Below are positions 1 through 64,000 of a DNA stretch of 64,000 bases, one piece after another. Under the pieces are notes generated by a model that saw only the letters and a list, made by a program, of their open reading frames with translations, did not search any database and was not told where the DNA came from. The position numbers and the translations under genes were made by a program. This DNA comes from Ectocarpus siliculosus (taxonomy: Eukaryota > Sar > Phaeophyceae > Ectocarpales > Ectocarpaceae): the NCBI GenBank assembly GCA_000310025.1, contig FN649737.1:3680378-3744377 (forward strand), in the 5' to 3' direction. Position 1 is the stretch's first letter. Every line of letters starts with the position of its first letter.

Positions 1-1600
1 GGGTACTTTTCGATGAGGGCGTTGAACTTCCGTTCGAACTTCGCCAATGACAGCTGCTGACGCACACACCTGAACTCGTCCATGAAAGGCTGCGGAAAAC
101 ACAAACGACGTGGGCCGGGTGGGTGTTGCGTGAGTTGGGGCCTTTGCGATATGGGCTACCGGTCTGTACGATTGACTGCCACCAACAACCCCGTACACTT
201 CGTTAGCGCTAAGGCGAGACGAGGAGAGGGTTGAAAAAACTCAGCGACATACCATTGGTGCTTACAACCTGCTGCTGCTGCTGCTGCTTTTTCTGTGTGC
301 ACTGGACGTCGTGAGGTATGTTTCCGTCGAAGCCGAGGTCGTCTCCGCATCACGGTCTACGCAGAGACGCTGGATATCACTCTTCCAAGTAGGCGACACT
401 GATCCATGACAACGCACCAACTCGCACAGGGGATACAAGCGGGAGTGGGGGAGGGGGGCTAGAGTGGGCAGCGTACGTCGCGCGACCAGGACAATACGAG
501 AGGCCAGACTAACCACGCCAACACACACAGTAGAGCGCACCTTCATGTACCCACCAAGGACTTTAGCGAGGGCCTTGATAACGTTCTGGTTGAGGTGCCA
601 TAAATTGCGCCTCGCCAGCGCGTCCGGGAACACCTCTCGCACCGCCGCCGTCATCGCCGCGTCCGCGTCCTGGATGAAGGTATCCGGCTGCTTCCCGCGA
701 GACTCCAACGCACTCTTCAACATCCACAGGAAAGTGTCCGTTGTGGTGTCGGCCGTTATGCTTTGGCCGACGATCCGCGTCCGATACTCCGAATCGACGA
801 CAGCGAGCACACCGAGAGGCATACGGTATCTGTTCTTGACAGCGGTGTCGTCGTAGAGCGCAACGTGACCGTACCGATTCCAAAGCGCCACCTGCGTATT
901 CGGAGCATGACGTCGAAGGGGATCGAGAGCACTTAATTGTGGGTGTGACGTGTGTTGGACGCGTCACAACGCACCCCCACCCTTGCCTACGGCGTGCTTT
1001 CGGTCAGACGTCCTACATTTGCGGACGGCGAAGCGGTACGTGCGAGATGCTAAAATGAAAGCAAACCTTCCGGCTGGGGAATATTCGTATGGGGCACAAC
1101 GACCGGCGACCTACCTGCTCTCTCGTTTGCCACCAGATGTGCGTCAGGCGGCCGCTGTCATCCATCTTGATCTCGCACACTCCGCCGTCGGCCGTCGCGG
1201 CCATGACCTGAAATTGCAACATGTTAAGCGCCCGGAAACATCGAGGGCATCAGCGCAAAACCACGACGACGGCACGGCACACATTTTTTACCTCCAACAT
1301 TTCTTGGTTTGGTGTCATGGGGCATATATTCTCCCGGTTGTCACCTGCGATCGTATGTGTCTTGTCGCCCGGATACCGCCTTGAGCAAAACCCAACATCC
1401 CACACACAAACAAGAGAGGCAACAGTCTCAACGGACACATGGACACACCTCTTCGTACGCATCGGCAGCATCTCTCGGCTTCTCCGCCCCGTGCACAATG
1501 GCAGCTGCGTTCTGCACCGCGCGCTTGTTGATGTCGATGTCGCTGTCCTCGTGCAACGCCTTCATTGCTTTCGTCACCTCTTTTGGCTTCATCCCATGAC
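1..1600 (-). CDS. MULE-type transposase, partial (3' end beyond window)
   Basis: Four exons on the minus strand join in phase: 1600-1449, 1207-1115, 891-541 and 89-1, each bordered by AG acceptors and GT donors. The joined protein reads like the catalytic core of Mutator-like (MULE/FAR1-type) transposases. It has a pre-core helical segment, a strand ending LTHIWWQT, then VALYDDTAVKNRY with the first acidic residue and the RMPLGVLAVVD strand. A second acidic site lies in TFIQDADAAM, followed by RNLWHLNQNV. It continues into KFERKFNALIEKYP at the window edge. The third acidic residue should lie further left. No in-frame stop is seen in the four exons, so it may be a recent copy or a domesticated gene. 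Terminal inverted repeats cannot be seen in the window. The true 5' exon was not identified. The family call is firm; activity is unknown. Confidence 0.85.
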
Positions 1601-1805
1601 CTGCGCCGTATGGGAGAGCCGGGAGCACAAAAATAAGTGGCGTGTCACAGACAAACAGGGTAACAATGTGGAGGCGACAGCAGTACCACGCTTCAAGGGC
1701 CGTTCGTCATGCGGCATCATGAACTACCAACCATGGACAAACCGTGGGATACGACGGGAGCCACTGTAGACCTACTCCAACGAGTTCAATCTTCCTTGCC
1801 CCATA

Positions 1806-2750
1806 TTTGATTCACAAGACAAGACAAATGAAACGTTTCGCCGTCCACCGCTGAGTACACGAAAACAGCGAACCGAACGTGCACGCGTTGAAAGGCACGA
1901 GGTGCAGCACAGCAGGGACAATCAATTGGCGTGCTACACCCACGGAAACAATGGCAGGGCCTCTACAGGGAGCCTTGATGTGGACCGGGGGAATGCCAGA
2001 TACCGGTGCTCTTTTCATGGGGCCAAGGGGAACAGCAGCAGCAACATCAAGTAAAGCACACAAAAAAACATTGTGGGTGTCACGCCGAACGGCACGTGTC
2101 AAGCACCAACCCGTCTCGCCTGCGTTTCCGGCGGGGGGCTGGTGGTCAATGTCTGCTGCTGTTGTTGCTGTACGGGGTGGGCTTGTACAGGGTAGCCCGC
2201 AAAACCTCCGGCGGCCCCAGCATCGGGAGCACCCACAGGGGCCGGAGTTCCCAACGGCAGACCAGTGCGAGGTGAAAGCATGGCCTGCAACCGCACGCGA
2301 AACCCACCACGCGGCGGAATGGAAGGACACCATGTCAACGTTTGATCACAAGACAAGACAAATGAAACGTTTCGCCGTCCACCGCTGAGTACACGAAAAC
2401 AGCGAACCGTACGTGCACGCGTTGAAAGGCACGAGGTACAGCACAGCAGCGACAATCCACTGGCGTGCTACACCCACGGAACAAACATTGCCGGTGTCAC
2501 GTCGAACCGCACTTGTCAAACATCAACCCGTCTCGCCTGCGTTTCCGGCGGAGGGCTGGTGGTCAATATCTGCTGCTGTTGTTGCTGTACGGGGTGGGCT
2601 TGTACAGGGTAGCCCGCAAAGGCTCCCGCAGCGCCAGCATGACGAGCACCGTAAGAGGCCGACAGAGCAGCACTGGATGGAAGCATTCCTAGCAATGACA
2701 CTACCGCACGGCAGGCCACGGGTCCCACGACGCGAACATGGAGGGTAGAC
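1806..2750. repeat. Degenerate tandem duplication, two copies
   Basis: The segment starting with acaagacaagacaaatgaaa near 1815 recurs near 2346, and the following sequence (gcacgcgttgaaaggcacga and onward) is nearly identical in both copies. The second copy lacks about 115 bases present at roughly 1950-2075, then resumes its match at the block containing cccgtctcgcctgcgtttcc (2108 and 2526). Offset is about 530 bases before the deletion and 416 after it. No convincing gene is seen; ORFs here are repeat translations. Confidence 0.85.
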
Positions 2751-4016
2751 ACATGAAGTTAATGGGGTTGGGCAAGTGCGTGCACAATGCCTGCACCTCT
2801 ACCAGCCCAGCACTGCTGTAGCACCACCATACAGCCGAGCAGCCAGAAGAAAAGACTCCGGACTATACGGCAAGGACAACAGGCAGGGCCTGGCCTGGCC
2901 TGACCACACCAGTGCAGGCACATGATCACCAACGTACGTACGACGGCAACAACAGGTACAGAGCAGCATCGACACGTGGGACAGCATGAGGGAGGCTGCA
3001 ACACAGGAGACAGACCAACACACACATGGCGCTGGTGCGGGTGCGGCCGTTGCTATTTTATTTCCAAAAAAAACATCACAGAGAGGGTGAGGGTGAGGCA
3101 CAGACACAGAGGATGCACGGACGCCTGTCGGGACGGGATCTCACCAGTTATCGTTGTGTGTTGTCTCCTCGTCTTCCCCCAGCGTGCGGGTGCGTGTCGC
3201 CGCCTTCAGACGGCTCTCCGCCGCCGTGATTATCGCTGCTTTTATAGGAGAGGGAGAAGAACCTCTTCGGGGACACTCCGGGCGGTTTCCCGGGGTTTCG
3301 ATCCGTCTGGATGTTTGGACTGTGGTTCTCTTCTATAATCCATGGATTGCAAATATTCGCGCCCAAAAACGTCTCAGACTCAATCTACGGCGCCCCCAGA
3401 GCTAGAGTGCTCCTGCTGCTGGGGTAGTGAGAGGTGCCAGATACGCGCACCAACGACGCCAACACGCGTGTCGGGCACGCTTCATTGCCTGCCAAGAGCC
3501 TGTGTTGTTGGCTGGCTGCTACATGGGCATGTGAATATTGAGATGGCGGAGCCAACGTCAACGGTCGAAGCAGCAGCCGAGAACATCAAATAGCATCGGC
3601 GGTAGCGGGACAGCAGAGCGAGCGCTAGGATCTACTGCTGCTGTTGATACTGCAGGGGTTGGAAAGAGGAGCGAGGTGCGAGGTTGGTTGTTGGTGCGTG
3701 GTTGTATGTTGGCAGAGCTTGGTGCTCCCAAGCTGACTTTTGAAAATGGATCGGTTCCGCCGGGTGTCTCTATTTGCCGTAACGGCAGTTTGAAATTGTA
3801 CCTTCTTAAGCAGAGAGGAACACTCTACAATATCTGTAATCAGTGTCTCCGCACGCAGCGATCCCTAGCGATGCACTGCTGTTGTCCTTCACCTCCAGAC
3901 GAGCCATTTGTCTCCAATGATGAGCACGGCACACAATCCTACGAGTCATCCAAAACACGCCAAAACATGTCGGTACGCCGGTGTCTTTACAGGAGGGATT
4001 ACGGCAGACGACGCCC
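2751..4016. other. Intergenic region upstream of the giant gene
   Basis: No coding exon is supported. The promoter of the downstream gene should lie here, but no TATA-like or initiator motif stands out. A pyrimidine-rich AG at 3981-3992 could be a 3' splice site, which would make a further 5' non-coding exon possible. Confidence 0.5.
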
Positions 4017-5720
4017 ATGGTTGAAGACGAGAGGCTTGCGGAGGATGCTCGGCAGCCGGAGCAATCATCGCACGCCGACTTCGCTGCCCAGCAGCGACAC
4101 CTCCAGCGCCTCGTGGTGTCGCTCGATGCCACGCTTGGCTCCCTCCTGGCCCCACAGCAGTCCAAGCTGCAGCGCCCATCTTCTACGCCACACCGTACAT
4201 CATCGCCAGCAAGCAGCAAGACCGGCAAGGGCAGTGCAGCAGAGGGTGCTCCCGCTACTGCTGCTGCGGCGTCTCCACGCGGCAGCGGTGCTACCGGAAG
4301 CGCCGACAACGCCCCACAGATCACACCAGAGAGCGCGGTAGCCTTGGCGGCCGAAGCCCTCGCGGCCGTCAAGGCCTCACTTGCACTCGCACAGCACGAG
4401 CACGGGCCGCGCCCCGCAAACGGCAAGGACGACAGCGCGAGGAACAGGGACCGCGGCGGTGGTGGTGGTGGCCGAGAGCTGCGAGTGGCGCTCGCTCGCG
4501 CGATAGGGGCGCTGAGGAATGCCTGCGTCGGCGCCGCCAGCTCAACGGCCGAGCTGCTCGGAGGCGAAGATCCCACGGGTTTCGCCCAGGTGAGTGATGG
4601 CATCAGATGGTGATTTGGCGAGTTGTTGCTGACGTCGCTCAGGTGTGGGAGATCTTTCAGATGGTGATTTGGGGAATGGTTGTTGACGGCGCTCAGGTTG
4701 TGGGAGATCATCTCAGATGTTGATTTGGCGAGTTGTTGTTGGCGTGCCTAACGCGAATACCAATGTGGCGGCTATAGTTGTCAAACTCCCTCGCAGCCTG
4801 ACCTCCTCCAAGATTTCGGAGTCCTTGAATATTTTGATGAAGGGGGGATATGAAACATGGCACTGTATTTTTTGTCGTATGCGATGGGGGTGGAGGAGAT
4901 GACAAGTGCGACGCCGTCACTATCCCTCTCCCCCACCAGCCACCGCCCGCTTCTCGAAGCCGACGGGAGCGCTTTGCACGCCAGATCATCCCATCAATAC
5001 GCTTATCTCCGTTGATCGATCGCGCCCCCCTACCTATCTCGTTGCCCAGGAGGTAAGAGCTCTCGCCAACGCCCACGAGAAGGAGCTGGAGCAGGCCATG
5101 GTGGAAGACATGGAGGGCCAGGTAGGTGCTCCTCCTACTGCTGCTGCTGCTGCTGCTGCTGCTGGAGGAGGAAATGGCGGCGACGAGGTGCCCGTTGCAT
5201 CTTCCGGGCCCGCGGTGGCGGTAGGCCTGGAGTTCTGGTCTCGGCAGAGCGACCTGTGGAGTGGGGTCTTTACCGAGCAACAGACGGGGCTGCTGCAGAT
5301 GGTTCGGGCTCAGGAGGCCGAGCTGCGGCAGGGAAAGCGGCGGATTTCCTCTCTCGAGCAGGAGCTGGCCGCCCTCGACGAAAAGCGCAAGGAAATCGCA
5401 GCCGCCGCCGCCGCCGCCGCCGCCGCCGCTAAGACGGCGAACGCCTCCGGTGCCGGTAAGGAGGGGGGGAAGAGCGGCAACAACCGGGATGAGGGCCACG
5501 CCGACCGTTCCCTGAAGGAGTCCGAGGTCAACGACTGGCGGAGGCGGCTGGAGCGGATGCAAGCGGAGCACGAGAGACGGCTGTCCGCGGTGCGGGAGCG
5601 GGAGGTGGCGGTGCAGGCGGCGGAGCTGAGGGTGGAGGGCCGCGCGAGGGAGCTGGGGTCGGAGCGGGACCGGCTCGCGGCGGGGGCCGTGGCTCTGTCC
5701 GCTGAGGCGGACGGCTTGAG
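4017..5720 (+). other. Giant gene exons 1-2: low-complexity head and start of coiled coil
   Basis: Exon 1 is 4017-4589 and ends TTCGCCCAG before GTGAGT, phase 0. It encodes an Ala/Ser/Gly-rich, probably disordered head with a short amphipathic stretch (RVALARAIGALRNA) and a Gly run. Exon 2 is 5050-5720, phase 2 end (Arg codon AG/G). It holds two Ala runs encoded by GCT and GCC repeats, a segment LEFWSRQSDLWSGVF that is unusually aromatic for this protein, and then the first strong coiled coil from about 5520 (NDWRRRLERMQAEHERR). Confidence 0.8.
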
Positions 5721-8700
5721 GTGCGACGGTGGAGTTGATGGGCGGCCGACTTGTACCGTAGGTGGCGGAAGATATCACACCCACAAGGCTCGATTGCTCC
5801 GGAGCAGAAAGAGTGGCGGTCGCGCGCGGCGTTGGGACCGTCTCGTCGAGAGAGGACTCCCCAAAATGTGTCGTTGGATTTGCGCAACCTCTTCCGTCGT
5901 TGAGATTTGAAAATTGGTCCGGGTGTTTGCTGCCTTCTATGTCACGTACGTAGTCTAGTTCCGGGTGTCCCAATAGTGTGCCCCGAGAGTTGCACTCTGT
6001 GAAGGGGATTGCTCTATTGCAAGCGGGTAACCTCGCCCTAGCACTCAAGGTTTAATCGTTCTGCCTGTCGGTGTGGGATTCGGTCCTGTGGCGATGGCTG
6101 TTTGCTTTTTTCTAGTATCTCTGTCTGTCTGTCTGTCTGTCTATCTCTCTCTCTCTCTCTCTGCCCCCGTACCTGCCACTGTTTACTGACCTCTCTGCCC
6201 GTCTCCGATGTGTGGAGGGTGTGTAGAGGTCCGTGGTGCGCCTGGGGTCGTTCCCCACCCCCCCTTCAATCTTTCGTTGGTGTCTCGCCGTCTCGTCCTT
6301 TTATGGTAGTCTGACTTGCGATTCACTCTGTGCGATCTCGAAACGTTGCTGGTAAGGGCGGGAGCGAAGGACGCAGCTGAGAGGGAACGAAAGCTGGCCT
6401 CGTGGCAAGCCGGGCTGGACAAGAGAGAGCTCGCAGCGGAAGACGTACGTGAGCGGTCGAGGCACCTGGAAGAGATGGAGAGACAGGTATGCACAGGTTA
6501 CGGTTACCGTTCGTGTTGGTGTTGCACCAACGGTATTCTTGCGAATCCTACCAGCAGCCGCGGCAGCATACGTGCGCTTGATATCTCCAAGTGACGTGTG
6601 AGGTACGGAAAGCCAGGGGTGCACACGCGATAGAGGGATTTTCGGAGTGTGATTGTTGTTGGTGGTGTGTGTGCTGTGGTGTTCCACCGTTGCGCTTGTG
6701 TTGCGTTTCACGCTAAATCTAGGTGGGAAAAACCTGTCCAAAAGTAACGGCCGAAGGACAAACTGCTCACTCTGATTATTGCTACAAAGCAGATGCTTGT
6801 TTGTCGCCCATCCCGGAACACTACGGAATAGACTACATTTACCTCTGTTGGTGTGGCGAATGCAATCCGTGCGTGTTCAACTGCGTCTGTTTGTGCGGTT
6901 GGATGCCTCTCAGCCTGTACCGTAACTCCTTTTCAGCAAGGTTCCGTTCTTGGATATTGGGTGGAAACAACGTAGACTCCAAGTCTCTTCCCACCCAGGG
7001 AGCATCGGACCTTCTGGGAACTCTGCACAAAACCTAGCATGCCATTCGACACCTTAGTGCCAACACGTCCCTTTGTTGGCGGTGCTGTTGATGATGATAC
7101 TAGCGTTGTTTTATAGAAAACCAGGGGCGGTGAGTGACGATACAGCAACCACCCTTTGTGTTCAACGAACCGCTTGCAATTTGTTTGGCACTAAAGCGCG
7201 TGCTGTACGGCATTGCCCTCAGATGGTTGTCGGGTGCCGAAACCCTCAAACGAAGATCACGTCTCTCGCGACGTGATGGATTTCAAACACCGGAAAACGG
7301 TATCACCACAACCCTGCTTTCCTCGTTGAACTACCGAGGGCCGAGCATCAGGACGTTTTTCTCCTTGCGGTGCCCCCGGTCGATCGAACACGCCGCAGGC
7401 GAGGGAACGCGAGCACGAGGCAAAGGAAAGCCTCTCGCTGCTGGAGGAGCAGCTGTCGGTCAAGGAGAAGACGCTCGCTATTGTAGAGGCCGACCTAGAA
7501 AAGGTGAGAGCGGTTTTTGACGGTAGACACGGCGATGCTGTAGCACGGGGGATTGGTTGTTGGAACCGTTCGTATGTAGTAGGAGCGGTGTAGACGGCAG
7601 ACATGATGACGCTGCAGCATGGGGGCTGGTTCTTGGAACGGTTCGGATGTATACACCCGGCAAGAGGAGGTACACGAAGGAGAAGGTTGACGTGACTCGA
7701 TGAGAGTCAGGTCGAGAAACGAAGGAAGCCAAGCGCGTCTGTGGGACACGGAGCGGATACCGTGTTGGAAGTTTACCATGGAACGGTTCGAGCTACTTCT
7801 GTGTAATAGTTGTGGTGTTCGTGCACCTACAGACCGTGTCTGTCGACATCTCTCGTGAGCTAGTTGGGCGCCCCTGCAAACTATCTATTCACGTAGGAGG
7901 GCAGCTCTCCCGACTTGAATAGACAAATATAGAGGCGAAAGGTGTGGGGTAAGAGTGACCCCCTTCGATGGAAAGGTTCAACGGAAAGGTTGCTGCCCCA
8001 TGGCGACGTCCGACTACTCTCTGTGTCCGTAATACGGGGTTTCGGTGTCACCCGCGTCGACGCTTACTTCCGTGGTAATTCTGTGTGTCGATTCCGTGAT
8101 AATCCCGTGGTGCAATTCCAGGCCCGCCGGGACATGGCCGAGCGTGAGGAGGCGGTGCAACGGGACCGACGAGAAGCCTCCAGCAAGGTGCAAGACGAGT
8201 CGAGGCTGGAGAAGGAGCGGCTCGACAAGGAGGTAGCCAGACTGAGGCAGGAGGAGCGTAGGCTCGACGGTCTTAACCGCGAGCTGGACGAAAAGACCCT
8301 CCAGGTACGGTCGCTATGCCCGCTTCAAAGCCGCTCAGGGAAAGTGCACTCTCTGCGTAAATATGTATGCGACATTTGTTTTCAGACCATGATGCCCCGT
8401 GATTTCACAATTGCATGGGGGGGGGGGGGTGAAACCTTCAAGAACATTTCGCCGCGTAAAAGACGATTTGTAATCGAACACGCGCGCGTTTGAGTGTGCT
8501 GGTGCCGTGCCGGGCTGCTGTGGTTGACGACGCAGACGGACGGCGTTGCATGGCCGACAGCGACTGAGTGATTGTCGCGAGTTTGACGGCAGGCTTGACG
8601 AGGTGGCGGAAATGTTGGGGGTCTGAAGGCCTAGAGCACTTTACTCTACCGGTGATGAGAACGGGCCGTTCTTGCGGGGTGGAGAATGTTGTAGTTTCCC

Positions 8701-11700
8701 GGCGCACTGAGTGAGCTGGGCTAGGTAGGGCCAGCAGCAGCGGCGTGAGAACCTACCCCACGGCAGTGATACGTATCCCCGAAACTCCTTCCGAGGGGAG
8801 TACAAGACTGACGTATCTTAACATTGGTCAGCCGATTAGCGCTATCGATGCTGACAGCAAAGACACACGCAAGCACGTCTAATCACCCACGGCCCACCCC
8901 CACCTACCCTTCACTCCGCGGACCCCCTACCTACCCTTCACACCCACGGGCCCCCCACCTACCCTTCACTCCGCGGACTCGCCACCTACCCTTTTCCCCA
9001 CGGACCCCTCACCAACCTTCACTCTGCGGACCCGGCGGCGGCGGCAGCTGAGGGAAGAGCTTCGGCGAGAAGCGCAGCGCCTGTCTCGAGCAGAGGAAGA
9101 GGGGAAGATCGCTCTGGCGAAGGACCAGCGGGAGTTGCAGAGGAGCCGGGAGGCCGTGAGGGAGGAGGAGGAGCAGGTGGAGGCCCTCGGGCTGGAGGCG
9201 GAGAGGGCGAAGGCGGAGGCTCGGGCGGCCCGCGACGCGGTGGAGCTTGAGCGCAGGGAGATGCTCAAGGGCTTCTCGGAAGTCAGGGGGGCCTTGGAGG
9301 TACGGTTAGCCTGGGGGGGGTACCCAGCTGTTGACTCTCAAGTAGTTGATCGTTGACCTCGCTCTTTCTGTAGAGGCGAGTGGCCCCGTTTCTGTTTCTC
9401 TTATGAGAGCAGTCTCGCGATCGTTTTCGTTTCGACCGTGCCACGTTTTTTTTTAATAGTGTGTAGTAGTTCGTTTTCTCTCGTCCTTTTTGGCATTTTG
9501 TGGCCATTTATCTCCTGTTTGGCGGGATGATTGTTCACTACCGCTGTCCTTCCCGCTGCCCCTAATATTGTATCATGGTACTTTCTTTCCGGATGACATA
9601 GCTGCCAAGATGTGCTACTCGCGGTGGATGTGTTGTCTCAGTGCGAAGGAGGTTCCTGTGCATCCTTGAAGGAATCATTTTTTTGCTCCCCTGTTTGCGA
9701 TTGAGTGCCATGTCTTCACACGTGGTTCCTGATGCACAGAAGACGAGTGAAATATGGCACGGCACCAAGGACATTCGCTGTGCTTCGAGCATCGCCTATG
9801 AAATTTGGGATGCTCTTTGTCTCTCTTGTTCGTGCCCTCGCCAGACCGACTACGCATTGCGAATTTCTACTTTTTTGCATTCCGAGATTTACGTAAACCT
9901 GCCCGCGTACTAGTCTTGGGGTATTCTCCACATTCCTTATGCTGCAAGAACGTTCCGAGGAACGTTTTTGAGAAGGCACGAGCTCCGCAGGTCTCGCACC
10001 CTATTGCTCCAGGCAATGCAAAGCTGTTTCTGGTAAGTCTTACTACTCGTCTTGCTGTCGTTGTTGCAGGAGAAAGAGGCATCCCTTGGAAGGGAACGGG
10101 ATACCCTGTCAAGAGCTAAGGATCGTTTCGACAGGGAAATGGCTAAGACTGCAAAGCTTCAGAACAAGGAGTCGATCGCCTCCGTCAGGCGAGCGGAAGC
10201 AGAGAGGTTCGTTGACGGATGGACCGCCTTCGCGAGAAATTACGGTTGTGTGGAAATAAAACAGGGGGGGGGGGGTACGCAGACCCTATTCCAATCCCTA
10301 GCCCTATCCCGACTTCCCCCATTGCATGCTTTATCCACCATGTTGACTTAATAGAAGAACCTTGCGAAGACTGCTGTGACGGATCCGGCCTGAGTGTTCC
10401 GCTGTCTCCCTGAAATCTCGATGTCAACTCTTGGCAGCAGGGTGTGTTGATGTTGTTGTCGGTGTCTTCACAACAAGGACCATTCTGGTCTCCGCTCAGT
10501 AACGTCGGTACTGGTCCAACTGGTACAGACATCACAAGCCAACTACCCAAGAGGGGTGCATTCTAGAACGAAAACGTACGAACACACGAGCGTTTTCGCA
10601 TTTCATTTCGGCTAGTCTTTTGGTGATGGTGATCGCACCGCATCGCACCAAAGCACAGGGAAGAGACGAGAAACGAAACTATCGTTAGCCAAATATCAGC
10701 ATCAGCAACTGTTGATAACCACATCTATCTTGTACAGCAGCATCAACAACAATAATCGCTCTTGCCTCCTCTACTCTTCTCGCGTCAGAGACTTGGCGGT
10801 AGAAGAGAGCGAAGCAGCCAAGAAGTCTGCTAGGGAATTGGAAAGCCGGCTACGTGAAAGGCTCGAAGAGGTCGCCAAGCGAGAGGTATAAAATTGTCTG
10901 TAGCGAAAGGAAGTCCTTGAGAGCGCAGCCGAAGGTTTGTCCGACCCCAAAGTTTCATGTTACCAATGTCCAAAACAGGAGGGCCATCATTATCTTGGTA
11001 AGCCTACTGCAGTCGTGGCCGTCATCCCCAACAGCTGATTTCAGCCCTTGCCTTCAGTGAATTGATGACGCTGAAAGCTTGACGAGCGATGGTGTTGTCG
11101 CACCCAGCGTTCTCGTGTGTGTTGTGTTTTTCTCCTCGTCCACCTCGAGAGGAGATTTTCGTTTTTTCACAGCCTTTTTTTTTTCCTCGGAGGTGGAGAT
11201 CGTGTTTGATCGTACCAAAGGAGTTTATCCTTGATTGTTTAACGATCTCTGCTTTCTTTCAACCACGTGTTACACACGTCCTCCCCCTATTATCGAAGGT
11301 ATTTTGGCACGCATTCACAAGCGGGCGTCGTTGCTTGGCGCTGCTGGAATCGAATCTCGTTTGTGCGTGCCGCCGGCCACGAACCAAACGTGTCGTTAAT
11401 TCACAATAATTTCTACGATCTCGCCCCCCTTTTGACCCAAAATAATTACGGCGACTTCCACCAATTACTTCAGGTGAGTGAATTTCATTGCCGCCCTGTC
11501 TTGATCTGGAACGGACCCGTCATCTCACGTATAAAGTTCGGGAGGAGTAAGTCAATCGATTGAATTTGTTGGCCTTGCATTCTGTCTTCATCTGCAATCT
11601 GTCGCCCTACGTCGTCTCTCAGCGCAGTGAATCAATCGAGTGAACTTCTGTGTCAACCTGTCTATATCTGCAATGTTTTGTCTGACGAATATATCTCAGG

Positions 11701-14700
11701 AGTGAATCAATCGATTTCGCTATGATTTATCTTGGTTGTGCAACATTTCATCTAATGTGCATGCAACTTTCGGGAAACCGCATCAGTGGAGTGAATTTCA
11801 TTGGCTGTCTGTCTTGATCTGCGACCAGCCCGTGTCACGTGTGTATCTCAGGAGAAAAATATCCAGCGAATGTCGTTGTCAGCCTGTGTTGATCTGCAAC
11901 TTATCGTCCCGCTAGTGAATGTCAGGAGCAACCAGTAATTTTTTCGAGAAGATTTTGTTGGCAACCTGTCTGGATGTGCAACCTATCTTCTCACGTACAG
12001 TGTATCCTGTATCCCAGGAGTAAATATTTCGAGTGGATATTTTGCCAGCCGATCTTGACCTGCACGTATCACCCCATGTATACCTCAGTAGTCGGTCTAG
12101 CCAGTCGTGTGCATTTCGTTGTCCGCCTGTGTTGATCTGCAACCTATCGCACAAGTTCATCCATCGAGTGAGTCTGTCGTGATCTGCAGTCAATTTCGAA
12201 TCCCAGGAGGACTCAATCAATCGATTGAATAATTCTGTCGTCAGCGTGGCTGGATCTGTAACCTACCGTTGTCTTGCGAAGAGTCAGCCAATCGAGTTAA
12301 TTACATTGCCAATCTATCTCTATCTTGAACATACTATTGCCTGTATCTCAGGAGGAGGCTGAGGAAGCCGCTACCAAGTGTGGCGAAACCCTGTCGTCAC
12401 TGGAAGGGGATGCGGCTGAGGTGGACGCGTTAAAGAAAGGTCTCGACAGAAGACATAGACAGGCGGAGAAGGAGGCGGCCGAACTAGCTGTACGGGAACA
12501 GGAATTGGCGAGGTGAGGGCCGTTTTTGTTTTCTGACGGAGATTCGCTATCAGAAAGGTTAAGTATTTTGGAGATGATGCATGGGAGTGACACTATTGTA
12601 TTCGAAGTGATGGATGTATTCGAAGTTTTTGTGACATGATGCATGTGTGTTTTCGAATCTTGGTTGTGAAGTCTGCAAAGGGAAAAGAGAGGCTGGCAGA
12701 CGAAACCTGTGGGCGGGGCGGGGGTAGGGTTGGTAGGTGAAAGTGATCCTATTCTTGAGGTGGCATATTTTTGCCAAGACAGCAGATATTGGAACTTTGA
12801 TATACGATAGGGGATGGGCGGCGGGGAGCTGGGGCGCGGGGAGCACGAGTTTTTTGGAGACTGACCCCTCCGTTGAAATGGTCGCTCCGTATCTATCCAC
12901 CGAAGCAAACACGACGTTCTAGTATTGGAGGGCACGATGTCTGTTGTTTGTTTTGAGTCCTGCCAAGCGCAACGCGTGCAATACAATTGGCCTGCCAATG
13001 AATGACGTTGTTTTGCAATGAAGTTGCACTGCAATGAAATGTTCTGCAATACAGGTCGGAAGATCGGCTCTCCGAGCAGGAACGGCACCTGAAGGAGCGC
13101 GAAGCTGAGTTGGCCGAGGCCTTGGCCGCGCTGGAAAATTCTCGGAAAGCTCTTGAGGGAGCGGCCGCCTTCGTGCAGGTGACACAACAGATGTCTTCTC
13201 ACAGGCCTGCTACCGCTTGCCATGCGCTCGCTGATCCAAAGATGTTTGGACGTGGTTTGTGTCTCGAAGTGGAGACTAGTTGGTTTCTGTCGTTTCAAGT
13301 TCGTCTCAGCCTGGTACCAAGCACACCGCTAAGGGTCGAGTGAATCGTGACAATCTTGTGGTATGCTACGAAAATATTGGTATCGACCATGAGGTGTTAC
13401 CTATTCCATGTATTCATTACGCCGACCGCTGCGGTGAAGCCGGGGTTTCACAGCAGGCTTCAAGGCGAAAACTGCAACAAGCTACCCTGCCCTGCCATCT
13501 ATCGAGGTTGTTATCTTCAAAGTACGTTCACGAAATACTACGCGTTCTAGATTTTGTCAGAAGTTCGAAAATGGAATTTGTAGGGGTCTATAAGGGTCAT
13601 TTTTCTTACCGTTCTCGCCCCCGTACTCTGCCTTTCCCTCCCTACCCTCTACATATCTCTCTCACACGCTATCCCCCTCTCTCTCCCTACCTCTGTCCCG
13701 TGGTTATTGAAGGATGAACGAGACGCTTCGCGGACCGCTTTGCTGCAAGATATCGACAGACTCGAAACCCAGAGAGAGGAGGCAGGAAATCGCGTTTCCG
13801 CCTTGGAGACCCAAGCCATGGCTTTGAGGCAGGGGATAGGGGAGGCAGAATCCCTCGCTAGAGATGCTGCAGCGGAGAGGGATAGGTGCGCAAAAAGAAG
13901 AGAGACGGACTTGTGGTGTTGATGGTGTCGTTGTCTTTGTTGCTATCGTGCTCCTCTCCCCTGAGAGCTTCCTTGTTTCGCGAAAGATTACGGGTTTTCT
14001 CGCGGTAACCCGTGTTGGGCGTGCAAGACGAATCAGATGGTGGTGGTCACCCCCGCCATTGTCAGCAAATAATAAAGGCGGCATTGGACAAGTTTTCCGC
14101 CTCTTGGCTCGGTCCAATCGGAGAGTAGAAGTGGGTTGGGGGCAACCTCTCCTGCTTCCCTCCAAAAGTATGCCCCTACGAGTACGTGAACGACCCTGTC
14201 TGACTTGGACTAGCCCAACGTCTAGTCAAACGCACATTCGTGATTCTCGTTGGTGGTTTAGGTTTAGCGACTCAATACTGTAGGATCATCACGCTCTAAG
14301 TATGTTGAATCTGTGGACTCTCTTATTTTCTCCCTAGCATTGAGAAGGGGTGATATATTTTTGGAGTTTCTCGCGTCGTTGTCGGGTCTTGGAACAAAAT
14401 AATAAATACTACAATATGAAAAGGGAGGACGGCATCAAGCACAGTGCACCATCACCCAAGCTAGCATTTTGGATTCGATTGAGTGAATGTCGCAAGAACG
14501 GCACGCAGCAGCTTCGTGACCACCAAGGTTTGAAGAGACCAGCAGAGCAGCATGGGCGTTATATTCGATGCCGTCGTTGTCGCCAGGTGCGTCGAGAGAG
14601 CCAAGGTGGCGGAGTCGGAGAGGGGCGATGCCGTGGTCAGGCTACGAACGGCGATGGAAGAGCTAGCGGGACTCAAGGGGAGACTCAGCCACACCGAATC

Positions 14701-14718
14701 GTTACAGGTGGTTTGTTG

Positions 14719-14749
<31 letters not shown>

Positions 14750-17700
14750 TGTTGTTATTGTTATTGTGTCGTTGTTGTCTTCACATTGCAGACTGTTCTG
14801 ATCTCTGTCCAGCAGGTTCTAGCACCAGTAGGGTCCAGCTGAAGTGTGTTTGCTGTTGTTGTTGTTGTCTTATTCTTCACATTACAGACTGTGGCCTCAG
14901 ACGACGATGAGGTGATCAAACCTGTTGGCGTAAAGGATAGCTGCGAGAGGCGAAGAATATGTGAGAGATGGCCAATTCCAAACGGTACCCTTGACCCTGC
15001 CCCGAAACCTAACTCTGCTACTCAGGCGCGAGCTGAGGCAGCGGAGGAGAGCTTGTCCTTGCTGAGGGTGAAGCTGTCTGAGATGGACGATGCCAAACAC
15101 GACGTCAACAGGAGGTGAACGATTTAGCGATGGTACATAGGTCCAGACCCGGCACACAGCAGTTCTTCACTGCCAACGCCCGGAAAACACAACTCTTTTG
15201 AAGAGGCTGTTCTTATATGTGTATTCGCCATATGTTCATGTTGTGACACCCGTTGTTTGGGGCAGAGAGAGGCTGGTGGGCGAGCGCGAGGGAGCGGCGC
15301 GGGCATGGGAGTCTAGCCTGAGAAGCGAACAGGCATCCGCAAGGCAGGCGTTGTCGGAGGCCGGGGCGAGGGTGAAACTGTCGGAAGAGCGGGAAGCCTC
15401 CCTCAAGGAGGCGGAAGAGGTGAGGAAACAGAGAGGAATGTGTTGCTGGTGCTACGCTTTTGACAGAGAACGCCGCGCGATCTCTCAGCGTAAAGTCTAG
15501 GCATAAGTAGGACTCCACGTTAGTCTAATAGCACTCAAAAATGAGAACAACGCGGTGCGGTTTTGCTACGACTGGTCTGTTCCGGAGTTATAGGCGATGT
15601 ACTGTAGTTGTGGGAAATTCTATGTCCAGCAGGGTCTGCTCAAAACCTACGTATGTCTCGTACTCGAAATGAGAACAACGCTGTATTATTTCACCACGAC
15701 TGTTCTGGTCTGGAGCTGCAGTCAATGTACTTGGTTTTGTGTGTGAATTATCCAGCAGGTTTTCCTCAAGGCCAAGACAGAGTGGAAACATTTCAACACA
15801 ACACATCTCTCTTCGATTCGTGGCATGTTCTCGTCCGGGTAGTCTTTCTATGATTGTGTGCATGTTTTTTCGAGACGACACTGCGACAGGAGTGGCGCTT
15901 TTATCAAGCGACGTGTGATGTATACGGGTGACAAGTAACCTAAGATGCCCCTAGACGAGGAGTTGTGGACTTGGCGATCATCGTGCTGGGATGTCGCGAG
16001 AGCGGCTTCTAAGGATGTGAAAATGTGATGGGCGTTTTACGATAGCATGTTGTTTCTTTCGTCGTTAGGCTCTGGAGGAGCGCTTGGAGGAGCTGGAAAG
16101 GCTGAAACAGGAGCAGCGAGAGGCACTCAAAGAGAAGGCAGCGGAGCATAATGCCAAGAGAAAAGAGCTCGATGAAGCCGGCCGGAAGGTGCGTGGCGCA
16201 GCCTGATGTTGCACAGTGGTATGTCGCCAGCGGCTAGTGGCTGTTTCACATGCTCTCGTTCGTGCCGTTGTCCTTGGTGTTAGTGGGCAAGCGCTGGTTG
16301 CTGCTCAGCGGACGCCATGTGCCCCTGTTGTGGACAAGCTTTTGTTGCCGCCGAACCGACGACTGCCATATGATACAGAAATAAAATAGTTCGGCCACCT
16401 ACAATAGCCAATTTTGTTCCTCTTCCTGCTACGGCTCGCGATCACGATCGCTTGCCATGACCCACACCCGTGCAGAGCACCACAACGCGGCCCAACCAAT
16501 GTTGGCTAACGCTGTGCTGCTGTGGTCTCCTCAGTGACGTCATTGTCTCCTTTTCTCGATTCCCCAGGCCCACCAAGATCTCCGTAGATCAGCGGCGTCG
16601 TTCCTGTTCTCCCGCCTGTCGTCCCTCCCACGCCGACGACTGGAGGGGGCCTGGCTGCAGCTGCGGTTGCGGGGCGTGGACGCCGATTCGGAGGCATTGA
16701 GGGAGAGGGAGGCGGAGGCGAGGGGACGAGCGTCCGAGCTTCAGGCGTCCATGGAGAGGGGTTTGCAGGAGCTGAGGGTCGGGAAGGAGGGGTTGGAGGT
16801 GAGTCGTCCCCTCTCAGGGAGGGGATGGAGATATGTTAGGGGCTAGAGAGAGGGGATATAGATGATTTTGTCCCCTGTCTGGGATCGGATGTAGGTGATA
16901 CGTTCCCTCCCTGGGAGGGGCTGGAGATGAGTCATCTCCTCTCTAGCAGGGGCTAGTGGTGAGCCGTCCCCTCTCTGGGAGAGACTGGAGATGATTAGTC
17001 CCCTCTCTGGTAAGGGATGGAGGCTAGTCGTCCCTCTCCCGGCGTTTGTAGTCTGCCTTGGGATCATGCGAGTTCCACCTGCTACTTGGAAGATTCTTCA
17101 CATGTTGTGGAAGGAGGGGAGCGTTGTGTTGCGTGCTTGGAGCTCTCGGGTGCATTGGTCGAACAGTCTCGGTGGTTCGATTTGGGTGTCCTGATCCCAA
17201 GCATGTCGATGCTGCATTCACCTTGAAGGGTGGACACGTGTGGGGAGCAATCCCGCGGTGACTTTTGAGCCCTTCGGTTTGACGATGCCACCGGCTGTTT
17301 TCCGCCGTGACTGTCTTGCCAGGAGGAAGCGGCCAGGGTTCAGCAGGCGAGGGTCAGGGTGGAGGCAGACCTGCGGCAGGTTGCCCGTCAACACAAGGAA
17401 GTCTTGCACCTCAAGGTAACCATCATTTTTTAGCGTTGGCGAGCCTCAGCTTAACGCCAGTCCCGGCGTAGTCCTAGCGCAACACTTCGCGCAGCGTTTG
17501 CAATGCCTCGATTTAACACAATCTAGCGCATTATTTAGCGCAGCGTGGCGAGCCTCAATTTAGCTCCACTCCTAGCGCAACACTTAATGCAGCGTTTGTG
17601 GGCTCAATGTAACACCAGTCCTAGCGCAACGGTCAATGCAGTGTTTGCAGGCCTTCGTGTTAGCGCACCATTTGGCGCAGATTGGCGAGCCTCAATTTGA

Positions 17701-20700
17701 CACCAGTCCTAGCGCAACAGTCCATGCAGCGTTGGCGGGCCTCAATTTGACGCCAGTCCCGACGCAGCCCTTTATTGGGCAACACGTCCTCGCGGCCTGT
17801 GCGGAAGATTTTTTTGGGTATGAAGCTTCAAGTGTTCGGCGCAGCCTGAGTGGAGGGTTTGTGTGAGCTTTTTTAAGCGCACTGTCGGGGCAAAACCCTC
17901 CGGGGTCTGTCTGAAAGAAACACCGGGACCACCACGTGGGCATGCTCCATTACGTGACCACGCACATTTTCCTTTCCGTACATGAGAGTTTCTGCTTGAA
18001 GCAAAATCAAACGTAACCACGAGCATTTTACGTACATGAGAGTTTCTGCTTCGAGCAAAAACCAAACAATACCACCATCATCTTCCGTACATGAGAGTTT
18101 CTGCTTAAAAGTAAAATCAAACGCAACAACATCTTCCGCATGAGAATTTCTGGTTAAAGCACAATCAATCGTAACCACCAAGACCAATCCAATCATGAAA
18201 CACCACCGTACCCAACATCTCCCTACATGACAGGAGAAGGCCTCGCGGGATCTAGCCGAGGCGGAGAGTAAACGGGCCGCGCTAGAGGAAGAACGAAAAT
18301 CTCTTCGGGAAGAGGCCGAGAAAGCGGAGGGGCTGGGACAGGCCCTGACCCACGAGAAGGCGGTCGTGGAAACTTCTCGGAAGGTAAAGGTTCTGGATTG
18401 ATTGTTTGGGGTTTGTCACTCAAGATTGTGTTTGGTTTGCGCTGAATCAACTTGCCTGTTCCAATTGTGCAGCGTGAGCATGCCGATTGACCTCCTCCAT
18501 CAGTCACCCTATTCTGCTGCCTGCTGGATTCTCGCATGAAACGCTGCTGCCTGAGTGCCGTGTGGAATGGTACGTCCTCGTCGTGTGCGTTCTGTCTTCG
18601 CGAAGCTGTGGAAGAGGAACACTTCGCATTTTTGTTGCTTGTGCCACAAGTGAATGATGCGACGGACTACGCTTCTTGGTTCCCGACGGAGTAGCTGGTG
18701 TTCCTGCACTTCTATCAATTGCTACGCTTCTTGGTTCCGGAAGGAGTAGCTGGTCTTCCTTCACTTCTATCAATTGCTACGCTTCTTGGTTCCGGAGGGA
18801 GTAGCTGGTGATACTTCACTTGTATTTGTTGTACGAAATGTTCAACGATGCGTTGCATGGTCATGTTTCTTGTCTCTCAAGGTTTTGGAAGAGGAGTCTG
18901 TGGAAGTGGAGGGCAGACGGAAGGCGCTCGAGGAGCTGCAGGAGGCCGGAAGACGTGAGGTGGACGCCGGGAGAGAGGAGCTGCGGCTTGCCGCCGAGGG
19001 ATTGGAAAAGGAGAAGGGTGACATCAAAGCAGCTTGGAAGGTATGCAACTCCTACACCCAAAGCTCGTGGTTTGGAGGATACGAGATTTCACGCAACCCT
19101 CGTTGGGGGCAGCAGTAGTTGGGACATCGAAGCGGCTTAGCTATGAAAAACGTTCGGCGGCGTTGCAGCTACCTTGGAATTCGTTGCTTTTTGCGTCTTC
19201 CCGGGTAGGGGGAGAGGAAGACGAAGCAGCTCGAACGTTTTTTCGCATTCTGCTGTGTCATTCGGCGAGTTTTCTTGTTTGACGGCAAAGGTCTGTATGC
19301 TGGTGCGTCTGGCACGCGTTTGGGCACTGCTGTCGAACGGAGAACGCACCCTCAGTCCACGCTCTGTAATCGTCCTGACGCCCCTACCCCCTGACGCGGT
19401 TCAATTCACAGCTAGGCTGGCTGCTTTGTGTTCTGAGCTCTCACTAGCTTTGTGCTGGTGCCCAATATCGTCCCGTGCCGATTCGCCCGGGACTGCTGTT
19501 TTGGTGTCGTTGGGTTTGCACATGCGCCTAGGCGTTCGAGGACGACCGCCTGAAGGCAGAAGCGGTGCTGGAACGTTCCAGGAATGTTCTCGAGGGGGAG
19601 AAGGCCGAGGTGCAGCGGGCGAGGGGAGACCTGGACAGGTTCAGCGCACGGGTAAGCCCTGCGACTGACTGATTCGGTAAATACCTTCCGTTTCGAGTCG
19701 GATTAGAAATCCGAAGCAAGTCCGGACGTTGTTCTTCAGGGAAGTGGATGGGATTTGTTGTTGTAGCTTGGTTCCTGGTGGTATAGGGCAAGAGGTGTTT
19801 CATGCCCTTCAGAGTCACCGCACGCGATCACAAAGGGTGTTGTTGGTAGCCCGCGATAACAAGGCCGTTGATGACCCCCTGTCGCCTAGTGCCTTTTCTG
19901 GCGATCACTACTGCCTGCTGTCGATGACTACAGCAACACAACAAGAGCGACAACAACAAAGGCAACACAACCGGTCACTATCATAGGTCGGAGGAGAGAA
20001 GGCGGAGCTGCGGCAGCAGAGGCTCCAGCTGGAGGATAGGAAGGCGGAGCTGAACACGAGACAGGAGAACATCCGGGTCCTCGAAGCGAAGGTACATTAT
20101 GTAAAACGACACGACGACGGCAGGCAGGAAGGAAAGAAACATCTTGACCGATGTCGATGTCGAAGTTTCGCCGCCAGGGTAGGCCCCCACAACCATCACT
20201 CCGTAGTTGTGCATTGCCGGGCTATTGCTGTTGGTGCTGTTGTTGTTGTTATTGTCGTCGTGACATTATCAACCGTTCCCGCCTCTGCTCAGTACCTTGT
20301 AACACCTGTACCGGGCGCTCTTGGCGCGGTTCAGTTTACCGACAGGCCCGCGAATAGACAACAGTATCGCGAAGTCAAGCCCTTTTTAGATCATTTGTGG
20401 CTGATGCTAGGTCGAGGTTTGTGTCAATCACTCGGAAGACCTGTCACAAGATTCTTTACCTCGTTTGAGGACAGTGATGCCCAACAGGTGTTTGAAACAC
20501 TACCTGTAGTCGGAATTACAAATGATATAGGCAAGGGGAAGATGTTAAGATGGTTTCTGTTAGCTGATGCCGGTCAATTGTCTCACAGGTGCAACAGAAC
20601 CGCTCGGAAGCCGAGAGGGTTAGGGGAGAGCTGGACGGTGAGCGGAGGGACCTGAGAGACTGGGAGGAGAGCCTTAAGGGGAGGAAGGGAGAGCTGGAGA

Positions 20701-23700
20701 GAGAGAAAGCGGCCTTAGAAGGCGAGTCACGCTACTGCTGTGCCCTCAGACACGGCAGTGCCGGTCGTGCTCATTGCTCAAGCTCTGTAAAATGGGGTGT
20801 TTTGGCGGAAACCTGGGGGAGGGTTCCTGTTGGTAGCGTTGGCATCGCACGGTCGTGTTCATTGCCTAAGCTCAGTACAAAGGGGTGCTCGAGAGGAAAC
20901 TTGCGATAGGGCTCCTGGTCGTAGCGATGGCAGCGCACACCGATACGTTCCGAGTTTCGAGCGTACGGGGCCAACCGCCGGTTTTCCGGAGGGTGGTACG
21001 GTGGATGAAGTGGGCTGTTGGTGGAAACCCGGCGACATGTTCTAGCACACGCAAGAGTGTGCGTTTGTCCAACCCCGCAGAGTACCACTCCCAACCTCCA
21101 GTTTCATGCTCACAAATTTTGCACGGATTGCGATAATTCATTCCTCACGACCCCCCCCCCCCCCCCTCGAATCCAATGACGTCACCCCCAGAGGGAGAAA
21201 GAGAGCTTGCCGCAGTACGGCGAGAGCTGGAGACCCGCGAGGAGGCGGTTCGTGACACAGGGAGGGAGGTCGGTCTGTCGCTGGACCAAGGCAGGAGCGT
21301 ACTGGGCCGGGAGCGGGACAAGCTCAGAGATGAAGCGGACAACCTCGCCAGGGTCAGTGATTTTTTTCTCCTTGTTGCTGGTCGGTCCCATGCGGTGTGC
21401 TTTTTTTGGCTTTTTTTCTGAGGAATTCTGTGTTGGCGTCGCCATGGTCCACTTTAGGAACTCCATCCTACAGGACCAAACGACGTCCTGCATGGACCAT
21501 AAACGTTCATCGAATGCCTCGCCTTCTCGTCTCCCCAAACGGCTTGCCATCGTCTTGTTTGTCGCTACAGCAGTGCACCCATATTTCCTTTCGTTTTGAG
21601 TACACCCGTCTCTCCCTTTCACAAACTCTGTGCCTCTTTTTCTGTCTCTTGCTTGGCCCGTAGCCCCTGTCTCTATCGCGCTCTTGTCGCTGGTTCTCTC
21701 TACTTGTCTCTGTTTCTCTCTGCTTTTTTGTCTGACATAGTCTGTCTCCTCCCCTTCTTTCCTCATTCCCAACATCCGTCTCTCTATCTTGATACCTCGC
21801 CCGTACCCAACAACTATTCCACATCGAATCCATCCCATCTGTCACCGACAGCGACGTCGAGCCTTGGACGTGGACCTCGCAGAGCTAGACGCATCTCGCA
21901 ACCAGCTTCAAGAGAAAGAGACGGGTCTGGCCTCGACGACTCGCGCTCTTGAGGTGAGAGAGAGAGAGCGATCAGCTGCAGGGGATAATTCAAGCCTTAC
22001 CAACATCCCTCATCCAACCTTTCCAGGTGCAAATGATGAGGGTGCTAAGTTGCTGATGAGGCCGCTTTTTCCGAGCTCCCACAAGCACCATCCGTTGGCT
22101 CAATAGTTTTTTTCGGACAGGCTTCATTGCACACTTTGTTCGTAGAATGCCGGACCGGCCGCCAACCCCTTTCGCCATGAAACCCATTGCTGCCGCCTTC
22201 CCCCCTCAGACGAGGGAGGCCGAAGCCAAGAGGCTGCTTCGAGAGGCCGATGCGGACAGGGAAGGTTTGGACACGGCTCGCGAGGCTTGTTTGGAGCGCG
22301 AACGGGACTTGTCAGCGACGGAGGCGAGGCTGAGGGAGCGAGAGGTGGAGGCTGACGAAGTGGAGGTACAGTGGATATTAGGACGGGCCAAGTTTACAAT
22401 TTCCCGGCTCTCTGAAGGCTCAAGCCGCTTGGAACGGCCCTGGTCTATTTCGTGTAGCAGTTAGCCTCTAGCAGTGGCAGGATATGAGGCACGTGTGAAC
22501 AACTTGAGACAAGTTTCACCTACATACCAGAGGCATGATCGTATTCTTTTGGCCGCGAATATTGGGGAAAATCGTATTTTTTCACTCTTGCACTGGAAGA
22601 CTGGGGAGGCCGCGTTTTTTTGTTCAAGCGCACCGGTACGAAGACGACATAGGCCCCGGCCTCTTCAAGATCTGGGTCTACCGGGGAACCCGGACGTTGT
22701 CCATCAACCGGTGTTAATACGACCCCGCCGACATGCAATATATTATCATTGTGAACCACCGGATATCCACTGCTCGGCGGGATGTTCTGCAACGGTATGG
22801 CTAGGGGCTGGGTGTTTGGTAAGAATGATGAGTGATGTTGTGGGTTGTCGTGTGGTGCACACCGTCGTTTACGGTTGGTGAGCAAGCTTGGTGTGGACTG
22901 TTCAACTACTGATGCTCGCCACTGACGAACTCCGAAGCCCTGCACGATCAACGCTGGAAGCTACACGTTTGTGAAAGACGCGCAGGAAAGAACGATTGAC
23001 TAGTGCTCTGCAATGCTAGCAATCCTCTAGCCTTGTGACAACAAAAAGCTAGGTATCTCGTTGGGAATGAAACGGAACAGAAATATTGAAATTTGCGCTT
23101 CTCTCCCGAGGGTACCCCCTGGCGGGCGGCTTACGACACCAACAGGCGCAGTCGCCCCCCATAATCACAACCATGACCGCAACAAACGCTACCAAGCAGT
23201 CCTGCCACATTTACGACTATGATATCACCAACCGCTTTACACGCAGGCCGAACTAGCCCGCAAGAAGGAGGAGATGGCCCACGCTAGAGATATGCTAGAG
23301 CAGGCCAGGAAGGATGCCGAAAACCACGCTAGAGAAGCGGAGGCGGCTACCCTTGAAGCGAGGTCGTTGAAGGAGGACCTTGAGGGAAGCTGGGAGGAGG
23401 TTCGTGCCAGGGAAGCTAAGGCGAAGGGCGTGGAAGAGGCTGTCAAGGTGTGCCCCGTGTCTTGCTGTCGGTGGCGCTAGCATTTGTGCCGTTTCCAGCT
23501 GCTGTTGCTGCTGTTGTAGGGTATCAACCGAGGTCTCCGCTTTCTGCTGTTGTACGGGTTATGCGGCAAAGAATCAACCGAGGTCTCCCCTAGCCCGCAA
23601 GGAGACTTGCTTCGAGAGTCGAAGAAGCAACACCATTGCCTTCATTAAACACTGAAATGGCTTGGCAAGCGTGATTGGTAGGGGTAGTGGTAGCGGGTGT

Positions 23701-26700
23701 ACCGTAGCGTTGTTTCCTTGATGTCACGTCACGCCCTCCCTTTCCAGTCGGATTATGCTTTTCAAGGCAAGTTAGGAGTGATTATTTTGAGATGGAAGCA
23801 CACAGGCTGACACGTTGTGCCATTCACAACTTGTTCAGCAATAAGCGTTGGCAACCATAATGCCAAAAATAATATGGAAGTGTTGTCAAGCCCGCTCGCT
23901 GGCTTGTGTTGTTTCTACCAGCTGGAATGAACATTGAGGCACATATCCTTGGAAATAATAGTCCCCATGCACGGGGAAGTCTTTCCAGGATATCTTTCTC
24001 TGTTGTCTGTTCCTAAACCAACGCTTACCTTATAGGAAAACCGATCCTACATGACCCGCGAAAAATTGTTCTCTAGGCTCGGGAGGAGGGCTTATCCCAG
24101 TGGGAGGAAGTTCTCAAGGGCCAGGCCAACGAGGCCTCCGAAAGCACCTCCAAGCTAGAAGCCGACAGGCTCTCCCAGGAGAGAAATTTCCGGGAACGTT
24201 CCGAAGCTCTGGAGGGCGAAGAGCGCTGCGCAAGGGAGGCGAAGGGGAATTTGGAGGAGAGGGAGAAGGCGGTAGCGGGGAGGGAGGCCGAGCTCGCGGA
24301 GCTAGAGGCGGGCCGGGAGGCGAGGGCCTCGGAGCTCGAGGGGGTTCGAGATAGGCTGGCATTGCTGGAGAAGGCGCTGGAGGGCCAACGCGCCGACCTC
24401 GCCAGGAGAAAGGTATTTGATTGTGACAAGAGGGGTGCCTTTGTTGGTGCTTCCCCCAACAGGCGTGCTTCCTTCAAACCTACACACACAGATCTCTTGT
24501 GAATAGGGTACTCTGCATTTTGTTCTGTACCATGGTTTGTTGTTGTGTCTCGGAAGAACACTGTGTGCTCGTACATGCATATGACTACTCCCCTACTTGG
24601 ACGGTTTCAGGCATGCATGTTTTCAGCCAAATCTTTGGGCGTGTGTTTTCTGCGCTGTTTTAGGCTGGGTTACGCGAGCAAAACCAGTTGTTGGTGTTGG
24701 TGTTGTGGTTTTTGTCGGTGTTGGTGTTGATGGTGATGTTTTGTTTTTCTTGCCGTTGATTTGGGTGTGTATAGCACTACCGTTTTCTCAATTTCTCTGA
24801 AATCTTTATTTTTTTGGCGCCCAGTGTGTGTTTCTTCCAGGAATGCCTGGGTGGATGGAAGGCTGCTGGATTTCGTGTGTATGTCTATTTCTAGTTCCAA
24901 GGCTCTATTTTTTCCGCGTCAACACAAAACAGCACCGAATCTGGTCGGGTTTGCGTATCGCCACCTCGCTTCCTTCGTGTATGCTCCTATTTATGGTCTA
25001 TGACGTCACGCCATGTGATACCAGCGTGTTTGTTTGTGTCCGTCGATGGTGACGGAAGGCGGAGGTATCCGGGTGGGAAGAAGAAGCACACCGGAGGTTG
25101 GAGGAGGCGGATGAGAAGCAGAGGGCGGCGGACAGGTGCACGAGGGACGGGGCCAACGCCAGGAGGGAGCTGGAGAGGCTCAAGAAGGCCGTCGAGAGCA
25201 ACTTCGAGGACCTGCAGCGACAGGCACGTTATGTCGTAGATGTCGTAGATGTGACTGCCTCTGTTGTAGAGCAACTTCGAGGACCTTTATAGCGCCAGAC
25301 ACGGTATGTCGTAGATGTCGCAGATGTTGAGACTGCCTCTTATGTATTATGTTTTGAGGACCTGTGTAGCGCCAGGCACGTGTTTCGCAGATGCGTGGCT
25401 GCCTGTCTGTCTCGAAGGACGGAAGGATTCATGAAACACTTTAACCTCTTAATTGTAGAGTAGAGTAAGACATTCCGTCGGCACCTCCGCCTTCCCCTAG
25501 AGAAAACATGCTTGGGGGGGACGAAAAATGGTTGGGGCAACGCTTGGAAGCGTCGGTAATCGAGCGTGATAAAATGTGTGAGCCAGACAGCTCCTCGCGG
25601 AGACAGAGCGGTTGACGAGATGATGCGCAGAGACGGGAGCCTGCAGACCAAAAACGGGTTCGTTCCAAAGATAGGCGGAGGCACGTTGCATGTTTGCGTA
25701 ACTCGCCATGTTCACCCTCCTACATGTTGCTAGCAGCTGACCTCCCGGGCGCTCGGGGCAATCAAATGGTTGCATGCTTGAAATGACGCCATTGCCTACC
25801 TATGCCCATTGTGGGGATCTTAGCCAGAGGTAGAAGTCGGCGCACACACGAGACTGGAGGCGAATTTCTGTGACATCGGTAGCGTTAATTTCGAGGGGAG
25901 TTTTTTTTTGGGTAGTTGATGTGGGAATGCTGCGGTGCCGTTGAAGGAGGTGTCCATATATTTTGGTTGTTGGCATTTTCAGTTTGAGTTTTCTGTTTTT
26001 TAGGATTTGGACGGGACGTATCATGCACACGCTCACTTGTTTCCCTTCGCCGGTTGGCTCGATGGCGTGCGTACCTCACGGCTGTCTGTCTGCACCGGCG
26101 GACCACAGGAAGCCGGCCTCGAGCAGCAGAAGGAAGATGCGAGGTCGCTCCTCCTCAAGGCGAAGGCGGCCGAATCCGCCTTGAAGGAGGGAGAAAGGAA
26201 ATCCGATGCAACCAGGTGGGTCAACGGAAGGTCCTCTTCGTCATCTTCCGAGTATGTCCCATCTTCTCAACGGCCTCTCTCCGGATACCCGTGCAGCTTT
26301 TCGGTTTTCCATTTGCAATTCCATATCGTTAACGATTTTTTGTTCCGTCGACTATTCTAGTCTCATTCTCGATTTCCAGTTGCTATTCCATATTTCCGTT
26401 TTACACTCCGTGGACCCGTTTTGTCCACAAGCTTCATTCCCCATCCCGTTTCCAGTTTGATCTTTCGGTAGTGATGAGGTACCTCCCCATGTTTCCCATT
26501 ATGCGGTTTCCGTATTTTTTTCCCGGAGCAGGAGCGAGCTGTCCAAATCAAGGGCGGAGGTGGAGAAGATGAGATCGCAGCTTTCGGAGGCCCTGTCCCA
26601 GGTACGGTACGGTACGGTATGGTGTGGTGTGGTGTGGCGACATTCCTTTACGCAGGTTAGCAAAGGAGCCTGGTGCATGTTCCGTTACGCCCGTGCGTTT

Positions 26701-29700
26701 CGTAGGTTCGATGGTAGGTCTTTGGTGGCGTTGGCCCTTTGTGGCATTTTCTCTACATCGTGGCACGGCTGCACTTCCTTTGATGACACCGGTCAGCTCG
26801 GGACGTTTCCCCTCGTGAGTCTCTTCTTTTGTCTCTTGAGGTTCTGATGCTCTAGAAATCTATACTTCACGCGTACCTCTTTCGTTGTGTGTCGCGTAGA
26901 TCGTAGGCCATCAAGAAGCCCGCATCTCCGAGTGTGCCATTCGGAAATCAGGTGTGTCATCACAAAACCTCTGGTTGGCAGCGCATTAACCTCATGACCA
27001 TGAACATTGAAAAATATGCCCTGATCGAACGCGTCGTGCGCGCGATGCCCTACATGTACATACATTATCAGGTCGAGTCTAGGCAGGGCGTGCTGGCGTC
27101 GAGCAAGCGAGATCTCGACGAGGAGAAGGAGCTGCTGCAGAGGGGGAAGAGGGAGGCGGCAGCAGAGGCGGACAAGCTGGAAAAAAGTCGAGAGGTATTG
27201 CATGACGTCGTCGTGTGTACCCTTTTTTTGGGTTCGAAGCTTGGATAAGTTTGCATGACGTCATTGCGTTCACCTTTTTAGGGTTTTTGAGCCTGGAGAG
27301 GTTTGCATGACGTCATCGCGTGAACATTCACTTTTTGGGTTTTATATGTAGGTCTGCATGGCGCCATCGCCCGTACCTTTTCCGGTTCTGCCTCAATCGT
27401 TGTGAAGCAGCTAGCACACATCACGTCTCTATCTCACGTTTGTCGCTATTCTCGTGGTTGTCTCCTCCCTAGAGGGTCGTGCCAATACACTGTTGTAGTC
27501 ACACTTAATTTTACGGAGGTAATGCAGATCGTATTCGCCACCGCGTTTGCAACATCGATTTTCCCCCCGAGGCCATCGCAGGTCTAGGGAACCCTGCAAC
27601 ATGTGAACAGGTGATTGTCGATCATAGTAACAGCCACCTTCCCGAAGGGCTATTCCATTCTTGCGCGTCGCAGTCTTCGCTTGTCTTAGTTCGCCTTTGC
27701 TCGGTCGTATTTCGTCTTGTAGACGCATCTTGTCTTGTTTCAGCTTGACCTGTTTTTGTCCTATTCGTGCCGATTTTTTTCGGCTATTAATAGGCACTCG
27801 AGAGAGACGAGGCCGAGCTGTATCAAGCAAAAGACGACATCCTGCAGCAGTCGCAGCGACTGACCTCATCGTTCCTAGAGCAGAAGGGGGAGTTGGAGGG
27901 GACCACGAGGCGCGCGGAGGAGAGGGCTAGCGCGGCGGACGCGAAGCTGTCGGCCATCCAAGAGCAGCTTGACAAAGCCAGGCAACGATTTTTTTGTTGT
28001 AGCAGTGTTGCCGATACTGTAGCTACCTTTTTTGTTGCCGTTTGGTGTCCTGGATTCACGAGTGTTTAGCCGTCTGCTGTGGCGGACGCGTGTCTTGAGC
28101 AGGCGGTAAATGTCGTTGTCGGCTATTCGAAGGAGGAGAAGCCCACGCAGCCAGGCTCGACGACGGGTGTAGTTCAGAGCGAGCGCACGCCGATTGTTCG
28201 AGCATTTTTGTTGTCATGTCCTGTGGCTCGCCCTGGTTTGGTGTATGTACCAGCGTTAACCTCGGCGTGGAAGTTCGAACATGCCGTGTTGCTCTGCGCA
28301 AAGAGTGTTGAGTGCCAGGAGATCTTGAAAGTTGTTTTTGTATTTCTTGTTTCTCTTAGTCTGTGTGCTGAGCTGCACTGTACAAGGAGCAAGGTTTGTG
28401 GGAGTTCATTCGAACGCTCGCTTTGTTCCGGTTGGAAATTTACGCAACCACTTGAAAACTTCCGATTGGGGGACCCATTTTGTGGGCTCGGTCCTGACTG
28501 GGTGTCACAGGGGCAAGGTTAAAGCCAGATGTTGACTACACTCAATCATCACCAAAGAACGCGTCCAATCGGGTTTGCATTGCGCGTTGGTTGGTTATTG
28601 ATACGATGTTCGGATGGCTTCAACAACACGCTGCAGTCCCTTGTTTTGTTTTACGTTTCCTCCCCTGCGTGTGGCGTTTCTTTGTTCGTTTTCTGTTGTG
28701 CCTGCATTTCGAACGTTGTCTCAGGTCTAGGGTTGCGGCTGTGGAGGTGGAGAGAGACCAAGCCCTCGAAGCCGTAGGACAGCTGTCTGCTAAGACGGAC
28801 TCCCTGGAGGAGCAGCTCGAAAACCTCGGAAGGCTGCTGGAAGAGGCGAGGAAGAGGGTGTCGGAGAAAGCGCAGCAGCTGCAGCATGCTGAGGTATGTA
28901 GGCATGCAAGCTTTGGCAGCGAGTTGGTGGGCCGGATCTTAGACGAGTGTTCTCCAGTCTACCCTTCAAAACGAATGACATGAGGCGTGGTTTCGCCATC
29001 TTCAACTGTTTCTTCTCGCCTCCATCTGCTGCTCTCTACCCTTGTCTGTCTGTCTGTCTGTCTGTCTCGCGCGCGCTCTCTTCTCTCTGTCTCTCTTTCT
29101 CTCTGTCTCCGTCTCTCCGTCTCTCTGTTTCCCGTTTTACGATCGAATGTCACTCAACCGGACGAATCGTGCTCCTTAGCGCTCGTGGGACGAAGCCCTG
29201 AGCAAGAGCAAGGACGCATCTGCAACACTCGTGCAAGACAGGGAGGCACGCCTCGTCCAAGCCAACCAAGGCTTGGAAGACACCAAGAAGGATCTTGAAC
29301 TCGCACGGGAAGAAGCCGCCGCCATCGCAGCGGAGTTGCAGCGAGAGCAAGAGGCGTTATCCGTCAGCAGGGCGAGGACGAGCGAGCTGCACACGCTCGG
29401 GGTCGACATGGAGAGAGAGCTCACGGCCATGCTGAAAGGTATTGATGAGCTCGGGTGTATTCTACAACAGATGCTATTTTTCCCCATGATATAATACATC
29501 ATGCAAGACATTGATTTTTTCCAACATTCCTGCGTTATGCAAAGGAGTTCTTGTTCCGGAAAGTTTGGGTGTGCGGCGTGATTGGTGGTGGTTCGGGAAG
29601 CAGGGCCGTCTCCTTCTCGCTTTCTGCGGAATTATAAAGAGGGTCAACGCAAGAGGTGTAGCGAGTAGCGAGCGGCGTACGGGTGGCAGGTAGGTGCGAC

Positions 29701-32107
29701 GAGGTCAAGTTGATCTTGTGCTCGTGCATTTTCCCGGTCTCCCCAACGTATCCTGCTCTCCCCTGACCTGTATGCACTTCAGACAAGGAACAGGCCGCGG
29801 CTGCTCGGGAGCTTGCTGAGGAGGAATGGAGGGCTAAGGCAGAGGAGAGGGACGGACAGATCGAGCGCCTTGAGGGAAGGCTGTTGGAGGCGGAACGAGC
29901 ACAGGGCGAGGCCGAGGACAAACTGGAACAGGTAACCCTAACCCTAACCCTAGCCCTAACCCTAGGTACGCTTGTTGGACTTGCGAAGACATATACACGC
30001 GTTTCGCATTGGCATTTGCGTAGTTTGTACTGAGATTTTTGCCGAACGCACTGTGTTCAATTCAATGTAGCCTGCCACAACCATGGATGGCGGCGTCAGA
30101 TGTGAATGAATCATTTTCTTCCGGCCTTGTCACCGGACGTTTAAGGTAAAGCGCTGTGATTGACGGAATGGATCAACACGGTAGGGTGGATTGTTCCAGC
30201 CAATGCAGCAGGACACGGAGTACCCGAGTATTTCACAGGAGGCGAATTTCCGTCATGTTCGTACCGCTCGAAAAACGTTTCGTGGGTTTTCTCCGTACAC
30301 TTTTTTCGGATGGAGAACCATTACAGGGCTCCCGTGGCTCGGCTTGTCCGTGTCAGCCTTAAGGATAGCCAGTTTTTGTTGGTGTTGATTTGAAGACTGT
30401 TTTATAACAATATTGCTTTTCGTTTGTCTATGCGCACGAAGAAAAATTGCGTGGAGCATTGAGAGTTTTGCTCGTGATCGTGAACTCTTTTCCCTTCGTC
30501 CAACATCTTTTTCCTGCTGGGAAAGCGATGTCGTCCAAGCATTAACGGCGGTTTCCTTGTGTGATCTTGAGCAGAGAGAATATGTGAATGTCGTTGCTCA
30601 TCCTGCAGGTTTCCTCAGAGGCATGTCTCGCCAGGGAGCGGGTGGACCAGGTGTTGGAGGAGCTAGAAGACGCCAAGGAGGGGATGCAGAGGAGTGACTC
30701 CAGGGCGCAAGAGCTGCAAAGGCGGCACTCCGAAGGGCGGTGAGTACTGTCAGGCCGGCCAGTCTCGTCCGCTCTCTTACCAAGGCATGGTAGCCGGGCC
30801 AAGGGCTGTGTTAGGATGGCGGCGAGGGTCCGGGCTACGCGTGCAGTGTCCCCTACCGGAAGGCTAGCAAGCAATTTCGGACAGGGAAACCACGAAGGTC
30901 GCGAGACAGGCGTGAGGGCAAGGGTGAAATGTGGCATGGCAAAGAGTGAAATACAGGTGGTAGGGCAAGACTGAAGTTTGACATGGGAAATAATGAATCA
31001 GGTAGGGCAGTGGAAGTACAGGTGGTAGGGCAAGAGTGAAATTTGGCATGGGAAGAGTGAATCACAGGTGGTAGTGGTGGTTCCAATTCGGTCCGTGGGC
31101 AGATTTCATTGCATGTTTGTTGTTCATGTTACTCTGGTGGTGGGTTTGCCTGGCGGTATCGTAACCGGGCGGCTTTTAGCGAGCGGTGTTTTGCTTTCAC
31201 GCGCAGGCGCCGGCGCTCGCGGGCTTTTTCCGACCTTTTTTTATTTACTTCGGCTGACATTTTGACGCGGTTACCATTGACGCATTTTCGGTATGACGCC
31301 AGCTGGGTTTTACCGCACGTCTGACCCCTGGTCTTTACCAAGGCATCTGGATGATCGTTACTTGTTGCATGATTTGTTGGTTTTGTCGTTGTTTCGAAAG
31401 GGCCGGGGTGGAGGCGGCATCCCGAGGAATGAAGGAGCTCAGGCGAGAGCTCAACCGGCTAGAGGTGAGCAGGATCGTGCAAGGGGTTGTTGGACATCGT
31501 CATGCGTGGCACGCTGCTTCCGTTCCAAATGGGTTAATGCATTTGTCTTCATCACCTATCTCGTGGCTAATTTTATAGTGGGCTGATGAGGTGTAAGGGA
31601 GATTTGTTCTCGATCTGTTTTTAGATACTCTTACTAACGGAGGCGCTGGTCTTGTTACTTTTTTCTTTAGACTGAAGATGGCCGAGTTTCGCATTTTCCA
31701 TGAGGTTCAGTAGTCAGTTGCGCGTTTGTTGACTGCTGTGTCTAGCGTTTTCGTTTGTTGTGGTGCCGGCGTATCAAACTCCAACATGGCGACTACTTCG
31801 CAGGAACACTCGGAAGGGCTTTCTTCTCGCCTACGGCAGCGCGATCAGGAACTAGCGGAGGCGGCCGCCCTCATGACAGAAACGCAGCGGGACTTGACCG
31901 CGCTCAGAAACAGATCAAAGGAGATGGAACAGGTAACTTCTGACTCCGGGGTGCGTTCTCGATAATTGAGCCGTTCGACTCATTAGCGGCCTGGTGCCAG
32001 ACAGTACCAGAAGAAAGGCTTTTTTTAATAAGGACGTTGAGCTTTTTACACTCTATTACGGCCATTAGAAGGTACTGAGTGGAGACCGGAACGGTTTTAA
32101 TGTGAAG

Positions 32108-32153
<46 letters not shown>

Positions 32154-35100
32154 CGACAACAAAATTGTCTTATGTGATTTTCCGTCACATTGGGCCGCTC
32201 GTTAAACTGGAAGGTCAATGAACTCAAGATACAAGTTTTATGCTGTGTTGGTCTTTTAGACCACTGCAGCTTAGTATTTCACGGTGGTCCAGTGCTTGTG
32301 CTCCCACATCGATGTGTTGAAGATTGGAGCAGCCGCTATGATATGAATATCATGAACACAAGCAACGGTGACAACAGCAATATGAGTTGGTTTACGCATA
32401 CGTGTGGTCACTGTTTGAACACCCACGCAAGTTCTTGTTTCACTTGGTGTCCTTACTTCGATGATGTTCCCATCGCTTTCGCTCTCGATTGTGTTAACGG
32501 AAGGTGTCGGAGCGGCTAGAGGCTGCTGAGGCTGCCGCCACGCTGCTCAAAGAAGAACTCACGGAGACTAGGCAAGCCGTCTCGTGGAGGGAGGAGGAGC
32601 TGGCCAAGATGAGGAAGGCTAACGCCGATTCGGAGGTGCGACGGTCACGGCTGAAGTGATTTCTGCCGCAAGAGGGTTTCAAACCATGCCGTGGATTTCC
32701 TGTGATATTGGAAGGGGATACTCGCCGGCACGAAACGTAGATAGCGGTGAAGACATGGAACATTTAGATACGAATTGACCGGCATAATGTCCATGGGCTA
32801 TCTTGCGCCTACCTATGGGAACAACCGTTCTCCCTAGGTGTCTCAGTGTGTGTGTGCGCTTGCAGGCTTATAGTCGGTGATCACAGAATAACCTGCTCAG
32901 TATTGAGGCTCGGGTACTGTGCGCAGGGTACAGGGTTGAGCAACCCAATCGGCTTCGCGTTTATTTTGTTTTCTTTCGAATTGCTTCATTATTTCTTCGG
33001 TTTCTAGGCTACGTGTTGGGGAGAGAGACGCACGAAACGCTCATCGTCTCTCCGGCCGCGTTAGCTGCAAAGGCCGGCGTCAACTCTTACAAATCCATCT
33101 CTCTCCCCACAAATACTAGCCGGGGGACTACGACTGCAAACGCAGGAGTCCCAAAACTGACCAAGTCCTCAAATGGTACACACCATTCTACAACACCTGA
33201 CTAGATACCGAATATTCCCGAACTTATGCCCCCACCTTCGAAAGAAAAGGGATGGGAGGGCGGGATTTTCTAAACTGCCGCCGCTACTGCGTTAGGCGGC
33301 TGCTGCTGTCCTTCCGTTGCTTCACGCGCTCTGTAGCTGTCACACGTTACCCGACTTTGCTACAGCCCCTGCGTGGACTCGATCACGGAATGACACCCCC
33401 AACTATAGACTAATAATTCCAAACACCGTGACCCTGGGTTTCCGGTAGAAAATGAAGCCAAATTCTAATTCGACTGTTACAAAATAAACACCAGCTTTAT
33501 TCTATCTGCTTCGACGAACAAACCTTCCTTTTATTTTGTTTTCTTTCGAATTGCTTCATTATTTCTTCGGTTTCTAGGCTACGTGTTGGGGAGAGAGACG
33601 CACGAAACGCTCATCGTCTCTCCGGCCGCGTTAGCTGCAAAGGCCGGCGTCAACTCTTACAAATCCATCTCTCTCCCCACAAATACTAGCCGGGGGACTA
33701 CGACTGCAAACGCAGGAGTCCCAAAACTGACCAAGTCCTCAAATGGTACACACCATTCTACAACACCCACATCGAGGTCAGTTTCTGGACGACTACCGAA
33801 TAACTCAACTATCCGTTCCCCCAGACGGTCCCCTCCCCCGGCTGTCTCGATACGATCCTACTGCCGTCTGTAAGTTTCCGTGACACTCGCCGCGAATCCT
33901 CTACATTGTTTAGCGCGTACGGCTTGTATGCATCCGACCTCCACTTCCCTTCTCTCTGAATCACTCGTTCTGCGATGTCTCCGCCCGATGCAAGAGCCGT
34001 CGCGCCTCCAATTCGCAACGAGTGCAACGCGTACTCCTGGGGGTTACGCCCCGACTTCGCTACCACTTCTCTGAGTGCACGGAGGGCAGCAGTATACCTC
34101 ACTACTCTCACTGCTCTTCCACTGCGGTACGAAGCCAACGGTGCGGAGTCAGGGAACGTCGCATGACACGATAACAGCTCCACCACAAGAGCCACCGCGC
34201 CGCCGCGTGCTCTCACACCTGACTGCGGTCCGGTGACTTCGTCTCGCGTACGAACCCGTATGTTTCCTTTCTGCTCTTGATCGGCCTTGTGCCCTCTAAA
34301 CCTCATTTCGACACGGTCTGCTCTACGATAGTGACTAAAGACTAATTGCGTCTCGCCAGCAAACAATGCTACGTCCGCCCTCGTAAGACAGTGTGCCTCA
34401 TGCACCCTGCCCGCATCATTCGCGAACACCTCATCAGACCGTGTGATAAAGAGATAGGACAAGCACAGACACAGCCACATCACTCTGCCCCCTTCCCCCC
34501 AGTTCTGGCTTGCGCTTTCCCCGTCCAGCAGCATACGCCAAGACACAGGCAGGCGCACACGGCGTACCGTCCCCACAGCCACGTGGTTCCTCGCAATCCC
34601 CCTTAGCGCACATTTCAACATCGGAGACGACAAGTCTAGCTCGACAGAAGCTTCCAGCCTATGAAAATGTTGTACAGCCGTGAGTTTTCCGGATATTGTA
34701 CTCGCTAGATTACCCTCAGACTCGAAACACCAGGCTACGAAGTCTATCAACTCCCACACATGAAGGTCCCCGGCACGTTGCCCTAGGAACTTGGGCTTCT
34801 CCGTCAGCCTGCGAAACGTGCACCAAGAGTTGAAGCCTGACGTGTAAGTCCTTCTAGACGAAGACGCAACTGAGTGCTCGACGAAGCTGCATGCCAAGAC
34901 GTCGGTAACAAAGTCCCGTCCTGCCTGTCCCAGGTCCTGAACCTGCTGATAGCCCTGGAGCCAACCTCGTGTAGACCGGCGTGCTGCCGTTCGATTTAGC
35001 GGCAGGTGCGCTGCCATCCGAGGTAGGCCCCCCCGCTACGCGGGAGAGCCCGCACCCCTATTTGTCTTTCCCGTGGGTGAAGAAGCCAGCGGCCTTGGGT

Positions 35101-38100
35101 CTCGCGCCGCCCTCGCCAGCGGCGCGCGCCTCTCCTCCGCGCCCTCCCCCGTTGCCGTGGCCAACGCCGCGCGCGCCGGTTGCCGGAGTTTCGGACGCTC
35201 CGCGCCTAGCGTGGGAAGGGTTCTGGGCGTGGATGTGTGGGCAGTTACGATCATGGCAACCGGACGACGAGTTGAAGGCGAAGCAGTAACCACGAGCGTG
35301 TCGAGCGATGCCGCCACTTTCTCTGTCACCAGGACGCCTTTGCGAAGCAAGGATTGCCACTCCATCTGCGACAGTTTTGAAACTTGCCGGAGGCCGCCCC
35401 AGGATGAGCCACGCTTTTACCCGGCGGAGGTCCCCCCACATCCGCGCTCTATCCTTTGCCGTAGCCTTAGCCGCCTCGGCGCTGGGTGTAGCGGGGGCCC
35501 GAGAGGCCGATGGTGGGGCGGTTGTGCCCACCAGTTGCACCCCCCCCCGGAAGGCCAGGTCCTGCTGCTTGGGTGGCGATCAGGTCGTCGATCGTTGCTT
35601 GAAGCTGCTGGCGATCGCCGGCAGCCTCATCGCGCTTCCGCTGCAGCTCCTCCCTCAGGCCGTCCACCAGCCCGCGGAGAGAAGCGAGCTCAGTCTCATC
35701 AGCGGGGGGGTCGCCGCGGGTGCCTGTCCCTGGCGCTCGCGAGGAGGATACCGCTCGACGCCTCGCGGGAGTACGTGATCCGCTGCGCGTCGAGGGGCGA
35801 GCCGTCGAGCTCGCCACCGATCGCGCGGTAGACCTCCTCGTGCGTGGTGTCGAAGGTGTCGCCGCCCGACCTCGCCCTGCTTGCCCAGCCGCTGCCCTGC
35901 CGCTCCGCGTGGAGGCCCGTGTCGGCATCTGGTCGCGGTTGGAGTCGTATAAGCAGCGGACCGGCGGCAGGCGGCGGGCGAGCGTCAGGGCGGCGTTGCG
36001 GGAACACTTCTTTTCCTCTTCATCGTGGGCGTAGTCGATCGCGCGCCTGGATCTGCAGTTAGAATGGTCTACAAATCCTATCTTCGGGCGAAACTATCTG
36101 ACGTGGGTTTTCGTCGGGCCCAGAACGACGCGTTGTTATATCGCGAGCTCGCGTTAGTTCGTTCTCGACGCCTGTGGATTGAATGGAGTGATTATTGCTG
36201 CTGACGCTACGGTCACCGGACGTCGACCAATCCCGAATATTTCTCTCTTTGGAACACTAGCGATGGTTTCTCTTCTTTTTTTTTTATATGTATATTTTCT
36301 TGGATTCGGTGAACCCCGGTTCGCCATCGGCACGGGTGCTTCCACTCATTGGCGCGTCCCGTGCTGATACGTGTTTTTTTTTTTTTCGATGCGTTGGATA
36401 CGGTGAACTCCACTTGCCAACAGCGCGGGTGCTTCCACTCATTGGCGCGTCCCTCGCTGAAACTGACAACACATATGCAGCACGGGTGCTTCCACTCATT
36501 GGCGCGTCCCGTGCTGATACGTGTTTTTTTTTTTTTCGATGCGTTGGATACGGTGAACTCCACTTGCCAACAGCGCGGGTGCTTCCACTCATTGGCGCGT
36601 CCCTCGCTGAAACTGACAACACATTTGCAGCACGGGTGCTTCCACTCATTGGCGCGTCCCTTGCTGAAACTGACAACACATATGAGCACGGGTGCTTCCA
36701 CTCATTGGCGCGTCCCGTACTGATACGTGTATGACTTCGTTTTCGATGCGTGGAGATCGGTTAATTCTACTCGCCAACAGCACGGGTGCGTCCACTCATT
36801 GGCGCGTCCCGTGCAGATACGTGTACGGCGTTTTTNNNNNNNNNNNNNNNNNNNNNNNNNNNNNNNNNNNNNNNNNNNNNNNNNNNNNNNNNNNNNNNNN
36901 NNNNNNNNNNNNNNNNNNNNNNNNNNNNNNNNNNNCCGAATATTTCTCTCTTTGGAACACTAGCGATGGTTTCTCTTCTTTTTTTTTTATATGTATATTT
37001 TCTTGGATTCGGTGAACCCCGGTTCGCCATCGGCACGGGTGCTTCCACTCATTGGCGCGTCCCGTGCTGATACGTGTTTTTTTTTTTTTCGATGCGTTGG
37101 ATACGGTGAACTCCACTTGCCAACAGCGCGGGTGCTTCCACTCATTGGCGCGTCCCTCGCTGAAACTGACAACACATATGCAGCACGGGTGCTTCCACTC
37201 ATTGGCGCGTCCCGTGCTGATACGTGTTTTTTTTTTTTTCGATGCGTTGGATACGGTGAACTCCACTTGCCAACAGCGCGGGTGCTTCCACTCATTGGCG
37301 CGTCCCTCGCTGAAACTGACAACACATTTGCAGCACGGGTGCTTCCACTCATTGGCGCGTCCCTTGCTGAAACTGACAACACATATGAGCACGGGTGCTT
37401 CCACTCATTGGCGCGTCCCGTACTGATACGTGTATGACTTCGTTTTCGATGCGTGGAGATCGGTTAATTCTACTCGCCAACAGCACGGGTGCGTCCACTC
37501 ATTGGCGCGTCCCGTGCTGATACGTGTACGGCGTTTTTGTTCTTTCTTTTTGAGATCGGTTAACTCTACTCGCCAACAGCACTCATTGGCGCGTCCCTTG
37601 CTGAAACTGACAACACATATGCAGCACGGGTGCTTCCACTCATTGGCGCGTCCCGTACTGATACGTGTACGACTTCGTTTTCGATGCGTGGAGATCGGTT
37701 AATTCTACTCGCCAACAGCACGGGTGCGTCCACTCATTGGCGCGTCCCGTGCTGATACGTGTACGGCGTTTTGTTCTTTCTTTTTGAGATCGGTTAACTC
37801 TACTCGCCAACAGCACGAGTGCTTCCACTCGTTGGCGCGTCCCGTGCTGAGGCTGACAACACATATGCAGCACGGGTGCTTCCACTCATTGGCGCGTCCC
37901 GTACTGATGCATGATTTGTGGTATTTCCTACCGCTGCGTTGAATTCGGTTAACTCTACTCGCCAACAGCGCGGGTGCTTCCACTCATTGGCGCGTCCCGT
38001 GCTGATACATGTACGGCGTTTTGTTCTTTCTTTTTGAGATCGGTTAACTCTACTCACCAACAGCACGAGTGCTTCCACTCATTGGCGCGTCCCGTGCTGA

Positions 38101-41100
38101 GGCTGACATCACATATGCAGCACGGGTGCTTCCACTCATTGGCGCGTCCCGTACTGATGCATGATTTGTGGTATTTTTCTACCGCTGCGTTGGATTCGGT
38201 TAACTCTACTCGCCAACAGCGCGGGTGCTTCCACTCATTGGCGCATCCCGTGCTGATACATGTATGACTTCGTGTTTCGTTGCGTTGAGATCGGTTAACT
38301 TCCACTCGCCAACAGCACGGACGAGTGCTTCCACTATTGGCGCGTCCCGTGCTGGTGCGTGTCCTTGTTTTTTTTTTTTCATTGAGATCACTTCCGCATA
38401 GACAATCCTACGGCAGGTTGACGAGTTTTTGGCATGCATCAATTGCTGTCCGGGCGTTTTTGGTCGCTTAATCGTCGATGGACGTGACGTATTCTTATAG
38501 AAGGTTTGTGTCACAGCGGAATTAAATTTGACGTGATGCCCCTCGAGACCGTGATGCACTCACATGGACCGCTACCTGACGTTCCTCGCGAGTTCGAACC
38601 TCGCGTGTCACTTTCACCTCCCCCCCCTATTTTTTTCTCATCTTCTTTTTCCTTATGCATACAGCACGTAGTTCGCTGTCTCGTTTTTTTTTCTCGTCTT
38701 CTTTGTTTTTCAGTCTTTTTCTTTGAGTCTTTCTCTCGCATGCATGTGTTTTTGCTTTTATCCGTTCCCGTGAATGCTGTTGAATGCACTTTCCGATTAC
38801 GTATGCGGCCGCTTTGTATGCCATGGGACTTGTCGATACCATCAGTGGGGACTTGTCAATACCATCCGTGGAGACGATTGCTTACGTGAGTGGGCATATT
38901 ATCGTCGATTCCTTCAGCTATATGCCCCTCTGTGCGCGGCACAGACAAGATTGTACCGGCAAGTAGTCCCTAGTAAGCCGGGGGAAACAGAAAACAAGGC
39001 ACCTGCCTCATGTGCATACTCGTGACAGCATCATGCCCTACTGCCGCGGGTCGATTGGTTATGTCCGATGGCGCAGGGTTCCTCCACCCCGTGCAGTACA
39101 ATGGCTGCTATCAACCGCGACAAGTCAGCGTGCGACCATACAACAGGCCCCGCTCTTTCTTTCTTGCCGTTGAATTTTTTTCTTCAGAGAGAGTACGTCT
39201 CGGTTGGGACGAACCGCATTTTTTTTCTTCAGCGAGAGTACGTCTCGGTTGGGATGAACCGCATCCCATGTTTGGGAAGGGACCTATCTGAGCGGCGCGG
39301 CGAGCGAGACTGCGGTGGCTTGCCGCCGCTTATCTTACTGCACCCTCCCCCCTCGTGCTAAATGCACGCAGCGATGAGGTCACAAGAGTAGCGGGACGCG
39401 AATAGGAACACGGCCGACACGATGGATGTTGGACACGAGTACACACCTTTATATGGAGAGTCGCGTGCTGGTCACTTCCCCAATGCTTGCGCCGTGTCCC
39501 GTCCCGTCCTTTTCTAAACTGCCGCCGCTACTGCGTTAGGCGGCTGCTGCTGTCCTTCCGTTGCTTCACGCGCTCTGTAGCTGTCACACGTTACCCGACT
39601 TTGCTACAGCCCCTGCGTGGACTCGATCACGGAATGACACCCCCAACTATAGACTAATAATTCCAAACACCGTGACCCTGGGTTTCCGGTAGAAAATGAA
39701 GCCAAATTCTAATTCGACTGTTACAAAATAAACACCAGTTTATTCTATCTGCTTCGACGAACAAACCTTCCTTTAATTCTGACAAAGGGCTGGCTTGCCC
39801 TGCTGGCTGTGTCTAGGACGAACGACTACCACATGAGAGGGTTAGAACAGAGGGCGCTCAAGTCTAGGACACCTGAACCCGAAACGACTCCCTCTGCGGG
39901 CCCACAATATCTCACTGGTCACTTGAGGTCCCCCGAGAGCCGTTGCGACCGTTTCACCTACAGTCCCATAACGGTCAAGCCCACAGTACGTATCTATGTA
40001 TGCAGCACGCGTGCTATGTTGCTACGCTGGCAATGCTGTCCTGCTGCACTGTGCACCGACGACTAATTTCTACTTAAATGCTTCACGAGTCTCGACACCG
40101 CCAGCGAGCCAATTCTGGCGGCGTTGCCACGTACTGTAGCCATGCCCGGACAACCGCCTCCCTGGCGTTGTCCGAAACGGTCCTCAAGCCATGAGATGTT
40201 GTTCGTCGCGCGCTGCGGCGCGTCCATTTGTCTTCAGCGGGTTCCATCGGTTGCGGCATGCCGGATATTTGATCCTGGAGTAGTCTGAGCAATCAGTTGC
40301 GATACACACGGCAGCGGTAATCGCAGAAAGTTGTTCGTTGTGTCGTATGATGCGCACTCTACTCCATCTTTAGTGGCGGCATGCGTAATATGAAAGATAC
40401 CGTAATGATATCCGAACCTCCTCGCCTTGGCAGGATCGGCTACGGCAGTGCGCGGAGGAGCTGCAAGGAGCCCTGCTCGACCTGAGGGCGAGAGACTCAG
40501 AGCTAGACGGCGTTAAGGAAGAAGCCTCGGCCCTGTCCAGCAGGATGGATGGCATCCAAGAGTCAGCCCGCAGGGCTAGGTCAGAGGCTGTCGAGTGGAA
40601 GGCCCTAGCCGAGAGGTACACCTTGTGCCAATGTGTCTGTCGTATATATATCTTTTTGTTTCTGTATGCCAACGTCCATGTCCACAGCAATGGTTCCACC
40701 CGGATTTTGGGGGGCGGGGGGGGGCGACCGAAGTCCCTGGAGGCTCTGGAGACCACATCGAACCCACGTTTTCGCGCAATCATGAGGGGCATGGACGAAC
40801 CCGTGTTAGGCAAAATGGAATGAACCGTGGAACGAAAATGAAATGAGCATGGAATGGAACACAGGGTATATCATGGAATGGAACACGTAATGCCATGATA
40901 TATAGCACGCAACGAAAATGTGGATTGACGCAGGGCCGAGAGCCGTTTGGAGGAGAGCGATAGGCTCAGGCGCTCGGCACAGGAGCAGCGGTCTCAGTCT
41001 GACCAGATCGACCGGAAGAACCGGGCCGAGATGGCCAGGCTCGAAGATGCCAAGAAGACCCTCGAACAGGAAAGGAGGGCGTTTGGCGAAGAGAGTGCAA

Positions 41101-44100
41101 GGGTAGCGGAGAAGGAAGCCGAAGCGAGAAGCATGGCAAAGTCCATGGACAAGACTCGGAGGTGCGACTGGCTTGTTTATTGTGTGTGGTTGGTTTCCGT
41201 GCCTTGTGTTTTGTTTTTTCTCCTGCTGCAGTTCGTCTTCTGCCTTCTTCTGGTCTCACGGATTTGGTAAATGGCAACAGCGGCGACTGCAGCAACACCA
41301 TTGACATCAATACAAACGTACAAAAGACAGCTACAGCAGTGGCCTGGCTTCCAGGTAGATCATTCCGCTGTCCACGGGAGGCATCGCATGAGGTGTTTGT
41401 TCATTCAGCTAGGCGCCAAGCCACCTTTACGATTTAAACCGACGTTTCAAATTCCTTGCGAAACTCGTCAGAAAGAAGCGCTGTAGCTCTACCCCAGCGG
41501 CACCCGCGCTCGCAACGCCTTGCCCGGGCAGCCTGGAGCACGCCTTGAACCCAACTTGCACTGCACCCCGGCAATACGTGTCCACCCAAGCTCTTGCGAG
41601 TCATTCTCGCCTCCCTAGCTTATTTCCATATCGGGTGTGTGCGCGTCCTTTCCTTCACCGGGTGCTTGACGTGTACAATTGTGGTTGGGAACGTCTAGGC
41701 GGTTAACGGAGCGGGAAGAGGAGTTGTCCATCCGTGATGAGGCGTTATCGGCAAGGGAGGAGGCGGCGAGAAGGGCCACGGAGGAAGCGCAAGGCGTTCG
41801 CAAAGAGATCGAAAGGCAAGGACCTTGCCACTTCCGTGGCACCGTAGCGGCGAGTTGTTATAGTAAAGCGTGCGCGTGAACAGAAGGTCGTCACTTGCCA
41901 AGTTACAAAAAGTTGAGTTTCAACAACTAGGGTTCCTCGTATGGAACGGCGAGCAGCGCAAAGAGAACCTTTGAAGCTGCACAAGATAAGTTTCGGATAT
42001 CGTCAAGAGGTCGTGTTGCTTGGCCTAGCAATGAGTGTCAATGCCAATGCTACAGCCAACATCCGATCGAGGAGACCGGAAGGCTCACGACAACGCTCGC
42101 TTCGAATTGGTCGCACCTCCTTCTTTCGAGCGTGGCGAGTTGTACTAGCCTTGTCGTCGCCGACGGTCAGCGTGCTCTGTTCGCCCGCAAGTGTTTGGTT
42201 GACTCTAGCGGTCAGAGTGACGGGGCACACAGACGTCAAGACCCCTTGCCCCTCATATTGTCTTGACGTGCCTTGCTACCCCTACCCCCCCCCTCACCTT
42301 GTCGACAAGACTAGTGCAGCTGTTAGTTTGTGGAGAGTCGTGTTTCCCCTGTCAAATGAATCTTCTACGCACCCCTTGTCGGACCAACTGTTCCCGATTT
42401 CCAGCCTTCGCGAGATTCTTTTCGCTCAAGAGCGAGAGGTGACGACCAAGGCCAAGTCCTTGACGGCCAGGGAGCAGCAGCTCGCTCAGGCCGAGAAACA
42501 GATCGTCGCGAAGGAGGAGAGGGTTTCGAAAAAAGAGGCGGGGGTCTCGAACAAGGAGATGGACGTGTCCGAGAAGGAGAGGCGGGTGTTCGAGAAGCAA
42601 CAGGCGTTGTCCTGCAGGGAGGCGAGCGTTTCGGAGGCGGAGGGTAGGGTTTCCGCAGAGGCAAGGAGGCTTTCTGACCTGTCCAAGGACTTGACGCGGA
42701 AAAAAGAGGAGGCCGACGAGCGCGAGAAGAGGTACGGTGGGGCGAGAAGAGGTACTGTGGGCGCTTTTGGATTGTCTTCGGTTCGCGGCGGTATCGTTAG
42801 GGTTTAGTGTGAAGTACGATTTGATACGGCGTTGTGCAGTTTATGGTTTGTCTCTCTTCTGTGAAGTGGAACAAGAAAAGGGTGGACGCGAGGGCAACAA
42901 GAAGAACTGCTAAATGTTCGCGGCTTTCCCATGCGAATAAGTAGTACGGTCGACGTTGTTAATCGAGGGGCCGGTGTGGCAGGGGTTTGTGGTTGAGCAA
43001 TGCGTTAGAACAAGAGTGATTCTACAGCTTATTGTGAGTCCGAGGGGCCGACTATACAATCGCTAGGATATGTATTGTTTTTTCTTTTTCGAACAGCATT
43101 GATAACAAATCAGACACGACGGGTCAACCTGATTCACATAGGGGCACTGTTCACCGCTCACGGTCCTCAAAGGGCTGACGGCACGTGGTGATTGTCGGCG
43201 GTAACGCGAGCACAGTGACAAATGCGCCATTGCCAGAAGCTCGAAAAGGGAAGAAGGGGGGGCATGTCTTCTGTTGTACTTGAACGTTTGCTCCCACCAG
43301 GGTTTCGACCCTTCGGCCTTGACCTTGGGTAAGATTTGGCGCTGTGATTGCATCCGCGAAGCTACACCCGGTGGAGTCATAGTGATGTGCTTCTTGAGCC
43401 CTGAGGTACGTGTTGTTTTCTCGGCTGCAACTTCTACCGCACGTCCTCGATAGTATTGTCGGAAATGGGCCTGATATATTGTTCGAACTAACTTAGTAGT
43501 GGGATGTGCGCTGCGGGCGGCCGGATGCTCGATGGTGGGAAGGTTTAACGCTGCAGCGGAGAAGCTTACCCAAGACGCTGCTCGTCTGGAGTCGGAGCTG
43601 GAGGCAGCCCAGGTGACACTTGATCGAGTCAGGCGGCACGGACGGTAGCACGTACGGGTACAGCGGACACGAAAAACACACGGTGCCTTGTGGACCGTGC
43701 GTACGTCTGTAACGCCTTACACAATCTCCTTGTACTTCACAACTGTAGGCGAGTCCCGCCGACTTCACACGTAGTCCCATGTTTTTTTTCTTCATGCCGC
43801 CTTTAGCATCATTGGCCCGTATTGTTTAACTTGAAGTTCTGACTTGGCGGGCCGTGGTGCAACATCTCGATGTCGGGGCATAATTGGAACACCTTTGTGG
43901 TCGTCTTGAGGCACTTTCTCATCCTGAACTAGGAAAACATAAACATAGGATGAACTTTTTTGTTTACCCTCAACGAGGCAAACACAGGGTGTTGTATGTG
44001 ACAATTGGGATTGGATACCATAGCTTCCCCCCTACTCTACCGACGGACTGTCGAAGTTCAAGTATCCAAGTTAAACGTTCAGTGGTGTGATTGGATCTTG

Positions 44101-46036
44101 TTTGTGATTTCGTCGCTGTCGTCATTGACCAACAGTCCGAGGTGCACACTAACCGGGAGCGCGCGGCAACCCTGTTGCGAGCTGAGCGACGTGTACAGGA
44201 GCGTGAGAAGTGGCTCGAGGGGGAGCAGCAAGAGCTAGACCAGACGCGCGATCGGGTCAGTGGCTGCCCCTGCTGTAACGTTGTTGCCGCCTGTTTTTCT
44301 GCTTTCTTGCTGTAGCACAGCCTCCTCACACCCGTACTCAATTTGATTTGTTATGTTTGTTATCCAACCGGACGGAGATGACCATCGCCTTTGATCTACT
44401 GTAGAGTTATTTAGTCTTGGCAGTCCTACTCCGAAAAGGGACGCATGCAAGGACATCGAGAGGACGGGCAGGGGGGATAGCCATGCGCCAAACAAGCGAG
44501 TACGTCTCGAAGCGTTAGGATGATTGTTTTAGGCTAGCGCTGCGTGACGTGGCGGACAGATCGCGAAAATCAACTCCTTGTCGACTGCTGGCCCCGCATT
44601 GCCACAAAAAGGCGCCGCTCGCATGTGGCTTGATCAGTCTAGGTGGGGGTCGCCGGGCGAGTGCAAGCTTGTTGGGAATGCATCTGTAGGTGGGAAAACT
44701 AGAGGGGGAACAGCAAGAACTGGGCCTGTTGGTTGAACCCATGCAGGTAGTCGGGAGAATCGTCCACGCCTGTGAGTGGTTGACCTAGGTTGTGCCTCAC
44801 ATTTAGTTTTTGATCTCGTAGCAACTCGCTTGTTTGAGAGGAGCAGCATGCCCGTTGGGTGGCATCTGCTGTCTAGAGCCCGAACTCATGGGAAACGACC
44901 CCCGTCTGGCTGCTCCCTCCGTCCATATCCGCCCACAACGTTTTTGATGTCATGTCATGTGATTTCATGCCATGTCCTGTCCTGTTATATCTTGTCCTAC
45001 AGATGTCCTCCGAGGCTTCTCGTCTAGCGGTCAGCATCGGTGGTGTGGAGGAGAGAGTGTCTGCCGAGGCGAAGGTGGTCCAGCAAGAGAGAACTAACCT
45101 AGAGAAGCACAAGCGGAGGCTGCAAGCGGGGAAGGTACAGGGCTGCTGTGGAAAGCAGAGTGGGGATGGGATGGGATGGGATGGGACGGGACGGGATGGG
45201 TTGAGGCGGGATACCGCCGGAAAGACATACATATTTGAACGGCACGATAAGGCTTCCGTGGGATACGATAGTACCGGACATTGTGGCGCGGGCTGGTTTG
45301 ACTTGAGGGCCGGGGCTGGGGTGTGTGACACACTTACATGGGATAGATATTGTGTCGTGTGTTGTTGTGTGGTGTCAAGCCCTAGTTGTGCGCGGTGTTG
45401 GCTGTGTGGGTGGTTGGGCACAGCTTGAATTGAATGGAGCCCACCGTGTTGGTTGTGTGATGTGCCGGCGGTTTTCTTGCCGGCGGAATCGCTCCCATAG
45501 CTCAAACATTCGCCCCTCCGCCCACTGCGTCTGCGTTAGAATCACGGGGTCCCCGCGGCTGGCCTCCACCTCCAGGATGAGGTGGTGTAGCTTCGGCTGC
45601 CACCAGCGGTGGTAGAACTTCCAAGACCAAAACGCTTGTACATATCTGCGCCATAAGCAGCCGAGGATGATGTGCATGTGTTGGCAAAGCCCCCCAGTTC
45701 GGCTGTGTGTCTGTCCCCGTTGTCGTTGATGGAGTATTTCTGTCGCGGTCCCTTCCCCCAGGTCGAGCTGGACGAGCGACGCAAAGCCTTGGAAAGCGAG
45801 GAGAAAGCTCTAGACACCCGCTACAAGAACGCCGCTGCTAACCTCGATGCTGAGAACAAGGCGGCGAGAGCTGAGTTAGCCGCGGCGAGGAAGGCCCTGG
45901 CAAGGGAAAAGGGCGAGCTGGCCTCCAAGACTAGGAACTGTGCTGCCGAGGCTGAGGCTGCTGCGAGAAAGGTACTTCGAGTCTGTGGAAGTCCGTTGCA
46001 GCTGTTGTGCTTGTTCTCCATGCTGTGTGAGAGGGA

Positions 46037-46107
<71 letters not shown>

Positions 46108-49100
46108 GAGATTTTGTCCGAAGGCAGCGGTTCTCCCCGAAAATGCTACCATACCATTTATTTGGTACACCCGAAGGACAAGTCAGTTTGACCCGGTGTC
46201 GGGGGCCTTTGAGAATGCAGTGCATTTAAGAATGCAGTGCGGACATTTGATATTCAATCACCCAGTGCAGTAAGGGGGAAGGCAAAGGCGAGCAATAGCT
46301 TCCAGGATTGGTTCGTCAAACAGGGGACCGGCAGAAAAGACTTGGATCTGTCCGTAGTTACGTTGGAATTCACGATTTGTATGTAACGGTATGTTTGTGT
46401 ATATTGCTACTATGTGGTGTGTCTGGTGTCCCATGACTATACGTTTTGTTTCGCGAGAACTCTAAGAGGTGGTGACTACCAGAGGAGAGTTCAGAAGGAG
46501 TTCGTCGGTGCCAATAGGCTTGTGCTCAATTTAGCAACACGGTGCAGTCTATTCCCTCACCCGCATGGAGTCGTTATTGCCATATTTTCTGTTGTCATCA
46601 ACGTTGTCTACGATGTTGTCGTTGATGCTGTGTTTGGTGTTGTCGTTGATTTTGTCTTTGATGCCTTCCTTCATCTCGTCACTGATTCTTTGTTTGGTGT
46701 GTCCGTGAAGCTGTCCTTGATGTTGTCTGTGGTGTTACTTTGATGTTGTCTTTGGTGTTGTCCTGAATACTATAGACCGCGGAGGCGGAGTCTTTGATGC
46801 GAAGGGCGAGGGAAAGAGAGCGTCAGGGCGCAGAGCAAGACCGTCGAAGAGAGAGCGACAGGTGCGGGCAGCAACAGGGATTACATATTTTTTGCTACAC
46901 GACGGGTGCTGCTGTGGAGCACGTGCAGACAATTTTTTTTCTGTCTTGCGGCCAATGTCGCTTATTCCTCCGACGTGTTTGCAACGCGAGGATGCAGAAG
47001 AATTATGGTACATGTAAAGCCTAAGACCCTTACCCTGTCTCTATGGCCGCGAATTGGAATTGTTTTGGCAGACGGGCGGTGGAACGTGAGCGGCAGGCGC
47101 TGTCTTTGCAAAAGGCAGCGCTCGAGAAAGAGGCCGGAGCTCTGCAGCATCAAGTGGCCGCCCTCTTGGAGCAAAGGTAACAAGCGGGGCAGTCGCATTT
47201 CTTTTTATACGGACATGGGTTAAAGTCGATGCCATGCATGCTAGAGGTTGTTGACCCCTACCACTACCGCATCTCTTCCATAAGTCCGGACGGATGTAGC
47301 CGACGCGGCGAACCGAAAGGCACAAGCGTGTTCCAACGTGGCGAGGCCTAGGAACGATCTTCGGCTGAGCTCACCCGGTGGACTGGCACATGTACCCCTG
47401 CCGGTTCAACGCTGACCCCATGTCTGTTCAAATGTTTAATCCCCACCATGTGGTTTTTATCCCACCTTGATGATGGCAGAACCGTGGCGCAGAACGCTCT
47501 CGGAAGCAACAACAGCAATAGCAGCGCCAACGCTCTTTTCCAGGAGGCCGAGAACCGCATGCGACAGGCCGAGTTCCGCCACGAAAGGGCCGAACAACGA
47601 GAGGCCGCCGCCGCACAGCTTGAAGCCGCATTGAGGATTCGCGGCGCGGAGCTGTCAACTCGGGAAGAGGCAATATCTGCGGCGGCGGAGCTTTCTCTGG
47701 CGGCCTCTCAGAAACAAGCATCGTCGTTGTCTGTGCGAAACAAGGGGGCCACGCGAAGATCGCCTGCCACCACTGTGGGCAAGCAACAGCAAGCACCACC
47801 TCCGGCGGACGATTTTTCTCTGGCAGTTTCAGAAGGGCAGGGATGGGCGGTTCCCGGCTCGCAGTCGCTCGCGCTCGGCTCGTCCATCCGCGAAGCCTCC
47901 GCGTCGTCTTACCACGGCGGCGGCGGCGTCAGCTGGGGTGGTGCTGGTACCGGCGATGGACCCGGCAAGAACCGGGAAGCCAACACAGGGCTGTCCGGTG
48001 TGCGCTTGCAAGGCGGGTCGCGCGCCGGCGTGGACGTGGAAACGCGAGAGCGGCAGCTCGAGGAGTGGTCTAACGCTCTAGCCGAGCAAGCAAGCGCCAT
48101 GAGGGAGCAGGCGCTGAGGCTGGAGACTGCCTACGACCGGCTCAGGGAGAGAGAGGCCCAGCCGTCGTTCGAGCACCACGAGTCGGAAAGGCACCGCGGT
48201 GGGGGTGGTGGGGAGGCTGATAAGAATGACGCCGCTGACGAATCCCAGAGCATCACGTTGCAAACCGGGATGCACCACGAGCAGCGGCGCGTTGGAACGG
48301 ATCCGTCTCAGGCTCGAGCCGCGACGACTCCCGCTGTCGCCGGTAGCGCCGTTGGCAGCACTAGGGATGCCGCCAGCGAGAGCCAGCAGCTGCAGCAGAG
48401 CCGACACCTAGAGCAGGAGACTGTCCGACTGGCTGAGAAGGCCAGGGAGCTGGATGCCGAGAGACATCGCCTCAAGCTGGCGGCCGAGTCCGCCGAGAAG
48501 GAGCACGCCCGGGCACAAGCGGAGCGACAAGCCGCCTCGGACGCGACTAGAGACGCGGCGACCCTGAGGGTCGCGTTGGAGCGGGAGAAAACCCGGCTGG
48601 ACGCCGAGAAAGGGGGACTGGCGGCGGAGAGGAGCCTGCTGGCAGCCGAAAGGGGAAGGCTTGCGACGGAACGGTCGCGTACTCGGAGAGAGGACGAGGC
48701 GGTCGCTCGTATGGGCTCAGCAGGTTTCCCGGGAGATGTGGAGGGGGGGAAAAACGACGAGAGTCAAAGCGCGGGTGTTTCGGGGGTCGAGTCTCAGGCC
48801 GCTGTCGCGGCCAGTGCTGCCGGGTTCGGAGAACGACCGGCCGGTTTAACAAGCACGCACGATAACGTTGGTTCCGCGGAAGCCGGCCACAACGCGTTGA
48901 GCACGCCGGTTGCAACCACGGGTACGACCATGGCGGCGGGGAGTCACCCGACGTCCGCCGGGGTGGCGGAAAGGCAGGGTCGTGCTGACCCAGCAAGTAT
49001 GGGGCAAGTTATTTCCACCGAGGGTGGTAGCGGTGCTGCTGCTGCTGCAGAGGAGACGAAGGCTTTCTCGCCGCGTCCACCAAGGACAGAGGTGCCGCTT

Positions 49101-51669
49101 GACCACCGGATAGAGCCCGCTGCCCCCATGGTCCAAGAAGCGCCGGAGACGCCGGTGGCCCGGATGGAGCAATCCGCACAACCTACAACCCCAGCCGGAC
49201 GCCGACTGGGGTCGGAATCGGTCAGCGTATCGGATCTCGCACGAGCGGTTTCGGCTGCGCCAGGAGACCAATCCTCGCTGCGCTCCGCACTACCCGAACC
49301 CGAGGCTCTGAACGGGGACGATGATTCGGCCGTCAGCAGGGCACAGGAGACCCCTGAGGTGTTGGACAGGAACGGCTTGTCCCCTCGCGTTCCTCAGCGT
49401 CGACGAGGCGGCGACGCGGAGCCCCCAAGGCCGACTCGGCGAAGCAGTGGTCGTGGCCGAGGCAGCAGCGACGCCCGGCGTGGTACGAGCGCTCCGACGG
49501 TGGAGAGCCTACGGCGACGACTCCAAGGAGGCGAAGGGGGGCGATGGGGGGCGGGTGAACCCCGCGGGGGCTCCTCTTCCGACGAAGATTCGTCCCCTGG
49601 TGCCGCCAAGCCAATAAGCCGGAGAGCCAGCGGGGCAGCAGCAACAATAGAAGCAGACTCAACAGCGGTGGCAGCAGCAGCAGCAGCAACAGCAGCAACA
49701 GCAGGGGGCCGATCACCAATCAGCAGCCCCTCCCTCTCCTCCCTGGGGTCTCCTCCATTGGCTGGAACCGGCAGAGGAGGCCGGTTGGGCCAGGCCCACC
49801 GGCCGGTCCCCGCAGACTCGTTCCTCGCCCGGCTCCACGCGAGGCTGGCCGGAGCGGACCACACCCTCCGGCAGTCGCTCGGCAGGCGAGAAGCCCTGCT
49901 GAGTAGGTTCGGGACGGACGGTAGCAGCAGCGTGGCCCCCACGAGCGAGGGGGAAGACACGTCCGACCAGAACGGCCGCTCTGTGGACGCCTCGCCCGAG
50001 ACTACAGCCTCGTCTTCTTGCTCGCCGCAGGACGGGGTCGGTCGTGGCGCCGCGGCGGCGGGGCATGCCAGGAGCGGTAGCGACAGTAGCATCGTCAGGG
50101 GCGACCTCGGGCTCGGCCTGGAAGCATCCCCTGGGACGGATGCAAAAGGGGGTCGTTTCGGGTTCACGGACGGAGGAGGAGGTGGTGGAGGAGGAGGAGG
50201 AGNNNNNNNNNNNNNNNNNNNNNNNNNNNNNNNNNNNNNNNNNNNNNNNNNNNNNNNNNNNNNNNNNNNNNNNNNNNNNNNNNNNNNNNNNNNNNNNNNC
50301 TGCTCTAGGTGTCGGCTCTTGCTCCGGCTGCTGGCTCTCGCTAGAGTGGTGGTGGTGGTGGAGGAGGAGGAGGAGTGGGAAGAACACCGCCCCGTAAGGT
50401 AGACTCTCGGAGAGGGGACGAGACGAGAAAGCAGTCCCGCCTGGCGCCGCCAATCACGGTGCGCTCTCGGGGATCTAACCCGGTACGACAAAACGCTTCG
50501 CAGGCGTCATCAACGGCCGCACCTGACAATACTTTGCCCGTAGCAGCCGCAGCAACAGCAGGACCACCCTCCGCACAAGCAGCTCGTGGCGGGGTTAGAA
50601 GAACAGCTGTTGCTCGTGCAAGCGGGTACGGGCGGGCGGCGGGCAGCGACACGGACGATACCGAGGCGGAAAAGGAAAACCTCAGGGAGCTCATGCTGGC
50701 TCTGGGCGCTGTAGATGTTCGCGACGGTGACGGCGATGCGAGTGCGGAAGACGACGAGGGCGGGCGAAGACACGGTGTTGGGGACGGTGTAGAGGCGAGA
50801 GATGAGGCTGGCAATGTTTCCGCAGGTCGTGGGGATGTGGTCAGCGTTTCTGATGGATACGACGGCGACCATGTGATAGCGGCTGCAACGGGCGAAGCTG
50901 ACGCAGGAGGTGGTAACACCCTCATGTCGTCAGTGAGGGCGCAGAACGAAGACATCTCGTCTCGCCTGCAGGACATGTCACTACAGGTCAGTCCACACAA
51001 TGTTCCTATGACAACTTTCTTCTTGTTCTTGCGTCCATTTTCTTGGTGCCGTTACCTGCACTTTGTCCTACGGTATGTTACCTGGCTTCACGAGTGGGGA
51101 GGTTCGATCCGGAGTGGTGTAGGAGGGCTCTCCTGTGATGCATACCTTCGTCCTGAACGCAGGAGTTGTCGAGCAATGTATCCCCTGACGTACAAGCTGT
51201 GAATATACTTGGTACGAAAACGTATGTCCCCGACCAAATTTGACTTAGTCACGACCTACGTAGCCGCCCGACGTTGGACAAGGTTGCCCGCTGCCCCGTC
51301 GGGCGGCCGGCTGCTGTAGGCCAGAGTCAGACGGGGCTCAGAGCAAAGCAACCTCTGAAGTACGCGTCAAAGCTCGGGGAAGATGATCGTCATCACAGAA
51401 ATCGCTGATAGTTCACCGAACGACCGTGTACTCGCAGCCAAATCGACCTATGTTGAAATGTGTTCGGTGGCGGTTGCTGTTGAGAAGCACGATGACCACT
51501 AGACCATTAGTCAGCGCTGACTATTTACTCTTGTTGTGGATGTGCTTCGCTTTGGATGTTGTTGTGGCCCATTAAGCAAACGCCTTGCCTCGACCATTCT
51601 AAACAACAGGAAGCGTTGGGCCTGTCATCATCGGCTTCGTCTCCGGCGTCCGCGGCACCAGAAGGCTGA
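4017..51669 (+). CDS. Giant coiled-coil protein gene, 52 visible exons, about 3,900 aa
   Basis: Fifty-two exons join without a frame break from ATG 4017 to TGA 51667-51669, apart from the assembly gap at 50203-50299. Coordinates are given in the exon-block entries. The start is the first in-frame ATG after a stop at 3921 and sits in a CCCATGG context. About 2,500 residues are Glu/Arg/Lys/Ala/Leu-rich with heptad spacing, so a very long rod is expected. The N-terminus is Ala/Ser/Gly-rich and the C-terminal 900 or so residues are mostly disordered. There is no signal peptide, membrane segment or catalytic motif. I do not recognise the family. Centriolar, basal-body or cytoskeletal coiled-coil scaffolds have similar composition, but composition alone does not assign a role. 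Introns are mostly phase 0 or phase 2; phase 2 junctions almost always split an Arg codon. One intron carries a 6.8-kb mobile element. Confidence 0.85.
4582..4745 (+). repeat. Intron 1 minisatellite beginning in the 5' splice site
   Basis: Three units of 54-56 bases. The first contains the real donor (cgcccaggtgagtga then cagatggtgatttgg). The next two contain cgctcaggtgtggga and cgctcaggttgtggg followed by the same cagatg(g/t)tgatttgg block. The repeats therefore copy exon end plus donor. Confidence 0.75.
6121..6162. repeat. (TCTG)n/(TC)n microsatellite in intron 2
   Basis: Five TCTG units pass into a TC run. Intronic, no coding content. Confidence 0.9.
7502..7670 (+). repeat. Intron 4 tandem duplication next to the donor
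   Basis: Two diverged units of about 78 bases: gagcggt...gacggtagaca...gttggaaccgttcg and gagcggtgtagacggcagaca...cttggaacggttcgg. The first unit starts at the donor (aaggtgagagcgg) and the second follows tagtaggagcgg. Confidence 0.6.
8890..9033. repeat. Intron 5 minisatellite
   Basis: About five units of 26-28 bases around cacctacccttcactccgcg, running up to the acceptor of exon 6. Confidence 0.85.
11470..12355 (+). repeat. Intron 8 minisatellite carrying 3' splice-site copies
   Basis: Roughly ten diverged units of about 85 bases. Each has a variant of tgaatcaatcgattgaat, then gtcttgatctgcaac, then a pyrimidine-rich end such as gtatctcaggag. The last unit supplies the acceptor of exon 9 (gtatctcag/GAGGAG). 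Earlier copies with the same AG occur near 11695, 11848, 12014 and 12205. Confidence 0.8.
14712..14775. repeat. TTG/CTG trinucleotide repeat in intron 12
   Basis: A run of TTG then CTG then TTG/TTA triplets starts five bases after the exon 12 donor. The Cys-, Leu- or Ala-rich ORFs across it are repeat translations. Confidence 0.9.
15527..15790. repeat. Intron 14 diverged tandem duplication
   Basis: Two copies of about 130 bases share aaatgagaacaacgc(g/t)gt, a ttctg(g/t)...gag block and tgtccagcagg/atccagcagg. Confidence 0.55.
16790..17040 (+). repeat. Intron 16 minisatellite beginning in the 5' splice site
   Basis: About six units of 35-45 bases. The real donor lies in ggttggaggtgagtcgtccc; later units contain ctggagatgagtcatct, agtggtgagccgtcccctc and ctggagatgattagtcccc. 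Confidence 0.75.
17425..18200. repeat. Two adjoining minisatellites in intron 17
   Basis: The first, about 17425-17770, has units near 60 bases around tcctagcgcaaca and gcgagcctcaattt. The second, about 17980-18190, has four units near 58 bases around tacatgagagtttctgctt. A non-repeat spacer lies between them. Confidence 0.8.
18660..18835. repeat. Intron 18 minisatellite
   Basis: Three units of about 55 bases around gctacgcttcttggttccgg and gagtagctggt. Confidence 0.85.
20735..21060. repeat. Intron 22 diverged repeat
   Basis: About two and a half units near 100 bases, sharing ggtcgtg(c/t)tcattgc, aagctc(t/a)gta, gaaac and ctcctggtcgtagcg-like blocks. Confidence 0.5.
25190..25420 (+). repeat. 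Tandem copies of the exon 28 end and its donor
   Basis: Exon 28 ends in gcaacttcgaggacctgcag then cgacag/gcacgt. Two diverged copies follow near 25270 and 25354 (ttcgaggacctttatagcgc; tttgaggacctgtgtagcgc). The unit of about 80 bases spans exon end, donor and the first intron bases. Confidence 0.75.
26601..26640 (+). repeat. GTACG/GTGTG run starting at the exon 30 donor
   Basis: The donor GTACG is itself the first unit of a run gtacggtacggtacggtatg that passes into gtgtg repeats. Confidence 0.8.
27190..27390 (+). repeat. Intron 31 minisatellite beginning in the 5' splice site
   Basis: Four units of about 53 bases. The real donor is gagaggtattgcatgacgtc. Later units have ataagtttgcatgacgtcat, gagaggtttgcatgacgtca and taggtctgcatggcgccat. 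Confidence 0.8.
29932..29966 (+). repeat. Interstitial telomere-type (CCCTAA)n tract at the exon 35 donor
   Basis: After exon 35 (ending CAG at 29931) the intron starts gtaaccctaaccctaaccct and continues through one variant unit (ccctag) to 29966. The donor GTAACC is formed by the first unit. Repeats of this type are the telomere sequence in many algae. Confidence 0.9.
30895..31075. repeat. Intron 36 minisatellite
   Basis: About four diverged units near 45 bases around gtagggcaagagtgaaat and ggcatgggaagagtga. Confidence 0.75.
32107..32162. repeat. (CAA)n microsatellite in intron 38
   Basis: About seventeen CAA triplets with one CGA interruption. The poly-Cys ORF on the other strand is a translation of this run. 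Confidence 0.95.
32960..33197 (-). repeat. Split direct repeat B2 (outer end of element)
   Basis: Matches 33530-33767 base for base over 238 bases at an offset of 570. Its outer edge starts tttattttg after the flank ggcttcgcg. The small ORF in it is duplicated with the repeat and is not evidence of a gene. Confidence 0.93.
33266..33531 (-). repeat. Split direct repeat A2
   Basis: Matches 39510-39774 apart from one base (caccagcttt versus caccagttt). It abuts B1 at the shared TTT near 33530. Confidence 0.93.
33530..33767 (-). repeat. Split direct repeat B1
   Basis: Identical to B2 at 32960-33197. It lies directly downstream of the recombinase stop in the element's orientation, as expected for this class. 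Confidence 0.93.
33809..35017 (-). CDS. Tyrosine recombinase (phage-integrase fold) of the mobile element
   Basis: A single uninterrupted ORF of 402 codons from ATG at 35017. The N-terminal part (about residues 40-140) has the SAM-like core-binding look (SSRRTYTSGFNSWCTF; ISGKLTAVQHFH). The catalytic set is visible: Arg193 in LFITRSDEVF, Lys244 in GHKADQEQKG, His332 and Arg335 in HSLRIGG, Trp359 in the GKW position where many members have His or Trp, and the likely nucleophile Tyr367 in AYKPY. The enzyme would join a circular copy to the genome through short core homology. It starts about 40 bases after the gag-like ORF ends, so the two may share a transcript. All key residues are present, so it could be active. 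DIRS-type recombinase fits the repeats better than Crypton. Confidence 0.9.
   Translation of the reverse strand: MAAHLPLNRTAARRSTRGWLQGYQQVQDLGQAGRDFVTDVLACSFVEHSVASSSRRTYTSGFNSWCTFRRLTEKPKFLGQRAGDLHVWELIDFVAWCFESEGNLASTISGKLTAVQHFHRLEASVELDLSSPMLKCALRGIARNHVAVGTVRRVRLPVSWRMLLDGESASQNWGEGGRVMWLCLCLSYLFITRSDEVFANDAGRVHEAHCLTRADVALFAGETQLVFSHYRRADRVEMRFRGHKADQEQKGNIRVRTRDEVTGPQSGVRARGGAVALVVELLSCHATFPDSAPLASYRSGRAVRVVRYTAALRALREVVAKSGRNPQEYALHSLRIGGATALASGGDIAERVIQREGKWRSDAYKPYALNNVEDSRRVSRKLTDGSRIVSRQPGEGTVWGNG
35058..35928 (-). pseudogene. gag-like ORF with CCCH zinc finger, frame broken at a G9 run
   Basis: The upstream part, 35928-35467, encodes an Arg/Ser/Thr-rich disordered segment followed by a short coil (ADETELASLRGLVDGLREEL). 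The downstream part, 35540-35058, is in another frame and encodes the finger CFAFNSSSGCHDRNCPHIH (C-x8-C-x4-C-x3-H) and a Gly/Arg-rich tail. The two frames overlap at a run of nine G on the coding strand (35540-35548); eight G would make one continuous ORF. It could be a mutation, a sequencing error or a slippery site. A nucleic-acid-binding gag is inferred from position and the finger; there is no sequence-specific match I can name. Confidence 0.6.
36325..38360. repeat. Minisatellite inside the mobile element, about two dozen units
   Basis: Core gcttccactcattggcgcgt flanked by cacgggt and cccgt(g/a)ctgatacgtg, with spacers of two or three alternating types (a T-run plus cgatgcgttgg..., or gaaactgacaacacatatg). 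Units are 45-100 bases. The ORFs with repeated HSLARPV or LPLIGAS peptides on plus and SGSTRA on minus are translations of this array, not genes. The array is artificially lengthened by the flanking duplication around the gap. Confidence 0.92.
36836..36935. other. Assembly gap (100 N) inside the minisatellite
   Basis: The 603 bases before the gap (36233-36835) and after it (36936-37538) are the same apart from one visible difference (gtgcagata versus gtgctgata). This looks like two contig ends that overlap but were not merged. Confidence 0.9.
39170..39265. repeat. Short direct repeat in the element's 5' region
   Basis: gagtacgtctcggttgggac and gagtacgtctcggttgggat occur about 50 bases apart, each flanked by ttttttttcttcag. 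It lies between A1 and the minisatellite. Nothing else is recognisable in 38400-39509. Confidence 0.8.
39510..39774 (-). repeat. Split direct repeat A1 (5' end of element)
   Basis: Copy of 33266-33531. The outer edge ends ccttccttt and the flank continues aattctgac, giving the TTT shared with the other junctions. Confidence 0.92.
42720..42762 (+). repeat. Tandem 21-base duplication of the exon 43 donor
   Basis: gcgagaagaggtacggtggg is followed directly by gcgagaagaggtactgtggg. Both copies carry an AGGTAC donor. The first is used here because its phase 2 end fits exon 44; use of the second would add seven codons in the same phase. Confidence 0.85.
44690..44746 (+). other. Candidate cassette exon duplicated from exon 45
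   Basis: gcatctgtag/GTGGGAAAAC opens a 57-base stretch (19 codons, phase 0 at both ends) that closes at ATGCAG/GTAGTC. It encodes KLEGEQQEL, almost the same as WLEGEQQEL in exon 45. It could be included or skipped without changing frame. It may instead be a decayed copy. Confidence 0.4.
46040..46107. repeat. (GA)n microsatellite in intron 47
   Basis: About 34 GA dinucleotides with one AA interruption, about 70 bases after the exon 47 donor. Confidence 0.95.
47480..51669 (+). other. Giant gene exons 50-52: last coils, disordered tail, stop
   Basis: Exon 50 starts at 47480 (A completing an Arg codon) and is open to the gap at 50203. It holds three shorter coils (about 47540-47740, 48035-48170 and 48370-48700) separated and followed by Ser/Gly/Pro/Arg-rich disordered sequence. 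A lone helical patch, DSFLARLHARLAGADHTLR, lies near 49818. After the gap, exon 51 is best read as 50345-50986 from the acceptor ctctcgctag: upstream stops at 50306 and 50342 close that frame, so an intron probably spans the gap. Exon 51 contains an acidic patch and ENLRELMLALGA. Exon 52 is 51610-51669, encoding 19 residues and TGA. Confidence 0.75.
50203..50299. other. Assembly gap (97 N) in a poly-Gly coding tract of the giant gene
   Basis: GGA/GGT triplets precede the gap (50173-50202), and GGT/GGA triplets recur after it from about 50345. The coding frame before the gap does not continue into exon 51 at the stated length, so either the length is wrong or an intron spans it. Confidence 0.9.
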
Positions 51670-53175
51670 GGGAGAGAGAAGGGTTGCTTTGTTGCTGGAT
51701 ACCATTGTTTTTACCAAGAGTCGAAATCAAGCAAGTATCGTTTCGAGGCCTTGTCTTTTTGCTAGCCACCTCTCTCGCCTCGTGCTAGACTGCTGATTGT
51801 AATTTCTAGTGTTCTGTACAACCCCCTCAATGTAGTTTGGTGTGTTGTGGGCATTACACAAAAAGGGGGGTCCAATATGTAGAAAGGTTGCTGTTTTTTG
51901 TTTGCTCACAGTACGTTTGGTGCGGAGTGTTGTGAGTTTTCGTGTGTCCTAGTTGTAGGCGTGTTTAAGTTGGGGTTGGGAATAAGTAGGGCTTCACGTC
52001 GTCCAGTTGTACGTAGGGCGGTGGAGCCCGCCCACTGTAACTCCAGTACGGTGTGGAAGGTGTTGTACAGGGTGTTGGAGGGCATTTGATGACAGCAGTT
52101 TAATTGTTTTTACTTTAATAAAAGTTTCGGCAAGTCTATCGCCACTCAGCAGTAGTCGTTCTTGTACCGTGAGTACACATGCCTGCACCATCTACTCTGG
52201 GCAACATCATAAGGATGATTACGGATGCTCGACGTTATTAGGGTGCAAAACGGGTAGGGAGCGCATGTCGCTTGCATGGAAGGCGAAGGAGAAGAGGCAG
52301 AATGTAAACCAGGATTCGATCGAACCGCTTTCTACGCATATATGTTAGCCCCTGTACCTCCGGGAATCACCCTGCCGCACACGGCCTCGGCAACACCCAA
52401 CCAAGCACACCACCACCGTTGCACGGTCGGCATGTTACTGTCTATTCGTCGCCGGAACTTTCTATTGGTCGTGGCATAGAACCATCGCGGTTTTTTTTTT
52501 CGTTTTCTGGCGAAAACGTTCCAAACGCAAGCACGCGACACAGCGACGGTACAAACCGAAACCTCGGCAGCGCCGCTGCCATTGTTGTGACATGGACCCC
52601 CCACTATCTGCGGTGGCTGCTGCTGCTGCTGCAGCGAGAGAAAACACTACCACGTTTAATTCAGCGACACCTCGCGTTCTCCGTCACAGCCTACACCAAC
52701 GCCCCTGCCCCCCATCCCAACCCATGTGATATTTCGTCTGAACTCATATATTGTGTACTTTATTCACACCTGATTGCCATGTAGACATCGCAAACAAATA
52801 CAGGGGGTCTCTGCCAACTCCTTGAAACAACACGATACAACATTTGTTACGCCTTTGTACTCAGCAATCGCAAGTAACCCACGTTTAGAGCACGGCACCA
52901 CAGCAGTGCTTCCTCCTGCCTTGCGGTGGTGCATTTCTGTTGAGAAGCTACGATGCCGATACAAGAATACGTCGCGGTGCCCTGTTTCAATTTTATCGCG
53001 AAAAGCGCGTAGTAGGCGTTACCCACCTTTCCATATAAACATGCCAAGAGGTTTCGATTCTACCAGGAGCTTGCGCCCACGATAAAAAAATGGTTTGAAC
53101 GATTGGAAGATAAAGACGGCAGAAATGACACGAGGATCCCTTCCGACGACATGGCGCAAAAATTGAAAAGCGCCT
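51670..53175. other. Convergent 3' regions of the giant gene and the ureohydrolase
   Basis: No coding exon is supported. AATAAA at 52117-52122 on the plus strand is a plausible poly(A) signal for the giant gene. Its reverse complement at 52759-52764 could serve the ureohydrolase on the minus strand. Both UTR lengths are inferred. Confidence 0.55.
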
Positions 53176-56100
53176 TTAGAAGGGTGTGAACTCCTTGTCA
53201 ATGATGTCCTTGTGGGACCCCATCTTGTCGTGTGAGACGAGCGACCCCATTGTCTCCACGATCAACCGCAAGGCCTGCAGCGAGGTGGTGTCCGAAACGT
53301 CGTACGGGGGACTAACCTGTTCACCGAGCAATTTACAACAACAGGCAACAAAGGTGTGGGGGGGTTGGTCGACGGTGGCGTATACCACGAGGGAGTTAAG
53401 GTGTGTACTGGCGGGTGGAGAGTCCTTTAGCCAGAGCTGGCATGGTGCACTGCCTGGTGCACTGCATCAGTGTCAAGCCGGGCGGCGGGGATTTGTTTTT
53501 CTGGGGGGGGGGGGAGCACACGAATGCTCGCAAGGCGGGGCCCGTTTTTCACGTCGCATTGAGCCAATTTACTCCCGTAAACACCACATTATGTCTGTGT
53601 ACACCTCAATACTATTCCACTCCATCGCCAATAGTGCTCGATGCTCCTCAGTGACGCTTTGGGCATGGCACAAAGAAACCAAAGAACATGTCCGCACTTT
53701 ATTCCACCAAATACAGAGAGGGCTCCGGGCCTAACTGCACCTACAACACAATCTGACGCATCACCTCGACGAGCTCCATGCCACACAGTCCCTCCTTGGC
53801 AACGCCTCCGACCAACTTGTGCGCCTCCCGGGGGAGCAGCCCCCCAGGCTCCGGCCAACCGGTACCGGGGACGAAGGCCGCGTCCAAGGAATCGATGTCA
53901 TCTGCGACACATGACGGGGAAGACACAAAGGCAACGGCTGAACAAGGCGTACGCGAGATGGGTCAACACGAAGCTAATGTCAAAAACTACGTGCGCGAAT
54001 TACGTGACAGGCTACGGTTGGCGGCGCGGCCCTGTCAAACGTTTTAGCAGCCCAGTACTATCAATGGTGCTTGATACGTACAAGAACCGGCTTCCCTTTG
54101 GCACCTCCCTTGAAGCCTGCAACAATGCGACCATCACAGGACGTGTCACGCGGAGGTTCAGCTGTCCTGTGTTATCAGGAGTTAGGCTGAGGGTCAAGGC
54201 AAGGTGAGGGTCAGATCAGCGCGCAAACGGCGGTGCAGCCGTCCCCCTCCGGTAGGAGGTGGGGATAGGATGGGGTTGCCCCTAGCGCTAGAGGTAAAAA
54301 GCAAAAACAAATCTCACAGGACATGTAGACTGCGTCGCAGCCGTCCCAAGCCGCTTCGAGCGCCATCTCGATGACCTTGTCCATGCCGAAGTCCTCGAGA
54401 TCCTGTGGAGGTCGTTCATGACGTCAGGTGGCGTCAAGATGGGTACATGGGCTCCCCCAGTCCCATCAACCACGAAAAGGCAATGGCTCACGTTCTTGCG
54501 CGTGATGCTGGTCAACCTTGGATCATTCTGAGACGAGGGGACTGGTCTACGTTTATCATCTCCTTAATAGCTTTTCTGGGATTAGGCAGCCATGCTGGAT
54601 TCTGAGGCTAAAACCTCGTCGTAGTTTCGACGCAAGCAAACAACCCTGTCTGTCAGAGCAATCACACTCCACCATTGTTCTACTTGCAGTTATGGTGGCA
54701 ATAGCTATCGTCAGCCCGTAGTGTACGTCCTACTTAGGTTGTTGGTGTCTCTTGACGCCATCTTTGGTATCACAGCAACACCGTCTTCCTTGCGACAAAA
54801 CGTATTTGGAAGACAGAAGTATTGACGTCGTCGAATTGTACCTGCATGGTGAAGATGTTCGTCTGCCGGTCGCGCATGTTCTTCAAAGAAGCGCGCGGAA
54901 CCTGTTGTTGTTGTTTTGTATGTTGTAGTGGGTGGTGGAGGGCGGCGGCGGAGGAAGCGAACACGTCAAGAAAACACAGATCTACGAAAAAGTAAGAAAC
55001 AACGCTCAGACAGTGCTAGCGGCCGGGGAACCTTGCGTCATGTCCCAGCACCGTGGGCATCTCCTTCTCCAACCTTTCCGTGGCCTACAAGGCAACTTAC
55101 TCCGCGGATGCATCGATCTACATACCTATCCACCGTCCATGTCTTATCAGCGCAAATCAATCAACGCCTTTACCTGCCAGCCGCCGATGCCGATCTGAAC
55201 GAGGTTCTTCGCCGGCACGTTAGGGATGTTAGTCGCGTGGAAGTAGGGCGTGGTGTGCATCCTCTCGTCCAGGTCCTTTTCCTGGATGTCGGCGTGACGG
55301 TCGACGTGGATGATGCCGATGTTCTTAGAGGTCACGGACGCAATCCTGAGGGTTAGGGACACAACCGGAGATAGGGTAAACATAGCTTCAGGATAGTCGT
55401 TTTTTCAGGCTTGGAGTTGGGCTCAGGGTGGAGATGTGCGGAAAGACAACGAGGTTTTAATTTTTTCAGAAAGGCGTCAGAGGGCAACGGATGATGCCCA
55501 TTCCGTACAGGGCAAGGTTGCGGCGATTCCTAGACTGGAGGGAAGGAACGAAAAAGGACACTACACGGCAAAAATCGACAACAGCATTACCGACAAGAAG
55601 GTTGTTACCGATACAGGATCAAATGTCGTGCGACAGACATAGCGATTCGGCTTGCAGTTGACCAAGCCTTGCGGCTGGATACTCAATCCCCACCAAGTCC
55701 CCGGGCCATACCTGTTTCTGTAGTTTTTTTTTTTTTTTTTTTTCTTCACTTCAAATCAGCGCTCACAGCACTAGTGCCGTTTATTCCAACCCGTGGTCAT
55801 ACAGAAGAGCCTCTCTCTACCCTCCCCTCCTGCGGTACTTCGCCTTCAATTTTTAATGTGAGAAGAGTTCAGTACTCTCTTCCCTCTGTGTACACACGAA
55901 CTAGCGCTATCCACTTGGCCAGGAGCGGAAGCGAGAGAAAAACTCACTTTGCAAGAAAAGCTCGCCTACGCCGGGATTCGAACCCCTGACCTGACCTCTA
56001 GAAGGTTACGAGGCTACCAACTAGACCACCGGGGCGACCGGCATTAGAACCAATGCAATGAGTAGCCAACATTTTACCTTGCTGGGCTCGTTCATCTGCT

Positions 56101-57798
56101 ACAGTTTACAGATTCGAGAGAGGCTCGCCCACGCAAGGCATGGAAATCACACGAAACTGTCCGGTATCGCTAGACACCTAGCGCCTACACAGGACCCAGG
56201 TCCATGACCCTAACCCCAATGATTAAGTCTAAAACCTAACGCGAGGAATCTCCCTGGCGTAGTGTTTCCTCTCTCACCCGCGTACGGTGGGGAAGCCGAT
56301 GGAGTGGTCCCCCCCCATGATGATCGGCATTGCCCCCGAAGCGGATACGTAGGCAACGGCGTTGGAGATCTGGTCGAAGGTCTTCTCGATGTTGGCCGGG
56401 ATCGTGAACACGTCTCCGACGTCGCACATGGTCATCTGTTCGCGCAGGTCTACCCCAGTCTCGTAGTTGTAAGGGGTGTCTGCCACGCGAGAGGTACGGC
56501 GTTCCGAGGTTTGGGCGTGAACGCGTGCACCGCACCAAACACTGAGGCACGAAGCGTCGGGGGTCTAGCCTAAGGGCGTGCCGTTAAAGGGATTGGTCGC
56601 TACCCGAACAGGTGGGAATGCAGCAAGACATTCGACGCGAACGGGGAGAGTACGTGGGGGCGTGATGCACGCCTATGGCACGTCGCGAATGCTCGACGAA
56701 GGTCACAGCCCACCCCAGTACCAAACAGCGTGCTCGTTCACGACGATAAAGCACGGCTGCTAGACTACGACGAAGCATGCTGGGGAGGAAACGCGATGCA
56801 TCAAGTCCACCAAGTAGCTCTTCCACGCACATAAGGCCGAGATGCGTCGGATCCCCTGTGGGCCGAAGCGAGTGCCGGGGCGGTAGGTGGTCCCGCCATC
56901 GAAGGGCACGCCTAAGACGGCGACATCGTAGGTGCCCACGTCGCGAATATCGTCCAGGAAGGGAGCCTGTCAACAAAATCACGAGATTGCCGGCACCCAA
57001 GGGTTGGTTCGTGCAAGCAGTCCAGCTTTTTGATAATAAAACAGAAGAAAAACAACTGGGTCACTTCTATCTAGATTATATGCCTGGCGCTATCGGTTGG
57101 GAATAGAAAACTCATCGCCTCTGTACCAGGAAAGAGCTGACACTCATCGCGACAGGCGGGGATACCAATGAAAGTCGATTGGTTCTTCGTTTACCTTCAT
57201 GAAGGTATTTATACCCGCGAAGTGAGGCAGCTCGCCTCTGCTAAACGTGGGGATGGTCCTGTCCACGATGGAGCTGGCCCCGGGCAAGCCATGCTCGAGA
57301 CCCTTTTCCACCTGCCCAGGAAGTCACACGGTTACATTATCACGCCTTCGCCGGAGAGTGAAAACAATGTGGTTTGATCATTAATTGTACACGTTGCGGT
57401 TCGTATCTTGCGTGATCCTACTGCCAAGGACAACAGTCACCACGAGTCATGACAAGGAACGCGACATGCAGCCTTCTGATTTCGCCAAACCGTAAATTAT
57501 ACCAGGGCAGGAACGCTGGACGAGATCCTTGTCTTCCTTGCCGTTGGCCGTGGAAACTGTTCAAAATGCCGATAATCGGATTCCCAGGAGCTGTCGAGGT
57601 TATTTCCAAAATAAACCACATAAGCATTCTGAAGCACGCCACCGCCGTAAGTTTTTTTCATACCTCTTTGTCGTGGACCGTTGTCGGCAGGTCCCTCTCA
57701 GCCTGGGCCGCTCGCCAACCCTGTGTTTTCTTCCACTTGGTCGCGTTCGAGTCGCCATCGTCGTCGAAAGGCTTTAACATGTTCGTTTCGGTTGTCAT
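53176..57798 (-). CDS. Ureohydrolase (arginase/agmatinase superfamily), guanidine-hydrolase-like
   Basis: Nine minus-strand exons join in phase: 57798-57664, 57311-57195, 56966-56831, 56479-56278, 55345-55174, 54901-54842, 54402-54318, 53901-53765 and 53316-53176, giving 394 aa. All six binuclear-metal ligands are present: His188 in GGDHSIGFP; Asp212, His214 and Asp216 in HVDRHAD; Asp304 and Asp306 in SYDIDSLD. Members hydrolyse a guanidino group to urea. FVPGTGWPEPGGLLP, LDERMHTTPYFHATN and VSPPYDVSD resemble the agmatinase-annotated clade that includes the nickel-dependent guanidine hydrolase of cyanobacteria; that similarity is from memory and the substrate is an inference. The N-terminal exon is the least certain: the start could be elsewhere, and no clear targeting peptide is visible. 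It is convergent with the giant gene and divergent from the carrier gene. Confidence 0.92.
55961..56037 (-). tRNA. Degenerate tRNA-like sequence (tRNA pseudogene or SINE head)
   Basis: On the minus strand an A-box (TGGTCTAGTTGG) and a B-box (GGTTCGAATCC) lie at tRNA spacing within about 77 bases. The anticodon arm can be drawn as TAACC-TTCTAGA-GGTCA, giving anticodon CTA with one mismatch. The T-stem and acceptor stem have several mismatches, so a functional tRNA is unlikely. It lies in the intron between the fourth and fifth exons of the ureohydrolase, on the same strand. Confidence 0.45.
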
Positions 57799-59857
57799 CG
57801 TGTTCACCGTCGTCAGCGCGAGAGGGCTATTAATAAAACTGGTTACAGCAGTGGTGCTCCCGATAGCGGCGGTCCCGAGTTGTGAGGGTTCCGGTATAAC
57901 CGCGCGGTATCCATCGCTTGTCACGAGTTTTGGCTACCTACTTGAATAATCCCCAACACTCAATAGTGCCGTGTCCAGATATGGCATACAGTAGTGATTT
58001 CTCCGCCACTATTGTACGCTACTTGTACACCCTTCCTTGTGGTGTATCGGGACCAATACTGCCGTTACAGCGTTGCCTTGTCCAAACTGCTCCGGACACA
58101 CAAGCATGATACAGAGAGAATGCAACTCACCTGGTACCAGGTATTTGTAGAACCGTTTTCTATTGTGTGAAGGTGTCCTGAGGTGTACCGGGCGGTATCA
58201 ATCACTAAAATCCTTAGCAGTTTTCTCAGCACTCATATGGAGGCCAAGATACGGAAATTCATGAAGCACAGACACACGGCTATAAAGAGTAAGATCTGAA
58301 GGATGTGAGAAAAAAACATGGTTTCTTCCCAAGGGTCCTAGGGTTCGTCATCTTCTTATTCCAATGTAGCTGCGACTTGTTCATGCATCTTTGGGGGCTG
58401 CTGACGCTATGGATTAATTTCTAATCTACTGTATTAGTATATCTTAGACTGTTTTCTTCGATAGAGATGGATTCGTTGGGTCATACTGAAAAAATAAAAA
58501 AACTAATGAGTCTACGAAGGCTTGCCCACTCTCCGCACTACCCTGGCTTGACCGAGTTCGCTCGGTCACGCTTGGCTTTCCTCGCCACATCGCACCAAAG
58601 GAAATAGCCAGTCTCCGGTGGCAGGTCATACCCACCACATTCCGGACTTCCGCTCACCCAAAGCGCCTGAGTACAGCAGTACTGCTAAAGAATTCAACAC
58701 ATCCTTCTATTGGAATACTATAGATGTACAGCGGTAGTCTCGAACGGGTGTGAAGTCTCCGTGATTTCACGTCACGTAGACTGTAGTCTAGACTAGTCTT
58801 CTTTTTTGTATGTAGCCTAACCTGATCACAAGAATACACGCTGTTGAAACTGACGAACAAAAATAGGAGTTCTGTTGTAGTGGACAGCAGCAGTTTACTG
58901 TGCGGGTACGTATGATATGTAGACTGCATGTTTTTCATGTTTTCTGAGAAGGTCAGGGTTGAAGGAGGTGGGGATCTACAGTAGGACTGCTGTACATACG
59001 TAGTCTAGACTTCGTGCAGCAGATTCGGCTGTGCTAACGGCACTATGTACTGCTGCAACATGAGGAAGAAAATCGTTTGTTATGGCAACGAGAAGCAGAA
59101 CAGGAGCTGTGTCTCCTGACTATTAACAGAACCGCGGGGCACAGAGACGAGGCACAGAGACAGCAGTAGCCTTGGCAGGGTGTTCGTATTCAGGAAACAT
59201 GTTGGATAGAGCGCATAATCGGGGCAGTTGGGTTAGGTCCCACAGACCATCGGGGATCATCTCGGGTGGGACGGAACCTCTTCTGGGATCTTTAGCAAAT
59301 TGACGAAAAGGCCGGGTGAGGCATCGCCGTCGTGCGTCATGCCCATCATGCGCAGCAGCAGGTTGTGCTGGCAAGCCACTAAGAGAAATCTAGGCGAGGT
59401 CTAATCCAACTATTATCAGGTCGCTTCATCCCTAGCCTGAGGAGACTCATGGGGTGCTGCAGATCCATGGTTTAGCGCATGCATGTGAAAGTCAAGATCA
59501 AGATGATGTCTCTTGCTGTTTGACTCACAGAGGGATGATGCTGTCTCGCTTGCGTGCGTGGCGGCGCTAACCGAACGAGCTCACGGCGACGCGTGACACC
59601 TGCTGCACGACCGAGCGCTCGCAGATTGAAGGGGGGCATGACTCCGAACTCGATCTGTCTCTCTCGGAAAAACGGGTGTGCTGCTGCACTGCTACTGTGC
59701 AGGTGTGCATGTGCTTCCAATGCACGGGACTGTTAAAAAGGAAGAACAAAAAACCCGAGAGAACCGAAGTTCCGAAGCTTTGTATGACAGCTGAGTACCA
59801 ACGCAACACCCGCACCGCTTGCTGCTCATCGCACAGCAGGAGTGCAACGGGAGGAGG
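57799..59857. other. Divergent intergenic region between ureohydrolase and carrier
   Basis: No exon is firmly supported. Both promoters should lie here, but no core motif is clear. It contains a perfect 8-bp hairpin with TTCG loop (58549-58568), several tagtctagac-like motifs near 58790 and 59000, and a minus-strand fragment at 59123-59374 that reads like eroded coding sequence. Confidence 0.5.
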
Positions 59858-62800
59858 ATGGCTGAAGGGTTGGTGGACTTCGGAGCTGGCTGGGTCTCCG
59901 GCGCCGCAAGTATTGTATTAACCCAGGTAAGCGTCATCAGTTTATCGGTGCAAAACCATATGAAGTTTACAGCGCTGGATGAGTGGATTCAACCAGAACA
60001 CCAGAACATGCACCGACAGATTCAAGTACCAACAGAGCGAGAGCGAGAGGAGGGAGAGCAAACCGTCCTGCGCTCCACGGATGTGTAGGGGCGAGCTTTC
60101 TCTGTACAGATATGCATATATTTGTCTGGATCTGTCTCCCTCGTATCTTGCGTGGTCTTGCTGCAGCGTTTATTTGACTCGATGACAGGGTTGCTTGATC
60201 GGCGGCTGTCTTGTGTTTGTCACGAACCCTTCCTGTCCATGCTTTACCCGGCGAAGAGGCCAGCCTGAATCCCCCACGCCAACGTTTGTGTACTGCCGTA
60301 GTCTAGACCGACTAAAGCGAGGAGTTCCATCAAATCCGTGGGGGTTGTTTGCCATACCTCCTCGGGGCCGTTGTTTTGGAATGTACACTTGTGACTGCTT
60401 TAGGCGGAAAAGCGCGGCAGCAGTGTACAATGTTGTACCTGTACATCATTTCATACATGCTGTGCTTGTGTGTTGATGTCGGTGTGGGGTGCGCGTGCGG
60501 ACCGCAAACGCTGTGGGTACACGGGCCCACGATAGTGCGAGGGGGGTTGCATAATACTGCAGCATCTACACAGGACAGGAGGCAACCTGCATGGCGAGCG
60601 AGCAATACTACTGTGGGCAAAAAAAGTTCTGGGCTATACCGCAGTCTACAGCAGTATCTACAGCTACAAGCGCCTACGTACCAGCAGTATGTACGCACAC
60701 CAAGCTTATGGTTGCGAGGTCTGTTTCGCTTTGGAGATGACCATGCCTTGCCCGATAATTAAACGTAGCCAGGTCATCCTTATGGCTTCCCCTTAACCCT
60801 CCACCCCCCTCTTCACTCTTCCCCATGCTCCAGCCCCTGGACAGCGTCCTAGTCCGGGTGCAGGCCGGAACAGCAGCAGGCAGCAGCTCTCTCCCAGCCG
60901 CGATCAGGGACCTTCTGTCCTCCGGCGGCGGCGCCCGATCGCTCTGGAAGGGGGCGGCCCCGATGATGTGGAGTGTGCCCGCACAGAACGCCCTCCTGTT
61001 CGCCGGATACGGAGCCGGTCTGGGGTGGTGTTCGGGGGGGCGGCGGCAGGACGGGGCCCCGTCTTCCTTGTGGCATGTGTTTGCGGGGGGTTGCGCCGGG
61101 GGATTCGCGCAGGTGAGTTGTTGTTTGTTTGCGCGAGGTCTTTGCATGGTGTCTCTCCTTCGTCTTTGGGGATATCTCTCTCTCTCTCTTGATCCCGGTC
61201 CTTACCTCCCTGCCTCGCTGCCTCTGGTTTTGTGTGGACGCTTGCGCGGTGACTTTCGTGTACGTTTTGGCCCTCCTGGTTGGCTGTAGGTTGCATAGTG
61301 ACTTGTCGAAAGAGGGCCTGCATTCCCAAGACCTTACCTGTACGACAGAGACAGACGAGTTGTGCACGCAAGTGAAACGCGGCAGCAACAGCAGTGCCAA
61401 TGACCAAAACCAACAACAAGGCAACTGGTACGTTTACCACCAGAAGATAGAACGCGCCGCGAGAGTGCCCAGCCCGGGGCTTCCTCGCGTCGAACGCCCA
61501 AGGCTACGGATCCGCTCAAAACCCCAACCCACTTGGCCAGGAACATGGTCTCAACCTTGGTTTGGTGGTCGGTGTCTTGTAGAAGGGGGAGGGGGACCAA
61601 TGACCAGGAGGGGGAGGGGGACCAATGACCAGGAGTGCTCATGCGAGACAACAGTAACAACCGGTGGCGAAATGGCCATGGTTACTCAACTTATCCTAGC
61701 CGAGCAGCTACATCTCGAAAACCACGGCTCCCTTCAGTCCAAAACCTGCCATTTGCCTTCTCTCCAACCCGTTTGTCTTCGCGTAGAGCTTCGTCATGAG
61801 TCCTGTCGAACTGGTCAAAGTGCGGCTTCAGCTAGAGGACCGCGTCGTGCTCAGCGCGGCGGCCACCGGCACCGGCACCGGGGGCGGAGGCGCTTTCGCT
61901 CTGGCGACGGGGGTAGTGCGCACGTTCGGGCTATCGGGGTTACTCTCGACGGGTCTCGGGGCAACGATGGGCAGGGACGTCCTCCCTCACGGGGTGTGGT
62001 TTGCGTCTTACGAGTGGTGCAAGCAAGAGTTTTCCGCAAGAGAAGGCGTCAAGGCCTGCGACAACGGCGCCCTTAGCGTCGCGGCTCAGCTGGCATCGGG
62101 GGGCATCGCGGCGACGACCGCTTGGCTCGTCGGTGAGTGGATGCGCACAGCCAACATTCCCCATCCGTAACCCTTGGTCCCTTCACTGCTGTCTGGCTCC
62201 GTTTGAGGGTCGCCCGATGTTGTGGTCTGTTTGAAGGCCACTGTCGATTGAAATCACTTGGTCAGCCCTCAATGGCGCTCTTTGTATGACGGAATGGGGC
62301 CTGCTGCTGCTCCCTCTCCGCACAGCAAAAGCATTCACGTGCATTTCTACTTGCTCTTTATTTGTCTCACGTTTTGCCGAAACGGGCTCGGTGCAGCCTC
62401 TCCCCCCCCCAGCGTTCTGTTCTTTGATTGCCCCGAGCTACGTGTTGTATGTGGCCTTGCAGGGTATTACCAAATGTGTTGGCCTCCGCTGGACACCCCA
62501 ACGCTCTGTGCTGGCTCTAACAGCAAGAACACAACGAACTTCGGCCATTAACAACACTTGTTGTTCAACACAACGGATGTGGATGTGTACAAGACGCAAA
62601 CTGATCAGCTCCAAGTACTCTCAGATTGCGATAGACGAAGTCAAAACCATAGTTTGATTGACGCCGAGAATCCGTCAGCCCACGTTGACGACCAGACAAC
62701 CCTACCATGTTTTGTAGCTGTCCACGCAGGCAATCGTCTGCACAGCCTTTTCATTCATTTGCTGGCTGCAGACAGATGTTTGCGCAACTTGTTAACAACT

Positions 62801-63197
62801 AGGTATTGGACACGGAAGTTATGCGCGCCGCGCATGCGAGAATAACGAACGTCGTGGTCGATGGTGTGGGTGAGACATCGAAGACGGATTCAAAGGAGCC
62901 CCCACCCCACCCTCCTCTGTCTCTCACTCCTATCCCGCATCTTGGCCCGCTCTCGCATTTCGTTTTGCAGGGTACCCGTTTGACGTAATCAAGACTAGGA
63001 TACAAGCCGCCGGTATGGGAAAGGTTCCAGGTGGGGTTGTGGCCACGGCGCAGCACATGGCTAGCGTAGACGGGATGGGGGTCTTCTATCGAGGCTTCGG
63101 CCTCAAGCTTGCCCGAGCTGTGCCGATGTCGATGATCGGCTTCTTTGCCTACGAGGTCGCTGCCAAACAGCTCCGAGACATGCTGGCCTCCTCGTGA
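59858..63197 (+). CDS. Mitochondrial carrier family (SLC25) transporter, 306 aa
   Basis: Four exons join in phase: 59858-59926, 60834-61112, 61787-62132 and 62971-63197 (stop included). Three repeats of about 100 residues each carry the carrier signature: PLDSVLVRVQ, PVELVKVRLQ and PFDVIKTRIQ at the matrix side of helices 1, 3 and 5. Even-numbered helices show the usual partners, including LGATMGRDVLPHGVWFASYEW and ARAVPMSMIGFFAYE. Each repeat therefore has the paired-helix layout of an inner-membrane exchanger. The RDV-P-G-WF-YEW pattern in helix 4 resembles the carnitine/acylcarnitine and basic-amino-acid branch, but the substrate is not proven. Repeat 1 is odd: the expected Lys/Arg in PxDxxK is Leu. 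The start Met is preceded by GGAGGAGG and leaves no N-terminal extension, which is normal for the family. Confidence 0.93.
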
Positions 63198-64000
63198 ACC
63201 GCATCAGACATCGAGGGTGCCCCTCACGCCCGCAGTCCACTTGGCGGGGCGATGTTGTGCGACTAATTTATGACCGCACGCGCCCGGAGGCTTGGTGAAA
63301 TCGACGAGGACTGTAGAAGTTACTTTCTCACGGTAGAGGCGGGGGTCACAGCGCCAGCCTATTTCGTACAAAGTTGCCCTTGCCTTCGGTCCATTGTTTC
63401 GATGAAGCATGATGTCTGTCCAAACAAATTACTACATCATTTGCGCTTTTGGCAGGCTGAAACTGCGTGGTATCCAGTCAGCAGACAATTCGGGACACGG
63501 TGGGGTCCGGAAGGTTCCACCTTTCCGGTCCTCGTCATATTGGATGCATACCGTAGATGGAATTTGTGGCTTCGTTTAGAATCGATGGTTGGTGCCTTCG
63601 CCTGAATGACCGGTGCACACATGTAGACAAGTGGGTTTCCTTAGGCCTGGCCATTTGTTCAGTATTTGCTGAACAATAGGATAGCGGACCATATGAACGC
63701 CGTAGATAGACACACACACAGCAGCAGCCAACACTAGCGCAATAATCTATTCTGTGGATAGAGATGAAGCATGTTTTGTTTGGTGAGAATCCCCTCCCGA
63801 AATGCTGTTGCTGCGGCCTGAATGCCCTCACATCCCGCTAAGCAGCCTCGCTCACATCACCACGTCACAGCAGTAGCGTGGGAAGGATGTGACCGCCTTC
63901 TCGTGATCTTCGACGTCTTCAACAGGCGACTTGAAAGGGTAGTTTTTCTCATGTGAACGCACACGAATATTTATCATCACTGCTGAAAGCCTCATCCCCT
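63198..64000. other. Region downstream of the carrier gene
   Basis: 3' UTR of the carrier must begin here. No poly(A) signal of AATAAA form is clear. No coding exon, RNA gene or repeat is recognised up to the window end. Confidence 0.5.

Follow-up and report, generated by a model that had tools for sequence, protein, structure and literature searches.

A probable deletion derivative of a resident Ngaro-like tyrosine-recombinase retrotransposon in the Ectocarpus siliculosus genome

Crypton elements encode a tyrosine recombinase (YR) and, to our knowledge, have no reverse transcriptase (RT), no gag and no split repeats. Non-autonomous LTR elements (Dasheng/RIRE2, TR-GAG, BARE-2) are deletion derivatives that are mobilised in trans. 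For Ectocarpus, PMC12477816 puts 15 Ngaro and 5 PAT-like families on record, and PMC6681497 describes SIRE of Trypanosoma cruzi as a truncated, non-autonomous form of VIPER that equals its A2-B2 region. The portions of the open-licence papers searched here contain no family that keeps a YR but has neither RT nor gag.

The window analysed here is a 64,000-nucleotide stretch of E. siliculosus contig FN649737.1, and positions 32960–39772 of its minus strand carry an element with the order A1, noncoding region, gag remnant, YR, B1A2 and B2, from which RT/RNase H is absent. Its features, in window coordinates, are as follows.

32960..39772, minus strand (the coding strand): whole RT-less element, ending in TTTATTTTG (32960) and CCTTCCT (39772)
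32960..33197, minus strand: B2 terminal repeat, 238 bp, identical to B1
33266..33529, minus strand: A2 internal repeat, 263/263 aligned identities with A1 and one 1-base gap
33523..33538, minus strand: internal A2/B1 circle-type junction, CCTTCCT followed directly by TTTATTTTG (plus-strand letters), both outer ends fused exactly
33530..33767, minus strand: B1 internal repeat, identical to B2 across 238 bp
33809..35035, minus strand: open YR frame of 408 aa between stops, with its first in-frame ATG at 35017
34941..34946, minus strand: RT/RNase H deletion junction with 6-bp microhomology GCAGGT (coding strand), 2056 bp of L031 absent
35058..35579, minus strand: gag 3′ remnant, in which a Cys/His motif of zinc type, C-x8-C-x4-C-x3-H, can be read by eye
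35294..35294, minus strand: site of a missing 510-bp gag core that is present in L031, L032 and L033
35467..36093, minus strand: gag 5′ remnant, a frame of 208 aa between stops, or 153 aa when read from MPTRAST
36292..38383, minus strand: noncoding 5′ region of tandem repeats, a 48-nt family with 15 copies at ≥60% identity, found also in RT-bearing L031
36836..36935, no strand: 100-N assembly gap flanked by 604-bp near-identical sequence
39510..39772, minus strand: A1 terminal repeat, 263/263 to A2 with one 1-base gap

The A and B repeat matches far exceed chance, and because the outer ends equal exactly both halves of the internal junction, the true ends are 32960 and 39772. The first-pass annotation had placed the element at 32960–39774; its left end stands, and the internal junction moves the right end to 39772. 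Its description of a split-direct-repeat YR element without RT is borne out by the repeats, the open YR frame and the lack of an RT frame. No frame of ≥90 aa in 32000–41000 is RT- or RNase H-like as judged by eye, and blastn finds nothing in the window copy that matches the 2-kb RT/RNase H stretch of the RT-bearing copy L032. The sequences on either side of the assembly gap (36233–36836 and 36936–37539) are nearly equal, with 2 differing columns, one of them the first N. They are probably a scaffolding duplication, and the gap with its duplicated flanks makes the true length of the element uncertain by ~0.7 kb.

RT-bearing relatives were located in the 189-Mb genome, whose EsV-1-7 family fits a brown alga, through gag matches lying ~2.35 kb from a YR match. 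L032 has the order A1 - gag - RT/RNase H - YR - B1A2 - B2, with frames of 564, 768 and 392 aa for the three genes, and L031 (542, 690 and 392 aa) is laid out in the same way but lacks B2. The termini and YR of L032 are 97–98% identical to those of the window copy. It had been proposed at first pass that relatives with RT/RNase H between gag and YR would mark the window copy as a simple internal deletion, and L031 and L032 are such relatives. The deletion is visible at the base level as a joint: on the RT-bearing copies its left side falls close to where the RT frame starts, and its right side falls where the RNase H region ends. Genome-wide, this joint is present at 83 places (68 mismatch-free, 15 with 1–3 mismatches; reversed-pattern control 0) and the undeleted boundary at 10 (control 0), both counts including fragments and the former excluding older-clade copies such as L030 and L036–L040, which have a gap near the joint. 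In a 35-row alignment the joint is found in all 32 RT-less rows, the older clade (L030, L036–L040, L043) included. One deletion followed by amplification fits best with these 83 joints and 10 undeleted boundaries.

The RT assignment rests on position, on YVDD and the RNase H residues, and on conservation across families. YVDD and the D/E/D residues, which we take to act as RT and RNase H residues in these helper frames, are invariant in three aligned families. RVT_1 matched the RT/RNase H frames at E 0.018–0.02, below the model's cut-off, and a PDB search with RT/RNase H as query gave none at E≤1. A genome search with PF00078, in which 150 of 1041 candidates were scored, gave at least 150 matches and did not lead to the helper. 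RT of the same family lies at eight places (C27, C74, C187, C79, C147, C156, C14 and C85), at ≥92% amino acid identity, the exception being an 85% fragment next to one at 94%. There are few RT-bearing copies, and several show damage or are incomplete: L031 lacks B2 and has a shortened RT/RNase H frame, and others contain stops or gaps, so they may or may not be active today. Between L032 and RT-less copies, identity is just 86% in the 5′ noncoding region, against 98% for YR and termini; recombination or fast change may lie behind this difference, which counts against the explanation given below.

The gag gene that had been noted in the window element is recognisable there as remnants and is not intact, its frame being broken and its 510-bp core missing; near 35167–35171 the window copy also lacks 79 bp found in L031. 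Among the 20 RT-less loci L009–L028 the gag frame is disrupted in all, stopping after 90 aa from MPTRAST in 17 and after 153 aa in 3, and YR is open in the same 20. Loss of gag is not universal among RT-less copies: L033 has the same RT deletion as the window copy and an open 514-aa gag frame, and is thus an intermediate, and at C11:1462361 a 514-aa gag frame adjoins the deletion joint.

Six residues of the YR (R199, K250, H338, R341, W365 and Y373) are invariant across six aligned YRs with identity down to 34%, and in a profile comparison with Cre the HxxR-W-Y region aligns, weakly (E 0.13–0.26). The related YRs P0007 and P0009 match the phrog_1 integrase (E 7.7e-4 and 0.011), and the window YR gave no match to it. 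Integrase models in Pfam and NCBIfam gave nothing against YR at E≤1, Pfam had no useful match to the window YR and gag frames, and the window YR by itself found nothing in the PDB at E≤10. The one place in the whole genome matched by PF00589 (29.5 bits) is not among the YR matches of the element family, which means that PF00589 fails to detect this kind of YR. The AlphaFold model of the YR (mean pLDDT 39) is too low for use. A bL9 ribosomal protein at the top of the YR profile list (E 0.085) was taken as chance, and a 1341-aa "YR frame" on C241, considered as an RT-YR fusion, was rejected as mostly a run of N.

The repeat set recurs in the genome, failing which the first pass would have suspected coincidental duplication: with 40 of 418 candidates scored, at least 41 of the 79 listed matches to the 502-bp A2/B1 block cover its full length. 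L009–L028 all have B1, A2, B2, gag remnant and YR (open for 357 aa from VEHSV), and 19 have a near-full A1 (102 nt in L011). RT-less clades are 6–9% apart across the YR region, and the older one has diverged further than the RT-bearing copies. In an unrooted YR tree (22 of the 35 rows) the three RT-bearing rows form one clade (100/99) opposite 19 RT-less rows; as the tree is unrooted, the case for a single origin of the RT-less form depends on placing the root at the RT-bearing branch and on the shared joint.

Ends and flanks were compared in 21 of the 25 loci L009–L033, leaving out L011 (truncated A1), L030 (motif unmatched), L031 (no B2) and L033 (A1 not reached). The element ends are the same in all 21, the 12-nt flanks all differ, beginning exactly at the ends, and the best apparent target duplication is 0–2 nt. 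CCTTCCT is kept at the A1 end in 21/21, B1 equals B2 exactly in 19, and A1/A2 are mismatch-free in 17, with one end gap in A forced by the slices compared. The flanks are biased to T at the second (18/21) and third (15/21) positions. Compared with TTTATTTTG, right flanks agree at 5.0 of 9 positions and controls at 2.2 (0 of 20000 resamples), and the left-arm signal is weak (3.3 versus 2.2 of 9, best among 14 offsets). In sequence, the insertion sites are similar to the B end of the element itself, as for YR recombination, and their pattern of A-rich arm, 7-nt unconserved stretch and T-rich arm suggests two inverted YR arms with a 7-nt spacer.

We judge, with a probability of roughly 0.9, that the window element is non-autonomous and arose by deletion from a Ngaro-like YR retrotransposon resident in the same genome. 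A single deletion event would have removed RT/RNase H; the RT-less element would be transcribed, and RT-bearing copies would supply, in trans, the Gag that packages the transcript and the RT/RNase H that reverse-transcribes it. The B1A2 block may then template end joining into a circle, whose junction would be recombined with the target by YR, its own or that of an RT-bearing copy, with no target duplication. Each insertion would bring CCTTCCT at the A1 side, the B2 side would retain the 7 nt that the target already had, and the internal A2/B1 copy would regenerate CCTTCCT every cycle. An RT-deleted element moved in trans was one of the two original suggestions; its deletion holds at the base level, and its movement in trans we infer.

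The alternative that survives best, itself improbable, is a self-standing DNA element whose YR excises and reinserts a circle, Crypton-like, with RT no longer needed. It draws on the open YR in all 20 young loci, the exact circle-type junction, the B-end-like target sites without duplication, and the excess of RT-less joints, 83 to 10. Against this, the repeat identities and the constant CCTTCCT given above are the prediction of a model in which reverse transcription rebuilds the ends, copy number went up, and RT-bearing relatives exist. YR substitutions bear on both sides. Constraint is mild in the old RT-less stem, with 16 synonymous and 18 non-synonymous substitutions (p=0.014 versus neutral), and lower than in the RT-bearing branch (8 and 0): the RT-less branches together have 18 and 21 (Fisher p=0.006), from sparse data counting codons uniform within group (3 RT-bearing, 3 young and 5 old rows of the 35 aligned). 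The "still intact" recombinase of the first pass holds as an open frame, and with constraint strong in the RT-bearing branch and weaker in RT-less ones, its openness may mainly reflect youth. There is a similarly slim chance that the RT-less lineage is long-lived, its clades having split since the one deletion and still amplifying with an open YR, that it may have begun spreading partly by YR-driven DNA circles at degenerate two-arm sites, and that it is a bridge from YR retrotransposon towards Crypton-like DNA element.

A distinct, ancestrally RT-less type, whether a later source of Ngaro elements or merely similar to them, would suit the absence of RT and the older RT-less clade's greater divergence. 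It is refuted in practice by the joint, a microhomology scar; other families in the genome also have RT/RNase H adjoining or overlapping the YR frame, and the first pass's "distinct element type" falls once RT-bearing relatives are found. Spread by segmental duplication or mis-assembly, to which the gap and its duplicated flanks might point, is likewise refuted in practice by the different flanks from exact element ends at 21/21 clean-ended loci.

As a deletion derivative, the element is probably a well-preserved case of a known kind of genetic free-rider, no new element type, which its RT-bearing relatives probably move; a split-repeat YR element without RT need not mean a new class. The RT-bearing relative, the intermediate with RT deleted and gag open, and the form that amplified all share one genome, and this natural case is a clean one in which to ask which YR-retrotransposon proteins act in trans. 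It also offers a testable recombination site of two arms and a 7-nt spacer, restored by the internal repeat.

Among known systems, DIRS1-like elements have inverted terminal repeats and an internal complementary region, whereas 32000–41000 contains 0 inverted repeat pairs of ≥25 nt (seed 12). A scan of viral_contigs found no relative. SIRE is likewise a non-autonomous form of a split-direct-repeat YR retrotransposon, and the window element differs in keeping its YR frame open. Dasheng/RIRE2, TR-GAG and BARE-2 are LTR/integrase elements, whereas the window element encodes a YR. With Cryptons it shares a YR without RT, but it adds split repeats, a gag remnant and RT-bearing relatives, and so falls outside them. 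PAT-like elements have a methyltransferase domain; PF05869 (Dam) had 0 genome matches, with a control that rings in E. coli only and a model that DIRS-type methyltransferases may escape. The RT/RNase H frame of L032 runs into its YR frame, and the lack of room there for a methyltransferase favours Ngaro over PAT, so that the original Ngaro/PAT comparison was right in architecture. The window element appears Ngaro-like by architecture, set beside Ngaro by description rather than by reference sequences: it has A1 ... B1A2-B2 split direct repeats with the internal ones downstream of YR, the YR catalytic residues (six aligned YRs), no target duplication in its family and no methyltransferase between RNase H and YR. 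The order gag - RT/RNase H - YR is complete in L031 and L032, and as the window copy has a broken gag and no RT/RNase H, it is a derivative and not a complete Ngaro-like member.

The window copy follows a split-direct-repeat plan, and both the order of parts read in the first-pass annotation (A1, gag, tyrosine recombinase (YR), B1, A2, B2) and the absence of a reverse transcriptase (RT) are borne out, since RT and RNase H were sought inside the element and not found. Its parts are as follows.

32960-39772, minus strand: whole element
39772-39510, minus strand: A1
Between A1 and the gag remnant, minus strand: noncoding DNA, about 3.4 kb, containing a 48-nt repeat family
36093-35058, minus strand: gag remnant
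35035-33809, minus strand: YR frame, 408 aa stop to stop
33767-33530, minus strand: B1
33529-33266, minus strand: A2
Between A2 and B2, minus strand: 68-bp spacer
33197-32960, minus strand: B2

B1 and B2 are identical, and A1 differs from A2 by a single one-base gap. On the plus strand the internal A2/B1 junction is CCTTCCT followed directly by TTTATTTTG, and the two outer ends of the element correspond exactly to its two halves. A 100-N gap lies within 36233-37539 with 604 bp of near-identical sequence on either side, probably a scaffolding duplication. Coiled-coil-like coding stretches, recognized by eye, lie on the plus strand on both sides (32520-32660, 40389-40823 and 40929-41270), which suggests an antisense position for the element within a host-gene intron. 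We also note that 48001-50000 has an unusual composition (GC 0.674, AT skew 0.245), near a 97-N gap at 50203-50299.

Pfam and NCBIfam searches of the YR protein gave no integrase match, and its AlphaFold model is poor. Six YR sequences, with identities down to 34%, share invariant R, K, HxxR, W and Y residues; the YR profile aligns weakly with Cre across the HxxR-W-Y region (E 0.13-0.26; Cre makes up 11 of the 12 listed hits). Two relatives also hit phrog_1, a family of phage integrases (7.7e-4 and 0.011). Taken with the element's architecture and its insertion sites (see below), this evidence is enough for us to accept the predicted protein as a YR.

The EsV-1-7 motif model, of a brown-algal family, has at least 150 matches in the 189-Mb assembly (492 contigs; the best 150 of 880 candidates) and none in 14 prokaryotic control genomes, which fits a host that is a brown alga or close to one. 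In this assembly, a whole-element DNA search finds at least 22 places that match over at least 3 kb at the YR side (the best 22 of 427 candidates), and the A2/B1 block, whose junction was proposed earlier as a probe for other copies, recurs over its full 502 bp at at least 41 places. B1, A2, B2, the gag remnant and YR are all present in 20 of 20 loci (L009-L028, window copy included), 19 of which have a near-full A1, against 102 nt in L011. The copies differ very little: there are nine distinct YR-region sequences among the 20 loci, and mean identity reaches 99.9% within the group of 17. No flank is shared among the 21 clean-ended loci, where any apparent target duplication is 0-2 nt at best, so the copies are independent insertions. 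Among the matches listed, one place (G000:C12:1581870-1583246) has two A2-B1 units, separated by 569 bp, ahead of a B copy, the extra unit possibly arising from a circle or from template slippage.

Comparison of YR matches with gag matches across the genome traced the parent. Five places have gag some 2.35 kb away from YR rather than adjoining it, and the two examined, L031 and L032, carry RT/RNase H between them, the kind of relative that the first-pass annotation had asked after. The order in L032 is A1, gag (564 aa), RT/RNase H (768 aa), YR (392 aa), B1A2, B2, with all three frames open; L031 (542, 690 and 392 aa, respectively) is without B2. The RT motif YVDD and the RNase H acidic residues are invariant in three families of the Ectocarpus genome, and RT of the same family occurs at at least eight places (best 64 of 491 candidates). 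Many more RT/RNase H matches occur genome-wide at 36-71% aa identity, and L044-L048 have YR-like frames downstream of RT/RNase H, broken in L044 and L048. In its termini and YR, L032 shows 97-98% identity to the window copy. The 5′ noncoding region of L032 is just 86% identical to that of the RT-less L009, against 98% for YR and termini, reflecting either recombination or very fast change. On both sides of L031 (G000:C27:2934500-2943500) stands a 33-bp direct repeat (L031 443-475 and 8607-8639) whose first bases overlap the element end; this contrasts with the 21 clean insertions, which have no target duplication, and L031 may have entered by another route, such as a LINE-type insertion.

Comparison with L031 shows that 2056 bp are missing from the window copy. 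The joint is marked by 6 bp of microhomology, GCAGGT, the left side of which lies close to where the RT frame starts and the right side at the end of the RNase H region. A search with a 37-nt pattern spanning the joint finds 83 places, of which 68 are exact and 15 have 1-3 mismatches, against none for a reversed control; this count mostly leaves out the older RT-less clade. A pattern over the undeleted right boundary is found at 10 places, and its control at none. Every one of the 32 RT-less rows in an alignment of 35 has the joint, including the older clade, 6-9% from the window copy. In a tree built from 22 YR rows, the three RT-bearing rows form one clade (100/99), with the 19 RT-less rows on the other side. 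The simplest account is one deletion followed by amplification.

L033 shares the RT deletion yet has a 514-aa gag frame, and another of that length adjoins the joint at C11:1462361 (from match listings), so RT loss can come before gag loss. A 510-bp gag core, present in L033, is missing from the other five of six RT-less loci tested (L009, L011, L015, L028, L030), and the gag frame from its MPTRAST start stops early in all 20 loci, after 90 aa (17) or 153 aa (3). YR is open across 357 aa from VEHSV in 20 of 20. Synonymous and non-synonymous YR substitutions number 8 and 0 on the RT-bearing branch, 2 and 3 on the young RT-less branch, and 16 and 18 on the old RT-less stem. From these counts (RT-bearing versus RT-less, Fisher p=0.006), YR seems to be under tight constraint in the parent and looser constraint in the derivatives; the recombinase first described as still intact is intact as a frame, apparently under weaker constraint. 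Mild constraint on YR remains in the old RT-less stem (p=0.014), so the RT-less copies may use their own YR.

A published model for Ngaro/PAT-type elements, in which reverse transcription involves annealing between portions of the repeats, predicts that A1 and A2, like B1 and B2, are nearly identical at insertion (PMC6681497). B1 equals B2 exactly in 19 of 21 loci, and A1/A2 are mismatch-free in 17 of 21. If the model holds, then with RT gone and gag broken both proteins must come from elsewhere; they would be supplied in trans, with the RT-bearing relatives as the obvious source. The deletion half of the earlier RT-deleted reading is supported by the RT-bearing relatives and the joint, and movement in trans is probable. 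Movement as DNA, driven by YR, is less likely, as it accounts less directly for the rebuilt ends and for the increase in copies.

The flank following CCTTCCT (7 nt) is non-random at the clean loci, with T at the second position in 18 of 21 and at the third in 15 of 21. Its first nine bases match the B end TTTATTTTG at a mean of 5.0 of 9 positions, versus 2.2 for other 9-mers in the same flanks, a likeness reached by 0 of 20000 resamples. The opposite flank has no clear preference over seven bases (21 clean loci); beyond these lies an A-rich stretch whose match to the reverse complement, though weak, peaks at a 7-nt gap (3.3 versus 2.2, best of 14 offsets). The insertion site thus resembles a YR site in which a 7-nt spacer separates two inverted arms. 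The element would keep its own spacer at A1, that of the target would remain at B2, and the internal A2/B1 copy would restore the element's spacer each cycle.

Fifteen Ngaro and five PAT-like families are reported from Ectocarpus (PMC12477816). The parent is Ngaro-like by structure (split repeats, no methyltransferase), an assignment made from features that are homoplastic according to a published warning (PMC4157794). Non-autonomous split-repeat YR elements are already known in SIRE, derived from VIPER (PMC6681497), so the window element is no new kind; it differs in retaining its YR, and its interest lies in that retention, in a visible intermediate, in a readable insertion site and in a joint that outnumbers the undeleted boundary roughly 8-to-1.
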